Assembly (NCBI GenBank): GCA_903907995.1
Contig: CAIVQH010000038.1
Location: forward strand, 1-47,440
Length of the DNA stretch: 47,440 bases
Direction: 5' to 3'
Source of the DNA: an uncultured Verrucomicrobiota bacterium
GTDB taxonomy: Bacteria > Verrucomicrobiota > Verrucomicrobiia > Limisphaerales > UBA9464
The notes beneath the pieces are model-generated. The model was given only the letters and a program-made list of their open reading frames with translations, was not told the DNA's origin and searched no databases. Made by a program: the position numbers and the translations under genes. Below are positions 1 to 47,440 of this stretch, in pieces; position 1 is the stretch's first letter; each line of letters begins with the position of its first letter.

Positions 1-122
1 ACATGCGCCGCGAAGTCGCCGCCTGGCAAACCAGCCGCAACACCCGTGGCGCCCCGGTCAACTGGCGCTTCACCACCCCAGACGCTCGCATCAAACTCTT
101 TCGACTTTATCCGAAACTATAG
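1..122 (+). CDS. IS630-family transposase, C-terminal end only (partial)
   Basis: An open frame running in from the left edge (codons in phase with position 3) ends at TAG 120-122. Its last residues read VNWRFTTPDARIKLFRLYP, the typical C-terminal signature of IS630/Tc1-type DDE transposases. The catalytic DDE residues would lie upstream of the window, so intactness cannot be judged. It lies immediately left of the ietAS pair, on the opposite strand and tail to tail with ietS, which fits an accessory region. I could not identify the right inverted repeat of the element in 123-190, because the left end needed for comparison is outside the window. Confidence 0.75.
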   Translation, partial: MRREVAAWQTSRNTRGAPVNWRFTTPDARIKLFRLYPKL

Positions 123-190
123 ACGTTACAGGATACTAGGTGGGATCACCATGCCGACTAGTTTCGTATCCGCCACCATGCTTGACGGTC

Positions 191-2788
191 TCATGCCGGA
201 ATCGCGATCCGAGTTTCGGCCTCGGCAACCTGAATTTCGTTCCGGATGAGTGTGTAAATTGGCACTTCGCCCTGCATCACTTCAAAGGACACGGCAAGGC
301 AGTAGCGAGCTGTTCCAGCGCCATCTCGATGGTTCCACCCTTTGTGTGCTCGAACAGCGATGGCAAACTCTTCTGGCAAATCGAACGAATTGAAAACGGC
401 CCAATCCTTCTGAACAGATCCATGATTCCGGCTCGTTTCTTGAACCTCTCCCCGGTCATCGCGTGTGTGCAACATCCAAGGGAAATTCTCGTAGGCAGAA
501 CGACCGCCGCTTTGCATCCGAGCCGTGAATTCATCTATAGGTTCACCAAGCCGACTCGCTTCCCAGTCGAGCCAAGTTTCCAAATACCCTGTGCGCCGCG
601 CGCGAGTGCGACGGGGCAAGGCCGTGTAAGCCAGCGTCACATCGATCCGAATCCGCGCCTCCAACGCCGCGTTGCGCAGTTCTTGTGGAATATTAATCGT
701 ATACATGTGCAGTTGCTTGCTCGGCAGCATTTGCGCATCCGAAGTGATCAAGGTAACGCGTCTTTCAGAATTAGTCGTTGCCCGCTCCAACGATGGAAGA
801 CCGTAACCGATCAACTTGAGCACCTTGTCCTTGTTCGCTTCAAGTTCGGTCCAGGCGGGCCAGCGGGCACTTTGCACAATCAAAGCTCGATATAATAACG
901 GCGACGCATCCGGGAAAATGTTCTGAAGGTGCGCCGCGATGTGTGTGACCTTGGGCGCGGCGAATGACGTGCCTGCGCCGTCTTTCGAGTAGGCTGGCTG
1001 ACCGTGCATTGTCGAGTTGAGCAGTTCAACCGCAACCTCTGGACGAACACGAACAAGGCGGGGAGGATTCTTGGCATAGACCAAGTCACCGCCGAGTTCG
1101 ACTACCTCCGGCTTAACGACAGACCATGGCTCGCCGTAGCCAGCGCGGCTGAAACCAGAGGGAAGGTGTTCCCCAGTAGCGAAGGAGCGCGTGTTTGCAT
1201 CCTCAAAAACTCCGGCGCTAACCGAACCGACAGTCAGCGCGTGAAGACTCTGTGCGGGATTCGCCACCCGCATCGAAGCTTCCAACTGATGTTCGGGAGG
1301 CTGTCGTCCAGCGTCCAGGTGGGCGCGCAAGCCCGGATTAGCTAGATCGCCATTGTCATAGCGGTTTTGGTTTCCTGCCGACTGGATAAACAAGACCTCC
1401 TTTTCGTGGGAAAGCTGATCCAACTTGGCCGCCCATGAAGTCATGCGCTGCTTGGGGCAAGGCACATTCGCGTTGATCGAGTGGTTGAAAATCTTGGTGA
1501 ACTTCGGCGCGGTATGGAAATGAGCCACTACCTCATGGAGATATTCCTCCGGCGGAAGCGCGTCGGGCAACTTGTTATTCTCATCCAACACGCGGGCATT
1601 TTGAATCCACGCAACTGGTTCGACCTCGCCAGTAATGGGAATTGTGTCGGGATAGAGAACTGCTCCGGCGACCCGCGTGCCGTGGCCTTGCGGGGAAACA
1701 TAATCAGCCACCTCATCCGGTTGGACGCCCGGCAAAAAACAGCGGCTGGTATCGGAATCAATCGCCGGTTCAAGCCACCGATGCCCTTCCTGAATGCCAC
1801 TGTCGATGACACATACGGTGGATGCATCTAAAGCCGGTGGATGCACTACAGGTTGCGGCTGAACTTGCCGCCCGTGACCCTCACCGGCGACCTGCTGCAA
1901 CTCGGGAGGGAGGGCAACCTCGAACAAATGGGCGAAATTCAAAATCACGTCCCGAAAGCCCGCGCCGCTCATTCGCACGCGCACCTGCACGCTGTCGGGA
2001 AACACCATGCCGTGTTCCGCTTGCAGTGGGGGATCGGCGATCATCCCGGAAATTATCTCACCCCCATAGTTTTGTATGAACTGATTCAGTTCGCTCACGC
2101 GCGCATCGGCATTTTCATCCCATTCTATGTTGGCCTGATTCCATGCTTCGCTGCGTTGCGTTTCTCGACGCCGCAAAAATTCCTCTCTTGATTCGGCCCT
2201 TCTCTGTCTCACCGACGGCCACGTCACGTCCCTCGTACTGGTGGCGGTCTGAATGCCTAAATCGAAAACGTAGGTCGTGAGGTCTGCCAATGGCCATTGT
2301 AGGTAGACTTCGGGAGCGAGAATGCTCTTCAAACGTCGCTGGTCATCCGGCCTTTCGTAAATGTCCAATAGAGACGAACCGGCAACGAGACCGCCCGTAC
2401 CGGTTTCAAATTCCCTCAAAATCTCTTCCAGCTTGGTGAATTGAAGGTCCACCGAAGAAACCAGCATCAAGCCTTCCTCGGTTTCCGCGACCAACTCCAC
2501 GCCGAGTGCATGAACAAGCTGGTCCACGTCCGCACCTTCGGGTAGCCGGAGCAGGAAACCCCGGTCTGCTGGGATCACGGGCAAACCATTCTCCGCGCGC
2601 AATCGACGGAGGTCCGCATCTGCTTGCCGCATGTTACCAAGAATGCCGCGAATCCGGTTTGCGTGGCCTCCGGGATTATCGCGGTTAGCCTCAATCTCGG
2701 GATTCCTGCGCGGCCCTCCCTGAAAGTGTGGTTCGTAAGCGCCGCTGAACGTCAGATGGAGATGCGGAAAATCTGGAGGGACGGGCAT
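191..2788 (-). CDS. ietS: Subtilisin-like serine peptidase of the IetAS anti-phage pair
   Basis: An 865-residue S8-family peptidase. The catalytic triad is visible: Asp329 in VIDSGI, His369 in GHGTRVAG and Ser608 in GTSFAAP, with oxyanion Asn473 in SAGN. About 300 residues of unassigned sequence precede the protease domain and about 230 follow it; no signal peptide is seen, so it should act in the cytoplasm. The start lies 5 bp after the stop of an AAA ATPase gene, so the two are co-transcribed. A subtilase paired with a small AAA+ ATPase matches the IetAS defence system described in large-scale defence screens. The presumed mechanism is proteolysis of a host or phage protein controlled by the ATPase; the target is not known from the sequence. 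Confidence 0.85.
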   Translation of the reverse strand: MPVPPDFPHLHLTFSGAYEPHFQGGPRRNPEIEANRDNPGGHANRIRGILGNMRQADADLRRLRAENGLPVIPADRGFLLRLPEGADVDQLVHALGVELVAETEEGLMLVSSVDLQFTKLEEILREFETGTGGLVAGSSLLDIYERPDDQRRLKSILAPEVYLQWPLADLTTYVFDLGIQTATSTRDVTWPSVRQRRAESREEFLRRRETQRSEAWNQANIEWDENADARVSELNQFIQNYGGEIISGMIADPPLQAEHGMVFPDSVQVRVRMSGAGFRDVILNFAHLFEVALPPELQQVAGEGHGRQVQPQPVVHPPALDASTVCVIDSGIQEGHRWLEPAIDSDTSRCFLPGVQPDEVADYVSPQGHGTRVAGAVLYPDTIPITGEVEPVAWIQNARVLDENNKLPDALPPEEYLHEVVAHFHTAPKFTKIFNHSINANVPCPKQRMTSWAAKLDQLSHEKEVLFIQSAGNQNRYDNGDLANPGLRAHLDAGRQPPEHQLEASMRVANPAQSLHALTVGSVSAGVFEDANTRSFATGEHLPSGFSRAGYGEPWSVVKPEVVELGGDLVYAKNPPRLVRVRPEVAVELLNSTMHGQPAYSKDGAGTSFAAPKVTHIAAHLQNIFPDASPLLYRALIVQSARWPAWTELEANKDKVLKLIGYGLPSLERATTNSERRVTLITSDAQMLPSKQLHMYTINIPQELRNAALEARIRIDVTLAYTALPRRTRARRTGYLETWLDWEASRLGEPIDEFTARMQSGGRSAYENFPWMLHTRDDRGEVQETSRNHGSVQKDWAVFNSFDLPEEFAIAVRAHKGWNHRDGAGTARYCLAVSFEVMQGEVPIYTLIRNEIQVAEAETRIAIPA

Positions 2789-2793
2789 AAGGT

Positions 2794-3777
2794 TCAGGAA
2801 GCTTGGTGACGCTCCTGAACCTCGGCGAGCGCATGCCGGATGTCCCCGTCAATGACCCGCCGCCGCCCTTCCAGAACGCAATGTTTAGCTGCACTCTGCG
2901 CAACGTGGACCACATCCGATCCCGACATACCGTCCATGGCACGCGCAATCTCCCGCCAGCCGATGGCGGAGTCCGTTTCTATCGACGAAAGCGTGGTTTC
3001 TAACAGGCGGCAAATTTCCGGTATGCCGGGCAGCGGTACTTTCAACACCTCGTCGAAACGCCGGAATAGCGCAGAATCGAGCGCGGAATCGAGATTCGTG
3101 GCGGCGATCACCAAGCCATCGCCGCTGTAGCCTTCCAGCATTTCCAGCAAAGCGTTGGTGATGCGCGTAACCTCGCCGACATCATTCCGCTCCGTGCGGG
3201 AACGAGCAAGGGTGTCGCACTCGTCCAGGAACAATGCGCACGGGGAAGCTTGGGCGGCATCGAATACCTTCCGCAGGTTCGCAAGCGTCTCGCCAAAATA
3301 CGAGGACAGCAACGTGTCGAACCGCACCTTGCGGAGCGGCAGGCCAGTGTTCCAAGCGAGGCGCTCCGCGCCCAGGCTCTTGCCGCAACCGGGCGGACCG
3401 TAAAGCAGAATGCGATGACGCGGTTTCAAGCCGTGCTTGGCCAGGCGGGTACGCGCGGCAAATTCCCTTTCGATCCTGTGGAAGCGCCGCTCCACAACGT
3501 CCGGAAGAACTATCTGATGCCGGAGCTTGTCCACCGGGATTTCCAGAACCAACAGTGCGGAATCGCGGCGACTGGTCGGAAGACGTTGGAGTGTGCCAGG
3601 GGCGGGAACGGCTTTGCCCTGCGGTGCGTCCGTAAGTATGCGCTCCAACTCCTTGGCAACACGGCCATGGCCCTGTTTCTTTTCCTCCTCGATGACACGA
3701 CGGCACAGGGTATCCACGTCGGCGTTTGAGCCTGACTGGATCACGCGAAAAAGGCGTTTCATCAGCGTCGCGTTCAT
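2794..3777 (-). CDS. ietA: AAA+ ATPase of the IetAS anti-phage pair
   Basis: A 327-residue single-domain AAA+ ATPase of the FtsH/katanin-like type. Walker A is GPPGCGKS (127-134), Walker B ALFLDECD (181-188), sensor-1 Asn lies in ATN (226-228) and the arginine-finger segment is RRFD (239-242). The first 90 residues form a helical N-terminus ahead of the ATPase core. It is the first gene of a two-gene minus-strand operon with ietS, 5 bp apart. By analogy with other ATPase-protease defence pairs it probably senses infection or gates the protease (inference). Both genes lie between an IS630 remnant and a tRNA-Gly-derived attachment site. Confidence 0.85.
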   Translation of the reverse strand: MNATLMKRLFRVIQSGSNADVDTLCRRVIEEEKKQGHGRVAKELERILTDAPQGKAVPAPGTLQRLPTSRRDSALLVLEIPVDKLRHQIVLPDVVERRFHRIEREFAARTRLAKHGLKPRHRILLYGPPGCGKSLGAERLAWNTGLPLRKVRFDTLLSSYFGETLANLRKVFDAAQASPCALFLDECDTLARSRTERNDVGEVTRITNALLEMLEGYSGDGLVIAATNLDSALDSALFRRFDEVLKVPLPGIPEICRLLETTLSSIETDSAIGWREIARAMDGMSGSDVVHVAQSAAKHCVLEGRRRVIDGDIRHALAEVQERHQAS

Positions 3778-4108
3778 GTTGTCAACACTTTACCGATTTG
3801 GCCGCGAATTGGGAATCTTTGTGTTTAGGCCGCGTTCGGCTTTATCGCCGTCATTCGAAGTCGCTGCGACCGCGCTCAGGATTCACCTCCAATTGCGTAG
3901 TCGAGTGAGTGCAAGCTTCGATGGTTGAACTCTCACGAACTCAGCCAGGTCGCCAGATCTGAACGGAGACGTATTGACCGTCGTGTTGAAGGGGCCGGTC
4001 TCGGAAAAATCGTCCAGCCAAGCCCGAACCCGGGTGAAACGGGGTTCTTGAGGTGCTGAAAGCGAGGGGCGACCGAACTATTTTCGAGGGACGGGAAGGC
4101 CGTGAATC
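3778..4108. other. Non-coding leader of ietAS and island junction
   Basis: About 330 bp without a credible gene. It should contain the ietA promoter (minus strand), but no clear -35/-10 pair stands out. Its right end runs into the attachment-like repeat that starts at 4109. Confidence 0.4.
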
Positions 4109-4182
4109 ACTTGCACTTTACTTGCACCTCCTCGTAACTCGTTGATAATCAATGGAGCGGGTGAAGGGAATCGAACCCTCGT
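4109..4182. repeat. Attachment-site-like repeat, left copy (truncated tRNA-Gly 3' end)
   Basis: Positions 4151-4182 are 32 bp identical to 9127-9158, which is the T-arm and 3' acceptor strand, CCA included, of the intact tRNA-Gly plus two flanking bases. The match extends leftward without gaps to 4109: ACTTGCACTTTACTTGCAC is identical in both copies, and the next 23 bp differ at six sites, giving 68/74 identities overall. Only the 3' part of the tRNA is present, so this is not a functional tRNA. This is the classic outcome of tyrosine-recombinase integration into a tRNA gene. Confidence 0.85.
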
Positions 4183-4324
4183 GATTATTACCAAAGTGGA
4201 TTCATGGGAAAATCCCATGATTCAAAGGCGAAAGTGGAGCGAAACAATACATTCTAGACCAACCTACGGACTTGGACCGAACTCCTCACCACTGAAAACC
4301 ACTCCTGGCCGCACCATGGTGTGA
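4183..4324. other. Spacer downstream of the primase-helicase gene with a perfect hairpin
   Basis: Between the attachment repeat and the primase-helicase stop codon lies a perfect 8-bp hairpin: TCATGGGA at 4202-4209 and TCCCATGA at 4213-4220 with an AAA loop. It is not followed by a clear U-tract, so a terminator role is only possible. Nothing else is recognised. Confidence 0.4.
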
Positions 4325-6787
4325 TCACAAAGGGGCGCGGATTGCGTAACCGACGGCCTCGTAGCCGCGCACTCTTTTGGAATACATCTTGGCAAGAACC
4401 GGCTCGGCGTCGTCCACATAATCGTAAACGATGACTTCGCGCTTGCGTTCGTGAAGACGATGGAGGCGACCGACATATTGTTGGAGCGTCCCGCGCCAGG
4501 AAATCGGCATGGCCAGGAAGAGCGTGTCGAGGCGGGCGTCGTCGAAGCCTTCACCGATGTAGCGCCCTGTGGCGAGCAGAACTCGTTCTTCACCGTCGGG
4601 AATCGCCTTCAGTTGTTCGGCGACGGCTCTCCGTTGCTTCGCCCCCATGCCGCCCTTCAATACCACAACGTTTTTCACCAGAGCGGCAATTCTGGAGGCG
4701 AATTCGTCCACTTGGCTGGTGCGTTCTGTGAGCAGAATCGGGGAGCGTCCCGCTTGGATGCAGGTCAACAGGTCCTCGAAAATGAGATCGTTGCGAGACT
4801 TGTTTCCGGCCAGCGCGGCATACAACTCATGCATTTCGGGTTTTTCCACCGAGGGCGGCATTCGAAAATTGGTCGGGCGGGGAATGACACTGTGGGTGAA
4901 CGGTCGCGCGAGGGCCTGCTCCTTTGCGTTCACACGATGACGGATCGGCCCGCACTGCATCACGATAATCGGGTGATGGCCATCCTTGCGCTGCGGTGTC
5001 GCGGTGAGGCCGGTGACGTAACGCGCTTTCACTTGCCGGAGAACCTGCTCAAAGCTCACGGCGGAAAGATGGTGGCACTCATCCACGATGACGTGGCCAT
5101 AGTTGGCAACCAGATCGTCCACGACCTGCTGTCGATTCAGACTCTGGATAACCGCAACATCAATCCTCCCGTTCGGGCTTCGTCGTCCTCCGCCAATCTG
5201 CCCGATGCTCTTGACGGGCAGATCAAAGAATGACGCTAGTCGCTCGCGCCATTGGTCCAAAAGTTGGCGGCGATGCACTAGCACCAAGGTATTTGTTTTC
5301 CGGGCGGCAATCAGCCATGCGGCCACGACTGTTTTTCCAAAAGCTGTCGTGGCGGACAAGATGCCGTCATCGTGGGCCAGCATGTCGTTGGCGGCGGCTT
5401 GTTGGTCGGGCCGAAGCTGGCCGTGAAAGGTCACGTCAAGCTGCTGACCGGCGAATCGCTGATCGTCGAGGTCCACAGCCACCTTGTGTGATTCGAGCAG
5501 CGCGATGATTTCTCCCAGACAACCGCGTGGCAAGGCGACGTGTTTCGAAAACTCCTCAGCACAGCGAATGACACGCGGCTTGTCGAAGGTGGACAGTCGC
5601 ATGGCCTGGGCGCGATAGAACTCCGGGTTTTGAAACGCGGCGAGCCGATGCAACCGGTTCAACATTGCGGACGGCAATCCTTCCGTTTCGACGAAGACCA
5701 GATTACCCCGAACAACGCGCGCCTTCGCTGGCAAAGGACCGGAGATGACCTCGTCCATCTTCTTGCGGGATGGAGGCAGGGTCCACGGATCTTCCGTTTG
5801 TTCCTCGTCCGTCACACTCCGGCGGACACCGATGATATCGCCGCTCCTTTCGGCCTCGCGCACAACACTCTCGACTTCTCCCAAATCCATCCGTCGGATG
5901 CCCGACAACGCTGACCACTGGTCAGGGTGTGGGTTGAGTTCGGCGTCGAGAAAAACACTGTTGCCATGCCCGCGCGGCACATGTTGCAACGGTAGGGCGA
6001 TGAGATTGCCGAAGCCGCCTTTGGGCATGGTGTCCTGGCTCGGAAAGAAGCGGTCGTAGGAATCGAGACCCAATTGATGCCGTCGCTCCATGGTCCGGGT
6101 CAGAATGGCCGCGCCGAGTTTTCGGGCGAGTCGGGCGGGCAAGGGCGAGGCAAAGAAAATCCAGATGTGGCCGCCGCGTCCGGAGCGTGACCGTTCGAGC
6201 AGCGCGGGCACTTTCCACTCGCCACATGTGTGGAGATACGCCCGCACATCTTCCTGCCAGGTCGTTTTGTCAAAATCAGCGGCGAGGAAAAAGCACGTCT
6301 CATCGGCCAACAGCGGGTAAACGCCCGCCGTGAGTTTGCCCATCAGATGGTCCTGAATGACCTGGTCGGTCAATGGGAAGTATTCCTGCGGTTCTTCCGA
6401 ATGCTTGGGGAACGATTTGCCCCAAACCCTTCGGCACGCGGGGGAATATCCCGCCTTTCCATTGCGTCCCTCCCATCGCACTGCATAAACGTCTTCGCGC
6501 CCGCGAAATAGGCTGAGGAAAAACTTCACCTTTTCTTCCGGGCTGGACTTGGCGGTTACCATGCCTGCCGGGGCGGGCGCAGCAGCGGGCGGCACCGCAA
6601 TTTCCGGGACCGGCATCTCCAATCGGCCACGCAACTGCCGATTCTCCTCGCGCAGCCGTTCGCACTCCGCAAGCGCTTCCGCAAGTTTTGCGTCATTGGA
6701 GCCGGATGCGCTCATCGTGGAGATCGCCCGCTCATGCCAAATGCACCCGCAGTCGTGGCGCCAAAAACGCGCTGCTCGTTTGCCCAT
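4325..6787 (-). CDS. Archaeo-eukaryotic-type primase (TOTE class) fused to SF2 helicase
   Basis: An 820-residue fusion. After a short coiled-coil segment (about 31-57) comes a primase-polymerase domain (about 85-300) with the metal-binding DFD in FFLAADFDKT (D171, D173) and the RSGRGGHIWIFF motif (H207). From about 455 there is an SF2 helicase: DQQ motif, Walker A TAFGKT (481-486), Walker B VDECHHL (568-574), motif III TGLTATPQRKDG, motif VI QYVGRLHR (770-777). This layout matches proteins annotated as TOTE conflict-system primase/helicases, thought to act in anti-mobile-element conflict; biochemical function is not established. The start is uncertain: ATG 6787 lies 9 bp after the upstream stop, but Met25 (6715) may be the true start, since the first 24 residues look unlike a domain. 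It is the last gene of the AbiE-like unit. Confidence 0.85.
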   Translation of the reverse strand: MGKRAARFWRHDCGCIWHERAISTMSASGSNDAKLAEALAECERLREENRQLRGRLEMPVPEIAVPPAAAPAPAGMVTAKSSPEEKVKFFLSLFRGREDVYAVRWEGRNGKAGYSPACRRVWGKSFPKHSEEPQEYFPLTDQVIQDHLMGKLTAGVYPLLADETCFFLAADFDKTTWQEDVRAYLHTCGEWKVPALLERSRSGRGGHIWIFFASPLPARLARKLGAAILTRTMERRHQLGLDSYDRFFPSQDTMPKGGFGNLIALPLQHVPRGHGNSVFLDAELNPHPDQWSALSGIRRMDLGEVESVVREAERSGDIIGVRRSVTDEEQTEDPWTLPPSRKKMDEVISGPLPAKARVVRGNLVFVETEGLPSAMLNRLHRLAAFQNPEFYRAQAMRLSTFDKPRVIRCAEEFSKHVALPRGCLGEIIALLESHKVAVDLDDQRFAGQQLDVTFHGQLRPDQQAAANDMLAHDDGILSATTAFGKTVVAAWLIAARKTNTLVLVHRRQLLDQWRERLASFFDLPVKSIGQIGGGRRSPNGRIDVAVIQSLNRQQVVDDLVANYGHVIVDECHHLSAVSFEQVLRQVKARYVTGLTATPQRKDGHHPIIVMQCGPIRHRVNAKEQALARPFTHSVIPRPTNFRMPPSVEKPEMHELYAALAGNKSRNDLIFEDLLTCIQAGRSPILLTERTSQVDEFASRIAALVKNVVVLKGGMGAKQRRAVAEQLKAIPDGEERVLLATGRYIGEGFDDARLDTLFLAMPISWRGTLQQYVGRLHRLHERKREVIVYDYVDDAEPVLAKMYSKRVRGYEAVGYAIRAPL

Positions 6788-6796
6788 TTTGATCAG

Positions 6797-7630
6797 TCAT
6801 AACAGACTCAGAAATCGATGCACCAGTTCGTAGGCGCGACGGGCGTGCATTGCCTGAGTGTCGGCGTCAGGCGCAGAATGGAACTCCACCAGTTGCTGCG
6901 GACCGAAGGCAGCCACGCTGGTGAACTTCTCCCGTAGAATCTCAATCGCTTTGGCGATGTTCTTCTCCCCGGCTCGATTCCTCCACCCTTCGGCCAGTTT
7001 GTTCATTCCCGCCGGGAAGTGTTCCAGACAGTAGCAGAAGTCGTAGGTATCCTTCGGCTTGTCTCGGCCACCGATGGCGTGCGCCTTCATCACCAGAAAA
7101 TCGGCCAAGGAAGCAACCCGTAGTCGGACAGTGTTCGTCGCACCACGCACATTTTCGCCCGAGATCGTGAGTTCGTCTGGATTGTGGAATGCCTCACTGC
7201 AAGCGTCGATCTGGAGCACTCGAAAATCTTGGAGCAGCTTGGGATTGTTCTTCTTCAGCTTGACCGCTTTAGGTGCAAGAAATTCCACCTCCACTTGCAC
7301 GGGCTTTTCTCCGTCCTTGAGGTCCACCTCGACCACTAATTGGAAATCCTTCTCGCCAACGCGATAGCGTTTCGTGTCCAGCAACAGCTTCACCAATTCG
7401 GCGTAACGCCCATCGTTCAGTTTGGCGGCATCCAAAGCCAAGTCCACGTCGATGCTGCCCACGTGCGGCTCGTCGGCGTCCGGCAACAACAAGTCCGGCG
7501 TCCATCCACCCACCACCACGAGACAATCCACGAAGGACGCAAGCACCTGGCCCACGTCCACCAAGACGCGCCGCGCTGCCATCGTTTGTCGCTGGCTGTA
7601 GTCCGACTCGTTCCGGGGCTCGGGCGTCAT
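6797..7630 (-). CDS. AbiEii-like nucleotidyltransferase toxin
   Basis: A 277-residue protein of the minimal nucleotidyltransferase fold. It shows the GG motif in VVVGGW (41-42) and the hG-S-x-D-x-D motif GSIDVDL (S59, D61, D63), followed by a helical C-terminal half. Start: ATG at 7630 overlaps the stop of the upstream regulator as ATGA, implying translational coupling; a longer start at 7654 is open but less likely. Type IV AbiE toxins are nucleotidyltransferases that block growth, and the gene pair order (regulator first) fits that family. The product is therefore likely the toxin half of a type IV toxin-antitoxin or abortive-infection pair, with acceptor (tRNA or protein) unknown. Confidence 0.75.
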   Translation of the reverse strand: MTPEPRNESDYSQRQTMAARRVLVDVGQVLASFVDCLVVVGGWTPDLLLPDADEPHVGSIDVDLALDAAKLNDGRYAELVKLLLDTKRYRVGEKDFQLVVEVDLKDGEKPVQVEVEFLAPKAVKLKKNNPKLLQDFRVLQIDACSEAFHNPDELTISGENVRGATNTVRLRVASLADFLVMKAHAIGGRDKPKDTYDFCYCLEHFPAGMNKLAEGWRNRAGEKNIAKAIEILREKFTSVAAFGPQQLVEFHSAPDADTQAMHARRAYELVHRFLSLL

Positions 7631-8751
7631 ACGTTCAGCCCTCGCAGTTTCCATTCTGGCTTCAGGCGTTGATTCAATAGCGCCTCCGCCGCTTCTTCAC
7701 CGCGGCCACCACAGTGATACAAATCCACATACGTCTGCACCGCGTTGGTGCAACTCATCCGGTTGTCGCCCATCGTTCCTCCATCGCCCAAATAGAACAC
7801 GCCGTCGTCGTCTGGAATCAGCACCACGAGGTTTTCGCCCGAGTCCACGCGCTTGGCTTCAACCAGTGCTTCGAACTTGGATACGTCCTGCTCGCGAACA
7901 TACATCCACGTCTTGGGCTGGCGCACGTGTGGCGCTTGAAATTCCGCCGCTGAAAATGCCGCGTAGGCTGCGAAGCCGCCGGTCTGCAAGCCGAGTCCGG
8001 CCAGCGCATCGCGGAGTTTCTTTCCCTGCAACAAGGTGAAATAGCCACGTCGCTCATGCCGCTCAAAGCGATAGGCGTCCCGCCATGCGAACAACAGCCT
8101 CAGCGGGTCGCGCAACCGAAAGCCGCCGTCCTCAGTGCCCTCGACGAACGCCTCGTCGCGCAAATGGCGCACCACCTTGTTCACCAAGCCAAGGCTCACA
8201 TTCGGCTGGCAGTGGTTCTGCATTTCCCGTTGTGTCCACCGCATCCCGGCATGATCCGGCAGGAGCAGCGCGCGGATGACACGCCCCGCCTCCCGCGTGC
8301 TCAGGTTTGCCGTTGGGCGTGGGCGCACATGCACTGATTCGTTGCCCGTGCGCTGAAGATGAAGCAGGCCGGGAACATCCAGCAGGTGGTTTCCCGCCAA
8401 GTCGAACCAGCTCCATCCGTGTTCCGCGCACAACTCGGCCACACGGGGCGACACCCACGGCAACGCCAGCACCGGAACAACCACTTTGGGCCCGCCGAGC
8501 GGTGAAAAGGTTCTGTCCGCCAGCGTCCGGAAAACGCTCGGGCGCAACTCGCCTTTGCATTCCACGCACAACGCCGCCTCGCCCCCGCCGGGCAGCGGGA
8601 CGGTGGCCAACAAATCGAATCCGGCGTCCGACACGCCACCCACAGGCTCCACCTGCCAGCCGCGCAGCCAGTCCACGCCGCGCAGCAATTCCTCCAGCTT
8701 CGCCGCTAGAGCTTTCTCCAACGCCGCTCCAGAGAGAACCTTCATGTTCAT
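7627..8751 (-). CDS. AbiEi-family antitoxin / transcriptional regulator (AbiEi_2 type)
   Basis: About 374 residues. An N-terminal nuclease-like alpha/beta region (LCVECKGELRPS) is followed by a winged-helix segment (LLLPDHAGMRWTQREMQNHCQPNVSLGLVNKVVRHL) and a C-terminal AbiEi-like domain. The frame is open up to 8970, but the extra N-terminus is arginine-rich and non-conserved in look. ATG 8751 (or 8745) lies just downstream of a perfect operator palindrome, which argues for the short start. The stop overlaps the toxin gene start by 4 bp (ATGA). AbiEi proteins neutralise the toxin indirectly and repress their own promoter by binding inverted repeats, so this gene probably controls the whole three-gene unit. 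Confidence 0.75.
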   Translation of the reverse strand: MNMKVLSGAALEKALAAKLEELLRGVDWLRGWQVEPVGGVSDAGFDLLATVPLPGGGEAALCVECKGELRPSVFRTLADRTFSPLGGPKVVVPVLALPWVSPRVAELCAEHGWSWFDLAGNHLLDVPGLLHLQRTGNESVHVRPRPTANLSTREAGRVIRALLLPDHAGMRWTQREMQNHCQPNVSLGLVNKVVRHLRDEAFVEGTEDGGFRLRDPLRLLFAWRDAYRFERHERRGYFTLLQGKKLRDALAGLGLQTGGFAAYAAFSAAEFQAPHVRQPKTWMYVREQDVSKFEALVEAKRVDSGENLVVLIPDDDGVFYLGDGGTMGDNRMSCTNAVQTYVDLYHCGGRGEEAAEALLNQRLKPEWKLRGLNV

Positions 8752-8762
8752 GATATGGCCTG

Positions 8763-8800
8763 TGTTCACCGTATCGTGAACATGCCTAAAAACGTGAACA
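8763..8800 (-). promoter_or_regulatory. Operator palindrome upstream of the AbiEi-like gene
   Basis: A perfect 7-bp inverted repeat, TGTTCAC (8763-8769) and GTGAACA (8776-8782), with a 6-bp spacer. A third half-site GTGAACA lies at 8794-8800, exactly 18 bp from the second. The site ends 11 bp upstream of ATG 8751, where an autorepressor would block transcription. AbiEi regulators of known systems bind inverted repeats at their own promoters, so this is the expected arrangement. Confidence 0.75.
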
Positions 8801-9084
8801 CTGGCAAATGAGATGCGCTCGTTGTCCCCGGGCTGCCAGCGGCGGCGGCGCACCAGATCATGACTCGAACGGATTCCGCGAGGCTCGAATCGGCGGTTGG
8901 AGTATCCGCATGACGTCAACTGCACTACTGCACTCCCGAAGTTTCGGTGAGAGGCCGGTCGCGATGGCAATTCGGGTCAAGAACACTCTCGTTAAGGGAT
9001 CCCTATGGAATCGAACTCTGCCGGAAATGTCGAAAAGCCGGGTGTTTCACGGGGGAAGAAGTGGAAACGGTGCCTTAGTAATTT
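8801..9084. other. Gene-free end of the cassette
   Basis: Between the operator and the attachment repeat I see no credible gene and no integrase fragment. The frame that continues the AbiEi gene upstream to 8970 is judged non-coding. Confidence 0.4.
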
Positions 9085-9158
9085 ACTTGCACTTTACTTG
9101 CACATCTTCGTAAGTGCTTGATAATGAATGGAGCGGGTGAAGGGAATCGAACCCTCGT
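9085..9158. repeat. Attachment-site-like repeat, right copy (overlaps tRNA-Gly 3' end)
   Basis: Gapless partner of 4109-4182 with 68/74 identical positions; 9127-9158 is the perfect 32-bp core. The core overlaps the 3' half of the intact tRNA-Gly, so integration kept the tRNA functional. Two direct copies of ACTTGCAC spaced 11 bp apart (9085-9092 and 9096-9103) sit in the outer part and could be recombinase-binding sites (inference). The interval between the two cores is 4,976 bp. Confidence 0.85.
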
Positions 9159-9202
9159 TTCAGGCTTGGGAAGCCCACGTTCTACCATTGAACCACACCC
9201 GC
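9129..9202 (-). tRNA. tRNA-Gly (anticodon CCC)
   Basis: The minus strand folds as a full cloverleaf: acceptor GCGGGTG/CACCCGC, D-arm GTTC/GAAC, anticodon stem TGGGC/GCCTG with loop TTCCCAA (anticodon CCC), T-stem GAGGG/CCCTT with loop TTCGATT, discriminator T and encoded CCA. The variable loop is 4 nt, usual for glycine tRNAs. Its 3' end is the apparent integration target of the accessory island to the left. Confidence 0.95.
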
Positions 9203-9480
9203 CGCTGGGCGACGACGGTTTCGTAGCCGGTTGAGCGGGGGAATGCAAGGAGGAGTGGGAAAGTGCGGAGCGGGGAAGGTGGAGCCCGGAGCAATCAGCA
9301 GAGGAGACAGGAGACGGGAGTCAGGAGAAGAAATGCGAATGGCGCACAACAAAGACGCGAAAACATAGGCGATGAGAGCAGGGCAGCGATCGCGAATTGG
9401 TCGTCAGGAATCGGTGGGAGTGGGAGGCGGTTAAGCGGGGTTGAATTCCGGCGCGTTGGCGCGGTCCACTTGGTCCAGCC
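9203..9480. other. Spacer between tRNA-Gly and the SGNH hydrolase gene
   Basis: No gene. It contains purine-rich low-complexity DNA of the GGAGACAGGAG type around 9300-9330, a sequence style that recurs in other spacers of this window. Confidence 0.4.
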
Positions 9481-10947
9481 ATGACCATGAATCGATTTCT
9501 TGCCGCTCTCATCGCCGCCGGCTTCCTGACGCTCGCCGCGGGCTGGGCGGCGGAGCCGGGAGCATCGGTCCCCGCCCCGGCTTATCCGCGGGTGCCGGCG
9601 TGGACGCCGGAGCCGGCGCAGCGGGAGCACTTGCGCCGTGCGCTCACGTTGCTGGTCACGAGCACGCCGGAGCGGCGGCATACGGTACGGGTGCTGTTTT
9701 ACGGACAGTCGATCACGGAGCAGGCGTGGTGGAAGACAGTCGCCGACTATCTGCGCACGACGTATCCCAATGCGGATCTGGTCATCGAGAACCGCGCCAT
9801 TGGCGGGCACGCGTCGCAGTTGCTCGTGAAGACGGCCGAGGCGGACCTGTATCCGTTCCAGCCGGATCTGCTGATCTTCCACGTGTACGGCTCGCACATC
9901 GAGTACGAGAACATCATCCGCCGCGTCCGCGAACGCACCTGCGCGGACATCCTGTTGCAGACGGATCATCTGACGCGCGACGACCAGTTCGCCGAGGAGA
10001 CTGATCCGGCCAAACTCACGCCGAAGCAGTGGGATGCGTGGATGAACTACTCGTTTCTCCCCGCCACGGCCGCGAAGTACGGGGCCTGCCAGGCGGACAT
10101 CCATGAGCAGTGGAAGCGCTATCTGCAGACGAACCGGCTCAAACCGGCGGCCCTGCTGAAGGATGGCGTGCATCTCAACGCCCACGGCGAATGGCTCATG
10201 GCGGAGCTGCTGAAACCGTATCTCGCACCGCTGCCGGCAAAGGCGGGCTACGATCCGTACAATGACGGTCGCGTCCATCCGGTCATGGCCCCCTGGATCG
10301 GGAGCATAGGGGTCCTCACCGAGACTGTTGAGTTTACGGGCACGCGGGTGGATGTGGTGCCGGCAAAGGGAGCAAAATCAAGAGCAGGAGCAGGAGCAGG
10401 AGCATTGTCCGAGGCGGTCTGGGTACGGATTGACGGCCAGAAACCCAGCAAGCTGCCGGCGCTCTATGGCTTTACGCGGGTCAGCGCCTTTCCGCTGAGC
10501 AACTGGCCCGTCCTGCTGAAGGTCGGGTCGCAGGCGCCGCTCGTGGTGGAGGATTGGACGCTGCGGCTGGCGGACATTTCGGCCGACGGGAAGAGCGCTC
10601 GCTTCACGCTGCACGGCTCGGTGACAGGCGATGACGGCGAAGGCGTGAGCACAAACCGCTTCGTGTCGAAGTCGGGCCGGATCGTGCTGGAGCCGGAGGA
10701 TTGGAATCTCGCGTACTGCTACGCGGTCTTCAAACGCACGCTGCCCGCCGGACACGAAGTGAAGTGGCAGGCCGTCTTGCACGGGCAGGACAGCGTCATT
10801 CCGGTGACCGGACCGGCCGGCGTCGAGAAGGCCGTGACCGTGGCGCAGGGGTTGCCGCCGGGGAAACACGTTCTGGAGATTTCGGGTGCGGCCGATGGGG
10901 CGAGGGAGGCGGCGGTGCGGAGCTATGAACCGAGCGCGGAGCGGTGA
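9481..10947 (+). CDS. Secreted SGNH/GDSL-type hydrolase
   Basis: 488 residues with an N-terminal signal peptide (about 1-23, ending GWAA). The SGNH blocks are visible but divergent. Block I reads FYGQSIT, with nucleophile Ser77 and Gln in place of the usual Asp. Block II is ENRAIGG (Asn104, Gly108), block III is YGSH where GxND is usual, and block V is DGVHLN (Asp228, His231). Such proteins usually deacetylate or de-esterify carbohydrates; the substrate is not inferable. The C-terminal 250 residues look like a beta-rich accessory domain. An in-frame hexamer repeat (AGCAGG)n at 10381-10406 encodes a Gly-Ala run at about residues 302-308. Start at ATG 9481 or the second ATG 9487; no strong Shine-Dalgarno. 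Confidence 0.75.
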   Translation: MTMNRFLAALIAAGFLTLAAGWAAEPGASVPAPAYPRVPAWTPEPAQREHLRRALTLLVTSTPERRHTVRVLFYGQSITEQAWWKTVADYLRTTYPNADLVIENRAIGGHASQLLVKTAEADLYPFQPDLLIFHVYGSHIEYENIIRRVRERTCADILLQTDHLTRDDQFAEETDPAKLTPKQWDAWMNYSFLPATAAKYGACQADIHEQWKRYLQTNRLKPAALLKDGVHLNAHGEWLMAELLKPYLAPLPAKAGYDPYNDGRVHPVMAPWIGSIGVLTETVEFTGTRVDVVPAKGAKSRAGAGAGALSEAVWVRIDGQKPSKLPALYGFTRVSAFPLSNWPVLLKVGSQAPLVVEDWTLRLADISADGKSARFTLHGSVTGDDGEGVSTNRFVSKSGRIVLEPEDWNLAYCYAVFKRTLPAGHEVKWQAVLHGQDSVIPVTGPAGVEKAVTVAQGLPPGKHVLEISGAADGAREAAVRSYEPSAER

Positions 10948-11005
10948 ACGCGGAGCGCGGAGTGAACGGAAGGCAGTGAGCCAGTGGGGGAGAAAGTGAG
11001 CTGCG

Positions 11006-12220
11006 TCAGGGAGAAAGTGGAACTACTCGGACGCGCCAGAAGCGCTGGGTTGCACCGGTGCTCGCGTTGGTGAAGGTCAGCGTGGACGCAGTAGCCATAT
11101 TGGTCTGCTCGGGGGTCCAAGCGGGCGTGGTCAGGCCGCTCAGGTCGGGCAGGGATTCCAGCACATAGGTGCGGTTGCTGAGGCTGGTGGTGGTCAGGTC
11201 GGCAGTGGTGCCGGTGAGCGGCGTCAGGCGAAGCAGGGGGCGGGCGGAGACATTCAGCGTCACCGGGGCACTGGTCGCGCCGCCGGCGGCGCTGTTCACG
11301 GTGACGGCGTAGCTGCCGGCATCCCCCCGAGCGACGGCGGGGAAGGCCAGCGTCGCGTTGGTGGCCGGAGGCAGGGGCTGCGAGCCCCCGCTCCACTGGT
11401 AGGCAAACGGGCCGCTGCCGGTGGTCTGGGCCGTGAAGCTGGCCGCCTCGCCCTCGTATAAGTCCAAAGCGCCGGGCGAGACCGTGACGGTCGGGGCGGT
11501 CGCCCTGACCGTGAGGGTGACCGGCGTGCTGAGCACGGTGCTCGCGCTGTTTGACAGGCGCACCTTGTACGATCCGGCATCGGTCGATTTGGCCGCGGCG
11601 ATGGCATAGGTGGCATTCGTCGCGACGGCCTGGGGGAGCTCGATGTCGTTCTTGAGCCAGCGGTATTTGAGATTCGTGCCGGTGGCGGTGACGGTGAAAG
11701 CCGCACTGGCACCGGCGTCGACAGTCTGGTTCATCGGCGGCCCGGTGATGACCGGGGCCTGATCCGTGATGCTTGCCGGAAACGTCGTCTCAAAGCTGTG
11801 CCCGCCCAGATTGGGCTTTTCAAAGCCGGTGACGCTCACGGTGAACAATCCGGTATTCGTGGGTGTCCCGGTAATGACGCCCTGCAGGCTGCCCCCCAGC
11901 CCTGGCGGCAGATTCGCGAACCTGTAGGAAACCGCCGTGCCGTAATCGCCGCTCTCGATCAGCGTCCGGCTGCCGGCCAAGGCCAGACTGTTCGTCCCCT
12001 GAACACTGGTCACTGTGTTCGCGCCCTGGGTGATGGTCAGTCCCGTGGCGGCGGAGACGCTGTGGAAAGCCCCACTCACCGCCGCCGCCCCGGCGAGCCA
12101 GCGCAGCACCGCGACCACGGGGCTCAGGACCGCACCGGCATCGGCCAGGGCCAGGCGCACCAACGGGCTGAGCTGCAGCAGCGCCGACAGGGTCAGGGCA
12201 GATAGGCGCAGGCGCTTCAT
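11006..12220 (-). CDS. Secreted protein with immunoglobulin-like domains
   Basis: About 404 residues starting at MKRLRLSALTL with a signal-like hydrophobic N-terminus; the frame extends to 12289 but the added 23 residues are Cys/Ser-rich and precede the obvious signal. Two tandem Ig-like domains lie in the middle, each with the pattern Y-x-W-x(n)-L...DAGSY-V: KYRWLKNDIE...DAGSYKVRLSN and AYQWSGGS...GDAGSYAVTVNS. The tail (YVLESLPDLS...TFTNASTGATQRFWRVR) matches a C-terminal module frequent in verrucomicrobial secreted proteins. It is probably an extracellular or surface adhesion/structural protein; no catalytic motif seen. It converges on the SGNH hydrolase gene with a 58-bp gap. Confidence 0.6.
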   Translation of the reverse strand: MKRLRLSALTLSALLQLSPLVRLALADAGAVLSPVVAVLRWLAGAAAVSGAFHSVSAATGLTITQGANTVTSVQGTNSLALAGSRTLIESGDYGTAVSYRFANLPPGLGGSLQGVITGTPTNTGLFTVSVTGFEKPNLGGHSFETTFPASITDQAPVITGPPMNQTVDAGASAAFTVTATGTNLKYRWLKNDIELPQAVATNATYAIAAAKSTDAGSYKVRLSNSASTVLSTPVTLTVRATAPTVTVSPGALDLYEGEAASFTAQTTGSGPFAYQWSGGSQPLPPATNATLAFPAVARGDAGSYAVTVNSAAGGATSAPVTLNVSARPLLRLTPLTGTTADLTTTSLSNRTYVLESLPDLSGLTTPAWTPEQTNMATASTLTFTNASTGATQRFWRVRVVPLSP

Positions 12221-12563
12221 GCGGAGTGACTGTAGCGGAAACAGGAGTCCGGAGACAGCAGACAGTAGTCCGGCAGAGCAGCAGGACACAGCAGGTCAGC
12301 AGGCCATTGAGGGAGAAAGGGGCAGAACGACGAAGGCACGAAAGCGCGAAGACAGCCCTCGGATGCCGGATGTGGAGACAAGGGATAGGAGAGGCCGCGG
12401 CTGCGAATGCAAAATGAAGCCTGCTCACGTCGGCTGCCACGCAAGGAAGGGCTGTCCGCCGGCGGAAGATTTTTACGCGGCAAGCACAACTCGACACCAC
12501 GTCGTCAACGCCCGCCGATTTGGGATCGGCATTCTCCTGACTCCCGTCTCCTCCCGCTCCGCC
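12221..12563. other. Gene-free spacer with purine-rich repeats
   Basis: About 340 bp between the Ig-protein start and the TlpA stop. It holds GGAG/CAGG-rich low-complexity stretches (12241-12320) and CTCCCGTCTCCTCCCG at 12541. No gene or RNA recognised. Confidence 0.4.
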
Positions 12564-13133
12564 TCACTTCAGCAGCTCTTCCAGCCATGCGATGTATTCC
12601 TTCTTCGTTTCGTCACCGGCGAAGCCGTCGTGAATCATGCGGATTGTGCCCTGGCGATCCACAATGTAGGTGACGGGCAGGCCATCCAGGTCGAGCGCCT
12701 TCTGCAGCTTCTCCGTCACATCGCGCACGACGGCAAAGGGCAGGGGCAGCTTCTTGAGGAAGGCCTCCACGTCCTTCTGCTCCTCGTCCACGTTCACGGC
12801 CACGATGACCACGCCGCGGTCGGCGTACTTCTCATGCAGCTCCTTGAACATGGGAAGCGCTTTCGCGCACGGCGGACACCAGGTGGCCCAAAAATCCACG
12901 ATCACCACCTTGCCCTTGGTATCCGGCAGCTTGCCCTCCAGGGAAAAACCGTCGAGCGCAGGAAAGGGGCTGCCCACTTTGGGCGCGTCTTTCTTCGCCT
13001 CCTTGGGTTCCTCTTTGGCCGCCTCTTTGGCTTCCGCTTTGGGCGCGTCTTTCGGCACGTCGGCCGCAAAGGCCGGGGCCCAGGCCAGCGCCAGGGCCAG
13101 CGCACCGCACAGCTTACGAAGTTGCATGCTCAT
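12564..13133 (-). CDS. TlpA/ResA-like thiol:disulfide oxidoreductase
   Basis: 189 residues: signal peptide (1-23, cut after AFA), a Lys/Glu/Ala-rich linker (25-50), then a thioredoxin fold with redox motif WCPPC (85-89), the preceding VDFWAT strand and the cis-proline loop GLPVTYIVD (Pro153). TlpA-type proteins reduce extracytoplasmic disulfides, often for cytochrome maturation. The start overlaps the 3' end of the apbE gene by 20 bp, so the two are translated from one message; an extracytoplasmic redox pair is a plausible common theme. A second in-frame ATG at 13127 is possible. Confidence 0.85.
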   Translation of the reverse strand: MSMQLRKLCGALALALAWAPAFAADVPKDAPKAEAKEAAKEEPKEAKKDAPKVGSPFPALDGFSLEGKLPDTKGKVVIVDFWATWCPPCAKALPMFKELHEKYADRGVVIVAVNVDEEQKDVEAFLKKLPLPFAVVRDVTEKLQKALDLDGLPVTYIVDRQGTIRMIHDGFAGDETKKEYIAWLEELLK

Positions 13134-14196
13134 GGAATCTCCGGCTCACGATTGTTCTGTTCTCCATCACGACCGCACCCGCCACACCCAACGTCCCGTC
13201 GAGCAGCTTCATGCCCTCATCCGGCCCGAGCACAAACACCGAGGTGCTCAGCATCCCGGCCTGCGTGCAGGAGGGGGCCAGCACGCTCACCGCGCGGACG
13301 CCGTTGTCCACCGGCCGGCCCGTGCGGACGTCCACGATGTGACCGACGCGCACGCCGTTGAGTTCAAACTTTCGCACGTAGTCGCCCGAGGTCGCCACGG
13401 CCGCCTCGCGCACGGCCAGGCCGGTCCAAGGTTTTCCGGGCTGCCGGGGGTCATCCAGGCCGATGTGCCACGCGGGACGCCCATCCGGCGGCAGGCCGAA
13501 GACGCGCACATCCGCGCCGAAATCCACCAGCGCGCTGGTGCAGCCCTGCAATTGCGCGAGCTGGGCGACCTGGTCCACGGCGAATTCCTTGCCCATGCCG
13601 CCGAGGTCGAGGCTCATGCCCGCCTTGGGCAGCAGGATTTTTCCCGGGGCGCGCTTCACCTGGCGCCAGCCCACGAGCGCCTGGGCGGCGGCGATCTCCG
13701 CATCCGAGGGCAGGGTGGTGCGCGGCTGCTTCCAGTCCCACAGCTTCAGCAGCGGCAGCGCCGTGGGATCAAAGATGCCGCGCGTGAGGAAGTTCAGCTC
13801 GTGGCAGAGCGCGAAGATGCGGTCCGCCTCGGCATCCAGCACGGTCCAGTCCTTGCCGGCCGCGGCGTTGATGCGGCAGATCAGCGAGTCGGGCCAGTAG
13901 CGCGAATATTTCGCCTCGAAGTTGGCCACCCAGGTCAGCGCCGAGGCGGCAAATCCCGAGGCGTACTGCGGGGGCGCGACGAAGGAGATGCGGCACTGCG
14001 TGCCCAGCGCCTGAAAGGTCAGCTCGTGGGCCCCGTTTCGGAATTCGGTCCGCGCGGACTTCTGGATGCGGGCCATCATCGCCGCCGCGTTGAAGTCGTC
14101 GAGCAGCCGCACGGGCACGGGCTGGACCGGCGCGGCGGACGGTCCGCTCGGACGCGGCGGTTCACCCATGATCAGGTGGGCAGGTCGGACTAGCAT
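13114..14196 (-). CDS. apbE: FAD:protein FMN transferase (ApbE family)
   Basis: 360 residues. Family motifs: LDLGGMGKEFAVD (196-208), ATSGDYVRKF (268-277) and HIVDVRTGRP (286-295). ApbE attaches FMN to a Thr in flavoproteins such as Na+-NQR or Rnf subunits. In the motif usually written ADALST this protein reads AGMLST (313-318), so the Asp that normally helps bind Mg2+ is Gly; metal binding may be altered or compensated. No signal peptide is seen; Met10 (14169) is an alternative start. It overlaps tlpA by 20 bp downstream. No flavinylation target gene is in the window. Confidence 0.85.
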   Translation of the reverse strand: MLVRPAHLIMGEPPRPSGPSAAPVQPVPVRLLDDFNAAAMMARIQKSARTEFRNGAHELTFQALGTQCRISFVAPPQYASGFAASALTWVANFEAKYSRYWPDSLICRINAAAGKDWTVLDAEADRIFALCHELNFLTRGIFDPTALPLLKLWDWKQPRTTLPSDAEIAAAQALVGWRQVKRAPGKILLPKAGMSLDLGGMGKEFAVDQVAQLAQLQGCTSALVDFGADVRVFGLPPDGRPAWHIGLDDPRQPGKPWTGLAVREAAVATSGDYVRKFELNGVRVGHIVDVRTGRPVDNGVRAVSVLAPSCTQAGMLSTSVFVLGPDEGMKLLDGTLGVAGAVVMENRTIVSRRFHEHATS

Positions 14197-14247
14197 GGGA
14201 GGACTGGTTAACGGGAGCGTGCTACGGTTCGCGCGTTGAACTCAATT

Positions 14248-14541
14248 TTACTGCTGAGCAGTCTGAAAGAAGAGCCAAATTAAAAAAGGCACATCCAACA
14301 GGAGGGTCACAATCAGGCCGAGAATGGCACGCTTTGATTTTGGCTTCCCGATCAAGAAGCATACGAATCCCGACAGCCAACAGAGTATGGCTAAGGGGCC
14401 CAAGACCAATACACTTCCTAAAGCATCTTCACTCTCTTTCCGCGTGTCCGTCTGGAATTGGGAAAAGATCACAAAGGCTGAAAGCGCAAGGCTTGCCCAA
14501 GGCAGAACCAGCCCTGCCGTTGATAGCTTTTGCCTGATCAT
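14248..14541 (-). CDS. Small hypothetical membrane protein
   Basis: 97 residues with three predicted membrane helices: about 7-28 (LSTAGLVLPWASLALSAFVI), 44-65 (VLVLGPLAILCWLSGFVCFL) and 72-92 (ILGLIVTLLLDVPFLIWLFF). I recognise no family. It lies upstream of apbE on the same strand with a 51-bp gap, so co-transcription is possible. Nearby codon use is less G+C-biased than in apbE. Confidence 0.55.
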   Translation of the reverse strand: MIRQKLSTAGLVLPWASLALSAFVIFSQFQTDTRKESEDALGSVLVLGPLAILCWLSGFVCFLIGKPKSKRAILGLIVTLLLDVPFLIWLFFQTAQQ

Positions 14542-14598
14542 TTTAACGGACTATTGCGAGCCGCCATCCGCCTGGACGGAGAGGCGCGGTCTTGAACA

Positions 14599-15070
14599 GA
14601 CGCGAGTTCCCTTCCCCCTCACCCTGGCCCTCTCCCTCAGGGAGAGGGGGAATGATCGTCCGCCTTTCGGCGAAAGCAGGTGCGGGATTGGCCGGATGCG
14701 CTGCCAGAAAACCAGCAAGGCTACCCGGCTTCCCCTTACCCATGAACCAGCTCCGGCTTCCGGCACCCCTCCGGGGTGCGAGAATGCTCTGGGCCGATCC
14801 CGGGGGCGATGCCCCCGGCTAAGTTCCGGTGCGCCTCCGGCGCGAACTTTCTCCGGCCCGGAGGGCCAACGGAACTTAGCCCCGGGCATCGCCCGGGGTG
14901 GCCATGCTCTTTTCTGGTTTTGCACCCCGGAGGGGTGCTGGAACTGATCGCCAACATGGCTGGCTGCAGCCGCTGGCCAACGAGGTTCAAGGGCTCAGTC
15001 CGCGGCTCTTGGGTTGTGGATTCTCTCCCGGACGGCGAGGGCCGGGGTGAGGGGGAAGGGAGCCCGCGTC
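14599..15070. repeat. Inverted-repeat element with a second palindromic element nested inside
   Basis: Outer arms 14599-14632 and 15037-15070 are 34-nt inverted repeats with 31 matches; they carry the CCCTCACCCTGGCCCTC motif seen in the repeats at 16574, 38704, 40227 and 47088. Inside lies a second palindromic unit with perfect 17-bp arms GCACCCCTCCGGGGTGC (14763-14779) and its reverse complement (14922-14938), preceded at 14738 by ACCCATGAAC. This explains most of the gene-free stretch 14542-15155. Confidence 0.75.
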
Positions 15071-15155
15071 TGCGCAGGCCATCATTGCGCAGAGCGATTT
15101 CCGGGCAAGAGATCATGGTTTCAGTCACGGCGTTCACAACCCAACTCGGCTACGG

Positions 15156-16067
15156 TCAGCGCTTCCCCTTGTCATCAAGGTTCTGTTGCAGGTCCTCGTT
15201 GGAGACCATGGACTCGACCCCGTTGGCCGGCACTTCGGCCTTCGCGATCCAGAGCAGCGCGTTCAGCAGCAGCTTGCGCTGGCTGTCGTTGCCCCAGTTC
15301 TTGTGCGTGTGGCCGCCGGTGAAGCCGAAGCCGCGGCCGCCATCGGGCCGCTCAAAGGTCCACATCAGCGTCTCTTCCCGGCCGCTGGCGGCGACGATGT
15401 GCGGATACGGCCCGGCGGGATACACATACGGTCCCTTCCGCACCTCGTCGCTGGGCGTGGCGACCAGGATCGGGGTGATCTTCGCCTTGGCGGCGGGGTC
15501 CTCCACCCAGCGCATGTTGAAGTACCATTCGTCGCGGTTGCTGAAGGGTTTCACGCCGCGCGTGACGGGATGCTCGGGGAACTTCTCGTATTTCGGCGAC
15601 CACATCGGGTTCACCGAGAAGGCGTTCTCATAATAGCCGCCGATCCAGCGGTGCATGGCCGCGCCGGGATCGCCCGCCGGCACCTCGACGCCATAATGCG
15701 CAAAGCCGAGGCCGACGCCCTTCGCCGCAAGGCCGTCGAGGAGCTTGAGATGGTCGCGCTGGATCGCCGGATGGCCGCCACCGCCGTCGGCGTAGATCAG
15801 CACGGCGGCGGCACCGTCGAAGACCGAGTTGTCATCCACCGTGAGGGTGCCGACGACCTTGCTGGGCCAGCCGTTGGAATAGACCTCGACGCTCACGCCC
15901 GGCGTGCCGGCGAGGCACTTCTGCAGCAGCAGGCTGCCGGCGCGGAACTCGTGCATGCCCGGCGGATGGCTCGGCTTGCCCGCGATGATGATGATGCGCC
16001 TGTCCGCGGCGGACACCGACAGGACCGACAAACACAGGAGCGCGAGGAGACGAAAGACGCTTTTCAT
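15156..16067 (-). CDS. Secreted ThuA-like protein
   Basis: 303 residues from MKSVFRLLALL with a signal peptide (cut near SVSA/AD). The body is a ThuA-like (trehalose-utilisation, class I glutamine-amidotransferase-like) domain: RRIIIIAGKPSHPPGMHEFRAG at the start, LIYADGGGGHP, LGFAHYGVEVP, HPVTRGVKPF and GFTGGHTHKNW near the end. The catalytic role of this family is unsettled; in Verrucomicrobia and Planctomycetes such genes accompany sugar-catabolic genes. The frame stays open to 16316, but that part overlaps a dispersed repeat and lacks a signal peptide context, so I take 16067 as start. Confidence 0.8.
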   Translation of the reverse strand: MKSVFRLLALLCLSVLSVSAADRRIIIIAGKPSHPPGMHEFRAGSLLLQKCLAGTPGVSVEVYSNGWPSKVVGTLTVDDNSVFDGAAAVLIYADGGGGHPAIQRDHLKLLDGLAAKGVGLGFAHYGVEVPAGDPGAAMHRWIGGYYENAFSVNPMWSPKYEKFPEHPVTRGVKPFSNRDEWYFNMRWVEDPAAKAKITPILVATPSDEVRKGPYVYPAGPYPHIVAASGREETLMWTFERPDGGRGFGFTGGHTHKNWGNDSQRKLLLNALLWIAKAEVPANGVESMVSNEDLQQNLDDKGKR

Positions 16068-16200
16068 GGCAGATGCGGAGGCAAGGTTTCCATGCGGGCC
16101 AAGCCGCGCAAGTGGCAATGGGCGCATCTTTTCCCGGCACGTAGATGGCCGTGGCCTCGGAGAGAAAGCCACCCCTGATGAACGCGGGCCGTTCCCCCTC

Positions 16201-16426
16201 ACCCATGAACAGCCCTGTACGGACAGACGGTTCCGTCTCTGTGGCCGCAGCGCTGAAAGCGCGTTTGAGTGATGCCTGGGGTGGAGCGAACGCAGAGAGC
16301 GCAGCCCCAGGGGCACGCGCTCCCGATCGGTCCGAGGGCTGAAGGCCTGATCAAGAGGCAGACCGACCTTTCGGACGCGCTTACAGCGCTCGACTGTTTT
16401 TGCTCAGTCAACCTGGGGCTGCGCTC
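16201..16426. repeat. 226-bp dispersed repeat, copy 1
   Basis: Matches 47215-47440 over 226 positions without gaps and with about 15 differences, most of them in the last 35 bp. It begins with ACCCATGAAC directly after GTTCCCCCTC, a piece of the other inverted-repeat family. The region downstream (to about 16475) continues with sequence complementary to the inside of the element (CTTCACCCCAGGC), so the full element is probably a long palindrome. Spurious reading frames cross it on both strands. Confidence 0.85.
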
Positions 16427-16573
16427 GCCAGGCTCGCTTCACCCCAGGCATTATTCGGACGGGCTTTCAGCCCGGCCGATATGCCTGCAACTGACGGACG
16501 GATCTCTCGGCGTTGAGCCAACGAGGTTCAGGGGCACAATTCGCGCCTTTTGGGACGTGGAATCTCTCCCTGA

Positions 16574-16699
16574 CCCTCTCCCGCCAGGAGAGGGGACAGC
16601 CAGGAATGCCGCTGGCTGACGGGATGATTCTCCGGCCAGTCCCGCGCCTGCCTTCGTCAACCGGCGGGCGACGATTCTCCCTCTCCTGGCGGGAGAGGG
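16574..16699. repeat. Inverted-repeat element (CCCTCTCCCGCCAGGAGAGGG family)
   Basis: A perfect 21-bp arm at 16574-16594 is repeated in inverted orientation at 16679-16699. Flanking bases on the right (GCCGGGGTAAGGGGAACGGCC) match the right outer arm of the element at 40227-40400. With copy 1 of the 226-bp repeat it fills the gene-free stretch 16068-16864. Confidence 0.8.
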
Positions 16700-16864
16700 C
16701 CGGGGTAAGGGGAACGGCCACCCGACTCCGCCCGCGCTCCCTTGCACCAGGTCAGCCAGCTGAAAAGCGGGCAGCTCCAGGGGCGAACCGCCGGCCCCAA
16801 ATTGCTCGCCGAAGTTTCGGCCCCGCCGTAGCCTTGCCCGCGTCCAATTTCCAGTTTCCCCCGC

Positions 16865-17335
16865 ATGAAGAGTCTTCTCGTTGCGCTGTTGCTGGCCGGC
16901 ACCACGGTGATGCTGGCCGCGCCGCCCATGCGGCCCGAGCATTTCACGGAGCTGCCCAAGGCCCAGGAAGTCGCGCGCAAGCTGCAGCGGCCCGTGCTGG
17001 TGAACTTCATCGGCACGGGCTGGTGCCCCTGGTGCAAACAGATGAAATCCGAGGTCCTCAGCAAGAAGGGCTTCCTTGCCTACGCCTCGACCAACCTGGT
17101 GCTCGTGGACCTGGATTTCCCCGACTCCGATCCCGATTCCAAGGCGATCTCGGCCGCGAACCGGGCGCTGCAGGAGCGCTATAAGGTCATGATTTTCCCC
17201 ACCTTTCTGCTGGTGGACGCCTCGGGCAAGGAACTCGGCCGTCACGAAGGCTACCTGAAGGGTGGCGTGCCCGCCTTTACCCAGGCGCTCGACGGTTGGC
17301 GGTCCAAGTTCTCGGCGCCGACCAAATCCCCATGA
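16865..17335 (+). CDS. Periplasmic thioredoxin-fold protein
   Basis: 156 residues with a signal peptide (1-18) and a thioredoxin-like fold: VLVNFIGTGWCPWCKQM with redox pair CPWC (54-57), and MIFPTFLLVDASGKELGR containing the cis-proline. It resembles DUF255/DsbD-C-like small thioredoxins that reduce periplasmic disulfides. The stop overlaps the downstream cytidine deaminase start as ATGA (17332-17335), implying translational coupling with a gene of unrelated function. Confidence 0.8.
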   Translation: MKSLLVALLLAGTTVMLAAPPMRPEHFTELPKAQEVARKLQRPVLVNFIGTGWCPWCKQMKSEVLSKKGFLAYASTNLVLVDLDFPDSDPDSKAISAANRALQERYKVMIFPTFLLVDASGKELGRHEGYLKGGVPAFTQALDGWRSKFSAPTKSP

Positions 17336-17736
17336 ACCTGCACGCCGCCGAACGCCAGCAGCTTGCCGCCGCCGCCTGCACCGCCGCCGAGGGCGCGTAT
17401 GCGCCCTACTCGAAGTTCCGGGTCGGCGCCGCCGTGCTCACCGAGGACGGACGGGTCTTCCCCGGCTGCAACGTGGAGAACGCGAGCTACGGCCTCTGCC
17501 TCTGCGCCGAGCGCAACGCCCTCTCCACCGCCATCGCCGCCGGCGCGCGGAAGTTCCGGGCCGTCGCCGTCGCCTGCATCGACGCCGACGCCTCGCTCGG
17601 GCTCAACGGGCGGATGCCCTGCGGCGCCTGCCGCCAGTGGCTCCTCGAACTCGCCCCCGACGCGGAGCTGATCGTGGCCGGTGAGACGCGGGTCTTCACG
17701 GTGCGCGAGCTGCTGCCGCATGGGTTTGAGCTCTGA
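17332..17736 (+). CDS. cdd: Cytidine deaminase
   Basis: 134 residues, standard length for the small tetrameric, zinc-dependent cytidine deaminase of pyrimidine salvage. Visible motifs: FRVGAAVLTEDG, NVENASYG (substrate loop), CAE with zinc Cys58 and catalytic Glu60, and PCGAC with zinc Cys97 and Cys100. Start chosen at the ATG that overlaps the upstream stop (ATGA). The last 55 codons have a diverged partial copy at 29080-29244. Confidence 0.93.
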   Translation: MNLHAAERQQLAAAACTAAEGAYAPYSKFRVGAAVLTEDGRVFPGCNVENASYGLCLCAERNALSTAIAAGARKFRAVAVACIDADASLGLNGRMPCGACRQWLLELAPDAELIVAGETRVFTVRELLPHGFEL

Positions 17737-18029
17737 GGTGCGCTGTAACCGGGGCGAAAACGGAAAACTCGAGCCTCCTCACATCGTCTCCTACACCTGC
17801 GGTTGCTTTTTGTTGGATTGCCTGCTGATGGGTGGTGAGGAGACAGGGGCGTAGCCGGGCACTGCCCCGGTTTGGAGTTCCGCGTTTACGCGGCTCGGCC
17901 GGCTGCGTCCACCGGCCGCGTTTACGTTTCGGGGACAATGCTCGGTTGGACGCAGTAGAGAGAGGGAGTTGCGGCGGAAGCCTTGCGCCGCTTTGAGGCT
18001 GCGGTAATCTTTTGAGGCGCAAGCATCGG
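17737..18029. other. Gene-free spacer
   Basis: About 290 bp after cdd. I see no gene, hairpin or repeat that I can support. Confidence 0.3.
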
Positions 18030-19601
18030 ATGAAGGAAAGCCTGTTCTCGTGGTGGGCCCACGATTTGCCGTCATTGGACGGACGCCTTCGCTTTGCGGT
18101 CTATGGCCTGCTCTTAATCCTGTCGGAGCCGATTCTCAGAGAGATTCCAATTCAATTGGCGAACTGCCCACCGACACTTTATGAACCCAGCGGAGTGTTT
18201 GGGCTGATCTCAAACGACCCGGCCAGGCTTCACGGTTGGATGGTTTCAATCGTTGCTGGAATTCGGACGCCTCTGGTCGCCTGTTGGATCTGCTCAGCAC
18301 TCGGCCTCTTCGGGCGGGCGCCCATGATCGCCACGGCGGGACTGTTTTTCGTCTTCTGGGGAGCGCTCAAGGGCGCCAGCGGATCGGGACACCAATGGTA
18401 TCTGCCACTTTACACCTTCACGGCGCTGGCTCTTTTTTCGGCCCCGGACCGATGGTCCTTTGACCGCCTGTTGGAGCGGCATTTTCCGGGCTACCCATTT
18501 CTCACCGCGCGACCGGGTTCACTGACGGAAACGGGCCTTGGTCCAAAACTGGCGCTGGCCGGCGCGGTGACCAATCTTTTCGGCGCAGGCCTGACCAAGC
18601 TGCTGGAGGCCGGGCCCGCCTGGATGACCGGTGAGGCCCTGCACAACTACCTCCTCTGCCTGCCAAGGATCGCCCCCGGTTGGGAATGGCTGTATCATGC
18701 GGTCATCCAAAGGCCGTGGACCACCCGCGTCCTTTCCACCTGGACACTTGCCGTTGAGCTGGGATCGGTCGTGCTTCTGCTGGGTCCACGTTTCCGCCTC
18801 CTATGGATTGTCAATGCGTGCATATTTCATATTGGAATCATTCTGTTGATGATTCCGGATTTTCGACCGCAGATGGTCTGCTATCTGTTGTTGATCGACT
18901 GGCGGTGCGTCGGCAAGGCGTTGGAATCGGGCCAACGGCAGTTCAGGAGCGGGCGGGGCCCGCTCTTTGCGGGTGCTCTTGCAATTCTCCTTCCAAAACC
19001 GATCGGCTGTCCGGAGCTTCAGCAAAAAGTTTCACCGCGGCACAAGGGCCTGGCCCTTTCGCTGATCACGCTGTTCCTGGCGGGTCCGGTTGCCTCCGTC
19101 ATCACGCATCGTGAATGGTATCCGTTCACCAATGTGCCAATGTATTGCACCCAGATCACGGAAACCTCCATCGGCCCCTATTCGATTTCTGACTTTGACG
19201 ATTCCTCGGCACTGGCACGCATCGGTCGGGAATATGGTGCTTCCGGACGGCCCTGGTTTCTCACCCATTATTTGCCCAGGCGGATCAGGGTCGTGCTCAC
19301 GACCCCCTCAGCCGACGGGACCGACCTCGATGTCACGGCCGAGATTGTCCGCCGGTATGGGGACTGGTTTCTTTGGGATCAACGGGCCACCCAAGCGGCG
19401 TCATGGGAGTTCGAACACCGGTTTGGCAAGGATTTCACTGCGCCCAACCAGACCGACGATACTCCGGGGCAGCGGCTGCTGCGTGCGGTCGTCCCATCCT
19501 TGCAGCCGAAGTTCGAAACCTATCGGCGACAGGGCAGCCGTCTCCGCCTGCTCTATCTCACGTCCCCGACGCCGTGCGAGTTGGCGCAAATCGAATTCTA
19601 A
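18030..19601 (+). CDS. Polytopic membrane protein, possibly HTTM/gamma-carboxylase-like
   Basis: 523 residues from ATG 18030 (a TTG at 18012 is open; GAGG lies about 12 bp before the ATG). About eight hydrophobic helices fill residues 20-390, e.g. FAVYGLLLILSEPIL, ALAGAVTNLFGAGLTKLL, LAVELGSVVLLLGPRF, IFHIGIILLMIPDF and LALSLITLFLAGPVAS. A soluble C-terminal domain of about 150 residues follows. The order and the GLTKLLEAGPAW and FHIGIILLMI segments recall the HTTM family related to vitamin-K-dependent carboxylase, but I do not see enough to assign it. Function unknown. Confidence 0.6.
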   Translation: MKESLFSWWAHDLPSLDGRLRFAVYGLLLILSEPILREIPIQLANCPPTLYEPSGVFGLISNDPARLHGWMVSIVAGIRTPLVACWICSALGLFGRAPMIATAGLFFVFWGALKGASGSGHQWYLPLYTFTALALFSAPDRWSFDRLLERHFPGYPFLTARPGSLTETGLGPKLALAGAVTNLFGAGLTKLLEAGPAWMTGEALHNYLLCLPRIAPGWEWLYHAVIQRPWTTRVLSTWTLAVELGSVVLLLGPRFRLLWIVNACIFHIGIILLMIPDFRPQMVCYLLLIDWRCVGKALESGQRQFRSGRGPLFAGALAILLPKPIGCPELQQKVSPRHKGLALSLITLFLAGPVASVITHREWYPFTNVPMYCTQITETSIGPYSISDFDDSSALARIGREYGASGRPWFLTHYLPRRIRVVLTTPSADGTDLDVTAEIVRRYGDWFLWDQRATQAASWEFEHRFGKDFTAPNQTDDTPGQRLLRAVVPSLQPKFETYRRQGSRLRLLYLTSPTPCELAQIEF

Positions 19602-19956
19602 CGGAACGGCCGCCCGTGCGTTCCGCCAGGCCATCGTGACACTCAAGGACGACAACGTGGTGGGTGGGGAGTATCAGGCCGGATTAGCCCGCCGGCCGGT
19701 TGCGGCCTCACCCCCTTTGAAGGCCCGGGCCTTCCCGCCATACGGTTGAAACCGAGCGACGGCCCGCCTGTGGCCACGGCTGGCCGTTCCTCCGCATCCG
19801 GAACTGGCCCGCGCCACCACCGTCCGCAAATTTCCCCAGGTTCTCCCCCGGGCACTCCCTGCGCCGTGCGGGACGCGCGCACTTGGCGTCTATCCGGAGT
19901 CCGTTTTGCCCGGATTGTCCGATGACCAGATCCCCATAGTGCGCACCCATGAGGGC
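19602..19956. other. Gene-free spacer between convergent genes
   Basis: 355 bp between the membrane-protein stop and the end of the glucan synthase gene. No gene, RNA or clear terminator hairpin seen. Confidence 0.35.
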
Positions 19957-22900
19957 TCAGGAGAGAACGGCGGCGGGCGGATCCGTTTCAAGCCGGGCGG
20001 GAGGAGCGATGGTTTCGTCACTGTGGCTCCCGAGGCTGAACTCGACAGAATGCTCCTGCCTGTCGTCCACCAAAGGCACGGCATTCCCCGGCAGGCGGTT
20101 GCCATCGAGGAACAGTTGATCTGCCTCGCCGGAACCGGCGGCCAGGCGGGTGATGGCCAGGTGATAGACGGTCTGCCGGTAGCGGTAGTGAATCCGGCAG
20201 GCCGGCCAGCCGGCCGGGAGACGCGGGGTCAGCACGAGTTTGTCGCCTGCCAGATTGACGCCCAGCAGGGTCTCGATGAGCAGCCGGTACATCCAGCCGG
20301 CGGAGCCGGTGTACCAGGTCCAGCCGCCCCGGCCGGAGTGCGGCGCGACGGCATAGACATCCGCCGCCACGACGTAGGGCTCCACCTTGTAAGTGGCGAT
20401 CTGTTCCGGCGTCCCGCCGTGATGCACCGGGTTCAACAGGCTGAAAAGCTCCCACGCACGGTCGTTTTCACCCTGGAGCGCGAAGGCCATGGCGGCCCAG
20501 ATGCCTGCGTGGGTGTACTGGCCGCCATTCTCGCGCACGCCCGGGATGTAGCCCCTGATGTAGCCGGGATTCAGCGCCGACCGGTCAAATGGCGGATCGA
20601 ACAGCTGGATCAGCTTTTCGTTTCGCCGGACGAGGCGCCGGTCAACCGAGTCCATCGCCTGGCGTGAACGTCCCAGCTCGCCCGCGCCGCTGATCACGGA
20701 CCAGCTCTGGGGCAGCGAATCAATCTGGCATTCGGGATTCGTCTGCGAACCCAGCGGTTCACCGTTGTCGAAGTAGGCGCGGCGATACCAGGCGCCGTCC
20801 CAGGCATGCCGCTCGATGTTTTCCTGCAGCTGCCGGGCCTGCGCGACACAGCGGTCGGCGAAGGCGGTGTCTTTCCGCGCGCGCGCGAGTCCGGAGAATT
20901 GCGTGAGCACGTCGTACAGGAAGAAGGCCAGCCAGACACTTTCGCCGCGCCCCTCCCGGCCCACCATGTTCATCCCGTCGTTCCAGTCGCCGCACCCGAT
21001 GAGCGGGAGGCCGTGCTCGCCGAACTTCAGGCCGCGTTCGATGGCTCGCACGCAATGCTGATACAGCGTGGCCGACTCTTCGGAGCGGTTGGGCAGGTCG
21101 TAATACGCCTCCTCTTCCGGCTTTACCGGCCGCGCATCCAGAAAAGGGATCTTTTCATCCAGCACTCCGGTATCCGCCAGACACGACACATAACGGCACG
21201 TCACGTAGGGCAGCCACAGGAAGTCATCGGAGAAATGCGTGCGCACCCCGCGTCCCGATGGCGGATGCCACCAGTGCTGCACGTCTCCTTCGCGGAACTG
21301 GTGCGTCGCGGCGCGGAGCAGATGCTCCCGGGTGAGGGCCGGCTCGCAATGCACGAGCGCCATCGAGTCCTGCAGCTGGTCCCGGAAGCCATACGCGCCG
21401 CCCGACTGATAAAAGCCCGTGCGTCCCCACATCCGGCAGCCGAGGGTCTGGTATAAAAGCCAGCCGTTTGCCAGCACGTTCACGGCCGGATCGGGGGTTT
21501 CCACCGCCACCGCACCGAGCGTCCGCTTCCAATAATCCCAGACTCCCTCGAGCGCGACGCGGTTGGCATCCTCGCGGCGGAAGCGGCGGATGAGGTTCTG
21601 CACCTCCGCCGGGCTGCGGCCGACGCCAAGACGGAAACGGGTTTCGCGCTCCTGACCGTCGGGCAGGTTGAAACTGACCTGCACCGCGCCGCACGGATCG
21701 AGTCCGGCACCGACCTTTCCGGAAAGGCGCACGCGCCTCAGCGCCGCCGGCTGCGCCAGGCTTCCGTTCCGCCCGATGAATTCCCTGCGGTCGCCGGTGA
21801 CGGTGCGCGCGCCATCGTTGACATCGATAAACGCGATGCGCTCGGCGAATTCCGTGTTGTAATGGTTGCGCGCCAGCAGCGCGCCCGTTTTGAGGTCCAC
21901 CTCGGTCTGCACGTGCACCAGGCTTTTCTGCCGCAGGTCGCCCAGCACCCACTCCCAGTAACCCGTGATGGACAGGCGGCGCGAGCGTCCCGAGACGTTG
22001 CGCAGTTTCAGCACCGCAAACTTTACCGGCGCATCCATCGCCACATAGACCCACAGCTCGGAAACGATGCCGTGCTCGGTGTGCTCGAACACGGTGTAGC
22101 CGAAGCCGTGGCGGATGACGTACGGCGTCTTCCCGCGCGCGGGCAGGGGAGTGGGCGACCAGAACTGTCCGGTCTGCTCGTCCCGGATGTAGAACGCCTC
22201 GCCCGTGGTGTCCTGCACCGCGTCGTTGCTCCAGGGTGTCAGGCGGAATTCATGCGAGTTCTCGACCCAGGTGTAAGCCGCACCGCTCTCAGAAATGACC
22301 GTCCCGAAATAGGGATTGGCCAGCACATTGACCCACGGCGCCGGCGTCATCTGCCCGGGCTGAAGCGTGATGACATATTCCCGGCCGTCCGGGGTGAAGC
22401 CGCCAAAGCCGTTCGGGAAGATCAGTTCGCGGTGCGGAAGCGGTGCCGGCTGGTCGTCGGAGGCATTGCGGATGTGCGTCAGGGCGGGTACCATCGGCTC
22501 CAGCACGCTGCGATGCTCCAGCTGCTGCGCCAGCGTCCCCTTCTCGTCGTCCAGCACTATGCGCGCCGCCGCTTGCAGCAGTACGCGGTCGTCGTTGGGA
22601 ATCTGTTCCAGCCGCCGGACAAAGATGCCGCCGGGCTTGTCCAGCATCTGGGCCTCGATGCCGGACGAAATCAGCGCGGTGATCTGGTCATGCAGTGACT
22701 GGCGATAGACCGAGGCATCCTCGTTCAGGATGACGAGATCCACCGTCAGCCCCTTCATGCGCCAGTAGGAGTGCGCCTGGATGAGCTGCCGGACGATCTC
22801 GACCTTGTCCGGATCGCTGATGCGGAGCAGGACCATGGGTGCATCCCCGGAAATGCCGTAGCTCCAGAGGCCGTTTTGCCCGCGCCGGTTGTTCAGCAGC

Positions 22901-25900
22901 ACGGACGGGCTGGCGCGCCGCGCGGGGTCGGCATAAACCAGCGCGCCCGCCAGCTGGCCGTAGAGCTGGGCCTCGGCCTCCGTGGCGTTGATCTGCTGCA
23001 ACGTGACCTGGCTGTGTGTCCACGCCAGGTCGAAGATCCGGTCGGCCATGCGGCAGCTCTGATATTTCTCCACCTGCGCCAGGGCGGCCTCCCGGCTCTC
23101 CGTCACGCCCAGGACCAGATCAATGATGACGGTTTCGTGCGGTCGCAAAGTGACCGTGCGCCGCAGCGAAATGATCGGGTCGAGCACGGACCCGACGGTA
23201 TTGGACAGCGGTGAAACCGTACACATGGCCGCCGGGCTGGCCGGCGTTCCGCCCCGTCCGACAAAGCGGTCACGGTCGGTCTCGCAGGAGATTTCACCCA
23301 TCTTTTCGGTTTCACCCACCAGCAGATGCATGAGCCACGGGGGCTTTTCGTCAATGGAGCGGGCCCGTCGGGTGCAGAGAATGCCGGAGGACTTCGGGAC
23401 GAATTCCGTCTGCACAAACAGATTGCTGAACGCGGGATGCGCGGCATCCGCGTCCGGTTTCGCGAGCACCACTTCGGCGTAGCTGGTCAGTTCGATCTCC
23501 CGCGTCAGGGGCGAGCGGTTGGTGAGCGTGAGGCGGCGCAGCTCCACATCATCCTCCGGCGACACGCTGATCTCGGTGTGGATCTCCAGTCCGTCATGCC
23601 GCTGACGGAACTCCGCCCGCGACTGCGTAAAAATCGCCTCGTACCGCTTCGTCGCCCGCAGGGTGGGCTGATATGCTGCGGACCAGAATTCTCCCGTCGC
23701 CACGTCGCGCAGATAGACAAACGACCCCCAACAGTCGCGCGTGGCGTCCTCACGCCAGCGGGTGATGGCCAGATCCCGCCACCGGCTGTAGCCGCCGCCC
23801 GCGCTGCTGATGGCGACGTGATAACGCCCGTTGGAAAGCAGGTGCACTTCCGGCATTGGCGGCGTGGGATTGGTGAAGATCCGCATGACGGCTTCCGCGC
23901 CGCCGGCGATCGGCCGCGTGGCCTCCAGTTGCAGATCGGCGGAGAGCACGCTCGCGGCGGTCTTCGGCACCCGTTCCTGCAACAGCAGGTCCGCCGCCTT
24001 GAGCAGCGGGCACGCCATGAACCGCCGCTGCATGGGCCAGTCGCGCAGCACGTTGGCCAGCGCGAGGAGGCTCATCCCCTGATGATGCGCCATGAAGGAC
24101 CGGATGGTGACGCTCGTCTCGCCCGGCGGCAGGCGCGCCGCGGTGTAATCCACCGCCTCATAGAAACCGTAGGCACCCTCGCGCCCATCGTCCCTCAACC
24201 GCCGCAGATTGTCGCACGCCTCGCGCGGGGCCACCATCAGCGCCATGACGGTGGCGTAGGGGGCGATCACCAGGTCGTCGGCCAGGCCGCGTTTCAGACC
24301 GAGGCCCGGCACGCCGAACGCCCGGTACTGGTAGGTGAGCTGCACATCGGTCCGGTTGTAGCCCGATTCGGAAATGCCCCACGGCACGCCGCGCAGCTTT
24401 CCATACTCGATCTGCTGGCGCACCGCCGCCCGGCAGGTGTGGTCGAGCAGGGCCCCGTCATAGTTGGGCATGACCAGCAGCGGCATGAGGTACTCGAACA
24501 TCGAGCCGCTCCACGAGACGAGGATAGGCTCCCCGTGCGGGGCGACGAGCAGCCGGCCGAGCGAAAACCAGTGATCCTGCGGCACCTGCCCCAGGGCGAT
24601 GATGAGGTAGCTGCACAGGCGCGCCTCCGAGGCCAGCAGGTCATAGAAGCCGCTGTCGAAGCGGCGCTCCGTGACGTTGAAACCGGTGGCTAACAGCTTC
24701 CGTTCCGGGGCGAACAGAAAGGCGAAATCCGCCGTGGCCAGTTCATCAGCCTGGCGGGCGAGGTCTTCCAGGGCGAGGAGACGCTCGCGGGCCCGGGTGC
24801 CAGCCTCCCGCACGCAACGCGTGAGTTCGGTGTGATCCTCCCCGCCGCTGGTGAGCGGGCCGGATGACGGCTCCAGCGCCGCCAGTTCACGCAAGGTGGG
24901 TGCCCGGTCGAGGCCGGCGAGTTGCTCCTCAGGGGCTGAAGCGGAATGCGTTTCCGCCGGCGTGACCGCGGATGGCCCGCCGGGAGCGGGGACCGCCAGC
25001 GCCAGCCACGGTGCCAGGAAGCGTAGCTCCGCCAGCTGCTCCTCACAGTTTCGCCGGAGCGTTTGGCTCCAGGCTTTCGCCACGTCGTTCCGGTCCGCCG
25101 ACGCGGCGACGATCTGGCCGGCCAGGTCGGTTGCGCGCACGAGGAGGGCTTGGGCGGCGCGCAAAGTTGCGGGCGCCTGGGCCAGTTCCACGTCGAGCTC
25201 CGACAGGGCCACGTCCTCGGCCGCCATCGGCTTCAGGATGGCCACCGTGTCGCGCAGTCCCGCAAAAACCTGGGGCGTGAAGATTTTTTCGCCGGCAAGT
25301 TCCCGCAGCCCCGCTCCCAGCGTCAGCAGATGTCCGGCAAGGTTCCCGCTGTCCACGCTGGAAACATAGAGCGGCAGCAGCGGCCGGAGCGTGCGCGTCT
25401 CATACCAGTTGTAGAAATGGCCGCGATGCCGCTCGAGTTTCTGCATCGTGTCGAAGGCGTCCCCGGTGCGGCGGATCACGCCGCCGACCGGCAGATGGCC
25501 GAAGTCATAGGCGGCCAGGTTGGCGAGCAGTGCCAGGCCCATGTTCGTGGGCGAGGTGCGCGCGGCGATCACCGGGGATGGGGTCTCCTGGAAATTGTCC
25601 GGCGGCAGCCAGTTTTCCGCCGCGGTCACGAAGGTCTCAAAAAAGTGCCAGGTCTTCCGGGCGGTGCCCCGGAGAAAGGCCAGCTCCGCATCGGTCAGCC
25701 CCGGCGCAAGCGAATCGAGGGGTTGGCTGATCCACCAGGCGATCAGCGGGGCGGCCAGCCAGAGCGCAAGGAGCGGCAGGGCCGCAAGCAACTGCGACGA
25801 CTCCAGGCTGACGAGGGAAATTCCCGCCGCGAGCGCCACGGCGGGCGCGCTCCACATGGTCACGAAAAAGCCGGCCAGGCCGGCGCGGGTGTTCCGTTCG

Positions 25901-28707
25901 GAATCGCCCGAGGTCTGCCATTCGAGGAGCCGCTGGCGCGTCACCAGCAGGCGCACCAAGGTCCGGCCTATGGCATCCAGACTGACAAAGGCGTCGTAAG
26001 GTATGAAGGCCAACGTGAGCAGGACCTGTCCCAGCTGCCGGCCGGCTCCGCCCGCCACAATCCGCAGGTGCATCGCCCACGGCAGGTCGGCCGATTTGCG
26101 CAACCCGCTGACCAGGGCCGCCAGCAGGCCAGGCAGGGTGATGATCCCCAGAACCAGCGGCGTTCCCCACCCGCCCGGTTCCGGCAGGAGCAGCCAGTCA
26201 CCCACCAGGAGGAGCAGCAGCGCGACCGGCACGAGGCTGCGGCGGAGGTTGTCGAAGATTTTCCACCGCGACAAGCCGGAGAGCGGGTTGTCGACAGGGC
26301 GGGCATCCGAGCCGGGCACGCGCGGCAGCAGCCATTGCGTGATCTGCCAGTCGCCCCGGATCCAGCGGTGCCGCCGGTCGATGTCCACGTTGTAGCGCGA
26401 GGGATGCTCCTCGTACAGTTCCACGTCGCTCACCAGCGCGGAACGGGCGTGACACGCCTCCAGCAGGTCGTGGCTGAGCACGGTGTTTTCCGGAAAGCGT
26501 CCCCGCATCGCCCGTTCGAAGGCGTCCACATCGTAGATCCCCTTGCCGATGAACGAACCCTCCTGAAACACGTCCTGATACACGTCGGACACCTCGCGCG
26601 TGTAAGGGTCGATCCCCGCGTCGCCGGCGAACAGCCGGACAAACCAGGAGCGCCGCGACCCCGGCAGGCTCACCCCGACGCGCGGCTGCAGAATGCCATA
26701 GCCTTCGGCGACAATCCCGCGCGCCTCATCGAACACGGGCCGGTTCAGCGGATGCGCCAGCGTGCCGACCAGCTGGCGCGCCGCCTCGCGCGGCAGCTGG
26801 GTGTCGGTGTCGAGCGTGATGACATATTTGATGTCGGGCAGGATGGCGGTGTCCCCGACGATCTCCGAAAATCGTCCCAGCGCGCCGCCGCGCAGCCGGG
26901 CGTTGAACTCCGCCAGCTTCCCGCGCTTGCGCTCGTAGCCCATCCACCGGCCTTCGCTGGCAATCCAGCGGCGGGGCCGGTGAAACAGGAAAAACCGGTT
27001 GTTGCCGGTGCCGCAATATTTCCGGTTCATCGCCTCCACCCCGGCCCGCGCCCGCCCCAGCAGGTCTCCGTCTTCCGGCATGAACTCCGTCGGCGCGTCG
27101 CGAAAATCGGTCAGCAGGGCGAAATGAAGGCGCTCGTCCCGGTTGGCCAGATGGTGGATCTCCAGGGTCTCGATCAGCCGGTCCACCCCCTCCGGGCTGT
27201 TGAGCATGGTGGGAACGGCCACCATCGTCCGGCAGTCGGGCGGGATGCCGGCGGAAAAATCCATCCGCGGGAGCGGGCGGGGCTTCAGCAGCAGCGTGCA
27301 AAGCCAGTTCATCAGCGCCACGGCCAGCTGGCTGGCGCAAACGAGAAACACCAGGCCGAAGCCGATGAGCTGCCCTTCCGGCACTTCGATCGCCTGGAGC
27401 TTCTGCATGAAGCCGAACGTGGTCAGGGCCGTGAACAGGCAGATTCCTCCCGCATAAAACGTCAGCGGGAAGCGGTGAACGCAGCGTTCGAGGAGGTCCC
27501 GCCAGGGCCAGCTAACCCGGGCCAGCCGTCCTAGCTGGGGCCGGCCCTTGTCAATCAGGTAGTAACCGACATGGGCGGTCCGGTCGGTGGGCCCTTTTTG
27601 GCGGGCGCTCTCGGTGGCCAGTTGGACGGCCTGCCGGGCGACCTCGGCTTCGGTGAGCCGGCCGTGCCGGGCCATGAATTCGACCGCGTGGCGATAGCGG
27701 TCGCGCGTCGAAAAATCCATCTGCGCGTAAACCGCGGCGGGGTCGGTCCGCAGCGTCTCCTCGACCCGGCTCAGGCCCTCGACGAAGTCCTTCCAGTCCC
27801 GGGCGCTCAGGAAGCGCAGGCTGGAGATGCTGTGACTCACGGAAACCTGGTCGGCCGCCTGGCTCTGGCTCTCCAGCTGGACGAGCTGCTCGATGGAGTG
27901 CCCGTGTACCACCAGCCGTTGTTCCAGCCAACCACGCGCCAGGTGCAGCACCGGACTTTGCCGCGACAGCCGCTGGCAGAATTCCGCCACGAAGGAGCTG
28001 GAAACGGGCAGGTCGGACTTGGCCATGTCCGCCACCACGATGACCAGGTGCGACGGATCCCTCTCGGCCATGGCCTGCAGACGGTCCACCCAGAGATCCG
28101 CCAGATTGCGGTCCTCCCGGGCGATGATCAGCCGGGTGGTGATCCGCTGGAGATTCTCGATCAGGCCCAGCCTCAGCATGATGGGGATCGCCCACAGTTC
28201 GCCGAGCTTGAGCGAAACGACCGTCTGGTAGGCTTCGATGAAGGCCCGGAGCGGTCCGGCATCGATCTGCGCATCCACATGCGCAATCAGATCGAGGACG
28301 ATGTCGTAAACGCGCGGCAGCCCCGCCGAGGAACCGTTCAGGAGGCGCGGCAATTCGCGGCTGTAGCCATGCGGCAGATGTCGCCGGGCAAGCTGGATCT
28401 GCTCCTCGATCAGGTAAAAATTGTCCAGCAGCCACTCGGCGGCGGGGGTGATGCGCCGGAGCGGGTCCACCGCCAGGGTCTTTCGGTTGAAACCCCTGAG
28501 GATGCGCTCGTTCTCGTCGAGCCGGGCCAGCAGGCTGTTCGAACCGCGCCGGATGACGACCTGATGCGTGGCCGCCAGCGATTTGGCGTGGCGCGCCAGT
28601 TGTTCGACACTGAACAGCTCGGCCCGCAAAGGAGGCTCGTTCGCGTCAAGGTGCGAACCCGCCTGTCTGGCCATCCAGTTCCGAAAACGTCCCGGCGGCA
28701 TGGCCAT
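19957..28707 (-). CDS. Cyclic beta-1,2-glucan synthase (GT84-GH94, NdvB/Cgs type)
   Basis: 2,916 residues, close to Brucella Cgs and rhizobial NdvB. Order of parts: an N-terminal helical region; membrane segments near residues 400-470; a GT84 glycosyltransferase with DTDTQLP (about 631) and RRHRWIRGDWQ (about 779); further membrane helices (about 810-1000); a glycoamylase-type domain with MAHHQGMSLLAL (about 1540); a GH94 beta-sandwich; and the GH94 alpha/alpha barrel with acid GCGDWNDGMN (about 2572). The enzyme builds a protein-linked linear beta-1,2-glucan from UDP-glucose, trims it by phosphorolysis and cyclises it. The products act in the periplasm in osmotic adaptation and host interaction. 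It is a single-gene unit; ATG 28707 or Met3 may be used. Confidence 0.92.
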   Translation of the reverse strand: MAMPPGRFRNWMARQAGSHLDANEPPLRAELFSVEQLARHAKSLAATHQVVIRRGSNSLLARLDENERILRGFNRKTLAVDPLRRITPAAEWLLDNFYLIEEQIQLARRHLPHGYSRELPRLLNGSSAGLPRVYDIVLDLIAHVDAQIDAGPLRAFIEAYQTVVSLKLGELWAIPIMLRLGLIENLQRITTRLIIAREDRNLADLWVDRLQAMAERDPSHLVIVVADMAKSDLPVSSSFVAEFCQRLSRQSPVLHLARGWLEQRLVVHGHSIEQLVQLESQSQAADQVSVSHSISSLRFLSARDWKDFVEGLSRVEETLRTDPAAVYAQMDFSTRDRYRHAVEFMARHGRLTEAEVARQAVQLATESARQKGPTDRTAHVGYYLIDKGRPQLGRLARVSWPWRDLLERCVHRFPLTFYAGGICLFTALTTFGFMQKLQAIEVPEGQLIGFGLVFLVCASQLAVALMNWLCTLLLKPRPLPRMDFSAGIPPDCRTMVAVPTMLNSPEGVDRLIETLEIHHLANRDERLHFALLTDFRDAPTEFMPEDGDLLGRARAGVEAMNRKYCGTGNNRFFLFHRPRRWIASEGRWMGYERKRGKLAEFNARLRGGALGRFSEIVGDTAILPDIKYVITLDTDTQLPREAARQLVGTLAHPLNRPVFDEARGIVAEGYGILQPRVGVSLPGSRRSWFVRLFAGDAGIDPYTREVSDVYQDVFQEGSFIGKGIYDVDAFERAMRGRFPENTVLSHDLLEACHARSALVSDVELYEEHPSRYNVDIDRRHRWIRGDWQITQWLLPRVPGSDARPVDNPLSGLSRWKIFDNLRRSLVPVALLLLLVGDWLLLPEPGGWGTPLVLGIITLPGLLAALVSGLRKSADLPWAMHLRIVAGGAGRQLGQVLLTLAFIPYDAFVSLDAIGRTLVRLLVTRQRLLEWQTSGDSERNTRAGLAGFFVTMWSAPAVALAAGISLVSLESSQLLAALPLLALWLAAPLIAWWISQPLDSLAPGLTDAELAFLRGTARKTWHFFETFVTAAENWLPPDNFQETPSPVIAARTSPTNMGLALLANLAAYDFGHLPVGGVIRRTGDAFDTMQKLERHRGHFYNWYETRTLRPLLPLYVSSVDSGNLAGHLLTLGAGLRELAGEKIFTPQVFAGLRDTVAILKPMAAEDVALSELDVELAQAPATLRAAQALLVRATDLAGQIVAASADRNDVAKAWSQTLRRNCEEQLAELRFLAPWLALAVPAPGGPSAVTPAETHSASAPEEQLAGLDRAPTLRELAALEPSSGPLTSGGEDHTELTRCVREAGTRARERLLALEDLARQADELATADFAFLFAPERKLLATGFNVTERRFDSGFYDLLASEARLCSYLIIALGQVPQDHWFSLGRLLVAPHGEPILVSWSGSMFEYLMPLLVMPNYDGALLDHTCRAAVRQQIEYGKLRGVPWGISESGYNRTDVQLTYQYRAFGVPGLGLKRGLADDLVIAPYATVMALMVAPREACDNLRRLRDDGREGAYGFYEAVDYTAARLPPGETSVTIRSFMAHHQGMSLLALANVLRDWPMQRRFMACPLLKAADLLLQERVPKTAASVLSADLQLEATRPIAGGAEAVMRIFTNPTPPMPEVHLLSNGRYHVAISSAGGGYSRWRDLAITRWREDATRDCWGSFVYLRDVATGEFWSAAYQPTLRATKRYEAIFTQSRAEFRQRHDGLEIHTEISVSPEDDVELRRLTLTNRSPLTREIELTSYAEVVLAKPDADAAHPAFSNLFVQTEFVPKSSGILCTRRARSIDEKPPWLMHLLVGETEKMGEISCETDRDRFVGRGGTPASPAAMCTVSPLSNTVGSVLDPIISLRRTVTLRPHETVIIDLVLGVTESREAALAQVEKYQSCRMADRIFDLAWTHSQVTLQQINATEAEAQLYGQLAGALVYADPARRASPSVLLNNRRGQNGLWSYGISGDAPMVLLRISDPDKVEIVRQLIQAHSYWRMKGLTVDLVILNEDASVYRQSLHDQITALISSGIEAQMLDKPGGIFVRRLEQIPNDDRVLLQAAARIVLDDEKGTLAQQLEHRSVLEPMVPALTHIRNASDDQPAPLPHRELIFPNGFGGFTPDGREYVITLQPGQMTPAPWVNVLANPYFGTVISESGAAYTWVENSHEFRLTPWSNDAVQDTTGEAFYIRDEQTGQFWSPTPLPARGKTPYVIRHGFGYTVFEHTEHGIVSELWVYVAMDAPVKFAVLKLRNVSGRSRRLSITGYWEWVLGDLRQKSLVHVQTEVDLKTGALLARNHYNTEFAERIAFIDVNDGARTVTGDRREFIGRNGSLAQPAALRRVRLSGKVGAGLDPCGAVQVSFNLPDGQERETRFRLGVGRSPAEVQNLIRRFRREDANRVALEGVWDYWKRTLGAVAVETPDPAVNVLANGWLLYQTLGCRMWGRTGFYQSGGAYGFRDQLQDSMALVHCEPALTREHLLRAATHQFREGDVQHWWHPPSGRGVRTHFSDDFLWLPYVTCRYVSCLADTGVLDEKIPFLDARPVKPEEEAYYDLPNRSEESATLYQHCVRAIERGLKFGEHGLPLIGCGDWNDGMNMVGREGRGESVWLAFFLYDVLTQFSGLARARKDTAFADRCVAQARQLQENIERHAWDGAWYRRAYFDNGEPLGSQTNPECQIDSLPQSWSVISGAGELGRSRQAMDSVDRRLVRRNEKLIQLFDPPFDRSALNPGYIRGYIPGVRENGGQYTHAGIWAAMAFALQGENDRAWELFSLLNPVHHGGTPEQIATYKVEPYVVAADVYAVAPHSGRGGWTWYTGSAGWMYRLLIETLLGVNLAGDKLVLTPRLPAGWPACRIHYRYRQTVYHLAITRLAAGSGEADQLFLDGNRLPGNAVPLVDDRQEHSVEFSLGSHSDETIAPPARLETDPPAAVLS

Positions 28708-29079
28708 GGCTGGTTAGGGCTGCGCGCGGCCAGCCACCCACCCATGGGTGGAAATCCGCCGGTCGGGCCGCCGGCGATCCCCGCCCCTGGCCGGACCCCG
28801 CCCTTGCGTCAATTTCGGCGCGCCGGCCTGGACAGGAGTGTGCATGTCTGTTTTTGAAGTTGTGGCCGGGCGGGTTTGTGGCCCGGAGAACTTGCAGGTC
28901 AGCCGGGCGTCCCAACGTCATTTTTGGAAAAACGTCCCGCCGCTGAAGTCGCGACCATGGAAGAAGCACCCCTGCCCTTCTATGGGGTGTTTTCCCCGAA
29001 CCGCCGGCCCCTCGGGCGTTGCGCGGGCATTTCGGCGGTGCTGACCGACTACCGACAGGTCTTCCCTGACCGTCGCCTC
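28708..29079. other. Gene-free stretch upstream of the glucan synthase
   Basis: About 370 bp. It should hold the glucan synthase promoter (minus strand). From 28957 a plus-strand frame (MEEAPLPFYGVF...) runs into the cytidine deaminase remnant, but its sequence before 29080 has no recognisable homology. Confidence 0.35.
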
Positions 29080-29244
29080 GCCTGCATCGACGCCGATGCC
29101 TCGCTCGGGCTCAACGGCCGGATGCCCGGCGGCGCCTGCCGCCAATGGCTGCTCGAACTCGCGCCTGACGCGGAGCTGATCGTCGCCGGCGAGACGCGTG
29201 TCTTCACCGTGCGCGAGCTGCTGCCGCACGGGTTTGAGCTCTGA
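29080..29244 (+). pseudogene. Truncated cytidine deaminase remnant (last 55 codons)
   Basis: Aligns without gaps to codons 81-134 plus stop of the intact cdd at 17572-17736. Of 55 codons 12 differ; 11 changes are synonymous and one is TGC to GGC, turning the zinc ligand Cys97 of PCGAC into Gly. The N-terminal 80 residues, including CAE, are absent, so it cannot be an active deaminase. The synonymous bias says the source was a functional, selected cdd until recently, rather than an old copy decaying in place. Confidence 0.9.
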
Positions 29245-29323
29245 GGCGCGCAAAATCAACTCCTGCGGGCGCGCCACGGAAGAATATCCTGCTGCGTCGG
29301 TTTATGATCCTGAAGGGATTTTT

Positions 29324-29507
29324 ATCATTCAGCCCGGCGTTGCGTGACGAAGTCGCGCTACGCTGGGTATGGGCCAGGACGTGCAATCTACCCTGTAGGG
29401 GTAGAATCACTTTCCGACGGGAAACGATACAACCCATGTTGGGGTTGAGAATCACCGGGACAGACAACCCGGGGTAGTCGCTCCGCGCCAACCCTGGGCT
29501 GAATGAT
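29324..29507. repeat. Inverted-repeat element with 12-bp perfect ends
   Basis: ATCATTCAGCCC at 29324-29335 is repeated in reverse complement (GGGCTGAATGAT) at 29496-29507, bounding 184 bp that contains smaller palindromes such as CTACCCTGTAGGGGTAG near 29389. It fills most of the gene-free stretch 29245-29622. Confidence 0.6.
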
Positions 29508-29622
29508 GGAATCCCCTTGGGATTCTCAAAAGCCTGCAGAAGGTTCGCACAAATGGTGCCTGGTGTAGGGCCCATCGCATCCGGGCAAAAATGCCTCGCA
29601 CTGCCGCCGTACGCCAAAAAGA

Positions 29623-29648
29623 AAACGGGACCCAACAGGGTCCCGTTT
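29623..29648 (-). terminator. Rho-independent terminator of the DUF1080 gene (bidirectional form)
   Basis: An 11-bp perfect stem, AAACGGGACCC (29623-29633) and GGGTCCCGTTT (29638-29648), with an AACA loop. On the minus strand the stem is followed by TTCTTTTT, placed about 40 bp after the DUF1080 stop. T-rich sequence on the other side would also allow plus-strand termination. Confidence 0.85.
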
Positions 29649-29687
29649 GTTTTAAAAAAACGTGGGAGCTTCTTCGCTCCGGTGGCT

Positions 29688-30458
29688 TCAGGGCAGCTTC
29701 TTGAGCATCATGTCCTTGAACTGGACCTGCATGGGCGGGCCGGCGTGGACCTGCAGCGCCAGGATGCCGGTCTTGGCCGCCTTGGCGGACTGCTCGTCCA
29801 CGACCTCGATGGTCATGCGGCCGTTGATGAAGTGCATCAGGTGGTTGCCGTCGGCAATGATGAGGTAGTCGTTCCACTCGCCCGCATGGATGTTGGCCTG
29901 CAGCTCCGCCGAGGGGGCGAGGTCGCCCATCTTGTAGATCTTGGTCGCACCGTTCTCCTCGGTGATGCGGGTGCGGGTGCCGCGCTCGGCGAGGATGCCG
30001 CGACCGCGCTCCTCATAGAGGATGCCGCTGTAGGTCGTGCCCGCCTCGAAGTCGGCCTGGTAGCCGCCCACCACGAAGGCGGCGGGGTCCACGATCTTGC
30101 TGCGGTATTGCACGCCGGAATTGGCGAAACCGACGTTGTTGAGCGGCAGGATCTTGTATTTGAAGCGCAGCTCGAAGTTGTCCACGGTGCCGTTGGTCCA
30201 CACGAGGAAGGTGTTCTGCTTGAGCGGATTCCCCTGCTCGGTATAGCCGGTGATCGCGCCCTCCTTCACCGTCCAGTGGTCGCTCAGGCCGGCCCAGCCG
30301 GCGAGCGTCTTGCCGTCGAAGAGGCTGACCGAGGCGGCCGCCTTGGCGGTCTTGGCCGGCATCGGGCAGCTGCCGGAGCAGCAGCTCTGGCAGCCGGTCT
30401 GGAGGACCGCCGCCGCGCCGAGGGCCAGGGTGGTCAGGAACAGGGAGACTTTGTTCAT
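29688..30458 (-). CDS. DUF1080 (3-keto-disaccharide hydrolase-like) secreted protein
   Basis: 256 residues. The N-terminus is a signal sequence ending in LQTGCQSCC, which may be a non-canonical lipoprotein site. The mature part is a concanavalin-like DUF1080 domain: SLFDGKTLAGW at the start, GYQADFEAG, GEWNDYLIIADGNHLMHFINGRM and GILALQVHAGPPMQVQFKDMML at the end. Some members hydrolyse 3-keto-glycosides. It lies 33 bp downstream of a sugar epimerase gene on the same strand, consistent with a keto-sugar degradation unit. It ends at a strong hairpin terminator. Confidence 0.88.
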   Translation of the reverse strand: MNKVSLFLTTLALGAAAVLQTGCQSCCSGSCPMPAKTAKAAASVSLFDGKTLAGWAGLSDHWTVKEGAITGYTEQGNPLKQNTFLVWTNGTVDNFELRFKYKILPLNNVGFANSGVQYRSKIVDPAAFVVGGYQADFEAGTTYSGILYEERGRGILAERGTRTRITEENGATKIYKMGDLAPSAELQANIHAGEWNDYLIIADGNHLMHFINGRMTIEVVDEQSAKAAKTGILALQVHAGPPMQVQFKDMMLKKLP

Positions 30459-30491
30459 GTTATATTATATAAAGTGATATGCTTGATTATA
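30459..30491 (-). promoter_or_regulatory. AT-rich spacer, possible internal promoter
   Basis: The 33-bp gap between the epimerase and DUF1080 genes is strikingly AT-rich in GC-rich surroundings. On the minus strand it contains TATAAT eight bases before the DUF1080 ATG, and no Shine-Dalgarno. If used as a -10 box this would give a nearly leaderless message. Confidence 0.35.
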
Positions 30492-31340
30492 TCAGGCGCC
30501 GAAGAGCCTCTTCAGGTTCTTGACGCCCTTGACCGCGATCTCCTCCTGGGTCGGCTCGATGCGGCGCCAGATGGCCGCCGCGCGGGCGATCACCTTCACG
30601 TCGGTGGTGAAGGACTCGATCACGACGTCGCCGTCGTACTTCACGGCCCTGAGCGCGGCCACGATCTCGGCCCAGTTCAGCGAGTCGCCGCCGGGGGTGC
30701 CGCGGTCGGTGCCGCAGGCGTGGAAGTGGGCGAGGAGCTTGCCGGCCTTCTTGATCGACTTGCCCTGGTTCTTCTCCTCGATGTTCATGTGGAACGTGTC
30801 GAGGTGGAGCTTGAGCGCGGGCGAACCGACATCGGCGATGAGCTTGAGGCCCTGCTCGCAGGTGTTCAGGAAGTCGGTCTCAAAGCGGTTCAGGGGCTCG
30901 ACGCAGATGGTGATGCCCTTTTTCTCGGCGTACTTGGCGATGACCTTCAGGTTCTTCACCACCAGCGCCCATTCCTTCTTCTGCTGGGCGGGCTCGACGG
31001 CATCGGCCTTGCCGACGACGCTGTAAACCGGGCCGATGACCCGGGAATGCCCGAGCACGACGGCCTGGTCGATCAGGGCCTTGATGTAGTCGGAACCGGT
31101 CTTCTGCTCCTCGGGCGTGCCGCGCAGGTCGCGGCCGGGGCCCATGCAGGCGCAGATGCTGCCGATGGCCAGGCCGGCCTTGTCGGCGGCGGCCTTCACC
31201 GCTGCGGGATCAATGTGGCTGGGATCCTCGACGGGAATCTCGACGGACTGGAAACCCCACTTTTTGAACTGGGGGAAGAGTTTCACGCTTTCGGTGGTGA
31301 AAGGCGAAACGAAGAGGAAGGTGTTGATGCCAAATCTCAT
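30492..31340 (-). CDS. Sugar 3-epimerase, tagatose/psicose 3-epimerase-like TIM barrel
   Basis: 282 residues of the AP-endonuclease-2-like TIM-barrel family. All four metal ligands of D-tagatose/D-psicose 3-epimerases are present at matching spacing: Glu148 (CVEPLNRFETDFLN), Asp181 (LHLDTFHMNIEE), His207 (HFHACGTDRG) and Glu242 (VVIESFT). The enzyme should epimerise a ketose at C3 or act on a related keto sugar in the cytoplasm. It is first in a two-gene unit with the DUF1080 gene; substrate cannot be decided from sequence. Confidence 0.85.
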   Translation of the reverse strand: MRFGINTFLFVSPFTTESVKLFPQFKKWGFQSVEIPVEDPSHIDPAAVKAAADKAGLAIGSICACMGPGRDLRGTPEEQKTGSDYIKALIDQAVVLGHSRVIGPVYSVVGKADAVEPAQQKKEWALVVKNLKVIAKYAEKKGITICVEPLNRFETDFLNTCEQGLKLIADVGSPALKLHLDTFHMNIEEKNQGKSIKKAGKLLAHFHACGTDRGTPGGDSLNWAEIVAALRAVKYDGDVVIESFTTDVKVIARAAAIWRRIEPTQEEIAVKGVKNLKRLFGA

Positions 31341-31409
31341 GGTAGAACGTGAGGGGACGCTAAAATCCGGACGCGATAGGGAGAAGTTATTTTTGCGCTG
31401 GCAGCCGGA

Positions 31410-32222
31410 TCACGGCACGTTTTCTGGGCCGAACACAATGACCTGCAACCGCTTCAGGTCAGCCGTGCTGTCGCCGATCTTGGTGACGGTCGGCGTATCG
31501 AGCATCTGATCCGTGTAGAGCGTCTTCCAGTGGTAGGCTTCGGCGTGGCCATCCGCGAAGGAAAACGCTGCCGACTTACCATGTCGGGCGGTGGGGGAAT
31601 TCTGCCAGTCCTTGCTGGGCGGGAATTGCGTGGCAAAAAAGCCATCGTCCACGGTTTCCTTGCTCTCATCCACAAAGGTCAAACAGCCCGAGGGAGAGGG
31701 AGCGTTGATGTCAGTGAATTTGACAAACATGGGATTCTTTTGTTTGGATCCGTCAAAGACATATTCAAAGTTACTATCCCCGGCCATGCGACCGTTCATC
31801 GAGTAGGTCCTGACAATACCCTTGGGTATTTTGTTTTTATACTGCTTGAGATCATTGGGCAGCTCCGTGGCGGCCGGGTCACGGTAGATTGCGACGCTGC
31901 CATTGTAGGGGAAAAGCTTGGCGTTGCGTAACAGAATCTCATTGGTCGCATCAGCCAAGGTCTGCATGTTGCCACCGACCCAAGCATTGGTGTTGTTCAG
32001 CGAATTGGGCACCAACCGGTCGTTGTAATCGCCAAAGTACATGGTCCAAGCGAGGGCCAGCTGCTTCATGTTGCTGACGCAGGTGATCGCCTGGGCCTTC
32101 TGCTTCGACTTGGCGAGCGCGGGCAGGAGCATTCCCGCAAGGATGGCGATGATCGCGATGACGACCAGCAGCTCGATGAGCGTGAAGCCCGCAGAGATTC
32201 GCCGAAGGGTGATTTTTTTCAT
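31410..32222 (-). CDS. Prepilin-like protein (pseudopilin, H-X9-DG type)
   Basis: 270 residues from [12 protein letters not shown]. Type IV prepilin N-terminus with cleavage after Gly12 and processed chain [24 protein letters not shown], with Glu at +5. The C-terminal part has the [14 protein letters not shown] signature typical of the large verrucomicrobial/planctomycete pseudopilin families. These are processed by prepilin peptidase and exported; the role of individual members is unknown. The frame opens at 32249, but MKK gives the normal short leader. Confidence 0.88.
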
Positions 32223-32590
32223 TCTAGGTGCGACTTTTTGTGGGACCACGTCCGTTGTAGCTCGGCAAACGGGCCTTTCCAGCCAAATCTACACATGCGG
32301 AGCACAAACTTCTAGCTAAGATCATCACTCCCAAGGCATTCCAACCGGGGATGAGCCGACACTTTTTGCCTGCACGCGCGCAACGGGGGTCCAGACCATA
32401 AGGTACGAAGGCCAGCGGACCAGCATTCACGGTTTCTTTCACCGTTGCCGCGTTGTTTAGAGCGTTTTCCAAAATGCCATGCTCATTGGGTGAGAGGTCA
32501 GGAGAGCGGTGACCGCGACGATGCCAAGTCGCTCTCCGAAAGAGCGCCCCGTCGCCTGCCATTAGGACGGCACAGTGCCGTTGAAATCTC
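32223..32590. other. Gene-free spacer upstream of the pseudopilin
   Basis: About 370 bp with no credible gene; presumably contains the pseudopilin promoter (minus strand), not recognised. Confidence 0.3.
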
Positions 32591-32595
32591 GCTAA

Positions 32596-32732
32596 CACCC
32601 GGCTTCAGCCGGGTGGGAGGCGGCCATGAAGCGCAACGGTTTCAACCGCCTTTCTGATGGTAGTGGCTCCCGTAAGCCGTTGAAACGGCTGAATCAAAGG
32701 GGCGGATTGGAAACCGGGCTGAAAGCCCCGGT
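32596..32732. repeat. Cluster of three short perfect hairpins
   Basis: CACCCGGCT/AGCCGGGTG (32596-32615), AGCCGTTGAAACGGCT (32675-32690) and ACCGGGCTGAAAGCCCCGGT (32713-32732) follow each other within 137 bp. This is the layout of bacterial REP/BIME-like intergenic repeats. Confidence 0.6.
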
Positions 32733-32948
32733 GCTAGTGAGATCAAGAAATACCGATCATAAATAATTCTAGCCCAAGTGGTTGTGAGACATCAGTAAAT
32801 GAATCTGGAAGAGGGTGTTCCGAAAGGCAGCGGGCAATCTTCCTAAAGCGCCTGATAAATCGCACAAATCAAAGCGGGTTGTTTCCAGCAGGCATTGGCG
32901 ATGCCCTTAGTGCCAAGCCTGCGGCTTTCCCTGTCTCGCGGAGCGAGG

Positions 32949-33120
32949 CGGTGAAAGTAGCCGTGGGGTTTTAACCCACGGAAAGGTCAGGAACACGGCG
33001 CGCTCGTCGCGTAGCGACGGTTGAAACCTACCTTTGCAGGGGGGGCTTTCAGGCGTCGCTACGCGACGCACGACCCGGTGGCCTTGGACCATGGGTTGAA
33101 ACCCATGGCTACTTTCACCG
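32949..33120. repeat. 172-bp nested inverted-repeat element
   Basis: Outer perfect 14-bp inverted ends CGGTGAAAGTAGCC (32949-32962) and GGCTACTTTCACCG (33107-33120). Inside are a second inverted pair around GTCGCGTAGCGAC (near 33007) and GTCGCTACGCGAC (near 33054), and short hairpins of the CCATGGGTTGAAACCCATGG kind at the right arm. No coding potential. Confidence 0.7.
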
Positions 33121-33258
33121 GATCGCGCTGCGACCCGAAATCCCCCGAATCGAGCCCGTTGAAAACGGGGACTTGGTATCTGTGTTCCAACGTCCCGGCT
33201 CAATTCGGCGTAGCTATCTCACCATCAAGCAAATCCAAAAACTTTCGTAACACCCTCT

Positions 33259-33318
33259 GGAAAACAGGAAAACAGGAAACGGCTAAAGACAGATCCCCTT
33301 CCTGCTTTCCTGTTTTCC
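33259..33318. repeat. GGAAAACAGG inverted repeat downstream of mnmG
   Basis: GGAAAACAGGAAAACAGGAA (33259-33278) pairs with TTCCTGCTTTCCTGTTTTCC (33299-33318) with one mismatch. The same family occurs at 38571-38639. Placed just after the mnmG stop (minus strand), it could serve as a transcription terminator. Confidence 0.7.
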
Positions 33319-33336
33319 AAATTAAATCCTTCCCCT

Positions 33337-35271
33337 TCAGCCGGCGCAGCTTCCGCAATCGTCCTCCGCAGGCTCCGCGCGCTGACGCTTGAGCCAGACG
33401 AGCACTAGGCTCAGGTCGGCCGGGGTCACTCCGGAGATGCGGCTGGCCTGTCCGATCGTCTGGGGACGGATCTTTTCCAGTTTTTGCCGCGCTTCCGTGC
33501 GTAGGCTGCCGATGCTGGCGTAATCGAAATCCGCCGGGATGGTGCGCTCTTCCAAGTCGTTGAACTTGTCCAGCTCCCGATTCTGCCGGGCGACGTAGCC
33601 GGCATATTTGATCGTGATTTCGACCTGTTCGGTGACTTGGGGCGACAACTGTAGATCACGGCTGGGCAGGTCTTGGTAGCGAACCTCCGGGCGTCGGAGC
33701 AGCTGGGCCATGGTATCGGTGCCTTCCCTAACCTGTTCCAACCGTATCAGTTCCTGCGCGATGGCCGCCCGTTTGGCCTCGAAGTGGCGGTAGTTTCGTT
33801 CGGGCAGCAGCCCCAGCTCGTAGCCCAACTGGCTCAGCCGCTGATCGGCATTGTCCTGGCGCAAGACGAGCCGGTACTCGGCGCGCGAGGTGAACATCCG
33901 ATAGGGCTCCTGCGTGCCCTTCGTGACAAGGTCATCGATGAGGACACCGATGTAGGCCTGATCGCGGCGCAGCACCACGGGTGCTTTGCCCTGGACGCGA
34001 CGCGCCGCATTGATGCCGGCCATCAGTCCCTGCGCGCCGGCTTCCTCATAGCCCGAGGTCCCATTGATCTGTCCCGCGAGGAACAGGTTCCGGCACCCCT
34101 TGGTCTCCAGGCTGGGCTGGAGCTGAGTCGGATGGCTGAAATCGTATTCGACCGCGTAGGCCGGCCGCATGATCTCCGCCTGCTCGCAGCCCACAATGCT
34201 GCGGACCATCTCGACCTGCACCTCGAAGGGCAGGCAGGTCGAAAAGCCGTTCACGTAGATTTCGTCGGTGGCGATCCCCTCCGGTTCGAGGAAAATCTGG
34301 TGCCGCTCCTTGTCCGCGAAGCGCACAAACTTGTCCTCGATGCTCGGACAATACCGGGGACCGATCCCTTCGATGACGCCGGAGTACATGGGCGACTTGT
34401 GGAGGTTCGCCAGAATCAGCTCCCGCGTGCGGTCGGTCGTGTGCGTGAGGTAGCACGGAAGTTGTCCGCCCGTATGCGCGAGGATCGAACCGGGGGGATA
34501 CTTCGGGGCGGGATCGGTGAGCGCCTTCGTCCGAAATTGTTCCACGTGGAACAATGGGTCGTTCCAGAGATCCTCCTGCCAGTATGTGAACCATGGCACC
34601 GGCTCGTCGCCGGGTTGCAACTCGCATTGGGTAAAGTCGATCGACTGCCGGACCAGCCGGGGCGGGGTACCAGTCTTCAGGCGGCCCAGCTCCAAGCCAA
34701 CCTCTTTCAAGGAAGCGGACAGCCCGGTCGCGGCGGCCTCGCCGGCGCGACCGCCAGATTGCTGGTTGGCCCCGACGTGCATGAGGCCCCGCAGAAAGGT
34801 GCCGGTAGTAATAATGACGGTCTGCGCATGGAACTGGACCTCCAGGCTGGTCTCCACCCCATACACCTCGCCGTCCCGATGCAACAACCGGGTGGTCTGC
34901 CCCTGCTTGCAATCGAGATTGGCCTGGCGCTCGCAGATCCATTTCAGGCGAAACTGATAAGCCTTCTTGTCGCACTGGGCCCGGGGAGCCCAAACAGCCG
35001 GGCCTTTCTTGGTGTTGAGCATCCGGAACTGCAAGCCGGACATATCCGTGGCCTTGCCCATCTCGCCACCCAATGCGTCGATCTCCCGGACCAGATGCCC
35101 CTTGGCCAGCCCGCCGATGGCCGGGTTGCACGACATCTGCCCGATGGTATCGAGATTGATCGTCAGCAGCAGGGTCTGGCACCCCATGCGGGCGGCGGCC
35201 AAGGCGGCCTCAACGCCGGCATGGCCGGCACCGACCACGATGACATCATACCGCTTGGGATAGACAAACAT
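33337..35271 (-). CDS. mnmG: tRNA uridine 5-carboxymethylaminomethyl modification enzyme MnmG (GidA)
   Basis: 644 residues with the FAD-binding DVIVVGAGHAGVEAA start, the CNPAIGGLAKGHLVREIDALGG motif, and the conserved C-terminal helical domain that contacts MnmE. With MnmE it modifies U34 of several tRNAs. Relative to the usual chain there is an insertion of roughly 30 residues around 231-265 (WQEDLWNDPLFHVEQF...). The FHVEQF part is the translation of a parS-like palindrome lying inside the gene. mnmG is often near the replication origin with rsmG and parAB; here the next upstream gene encodes a ParB-N-terminus membrane protein. Confidence 0.95.
   Translation of the reverse strand: MFVYPKRYDVIVVGAGHAGVEAALAAARMGCQTLLLTINLDTIGQMSCNPAIGGLAKGHLVREIDALGGEMGKATDMSGLQFRMLNTKKGPAVWAPRAQCDKKAYQFRLKWICERQANLDCKQGQTTRLLHRDGEVYGVETSLEVQFHAQTVIITTGTFLRGLMHVGANQQSGGRAGEAAATGLSASLKEVGLELGRLKTGTPPRLVRQSIDFTQCELQPGDEPVPWFTYWQEDLWNDPLFHVEQFRTKALTDPAPKYPPGSILAHTGGQLPCYLTHTTDRTRELILANLHKSPMYSGVIEGIGPRYCPSIEDKFVRFADKERHQIFLEPEGIATDEIYVNGFSTCLPFEVQVEMVRSIVGCEQAEIMRPAYAVEYDFSHPTQLQPSLETKGCRNLFLAGQINGTSGYEEAGAQGLMAGINAARRVQGKAPVVLRRDQAYIGVLIDDLVTKGTQEPYRMFTSRAEYRLVLRQDNADQRLSQLGYELGLLPERNYRHFEAKRAAIAQELIRLEQVREGTDTMAQLLRRPEVRYQDLPSRDLQLSPQVTEQVEITIKYAGYVARQNRELDKFNDLEERTIPADFDYASIGSLRTEARQKLEKIRPQTIGQASRISGVTPADLSLVLVWLKRQRAEPAEDDCGSCAG
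34536..34555. promoter_or_regulatory. parS-like centromere site inside mnmG
   Basis: A perfect 20-bp palindrome, ATTGTTCCACGTGGAACAAT, containing the parS core TGTTCCACGTGGAACA known from Pseudomonas and many other bacteria. It encodes part of LFHVEQF in MnmG. ParB would nucleate here to load segregation complexes. Confidence 0.85.
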
Positions 35272-35295
35272 GGGAATCAGGTACCCGGAGGAGGC

Positions 35296-35317
35296 AATTG
35301 TTCCACGTGGAACAATT
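35296..35317. promoter_or_regulatory. parS-like centromere site upstream of mnmG
   Basis: A perfect 22-bp palindrome with the core TGTTCCACGTGGAACA, located in the 51-bp gap between mnmG and the ParB-like membrane protein gene, 760 bp from the site inside mnmG. Confidence 0.88.
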
Positions 35318-35322
35318 CGATT

Positions 35323-35685
35323 CTACTTGGTTGGCCTCGGTGGGGTCATCGCCAAAAGAGCGAGGACGCAGCCGATCAGCAGCAACACCACTCCCACGGC
35401 CAATGCCGCGCCCGTGTGCGCCATGGGGGACGCCGTAATCAGCCAAGCGCCAATGGCCAAGAGCAAAACGTCCGCCCCCAGCAGTACGCCTCGGCCGATA
35501 AAGGATTTGTGCTCAACAGTTTGGGTTGAAACAGCCGAAACGGTAGCGGGTTTGACCGGTGATTTCGGGTCAACAGCCTGCCCGTGATCCTTGAAACGCT
35601 CGGGCTCAGACAACGAACGGACCGGTTGCTGGGCAGACTCTGCCAGCAACGCGCCCAAACCCTTGCCCAAACCGGTGGATGCCAC
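35323..35685 (-). CDS. Small membrane protein with ParB-type N-terminal peptide
   Basis: 120 residues from GTG 35685. Residues 4-15 (TGLGKGLGALLA) match the conserved N-terminal ParA-interaction peptide of chromosomal ParB proteins (consensus like RGLGRGLDALI). After a polar linker (16-62) come two membrane helices, about 65-86 (GRGVLLGADVLLLAIGAWLIT) and 92-113 (GAALAVGVVLLLIGCVLALLAM). The ParB CTPase, helix-turn-helix and dimerisation domains are all absent. It lies 51 bp upstream of mnmG on the same strand, with a parS-like site in the gap. GGAGG precedes the GTG closely. A role as a membrane-tethered activator of ParA-like ATPases is inference. Confidence 0.7.
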   Translation of the reverse strand: MASTGLGKGLGALLAESAQQPVRSLSEPERFKDHGQAVDPKSPVKPATVSAVSTQTVEHKSFIGRGVLLGADVLLLAIGAWLITASPMAHTGAALAVGVVLLLIGCVLALLAMTPPRPTK

Positions 35686-36086
35686 GCCTCCAGTTTCGAC
35701 CCAAAGCGGCCCCAGCTCAAAGAAAATCGGTGGCCGGGCAGAAGGAGACAGGAGCGGCCTTGCGGCCGGGAGTCAGGAATCAGTAGATGGAAGCTGGGAG
35801 ATAGGAGTTGGGGAAACAGCGGCCTCGAGCGGCCAACCGCGAGCGGTTGCCGAAGGATGTTTCGGAAGGGAGATAGCTTGGTGGGGCGAGTGTCCCCGCG
35901 AGCCGAGGCGGCCTTGGTCTGAGGCGGCCCGGCTCGCGGGGACGCTGGCCCCACCGGGCACAGGATGGTCGATCCTTCCAGCGGAGTGCGACGAACCCCG
36001 AACCTCCCACCTCCCATCTCCTATCTTCCAGCTCCTGTCTTCTTGCGTCACAGGACGCCGTAGCGTTAATTCCATGCCTGCAATCT
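35686..36086. repeat. Divergent intergenic region with hairpin element
   Basis: 400 bp between two divergent genes. Around 35880-35957 GGTGGGGCGAGTGTCCCCGC is mirrored by CTCGCGGGGACGCTGGCCCC, an imperfect long hairpin of the same family as 42358-42440. It is flanked by purine-rich GGGAGATAGGAG-type DNA (35740-35815) and its pyrimidine complement (36000-36045). Confidence 0.6.
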
Positions 36087-37220
36087 ATGGATGTCACTCG
36101 CACCGCCTTCGGCACCTGGAATGGTGGCCGGTTCATGCATTTCGGTCAGCCGTTGGAAGATGGTCACTGGGTCAAGACGGCCCAATTGGCCTATCAAAGC
36201 GGCATTCGCACCTTCATTACGGCCGACGTTTACGGTAACGGAGCGGCTGATTCCCTGCTGGGAAGCGCTTTGGCCGGTCTGCCACGCGATTCCTACTGCC
36301 TCGTTGGCGCGGTGGGGCACGACTTCTATTCCGGCAAGCGGGACGGTTCGAAAGGCTTTCCGCGCTTCACCAATCCCGACCTGCGCGCGCCGGGCGATTA
36401 CGCCAGCTACCTCCGTATGGCCACGGAGAAGTCCTTGGAACGCTGCGGGGCCAGCAAGTTCGACCTGCTGCTGCTGCACAATCCCGATTCCATCGGCTAC
36501 TCCAGCGACCGCGTTTGGTCGGCCATGCAGAAGCTCGTCGATGCCGGCCTGACCGACCGTCTCGGCGTCGCGCCCGGGCCGGCGAATGGCTTCACACTCG
36601 ACCTGATCCAGTGTTTCGAGCGCTTCGGCGCGCTGATCGACTGGGCGATGATCATCCTGAACCCGCTCGAGCCGTGGCCCGGTTCGCTGGCGCTGCCGGC
36701 GGCGGTGAAGCACGACATCAAGCTCATGACGCGCGTGGTGGATTACGGCGGTCTCTTCCACGACGACGTGAAGCCCGGCCACCAGTTCGGGTATGGCGAT
36801 CATCGCACCTTCCGCCCGGCCGGCTGGGTTGAGGCAGGCAACAGCAAGCTCGACCAGCTCCGGAGCGTAGCCGAGCGCCACGGACTGACCCTGCTCCAGC
36901 TCGCCTGCGCGTGGAATCTCAGCCAACCGGCGGTTCACAGCGTCATCCCCACGCTGATCCAGGAAGTCGGCGACCACGCCAAGCCCATCGAGCAGAAGAT
37001 CGCGGAACTCGCGAACGTGCCCGACGTGAAGCTGACGTCCGAGGAAATCGCCTTCATCGCTCAGGTCGGTGCCAACAAGGGCTGCATGCATCTCAAGGGC
37101 GCCAACGCCGCCCACACCACACCGCCCGTGGCCGACCAGTGGAGCCTCACGCCGGATCTGGAAGAGGTGGGCCGTCGCTGGGGCATCGACCCGGTCGGCG
37201 ACCTGGCCTGCGCTCACTGA
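36087..37220 (+). CDS. Aldo/keto reductase-family protein lacking the usual catalytic Lys
   Basis: 377 residues with the AKR TIM-barrel order: GIRTFITADVYGNG (Asp47, Tyr49), LLLLHNPDS (His) and a C-terminal LQLACAWNLSQPAVHSVIPTL segment that matches the NADPH-binding end of the family. At the position of the catalytic Lys (usually ..KVG) the protein reads LVGAVGHDF, with no Lys. A long tail after residue 310 (NKGCMHLKGANAAHTT...) is unusual. It could be an active but altered oxidoreductase or a non-catalytic relative. Confidence 0.75.
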   Translation: MDVTRTAFGTWNGGRFMHFGQPLEDGHWVKTAQLAYQSGIRTFITADVYGNGAADSLLGSALAGLPRDSYCLVGAVGHDFYSGKRDGSKGFPRFTNPDLRAPGDYASYLRMATEKSLERCGASKFDLLLLHNPDSIGYSSDRVWSAMQKLVDAGLTDRLGVAPGPANGFTLDLIQCFERFGALIDWAMIILNPLEPWPGSLALPAAVKHDIKLMTRVVDYGGLFHDDVKPGHQFGYGDHRTFRPAGWVEAGNSKLDQLRSVAERHGLTLLQLACAWNLSQPAVHSVIPTLIQEVGDHAKPIEQKIAELANVPDVKLTSEEIAFIAQVGANKGCMHLKGANAAHTTPPVADQWSLTPDLEEVGRRWGIDPVGDLACAH

Positions 37221-37305
37221 TGGTTAGGTCCCGAGTCCGGAGTCCCGGGTCCGAGGTCCCGAGTCTTGGCACTCGCAACTCATAGCTCACAACTCGTAAC
37301 TGACC

Positions 37306-37818
37306 GTGTCTGCCGCCGAAATCACGGGCTTCGTGCTCACCCTGCTGGTGATGCTCGTAGGCCTGGTCGGCGCGGTGCTGCCGGGTCTGCCGGGGCCGCC
37401 CCTGATTTTCGTGGCGGCCTTGGGACACCGGCTCTACTTCGGCGAACGCGGCGCGGCCTGGTGGGTCATCATCGTGCTCGGGCTGATCGGCGCGCTGTCG
37501 CTGCTGCTCGATTTTCTGGCGACGACCTACGGCGCGAAACGGCTGGGCGCGACCTGGCGCGGCATGGTCGGCGCGGGCATCGGCGCGATCGTGGGCCTGT
37601 TTATCTTTCCGCCGTGGGGCCTAATATTGGGTCCGCTGCTCTGTGCCGCCCTCGCAGAAATGCTGGGCGGCCGCCCGTGGAAGGAAGCCGGCAAGGCCGG
37701 CATGGGCGCGGCGTTCGGCGTCCTCGCCGGCACCGCCGGGAAAGTCGCCTGCTGCCTCGCGATGATCGGGCTGTTCGTGCTGCAACTGCTCTACCACGTG
37801 CTGCAAACGGGGAATTGA
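37306..37818 (+). CDS. DUF456 membrane protein
   Basis: 170 residues from GTG 37306. Four to five membrane helices with family-typical glycine-rich loops: GAVLPGLPGPPLIFVAALGH, LDFLATTYGAKRLGATWRGMVGAGIGAIVG, GLILGPLLCAALAEMLGG and FGVLAGTAGKVACCLAMIG. DUF456 proteins are inner-membrane proteins of unknown function. The 85 bp before it (37221-37305) is low-complexity DNA made of GTCCCGAGTC- and AACTCGTAACTC-like units. Confidence 0.85.
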   Translation: MSAAEITGFVLTLLVMLVGLVGAVLPGLPGPPLIFVAALGHRLYFGERGAAWWVIIVLGLIGALSLLLDFLATTYGAKRLGATWRGMVGAGIGAIVGLFIFPPWGLILGPLLCAALAEMLGGRPWKEAGKAGMGAAFGVLAGTAGKVACCLAMIGLFVLQLLYHVLQTGN

Positions 37819-37877
37819 GGCCGTTTTGCACGGCCGATTGCGCCGCAACGGGCGCAGCGCCGCTGCGGCCCTCGTCG

Positions 37878-38006
37878 TAGGACGGTGCGTCCCGCCCGTC
37901 ATCCAATATTCTCCTCACGCCGAAGCCCTCGGCACACGAATTTTCAGACCGCAAGATCGCTTTGGAGAACAGAAGATCAGAGGACGGGCGGGACGCGCCG
38001 TCCTAC
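37878..38006. repeat. GTAGGACGG inverted-repeat element, copy 1
   Basis: 24-nt arms at 37878-37901 and 37983-38006 are inverted copies with one mismatch (GTAGGACGG...CCCGTC and GACGGGCGGGACG...CCTAC). A second member lies at 40493-40593. It fills most of the gap before ndk. Confidence 0.75.
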
Positions 38007-38075
38007 TATGGAGCCAACGGCACGGGGAACTGAGGCTTTACCTTCCGCCGCGTTCTGGCAGGCTGATCCGTCCAG

Positions 38076-38492
38076 ATGGAACGTACACTGATTCTCTGCA
38101 AGCCTGACTGCGTCGCCCGCAACCTGATCGGCACCGTGCTCGACCGCTTCGAGCGCGCCGGCCTCAAGGTCTCCGCCGCCAAGATGATCCGGCTCACGCC
38201 CGCACTGCTCAAGGAGCACTACGCGCACCTCGCGGACCGCCCGTTCTTCCCGGAAATCGTCACCTTCATGCAGTCCCAGCCCGTGCTGGCCGTCATCCTC
38301 AGCGGCGACAACGCCGTGCTGAAAGTGCGCGAGCTGCTCGGGCCGACCGACTCGCGCAAGGCCCCGAAGGGAACCCTCCGCGGCGACTTCGGCACCGGCA
38401 GCATGGAGAACATCGCCCACGCCTCGGACTCGGTGGCAAACGCCGAGCTGGAAGTGAAGCGCTTCTTCCGCGCCGACGAGATCCCCGCCTGA
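38076..38492 (+). CDS. ndk: Nucleoside diphosphate kinase
   Basis: 138 residues, normal size. Starts MERTLILCKPDCV (nucleotide-binding Lys9), with the active-site histidine in NIAHASDS (His115) and the RGDFG segment before it. It transfers the gamma-phosphate of ATP to NDPs. Single gene followed by a strong terminator. Confidence 0.95.
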   Translation: MERTLILCKPDCVARNLIGTVLDRFERAGLKVSAAKMIRLTPALLKEHYAHLADRPFFPEIVTFMQSQPVLAVILSGDNAVLKVRELLGPTDSRKAPKGTLRGDFGTGSMENIAHASDSVANAELEVKRFFRADEIPA

Positions 38493-38519
38493 TAACGGGT
38501 GTAAACTTACAAATGAAAC

Positions 38520-38547
38520 GGGCGCGGCTCCGGCCGCGCCCTTTCTG
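38520..38547 (+). terminator. Rho-independent terminator of ndk
   Basis: A 9-bp perfect stem GGGCGCGGC (38520-38528) and GCCGCGCCC (38533-38541), loop TCCG, then TTTCTGTTTG. It lies 28 bp after the ndk stop codon. Confidence 0.88.
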
Positions 38548-38570
38548 TTTGTTGGGAGGGGGCAGAGATC

Positions 38571-38639
38571 AATTTGGAAAACAGGAAAGCAGGAAAGGAA
38601 CCGTCTCTTGGGCTTTCCTGTTTTCCTGTTTTCCAAATT
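38571..38639. repeat. GGAAAACAGG inverted repeat, second member
   Basis: 26-nt arms at 38571-38596 and 38614-38639 pair with one mismatch. Same family as 33259-33318; both lie just beyond the 3' end of a housekeeping gene (mnmG, ndk). Confidence 0.75.
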
Positions 38640-38699
38640 CAAACTCCCCTTTCGTCGTTGACTGCAGACGTTTCGGGGCCGGTTGTTGCGCCGTTCGTG

Positions 38700-38850
38700 C
38701 CTTTCCCCCTCACCCTGACCCTCACTTGGGGAGAGGGGAAAGCAAACGGCGTTTACAGTTGTTAAGAACGTTTCCGGCCAATCCCGCACCGGTCTTTCGC
38801 CGAGAGGCGGACCATGATTCTCCCTCCCCCTGAGGGGATTGGTCGCAGGC
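38700..38850. repeat. Degenerate member of the CCCTCACCCTGACCCTC repeat family
   Basis: TTTCCCCCTCACCCTGACCCTC at 38701 and CCGGCCAATCCCGCACCGGTCTTTCGCC at 38773 match internal parts of the repeats at 14599 and 47088; the right arm is decayed. No gene is present between ndk and the methyltransferase (38493-38901). Confidence 0.5.
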
Positions 38851-38901
38851 CCTGTCTTTCTTGGTTTCTTCGTTCCTTGGTTGTTCCTCCCGATCTGCGG
38901 C

Positions 38902-40134
38902 TCACCCGAAGCGCAGGTAGATCGCCTTCAGGTAATTGGCCTCGGGGAAGGTGGCGGGATGATCGGGCGCGTGGCCGGTGGTGCGGAGTTCGGTGAAGCG
39001 GCGTCCGCTGCTTCGGGCGGCGGAGCGCACGGCACCGAAGAATTCCTCCGCGCTCACGTGGGCGCTGCACGAGGCGGCGAGCAGCACGCCGCCGGGGCGC
39101 ACACGTCCCACGCCGGACGCGGCGAGCCGGGCATAGGCCTGGATGGCGGAAGCGCGCTCGGTTTCACGCTTCGCCAGTGACGGCGGGTCCAGGACGATGC
39201 AGTCAAAGCTGCGTTCCGGGCCGGTGGCGAGCCACTGGAAGGCGTCGCCCTGGATCTGCTCGTGGGTCGCGGCGGCAATGCCCGGCACGGATTGGTTCAA
39301 CGCGAAATTGCGTTTGGCCGACTCCAGCGCGTGGAGCGAGATGTCGAGATCAGTGACACTCTTGGCCCCGCCGCGCGCGGCATAGAGGCTGAAGCCGCCG
39401 GAGAAGCTGAAGGCGTTCAGCACGTCCCCGCCTTGGGTGAGCGTCTCGACGAGGCGACGGTTGTCGCGCTGGTCGAGGAAGAAGCCGGTCTTCTGCCCCT
39501 GCACGACCTCGGCCTCGAAGCTCAGACCCGATTCGCGGAAGATGACGGTCGGGACGGTTGCCTGGTCGGGACGTCCGGCGACGGTAATTTCGCAGCCGTC
39601 CACCCAGCCCTGCTCGCGGGCGAGATCCTGGATGTTCCGGCTCAGGCGCAGGATCAGGTGCTCCGGCGACAGCGCTTCGCGGATGAGCGTGGAGATTTCG
39701 CCGAGGCGCGGCAGCCACGCGGCGGAATACAGCTTCAGCACGAGTGTGCCGGCGTAGCGGTCGAGGACGAGCCCGGGCCAGCCGTCACTTTCGCCGTTGA
39801 TCAACCGGTAGCCGTCGGTGTCGGGCCCGATGGTCTCGGGCGTGCGCTTCGCGACGGCCGTCGTCAGCCGGGCTCGCCACCACGCCGTGTCGAGCGTGAC
39901 CGGCTTGCCCGCGTGCAGGATGCGGACGCGGATCGGCGAATCGGGATCGAAAAAGCCGAGCGCGAGGAACTTGTCCTGCCGGTCGTAGATGACGGCGAGC
40001 TCGCCCGCGACCGCATTGCGGTTCTGCTCGCGAAGGGAGGCGCTATACACCCACGGATGGCCGCCACGGATGATGGTCTCCGCCGTCGCGGTGACGCGGA
40101 GGCGGAGGCGGGGGACAGCGGCAGGTGCGGACAT
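38902..40134 (-). CDS. RlmI-like class I SAM-dependent rRNA (cytosine-C5) methyltransferase
   Basis: 410 residues from ATG 40134. N-terminal PUA domain (about 8-80, [23 protein letters not shown]), a central EEHEE-like domain, then a Rossmann methyltransferase: [11 protein letters not shown] (216-226), motif [16 protein letters not shown] (239-253), TDLDIS (261-266), motif [10 protein letters not shown] (315-322) and SCSAHV (355-360). This matches the RlmI family that makes m5C in 23S rRNA. The frame continues to 40410 only through a repeat element, so that extension is rejected. Confidence 0.88.
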
Positions 40135-40226
40135 CGGGTCGCAGTGTGCCAGAGCGCAACCGGCCGCGCATATCTTTTCACCGATGCGGAGAACGCCAAA
40201 AACGGAGGCGGACATATTGAAGACGC

Positions 40227-40400
40227 GTGGCCGTTCCCCCTCACCCCGGCCCTCTCCCGCCAGGAGAGGGAGAATTGTCGTCCGCGCCTTGGCGAAAGCC
40301 CGGCGCTGAAATGGCTGGATGCGTTTTCCGACAGCCAAGAGACCCCGACTGCTGTCCCCTCTCCTGGCGGGAGAGGGCCGGGGTGAGGGGGAACGGCCAC
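40227..40400. repeat. 174-bp element with 44-bp perfect terminal inverted repeats
   Basis: Arms 40227-40270 and 40357-40400 are exact reverse complements (GTGGCCGTTCCCCCTCACCC... and ...GGGTGAGGGGGAACGGCCAC). The 86-bp centre has no coding potential. It is the best-preserved member of a family with relatives at 14599, 16574, 38700 and 47088, in the size range of a MITE-like non-autonomous element. Confidence 0.88.
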
Positions 40401-40492
40401 CCTTACCCAATTCGCATTATTACTGTCCCCGGCCGTGTGCCAATGGGCTGGGGCGAGCGTGTGGCGACGTGCAAAGCCGGCCCGTTTCCCAA

Positions 40493-40593
40493 GTAGGACG
40501 GGCGGCTCGCCCGTCTTCTGACTTTCCCCCGCTGCTTCTAACAGCACGCCACGGGAAGACGAATATGGAAGACGGGCGGGACGCCCGTCCTAC
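40493..40593. repeat. GTAGGACGG inverted-repeat element, copy 2
   Basis: 23-nt arms 40493-40515 and 40571-40593 are inverted with two mismatches. Relative of 37878-38006. Confidence 0.75.
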
Positions 40594-40625
40594 TGGGCTG
40601 GCGGACGTGACCGTCCGCGCACCTA

Positions 40626-42080
40626 TTACAGTATGTTCGCCGCAACCTCGGCGAGTTCGCTGCGTTCGCCGCGCGAGAGCTCGATGTGGGCCGCAAGGCC
40701 CTGCTCGCGGAAACGGTTGATCACGTAGATGAAACCGTTCGACGCGGAATCCACGTACGGGTTGTCGATCTGGTACGGGTCGCCGGTGAGGACGATCTTC
40801 GCGCCGTTGCCGACGCGCGTGAGGATCGTCTTGGCCTCGAGCGGGGTGAGGTTCTGCGACTCGTCCACGATCACGAACTGGTTGGCGATGCTCCGGCCGC
40901 GGATGTAGCTGAGCGCCTCCACCACGATGGTGCCGGTGCGGAGCAGGTCGGTGCTGCGCCCGCCTTCGCGGCCCATGTTCAGGTCGCCGAGCATTTCGAG
41001 CGCGTCATGGATCGGCTGCATCCAGGGCCCGAGCTTTTCCTCCAGGGAACCGGGCAGGAAGCCCAGTTCCTTGCCCATCGAGATCGTGGGGCGGGCCACG
41101 ACCAGGCGGCGGAACTCGCGATCGGTGACCGTGCGCTTCAGGCCGGCGGCGAGGGCCAGCAGCGTCTTGCCGGTGCCGGCCTTGCCCATGAGCGTGACGA
41201 GCTTGATACGCTCGTCGAGCAGCGCATCGAGCGCGAAGTGCTGCTCCTTGTTGCGCGGCTTGATGCCCCAGATGTTCTGGCAGTCGTGCAGCGGGACGAT
41301 CTTTTTGCCGGTGATGTCCACGCGGGCGAGCATGGTGCGCTTGGTCTCGGCCTCGCTGACGAGCGTGCAATACTCGTTGGGGGCGCGCTTCGGGCCGTTC
41401 GTCGGGAGGAGCAGTTCGCCATTGGCGCGGAACTCGGCGAGCTTCGCCGCCGGCACCAGGAGCTCGAACATCCCGGTGTAGAGATCCTTCAGGTTGACGC
41501 GGTCGGTCTCGTAATCTTCCGCCGCCAGCCCGTACACGTCGGCCTTGAGACGGAGGTTGATGTCCTTCGTGACGAGGATCGTGGGCGTCTTGGGTTCGCG
41601 CTTCCGCACGGCCAGGGCGAGGGCGAGGATGCGGTTGTCCACCGAGCCCTGCGGCATGCCGTTTTCGTGACCATTGCCGCTGCCGCTGCCGTTCGATTGG
41701 CCGCTGCTGCCGTTCAGGCCGAGCTGGGGGCCGAAGATGATCCGGATCTTGCCGCCGCTTTCGAGGGGCACACCTTCGCTGAGCGAGCCGCGCTTGCGGA
41801 GCTGGTCGAGCAGGCGGCTGACGGTGCGGGCGTTCTGGCCGCGCTCGGAGGTCTCACGCTTGAACTTGTCGATCTCCTCGAGCACCTCGATGGGCAGCAG
41901 CACGGAGTTGTCCTGAAAATTCAGGAGCGCATCCGGGTCGTGCAGCAGGACATTGGTGTCCAGCACGTAGTTTTTGACGCGGGTGGCGGCGCCGCCGGCG
42001 GCACTGGCCGGGGTCGTCGAACGAGGCTTGCGAGGTTTGGCCGTCACAGGTGAAAGAGCGGCACCGGCGGAATCCGACAC
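40626..42080 (-). CDS. PIN-PhoH fusion ATPase (PhoH2-like)
   Basis: About 484 residues. A PIN ribonuclease domain (KNYVLDTNVLLHDPDALL, acidic site at about 41-50) is joined to a PhoH ATPase/helicase domain with Walker A GKAGTGKT (299-306), VARPTISMGKELGFLPG, Walker B VIVDESQNL and VLTGDPYQID. The linker includes a Gly/Ser/Asn run (SSGQSNGSGSGNG). PhoH2-type proteins are RNA helicase/ribonucleases. The start is uncertain: the frame is open to 42320, but the upstream part is Pro/Arg-rich; GTG 42080 (or 42092) just before SDSAGAALSP is my choice. Confidence 0.85.
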   Translation of the reverse strand: MSDSAGAALSPVTAKPRKPRSTTPASAAGGAATRVKNYVLDTNVLLHDPDALLNFQDNSVLLPIEVLEEIDKFKRETSERGQNARTVSRLLDQLRKRGSLSEGVPLESGGKIRIIFGPQLGLNGSSGQSNGSGSGNGHENGMPQGSVDNRILALALAVRKREPKTPTILVTKDINLRLKADVYGLAAEDYETDRVNLKDLYTGMFELLVPAAKLAEFRANGELLLPTNGPKRAPNEYCTLVSEAETKRTMLARVDITGKKIVPLHDCQNIWGIKPRNKEQHFALDALLDERIKLVTLMGKAGTGKTLLALAAGLKRTVTDREFRRLVVARPTISMGKELGFLPGSLEEKLGPWMQPIHDALEMLGDLNMGREGGRSTDLLRTGTIVVEALSYIRGRSIANQFVIVDESQNLTPLEAKTILTRVGNGAKIVLTGDPYQIDNPYVDSASNGFIYVINRFREQGLAAHIELSRGERSELAEVAANIL

Positions 42081-42525
42081 GGTATCTAGCACGGGAAGAA
42101 GGTTGTGGAGTTGCCCCCAAGAAACAAGCCGATTTGCGTGTCGAACGTGAAAACTACCACAGAAGGGGTAGTGCGGGCGGCGGAGGCACAATGGGCGGGA
42201 GGGCTGCCGAGGAGACAGGAGACCGGAGGGACTGCGTCCGGAGTTAGGAGGAAGAGACGGTGGGCGGGAGGCGGGCTTTCCGGAGAAGGGCGCGATCAGC
42301 TCAGAACTACTGCAGGGCACAGCCGGACGCCGTGGTCATTCGTTGGCACCGGGCGCGTGGTGGGGCGAGCGTCCTCGCGAGCCGTGCCGCTCCAGGCCCA
42401 GACCGCCGCGGCTCTCGGGGACGCTCGCCCCCACCGGGAGCCAGGTTTCTTGGCTGACCGGCGGTTCTTCTCGGGACAGGCCCGGATTTAACGGAAGGGC
42501 GAACCACGAGGAAAAGATGCGCCTG
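42081..42525. repeat. Gene-free stretch with GGGGCGAGCGTCC hairpin element
   Basis: Within 445 bp, 42358-42440 forms an imperfect hairpin (GTGGGGCGAGCGTCCTCGCG mirrored by TCTCGGGGACGCTCGCCCCC) related to 35880-35957, next to GGAGACAGGAG-type low-complexity DNA at 42210. No gene. Confidence 0.6.
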
Positions 42526-43821
42526 TTACCTCACCACGAAGAGTTGCCACCCCGCTCCGACTAGGCCGCAGAGGAGGATGCAGGGAATGGGCCGGAGCTT
42601 CGCGACCATCATGGCGAGGAAGGCCACGATGGTGAGTCCGCAGGCGAACCAGTCCCAAGCGCCACCGGCGGGCCGGGCCACATTCAGGGCCAGTTGCACC
42701 GCCAGCGTGGTGATGACGCCCACCACCGCCGCCGTCACCGCGCCCAGCATGGCCGTGAGATCCGAGCGATGGCGCAGCCGCTCGATGAAGGGCGCGCCGG
42801 TGAAGATCCACAGGAAGCTGGGCGCAAAGGTGGCCCAGGTCGTGGCCGCCGCCCCCAACGTGGCCGCCGTGAGCGGGGAAAGCCGGCCGGGTTGGTGCCA
42901 GCCGCCGAGGAAGCCGACCCATTGCAGCACGATCACGAGCGGGCCCGGCGTGGTTTCGCCGAGCGCGAGGCCATCCAGAAATTGCGCGGAAGTGAGCCAG
43001 TCAAAATGACCCACCGCCTGCGCCTGCACATAGGGCAGCACCGCGTAAGCCCCGCCAAAGGTGACCATGGAGGCCTGGCTGAAGAACAATCCTTCACGGC
43101 TGACGGCGTGATCCCAGCCCAGCACCGTGCCGAGCGCGAGCAGCGGCAACCACCAGATGGTCAGCCACAGGATGGGAGTTAGGAGATGGGAGATGGGAGA
43201 TGGGAGTGGTGTTGGGGGAGCGGTGAGGGAAATGGTGGCCGCAGGAGGGGGAGTTGAGGGACGGAATTTCGTGGTGAGCCAGCCGACGAGGCCGGCTCCG
43301 ACCACGACCAGCGGAAAGGGCGCTTTGGCCAGGGCCACGAGCGCCAGGGCGCCGGCGGCGATCGCCCAGCGCAGGGGCGTGTTCAGCGACTTCTTGCCGA
43401 GGCGCAGCATCGCGGTGGCCACCAGCGCGACGACGGCGGGCTTCAGGCCGTAGAAGATGGCGGCCACCCAGGCGATCTGGCCGTGGGTGACGTAGAGCCA
43501 GCTCAGCAGCCAGAGCAGCACCGCCGCCGGCAGGAAGAACAGCGTCCCGGCCAGCACGCCGCCGCGCCAGCCGTGGAAAAGCCACCCAAGATAGGTGGCG
43601 AGCTGCTGCGCCTCGGGGCCGGGCAGCAGCACGCAAAAATTCAGCGCGTGCTGGAACCGTGCGTCATCCACCCAGCGGCGGCGCTCGACGAGCTCCTCGT
43701 GCATGATCGCGATCTGGCCGGCGGGACCGCCAAAGGAGATGAACCCCAGCTTCAGCCAGAACCGTGCGGCCTCGCCGAAGGAAGGGTGAACCGTCTCCGC
43801 GTCCTGCGCCGGTTCGCTCAT
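42526..43821 (-). CDS. chrA: Chromate transporter (ChrA, two-domain)
   Basis: 431 residues with the duplicated CHR architecture. Half one: FWLKLGFISFGGPAGQIAIMH...LLPGPEAQQLATYLGW; half two: FSQASMVTFGGAYAVLPYVQAQAVGHFDWL...GLALGETTPGPLVIVLQWVGFLGGW. About ten membrane helices. ChrA exports chromate or a related anion. The linker (TAPPTPLPSPISHLLTPIL) is encoded by a purine/pyrimidine repeat (about 43170-43215) of the same kind found in spacers, so it seems to be an in-frame repeat insertion. The stop of the upstream glycosyltransferase gene is 12 bp from its start, so they may be co-transcribed. Confidence 0.92.
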   Translation of the reverse strand: MSEPAQDAETVHPSFGEAARFWLKLGFISFGGPAGQIAIMHEELVERRRWVDDARFQHALNFCVLLPGPEAQQLATYLGWLFHGWRGGVLAGTLFFLPAAVLLWLLSWLYVTHGQIAWVAAIFYGLKPAVVALVATAMLRLGKKSLNTPLRWAIAAGALALVALAKAPFPLVVVGAGLVGWLTTKFRPSTPPPAATISLTAPPTPLPSPISHLLTPILWLTIWWLPLLALGTVLGWDHAVSREGLFFSQASMVTFGGAYAVLPYVQAQAVGHFDWLTSAQFLDGLALGETTPGPLVIVLQWVGFLGGWHQPGRLSPLTAATLGAAATTWATFAPSFLWIFTGAPFIERLRHRSDLTAMLGAVTAAVVGVITTLAVQLALNVARPAGGAWDWFACGLTIVAFLAMMVAKLRPIPCILLCGLVGAGWQLFVVR

Positions 43822-43833
43822 GAGCGCATGGGA

Positions 43834-44730
43834 TTATTGGTTGGCGGGGTCGCCGCCCTTGTCCTTGTCCTTCTCCTGGTCGGGCGGCGGGCGCAGGCCC
43901 TCGGCTTCCGCCTGCTCGGCCGAGAGCGGCGGCGGGGCGTTCAGCGTGCGGTAGAGCCAGGTTTCCAGCGGGCGCAGGGGCCGCAGCCACGCGTAGAAGG
44001 GCGAGTAGAGCAGCCGCAGCCGCACCAGCGAGAGCAGCATGTTCAGCGACGTGCGGAAGTTGAAGACGACGTGCGAGCCCGACTGGTCGTTCCACACGGT
44101 GGGCACCTCGGCGATGGTGAAGCCCGCGCGCTTCGCCGCGAAGAGCAGGTTCACGTCGAAGGCGAGGTCCGCGAGGCGCAGCTTGCTGTGGATGGCCTCA
44201 ACGAGGCGCCGGCGCATGATCTTCGCGCCGCACTGTGTGTCGCGGATGCCCATCCAGAAGAAGCCCTCGACGAACAGGTGGAAGAGCCGGCTGGCCCGGC
44301 GGCGCTTCTCGGGCTGGGCATGCGCGACCGTCGCGCCCGGCAGCCAGCGGGACGCGATCACGCAGTCGCCCTCGCCCGCGATGGCACGTTTCGCCAGGTC
44401 GTGGAAGGCCTCGGGCGGCGTCGCTCCATCCGCGTCCACATAGCCGATGAAATCCGCCAGCGGCGCGAGGCGGAGGCCCTCGATGAGCGCGCCGCCCTTG
44501 CCGATGGGCGCGGCAAATTCCAGGTGCGAGAGACACAGGTAGCGCCGCTCCGCCGCCCGCACGATGCCGATGGTGTTGTCGCGGCAGCCGTTCAGGATAA
44601 CGACGATGCGAAAGAGGCCCGGGTAATGGCGGTGGAAATACTCCGCGTAACGGTCCAACACGGGACCGAGGCGCTTCTCCTCGTTATACGCGGGGATCAG
44701 CAGGACAAGGCTGGGGGCGGTGACGGTCAC
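43834..44730 (-). CDS. Family 2 glycosyltransferase (dolichyl-phosphate-glucose synthase-like)
   Basis: 298 residues with GT-A fold: VLLIPAYNEEKRLGPVL, VILNGCRDNT, GKGGALIEGLRLA, metal-binding DAD in GYVDADGATPP (99-101), and DTQCGAKIMRR followed by LAFDVNLLFAAKRAGF. The order resembles Alg5-like polyprenyl-phosphate glucosyltransferases. The C-terminal tail is charged (PPDQEKDKDKGGDP). No multi-helix C-terminal membrane domain. Substrate unknown; the downstream gene is chrA. Confidence 0.85.
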   Translation of the reverse strand: MTVTAPSLVLLIPAYNEEKRLGPVLDRYAEYFHRHYPGLFRIVVILNGCRDNTIGIVRAAERRYLCLSHLEFAAPIGKGGALIEGLRLAPLADFIGYVDADGATPPEAFHDLAKRAIAGEGDCVIASRWLPGATVAHAQPEKRRRASRLFHLFVEGFFWMGIRDTQCGAKIMRRRLVEAIHSKLRLADLAFDVNLLFAAKRAGFTIAEVPTVWNDQSGSHVVFNFRTSLNMLLSLVRLRLLYSPFYAWLRPLRPLETWLYRTLNAPPPLSAEQAEAEGLRPPPDQEKDKDKGGDPANQ

Positions 44731-44861
44731 GATCCGGGGAAGGGCGGTTCTCGGGTCTGGGATTGGGGATCTGGGGATCGTTCTCCGGTATCGCGCGTCT
44801 GAGATTGTGGCTGACTGCCGTTACGTTCGCAGACGATTACCAACCGCGAACGCCCGCAGGT

Positions 44862-44903
44862 GTTGAACGTTGAACGTTCAACGTTGAACGTTCAACGTTC
44901 AAC
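44862..44903. repeat. 42-bp perfect palindrome of six heptamers
   Basis: With A = GTTGAAC and B = GTTCAAC (its reverse complement) the sequence is A-A-B-A-B-B, which is its own reverse complement. It is followed by a weaker variant, ACCTTGAACCTTGAAC, at 44922. It lies in the 240-bp divergent gap between the glycosyltransferase and foldase genes. Confidence 0.9.
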
Positions 44904-44970
44904 TTCCCCCTCCACCCGGCCAGCACCTTGAACCTTGAACCCATTCCCCCGGGCGCTAACGTCGCGGGGC

Positions 44971-45960
44971 ATGAATGGCAAACGTCTCGTCCTTTCGCTG
45001 CTGGCCGTGGTGTCGCTCGCGGGCGCGCTGCCGGGCCGCGCCGCGCCGCAGCTGCTCAACGGCGTGGCCGCGGTGGTGAACGACGCGGTCATCACCTTCG
45101 ACGACGTGGACCAGTACACCAAGCGCGCCGTGGAGGCCGCCTACCGCCAGTACGCGGCGCGGGGCCAGGCCACCGAGTTCGAGGAGCGCCGCCAGGGCAT
45201 CATGCACGACGGGCTGGAGCAGCTCATCGACCGGAACCTCGTGCTGAACGAGTTCAAGACCGCCGGCTACAACCTCCCCGAGTCGATCATCGACGACGTC
45301 GTCGCCGCCCGCGTGAAGGAGGCGTTCGGCGACCGCCTCACGCTCACCAAGACGCTGCACCTGCGCAACCAAACCTACGAGAGCTTCCGCAAGGACGAGC
45401 GCGACGCCTTCATCGTCGCGCAGATGACGATCAAGAACATCAACCAGAACCTCGTCATCTCGCCCAAGAAGATCGAGAAGTTCTACGCCGACAACCAGGA
45501 GAAGTACCGCATCGGCGACCGCGCCAAGGTCCGGATGATCCTGATCGACAAGAGCCGCCACGCCGTCGGCGAGCCCAAGCGCATCGCCGATGAGGCCCGC
45601 GCCAAGGCCGTGGCCGGGGAGGACTTCGGCAAGCTGGCGGATGAATTCTCCGACGACGCCCGGCGCTTCAAGGGCGGCCTGCGCGGCGACCAGGGCTGGG
45701 TCGAAAACAAGGACAGCGACCTGCGGAAGGAGCTGCGCGATTTCGCCTTCAAGGCCAAGGACGGGGACATCAGCCCGGTGATCGACACCGACGGCGCGGT
45801 GTTCCTGCTCAAGGTCGAGGGCCGCGAAACGGCCCGCGTCCGCCCGCTCACGGAAGTGCGCGATGACGTCGAGGCCACCCTCAAGGGCATGGAGCGAGAC
45901 CGCCTCCGCAAGCAGTGGATCGGCCGGCTGCGGAAGAAGTCGTTCATCCGTTACTTCTGA
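44971..45960 (+). CDS. Periplasmic peptidyl-prolyl isomerase/chaperone (SurA/PpiC type)
   Basis: 329 residues from MNGKRLVLSLLAVVSLAGAL (signal peptide to about residue 24). A SurA-like N-terminal chaperone region (LNGVAAVVNDAVITFDDVDQYTKRAV...LIDRNLVLNEF) is followed by one PpiC parvulin domain (about 170-275: RAKVRMILI...GEDFGKLADEFSDD...GGLRGDQGWVE...GDISPVIDTDGAVFLLKVEGR). It should assist outer-membrane protein folding. An upstream in-frame ATG (44935) is rejected because the signal peptide starts at 44971. It ends in KKSFIRYF. Confidence 0.88.
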   Translation: MNGKRLVLSLLAVVSLAGALPGRAAPQLLNGVAAVVNDAVITFDDVDQYTKRAVEAAYRQYAARGQATEFEERRQGIMHDGLEQLIDRNLVLNEFKTAGYNLPESIIDDVVAARVKEAFGDRLTLTKTLHLRNQTYESFRKDERDAFIVAQMTIKNINQNLVISPKKIEKFYADNQEKYRIGDRAKVRMILIDKSRHAVGEPKRIADEARAKAVAGEDFGKLADEFSDDARRFKGGLRGDQGWVENKDSDLRKELRDFAFKAKDGDISPVIDTDGAVFLLKVEGRETARVRPLTEVRDDVEATLKGMERDRLRKQWIGRLRKKSFIRYF

Positions 45961-45968
45961 GCGGAAAG

Positions 45969-46018
45969 GCTTCAGGCCGTAGCGCGCGTGGGCCGCAGTG
46001 AAGCCGCCGGCCTGAAGC
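45969..46018 (+). terminator. Possible terminator hairpin between convergent genes
   Basis: GCTTCAGGCCG (45969-45979) pairs with CGGCCTGAAGC (46008-46018), an 11-bp perfect stem with a 28-nt loop, between the foldase stop and the end of the pseudopilin gene. No U-tract, so termination is only suggested. Confidence 0.45.
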
Positions 46019-46023
46019 ACGGC

Positions 46024-46902
46024 TCAATGGTCGACGAAGGCGGTGGCATGATTGAAGACCCACCACGAATCGGCGCTGCTGGGACCGCCGCCGCCCGATT
46101 TGCGCAAGACGGGGAAACGGGTGGCTGGATCGGCCCATTTGTGGGTGGCGACGTGGCCGTCGGCAAAGGAGAAGGCCCCCTGGCCACTGTGCCTCGCCGC
46201 CGGCCACTCGTCCCAGCCAGCGTGAGGCTCACGAGTCACCGTGAATTTGCCGTCCGTGATGTTGTCCTCGTGTTCATCGCCGAAGACCCAGGCCTCGGTG
46301 GCCGGCAGCCGGCGGAAATCCGAAAGCTTGTGCTGGACCTCCTCGTCCCAGCCCAGGTCATTTCTCGCTGCGACGCCATCGACGGGATTCATGTATTCGT
46401 TGATAGCGTAGGAACGCACCCGCGGCCAACGGGAGCCGTCCAGGATGGTGTAGGACTTGTCGGCGGGGCATTTGTAGGAACCAGCGGCCCCGACATACGG
46501 CCCCAGGCGGCCGGGGCCGGCCTCCAGGAGCAGGGCGGTGTTGGTGGCCTGCCCCATGTACGCCGCCAGGAGGGCCTTGCCGGGGTCGTTCTCGTAAAGC
46601 ATCAGGTCGGCCACCCACATGGGCGTGTTCGTCTGGAAGGTGGGATAGCGGGCATTGGGCGGCAGCACGTCATTCTGGTCGTGCGCGTAGGTGAGCCAGG
46701 CGAACTGGAGCTGCTTCAGGTTGTTGAGGCAGGCGGCGGTGCGGGCCCCGGCCTTGGCCTGGGCGAGGGCGGGCAGCAACAGGGCGGCAAGGATCGCGAT
46801 GATGGCGATCACCACCAGCAGCTCGATGAGCGTGAAGGCATGGCGACCCGTTGGCATGCTCCCGTCAGGGGACGCTTGGGCAGGGGTGCGCACGGAAGGC
46901 AT
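46024..46902 (-). CDS. Prepilin-like protein (pseudopilin, H-X9-DG type)
   Basis: About 292 residues from ATG 46902, which has GGAG about 9 bases upstream; the alternative ATG 46857 would shorten the leader to 7 residues. The processed core is [24 protein letters not shown] with Glu at +5. The residue before the cut is Ala (RHA/F) rather than the usual Gly. The C-terminal part holds [13 protein letters not shown]. Like the protein at 31410 it belongs to a large family of exported pseudopilins; individual function unknown. Confidence 0.88.
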
Positions 46903-47214
46903 GGTGACTCCAAGGGTGGTTACCGGCTCCTCAGGCTGGCTTGCGGGGAAAGCATAGCAAGTGGCGGGCCGGGTGCCCAGCCCGCCACGCGATGGTTTAG
47001 AGCGGTTACATAAATGATGTAGCCACGAGAATAACGTATTGGGGAAACCGCTGCGCGAGTTGGGATCCCGGAGCGACGCAAGCTCCCTTCCCACTCACCC
47101 TGACCCTCTCCCTTGGGGAGAGGGGACAGCCGGGCGGCTTGGTCTATTTGCCGGCGGAGGGTCCGGCCATTCCCGCGCCAGTCTTTTGCTCGATCACGGA
47201 CGATAACCCTCCCT
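46903..47214. repeat. Gene-free stretch with CCCTCACCCTGACCCTC-family repeat
   Basis: TTCCCACTCACCCTGACCCTCTCCC starting near 47088, a short CCTTGGGGAGAGG hairpin, and GGCCATTCCCGCGCCAGTC at about 47165 match the repeats at 14599 and 38700. It adjoins copy 2 of the 226-bp repeat. Confidence 0.6.
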
Positions 47215-47440
47215 ACCCATGAACCGCCCTGTACGGACAGACGGTTCCGTCTCTGTGGCCGCGGCGCTGAAAGCGCGTTTGAGTGATGCCTGGGGTGGGG
47301 CGAACGCAGAGAGCGCAGCCCCAGGGGCACGCGCTCCCGATCGGTCCGAGGGCTGATGGCCTGATCAAGAGGGAGACCGACCTTTCGGACGCGCTTACAG
47401 CGCGCGACCTCGATTGCCGGGGCAACCTGGGGCTGCGCTC
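47215..47440. repeat. 226-bp dispersed repeat, copy 2 (runs off the window)
   Basis: Gapless match to 16201-16426 with about 15 differences. The element continues beyond the right edge. Confidence 0.85.

Follow-up and report, generated by a model that had tools for sequence, protein, structure and literature searches.

The window analysed here, the whole stretch of 47,440 nucleotides, contains one complete cytidine deaminase gene, cdd (17332-17736, + strand; PF00383), whose 134-aa product scores 129.5 bits against the homotetrameric cytidine deaminase model TIGR01354 (cut-off 113.65). Along the window the order is trx-cdd, P0003, a GH94 gene, a cdd remnant and keto. The thioredoxin-like gene trx (16865-17335, +; Pfam Thioredoxin_7/Thioredoxin_2) lies directly before cdd. 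P0003 (18012-19601, +) encodes an orphan multi-pass membrane-type protein of 529 aa with a sub-threshold match to LMF1 (E 0.0072); across the 320 order genomes it was found in its own alone, the other 319 giving no match. The GH94 gene (19957-28707, -; PF06165, PF17167, PF10091) encodes a protein of 2916 aa, presumably of the cyclic beta-glucan synthase type, the first 400 aa of which have matches in 14 of 50 family genomes, the best (78%) in another genus and that in the nearest relative compared, G004, at 53%. The 3-keto-disaccharide hydrolase-like gene keto (29688-30458, -; PF06439) is, in G004 (C41:34424-35194), the native gene that comes next after cdd.

The remnant includes a 3' piece at 29080-29244 (+), 165 bases that make up 54 sense codons and the stop and correspond to cdd codons 81 to stop. 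It is identical to the cdd end at 17572-17736 in 153 of the 165 bases, and the similarity stops about 8 bases beyond the stop codon. The 12 differences fall in 12 codons and are scattered evenly along the segment; 11 lie at third codon positions and 11 of the codons are synonymous, the single replacement being TGC to GGC, Cys97Gly, so that the count given by the sequence-only reading was reproduced exactly on recomputation. That reading had taken 29080-29244 as the fragment and described it as differing almost only at silent sites, which holds for this piece as a cdd segment but not for the remnant as a whole, since 29035-29066 (+) is also derived from cdd. This 5' piece matches 17431-17462 (codons 34-44) in 26 of 32 bases, a score not reached by any of 2000 shuffled versions of the query, lies in the same frame as the 3' piece, and carries four replacements relative to the intact gene (E38D, D39Y, G40R and R41Q). 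At positions 38 and 41 the G004 cdd likewise carries D and Q, leaving only D39Y and G40R different from both copies, and the density of differences in the two pieces (6/32 against 12/165) is not significantly different (Fisher p 0.085). Approximately codons 45-75 are gone from between them, a net loss of 96 bases from 29035 to 29080 compared with the intact gene.

Cytidine deaminases carry a C/H-A-E motif with the catalytic Glu and a P-C-x-x-C zinc motif, and we take Cys58, Glu60, Cys97 and Cys100 to be the zinc and catalytic residues here. Neither motif is whole in the remnant: Cys58 and Glu60 were lost with the missing stretch and Cys97 is Gly, while Cys100 is kept. When the own genome (G000) was searched with the 165-base segment, two close places were found, the segment itself and the cdd end, with an additional 33-base match (88%) on contig 13. 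A 47-base match (83%) to 29091-29137 occurs on contig 132 of the congener G006, a genome 54% complete and without cdd by protein search. Directly past the remnant, the genome search located a repeat about 220 bases long (29307-29530) that has inverted ends and occurs in multiple copies, with at least 16 further matches of at least 200 bases in the own genome and at least 6 in G004. It resembles a REP-like element or a small, non-autonomous mobile one.

The 3' piece closes a short reading frame, 28957-29244, which runs open without stops. Its ATG at 28957 sits upstream of the GH94 gene in a leader-like stretch (28816-28990) that bears a palindrome (28955-28990); stretch and palindrome recur in G004 (70% match to C10:792-966) and on contig 18 of the own genome, and because the ATG falls in such a recurring stretch, the frame looks like a chance fusion. 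On C10 of G004 it matches the leader region of a surface-protein-like gene unrelated to the GH94 gene, and it resembles the stretch on contig 18 as well; it is possibly a shared regulatory site.

Comparison with relatives places these features in context. Cdd was found in 14 of 50 genomes of the family and in two of the eight genomes examined in the genus (own included), namely G000 and G004; the others are 54-96% complete. The cdd of G000 and that of G004 are 92-94% identical. G004 carries trx, cdd and keto in that order, the last two being 683 bases apart, and colinearity with the window extends on both sides (9119-17736 and 29688-38836 with C41 26784-33741 and 34424-43098). In all six other congeners keto is the immediate neighbour of the gene that stands before trx here; the match ends are about 155-540 bases apart, and neither trx nor cdd lies in between. 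The sequence-only reading had proposed to look for a full cdd at this locus in relatives, and it is thus present in G004 and absent in the six others. Since these six are without trx-cdd and G004 is without the additional DNA, trx-cdd is a gain of the G000/G004 line and the 11.3 kb is specific to G000, in both cases among the genomes compared. Farther along, 38874-45964 runs in the opposite orientation to its G004 counterpart, C41:50155-43197; related repeats lie close to its ends, and the inversion is probably repeat-mediated.

The additional DNA, about 11.3 kb at 17745-29034 (edges approximate, from the colinear blocks), lies relative to G004 between trx-cdd and remnant-keto, so that the complete cdd and the cdd end bracket an insertion. 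The arrangement is that of gene-end displacement: the flanks are conserved in a relative that has no insert, and on the far side of the insert stands a truncated version of the gene at its edge. The two long insert genes (10,341 of about 11,290 bases) gave no match to integrase families, and no plasmid or phage gene was recognised in them. Identical attachment repeats were not found at the edges, nor was any exact repeat bounding the insert, the sole long direct repeat being the cdd pair itself, 93% identical. A site-specific integrative element is accordingly unlikely, given the lack of an integrase match in these two genes and of identical repeats at the edges. The low GC of 18000-18999 (0.589) was not counted as a sign of foreign origin, since 31000-32999 is even lower (0.56-0.57).

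The left side of the locus is also unusual. The trx gene shares 56% identity with its G004 counterpart, with dN of about 0.30-0.33 against at most 0.14 in the 16 other reading frames compared. The G004 trx is 50-57% identical to those of other genera, a range that includes its 56% to G000, whereas the G000 trx reaches 41-45% against the same genes, and the sequence preceding trx gives no alignment between G000 and G004. This hints that the left side may have been exchanged too; the divergent trx would reflect either fast evolution in G000 or such an exchange.

Over the 54 shared codons, dS is 0.316 between remnant and intact cdd (dN 0.008), 0.395 between intact cdd and G004, and 0.391 between remnant and G004. 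Each copy is therefore at about 0.39 from G004; 16 other reading frames in the window span 0.04-0.51 (median about 0.21), a range that includes this value. That list excludes trx, one trx/cdd overlap frame and one match of 36% identity. Of eight neighbour genes compared alongside the cdd copies, six gave a usable frame. Polarised with G004, four codons changed in the remnant only (one of them a replacement), four in the intact gene only and seven in G004 only, and four differ in all three. Free decay should produce mostly replacements, as the sequence-only reading had argued, and random placement of the observed base changes gave 0 or 1 replacement in none of 20,000 trials. If dS 0.316 is split evenly between the two branches, about 19 replacements would be expected from free decay along the entire remnant branch, where one is seen (P of at most one about 9e-8), and decay over 25% of the branch gives P 0.047; the four remnant-only changes taken alone show no significant silent excess (P 0.057). 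Long free decay is thus improbable on these codon counts, and the silent-biased changes fit a copy that remained functional through about the first three quarters, or more, of the time since the two copies diverged. The idea of a diverged source cdd, functional until fairly recently, has held up in this respect. With D39Y and G40R counted, the codon evidence indicates that some decay has begun.

The phylogenetic signal in the 3' ends is divided. For the three ends, AU values were 0.59 for intact+remnant, 0.575 for intact+G004 and 0.09 for remnant+G004 (5000 resamplings, fewer than the program advises), intact+remnant having the best likelihood by 0.08 units. In a 3'-segment tree with 12 relatives the placement of the remnant has a support of 49, and in the full-gene tree it falls outside intact+G004 with a support of 66. 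No donor or closer relative was found in the 320 genomes of the order, with two candidates scored per genome; nearest to the remnant are the intact copy (93%) and G004 (90%), and the best identity in named genomes was 71% among at least 80 loci. The sequence-only reading would have counted against itself a replacement-rich version of the fragment in close relatives, a comparison that could not be made, as the fragment turned up in none of the genomes searched.

The fragment is most likely an evolutionary scar and not a working gene. We prefer a recombination scar to an old tandem duplicate, and put a rough probability of 0.55 on the fragment being the end of a second, fairly recently working cdd allele, left by recombination at the far edge of the insert. 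Incoming DNA would have paired with the resident cdd by homology while its other side was joined imperfectly, leaving a complete cdd at one edge and, beyond the insert, the truncated cdd end of the other parent. Both ends would have evolved as working genes before the event, which would be why they differ mostly at silent sites; after it the remnant would have started to decay, giving C97G, D39Y, G40R and the 96-base loss. We infer this route, and the origin of one of the two ends in another lineage, with support from P0003 being without a match in the other 319 genomes, from the divergent trx, from the colinearity of G004 on both sides without the insert, from keto adjoining the preceding gene in the six other congeners, from the dS values to G004 lying within the local range and from the improbability of long free decay; the missing donor, the missing exact repeat at the insert bounds, the closeness of the AU values and the dS of the remnant to G004, which exceeds the local median, count against it. 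So does the remnant+G004 grouping being the weakest by AU, although it is the one to expect of a remnant that is just the native copy, and a joint arrival of trx and cdd would fit badly with their 56% and about 93% identity to G004. In a further-reaching version, which we consider improbable, a block of trx, cdd, P0003 and the GH94 gene would have replaced the resident trx-cdd by recombination ending inside cdd, the intact cdd being the newcomer and the remnant the last resident piece. An exchange on the trx side would fit this version. We keep this replacement apart from the main reading because the tree supports it least (AU 0.09).

The most serious competitor, less probable than the recombination scar and still of real weight, is an old tandem duplicate, in which cdd doubled in this line, both copies persisted for some time, the second later lost its front half and the 11.3 kb entered separately between the two. 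The narrowly best likelihood of intact+remnant, the equal distance of both copies from G004 and the freedom from any donor speak for it, but it requires two events at one place and leaves the divergent trx unexplained, and a side-by-side pair of complete cdd genes was seen in no genome searched, each of the 14 cdd-bearing family genomes besides G000 giving one match. A draft of 60 contigs might also have joined the DNA of two strains at cdd, and strain mixing could yield two diverged, allele-like copies; such an artefact is quite unlikely, since with both flanks colinear with G004 two false joins would be needed, the 12 differences in 165 bases are evenly spread, and contamination is put at 0.71%. 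The presence of both copies in one genome at 93% identity could suggest a recent copy of the intact cdd, freely decaying or touched by gene conversion, but so few replacements never arose in the random placements and the differences extend along the whole segment, making this scarcely credible; gene conversion from the intact cdd was rejected as the cause of the pattern, the 165 bases holding no conversion-like tract. Equally little is to be said for selection on a functional peptide from the short frame, which the sequence-only reading had offered as an alternative and which the open frame and the few replacements in the 3' piece would accommodate. The stretch with Cys58 and Glu60 is gone and with Cys97 the zinc and catalytic residues are depleted, the two remnant frames had no Pfam match at E 0.001, the 5' piece carries replacements and the start codon lies within an unrelated leader; a scan of 28700-29700 gave no sigma-70-type promoter-like site, although such a scan proves little.

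If the recombination scar is the true explanation, the fragment marks a gene gain and gives it a date: a conserved housekeeping gene would have offered the homologous foothold, with its spare end staying behind as the record, and silent-biased differences in a gene scrap become a useful sign of displacement rather than copying. The basic view of cytidine deaminases is unaffected. Our literature search found no cdd remnants described in Verrucomicrobia, and the remnant is of a known kind of scar, ordinary in kind and informative in detail. When a circle that carries part of a gene integrates by a single crossover, the insert ends up flanked on either side by a partial repeat of the target gene. 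The locus resembles this in having such a flanking repeat, and differs from it in that its two long insert genes include no recognised plasmid or phage gene. Integration of this type is mentioned in PMC3240628, which also treats homology-facilitated illegitimate recombination, where one homologous and one illegitimate join would leave a complete gene and a ragged copy; here the end product, rather than the process, is what can be seen. In merodiploids formed by natural transformation, recombination likewise leaves a region in two copies, but those described in PMC3784515 are tandem duplications of about 100-900 kb. The T6SS clusters of Vibrio cholerae contain displaced 3' gene ends and orphan immunity genes, and orphan Rhs 3' ends are a comparable case (PMC5361080). 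As with those T6SS and Rhs ends, incoming DNA would have anchored on homology and pushed the end of the resident gene downstream, where it stayed behind; in V. cholerae the displaced immunity genes often stay in arrays (PMC5361080), whereas here a single dead end of a salvage enzyme is left.
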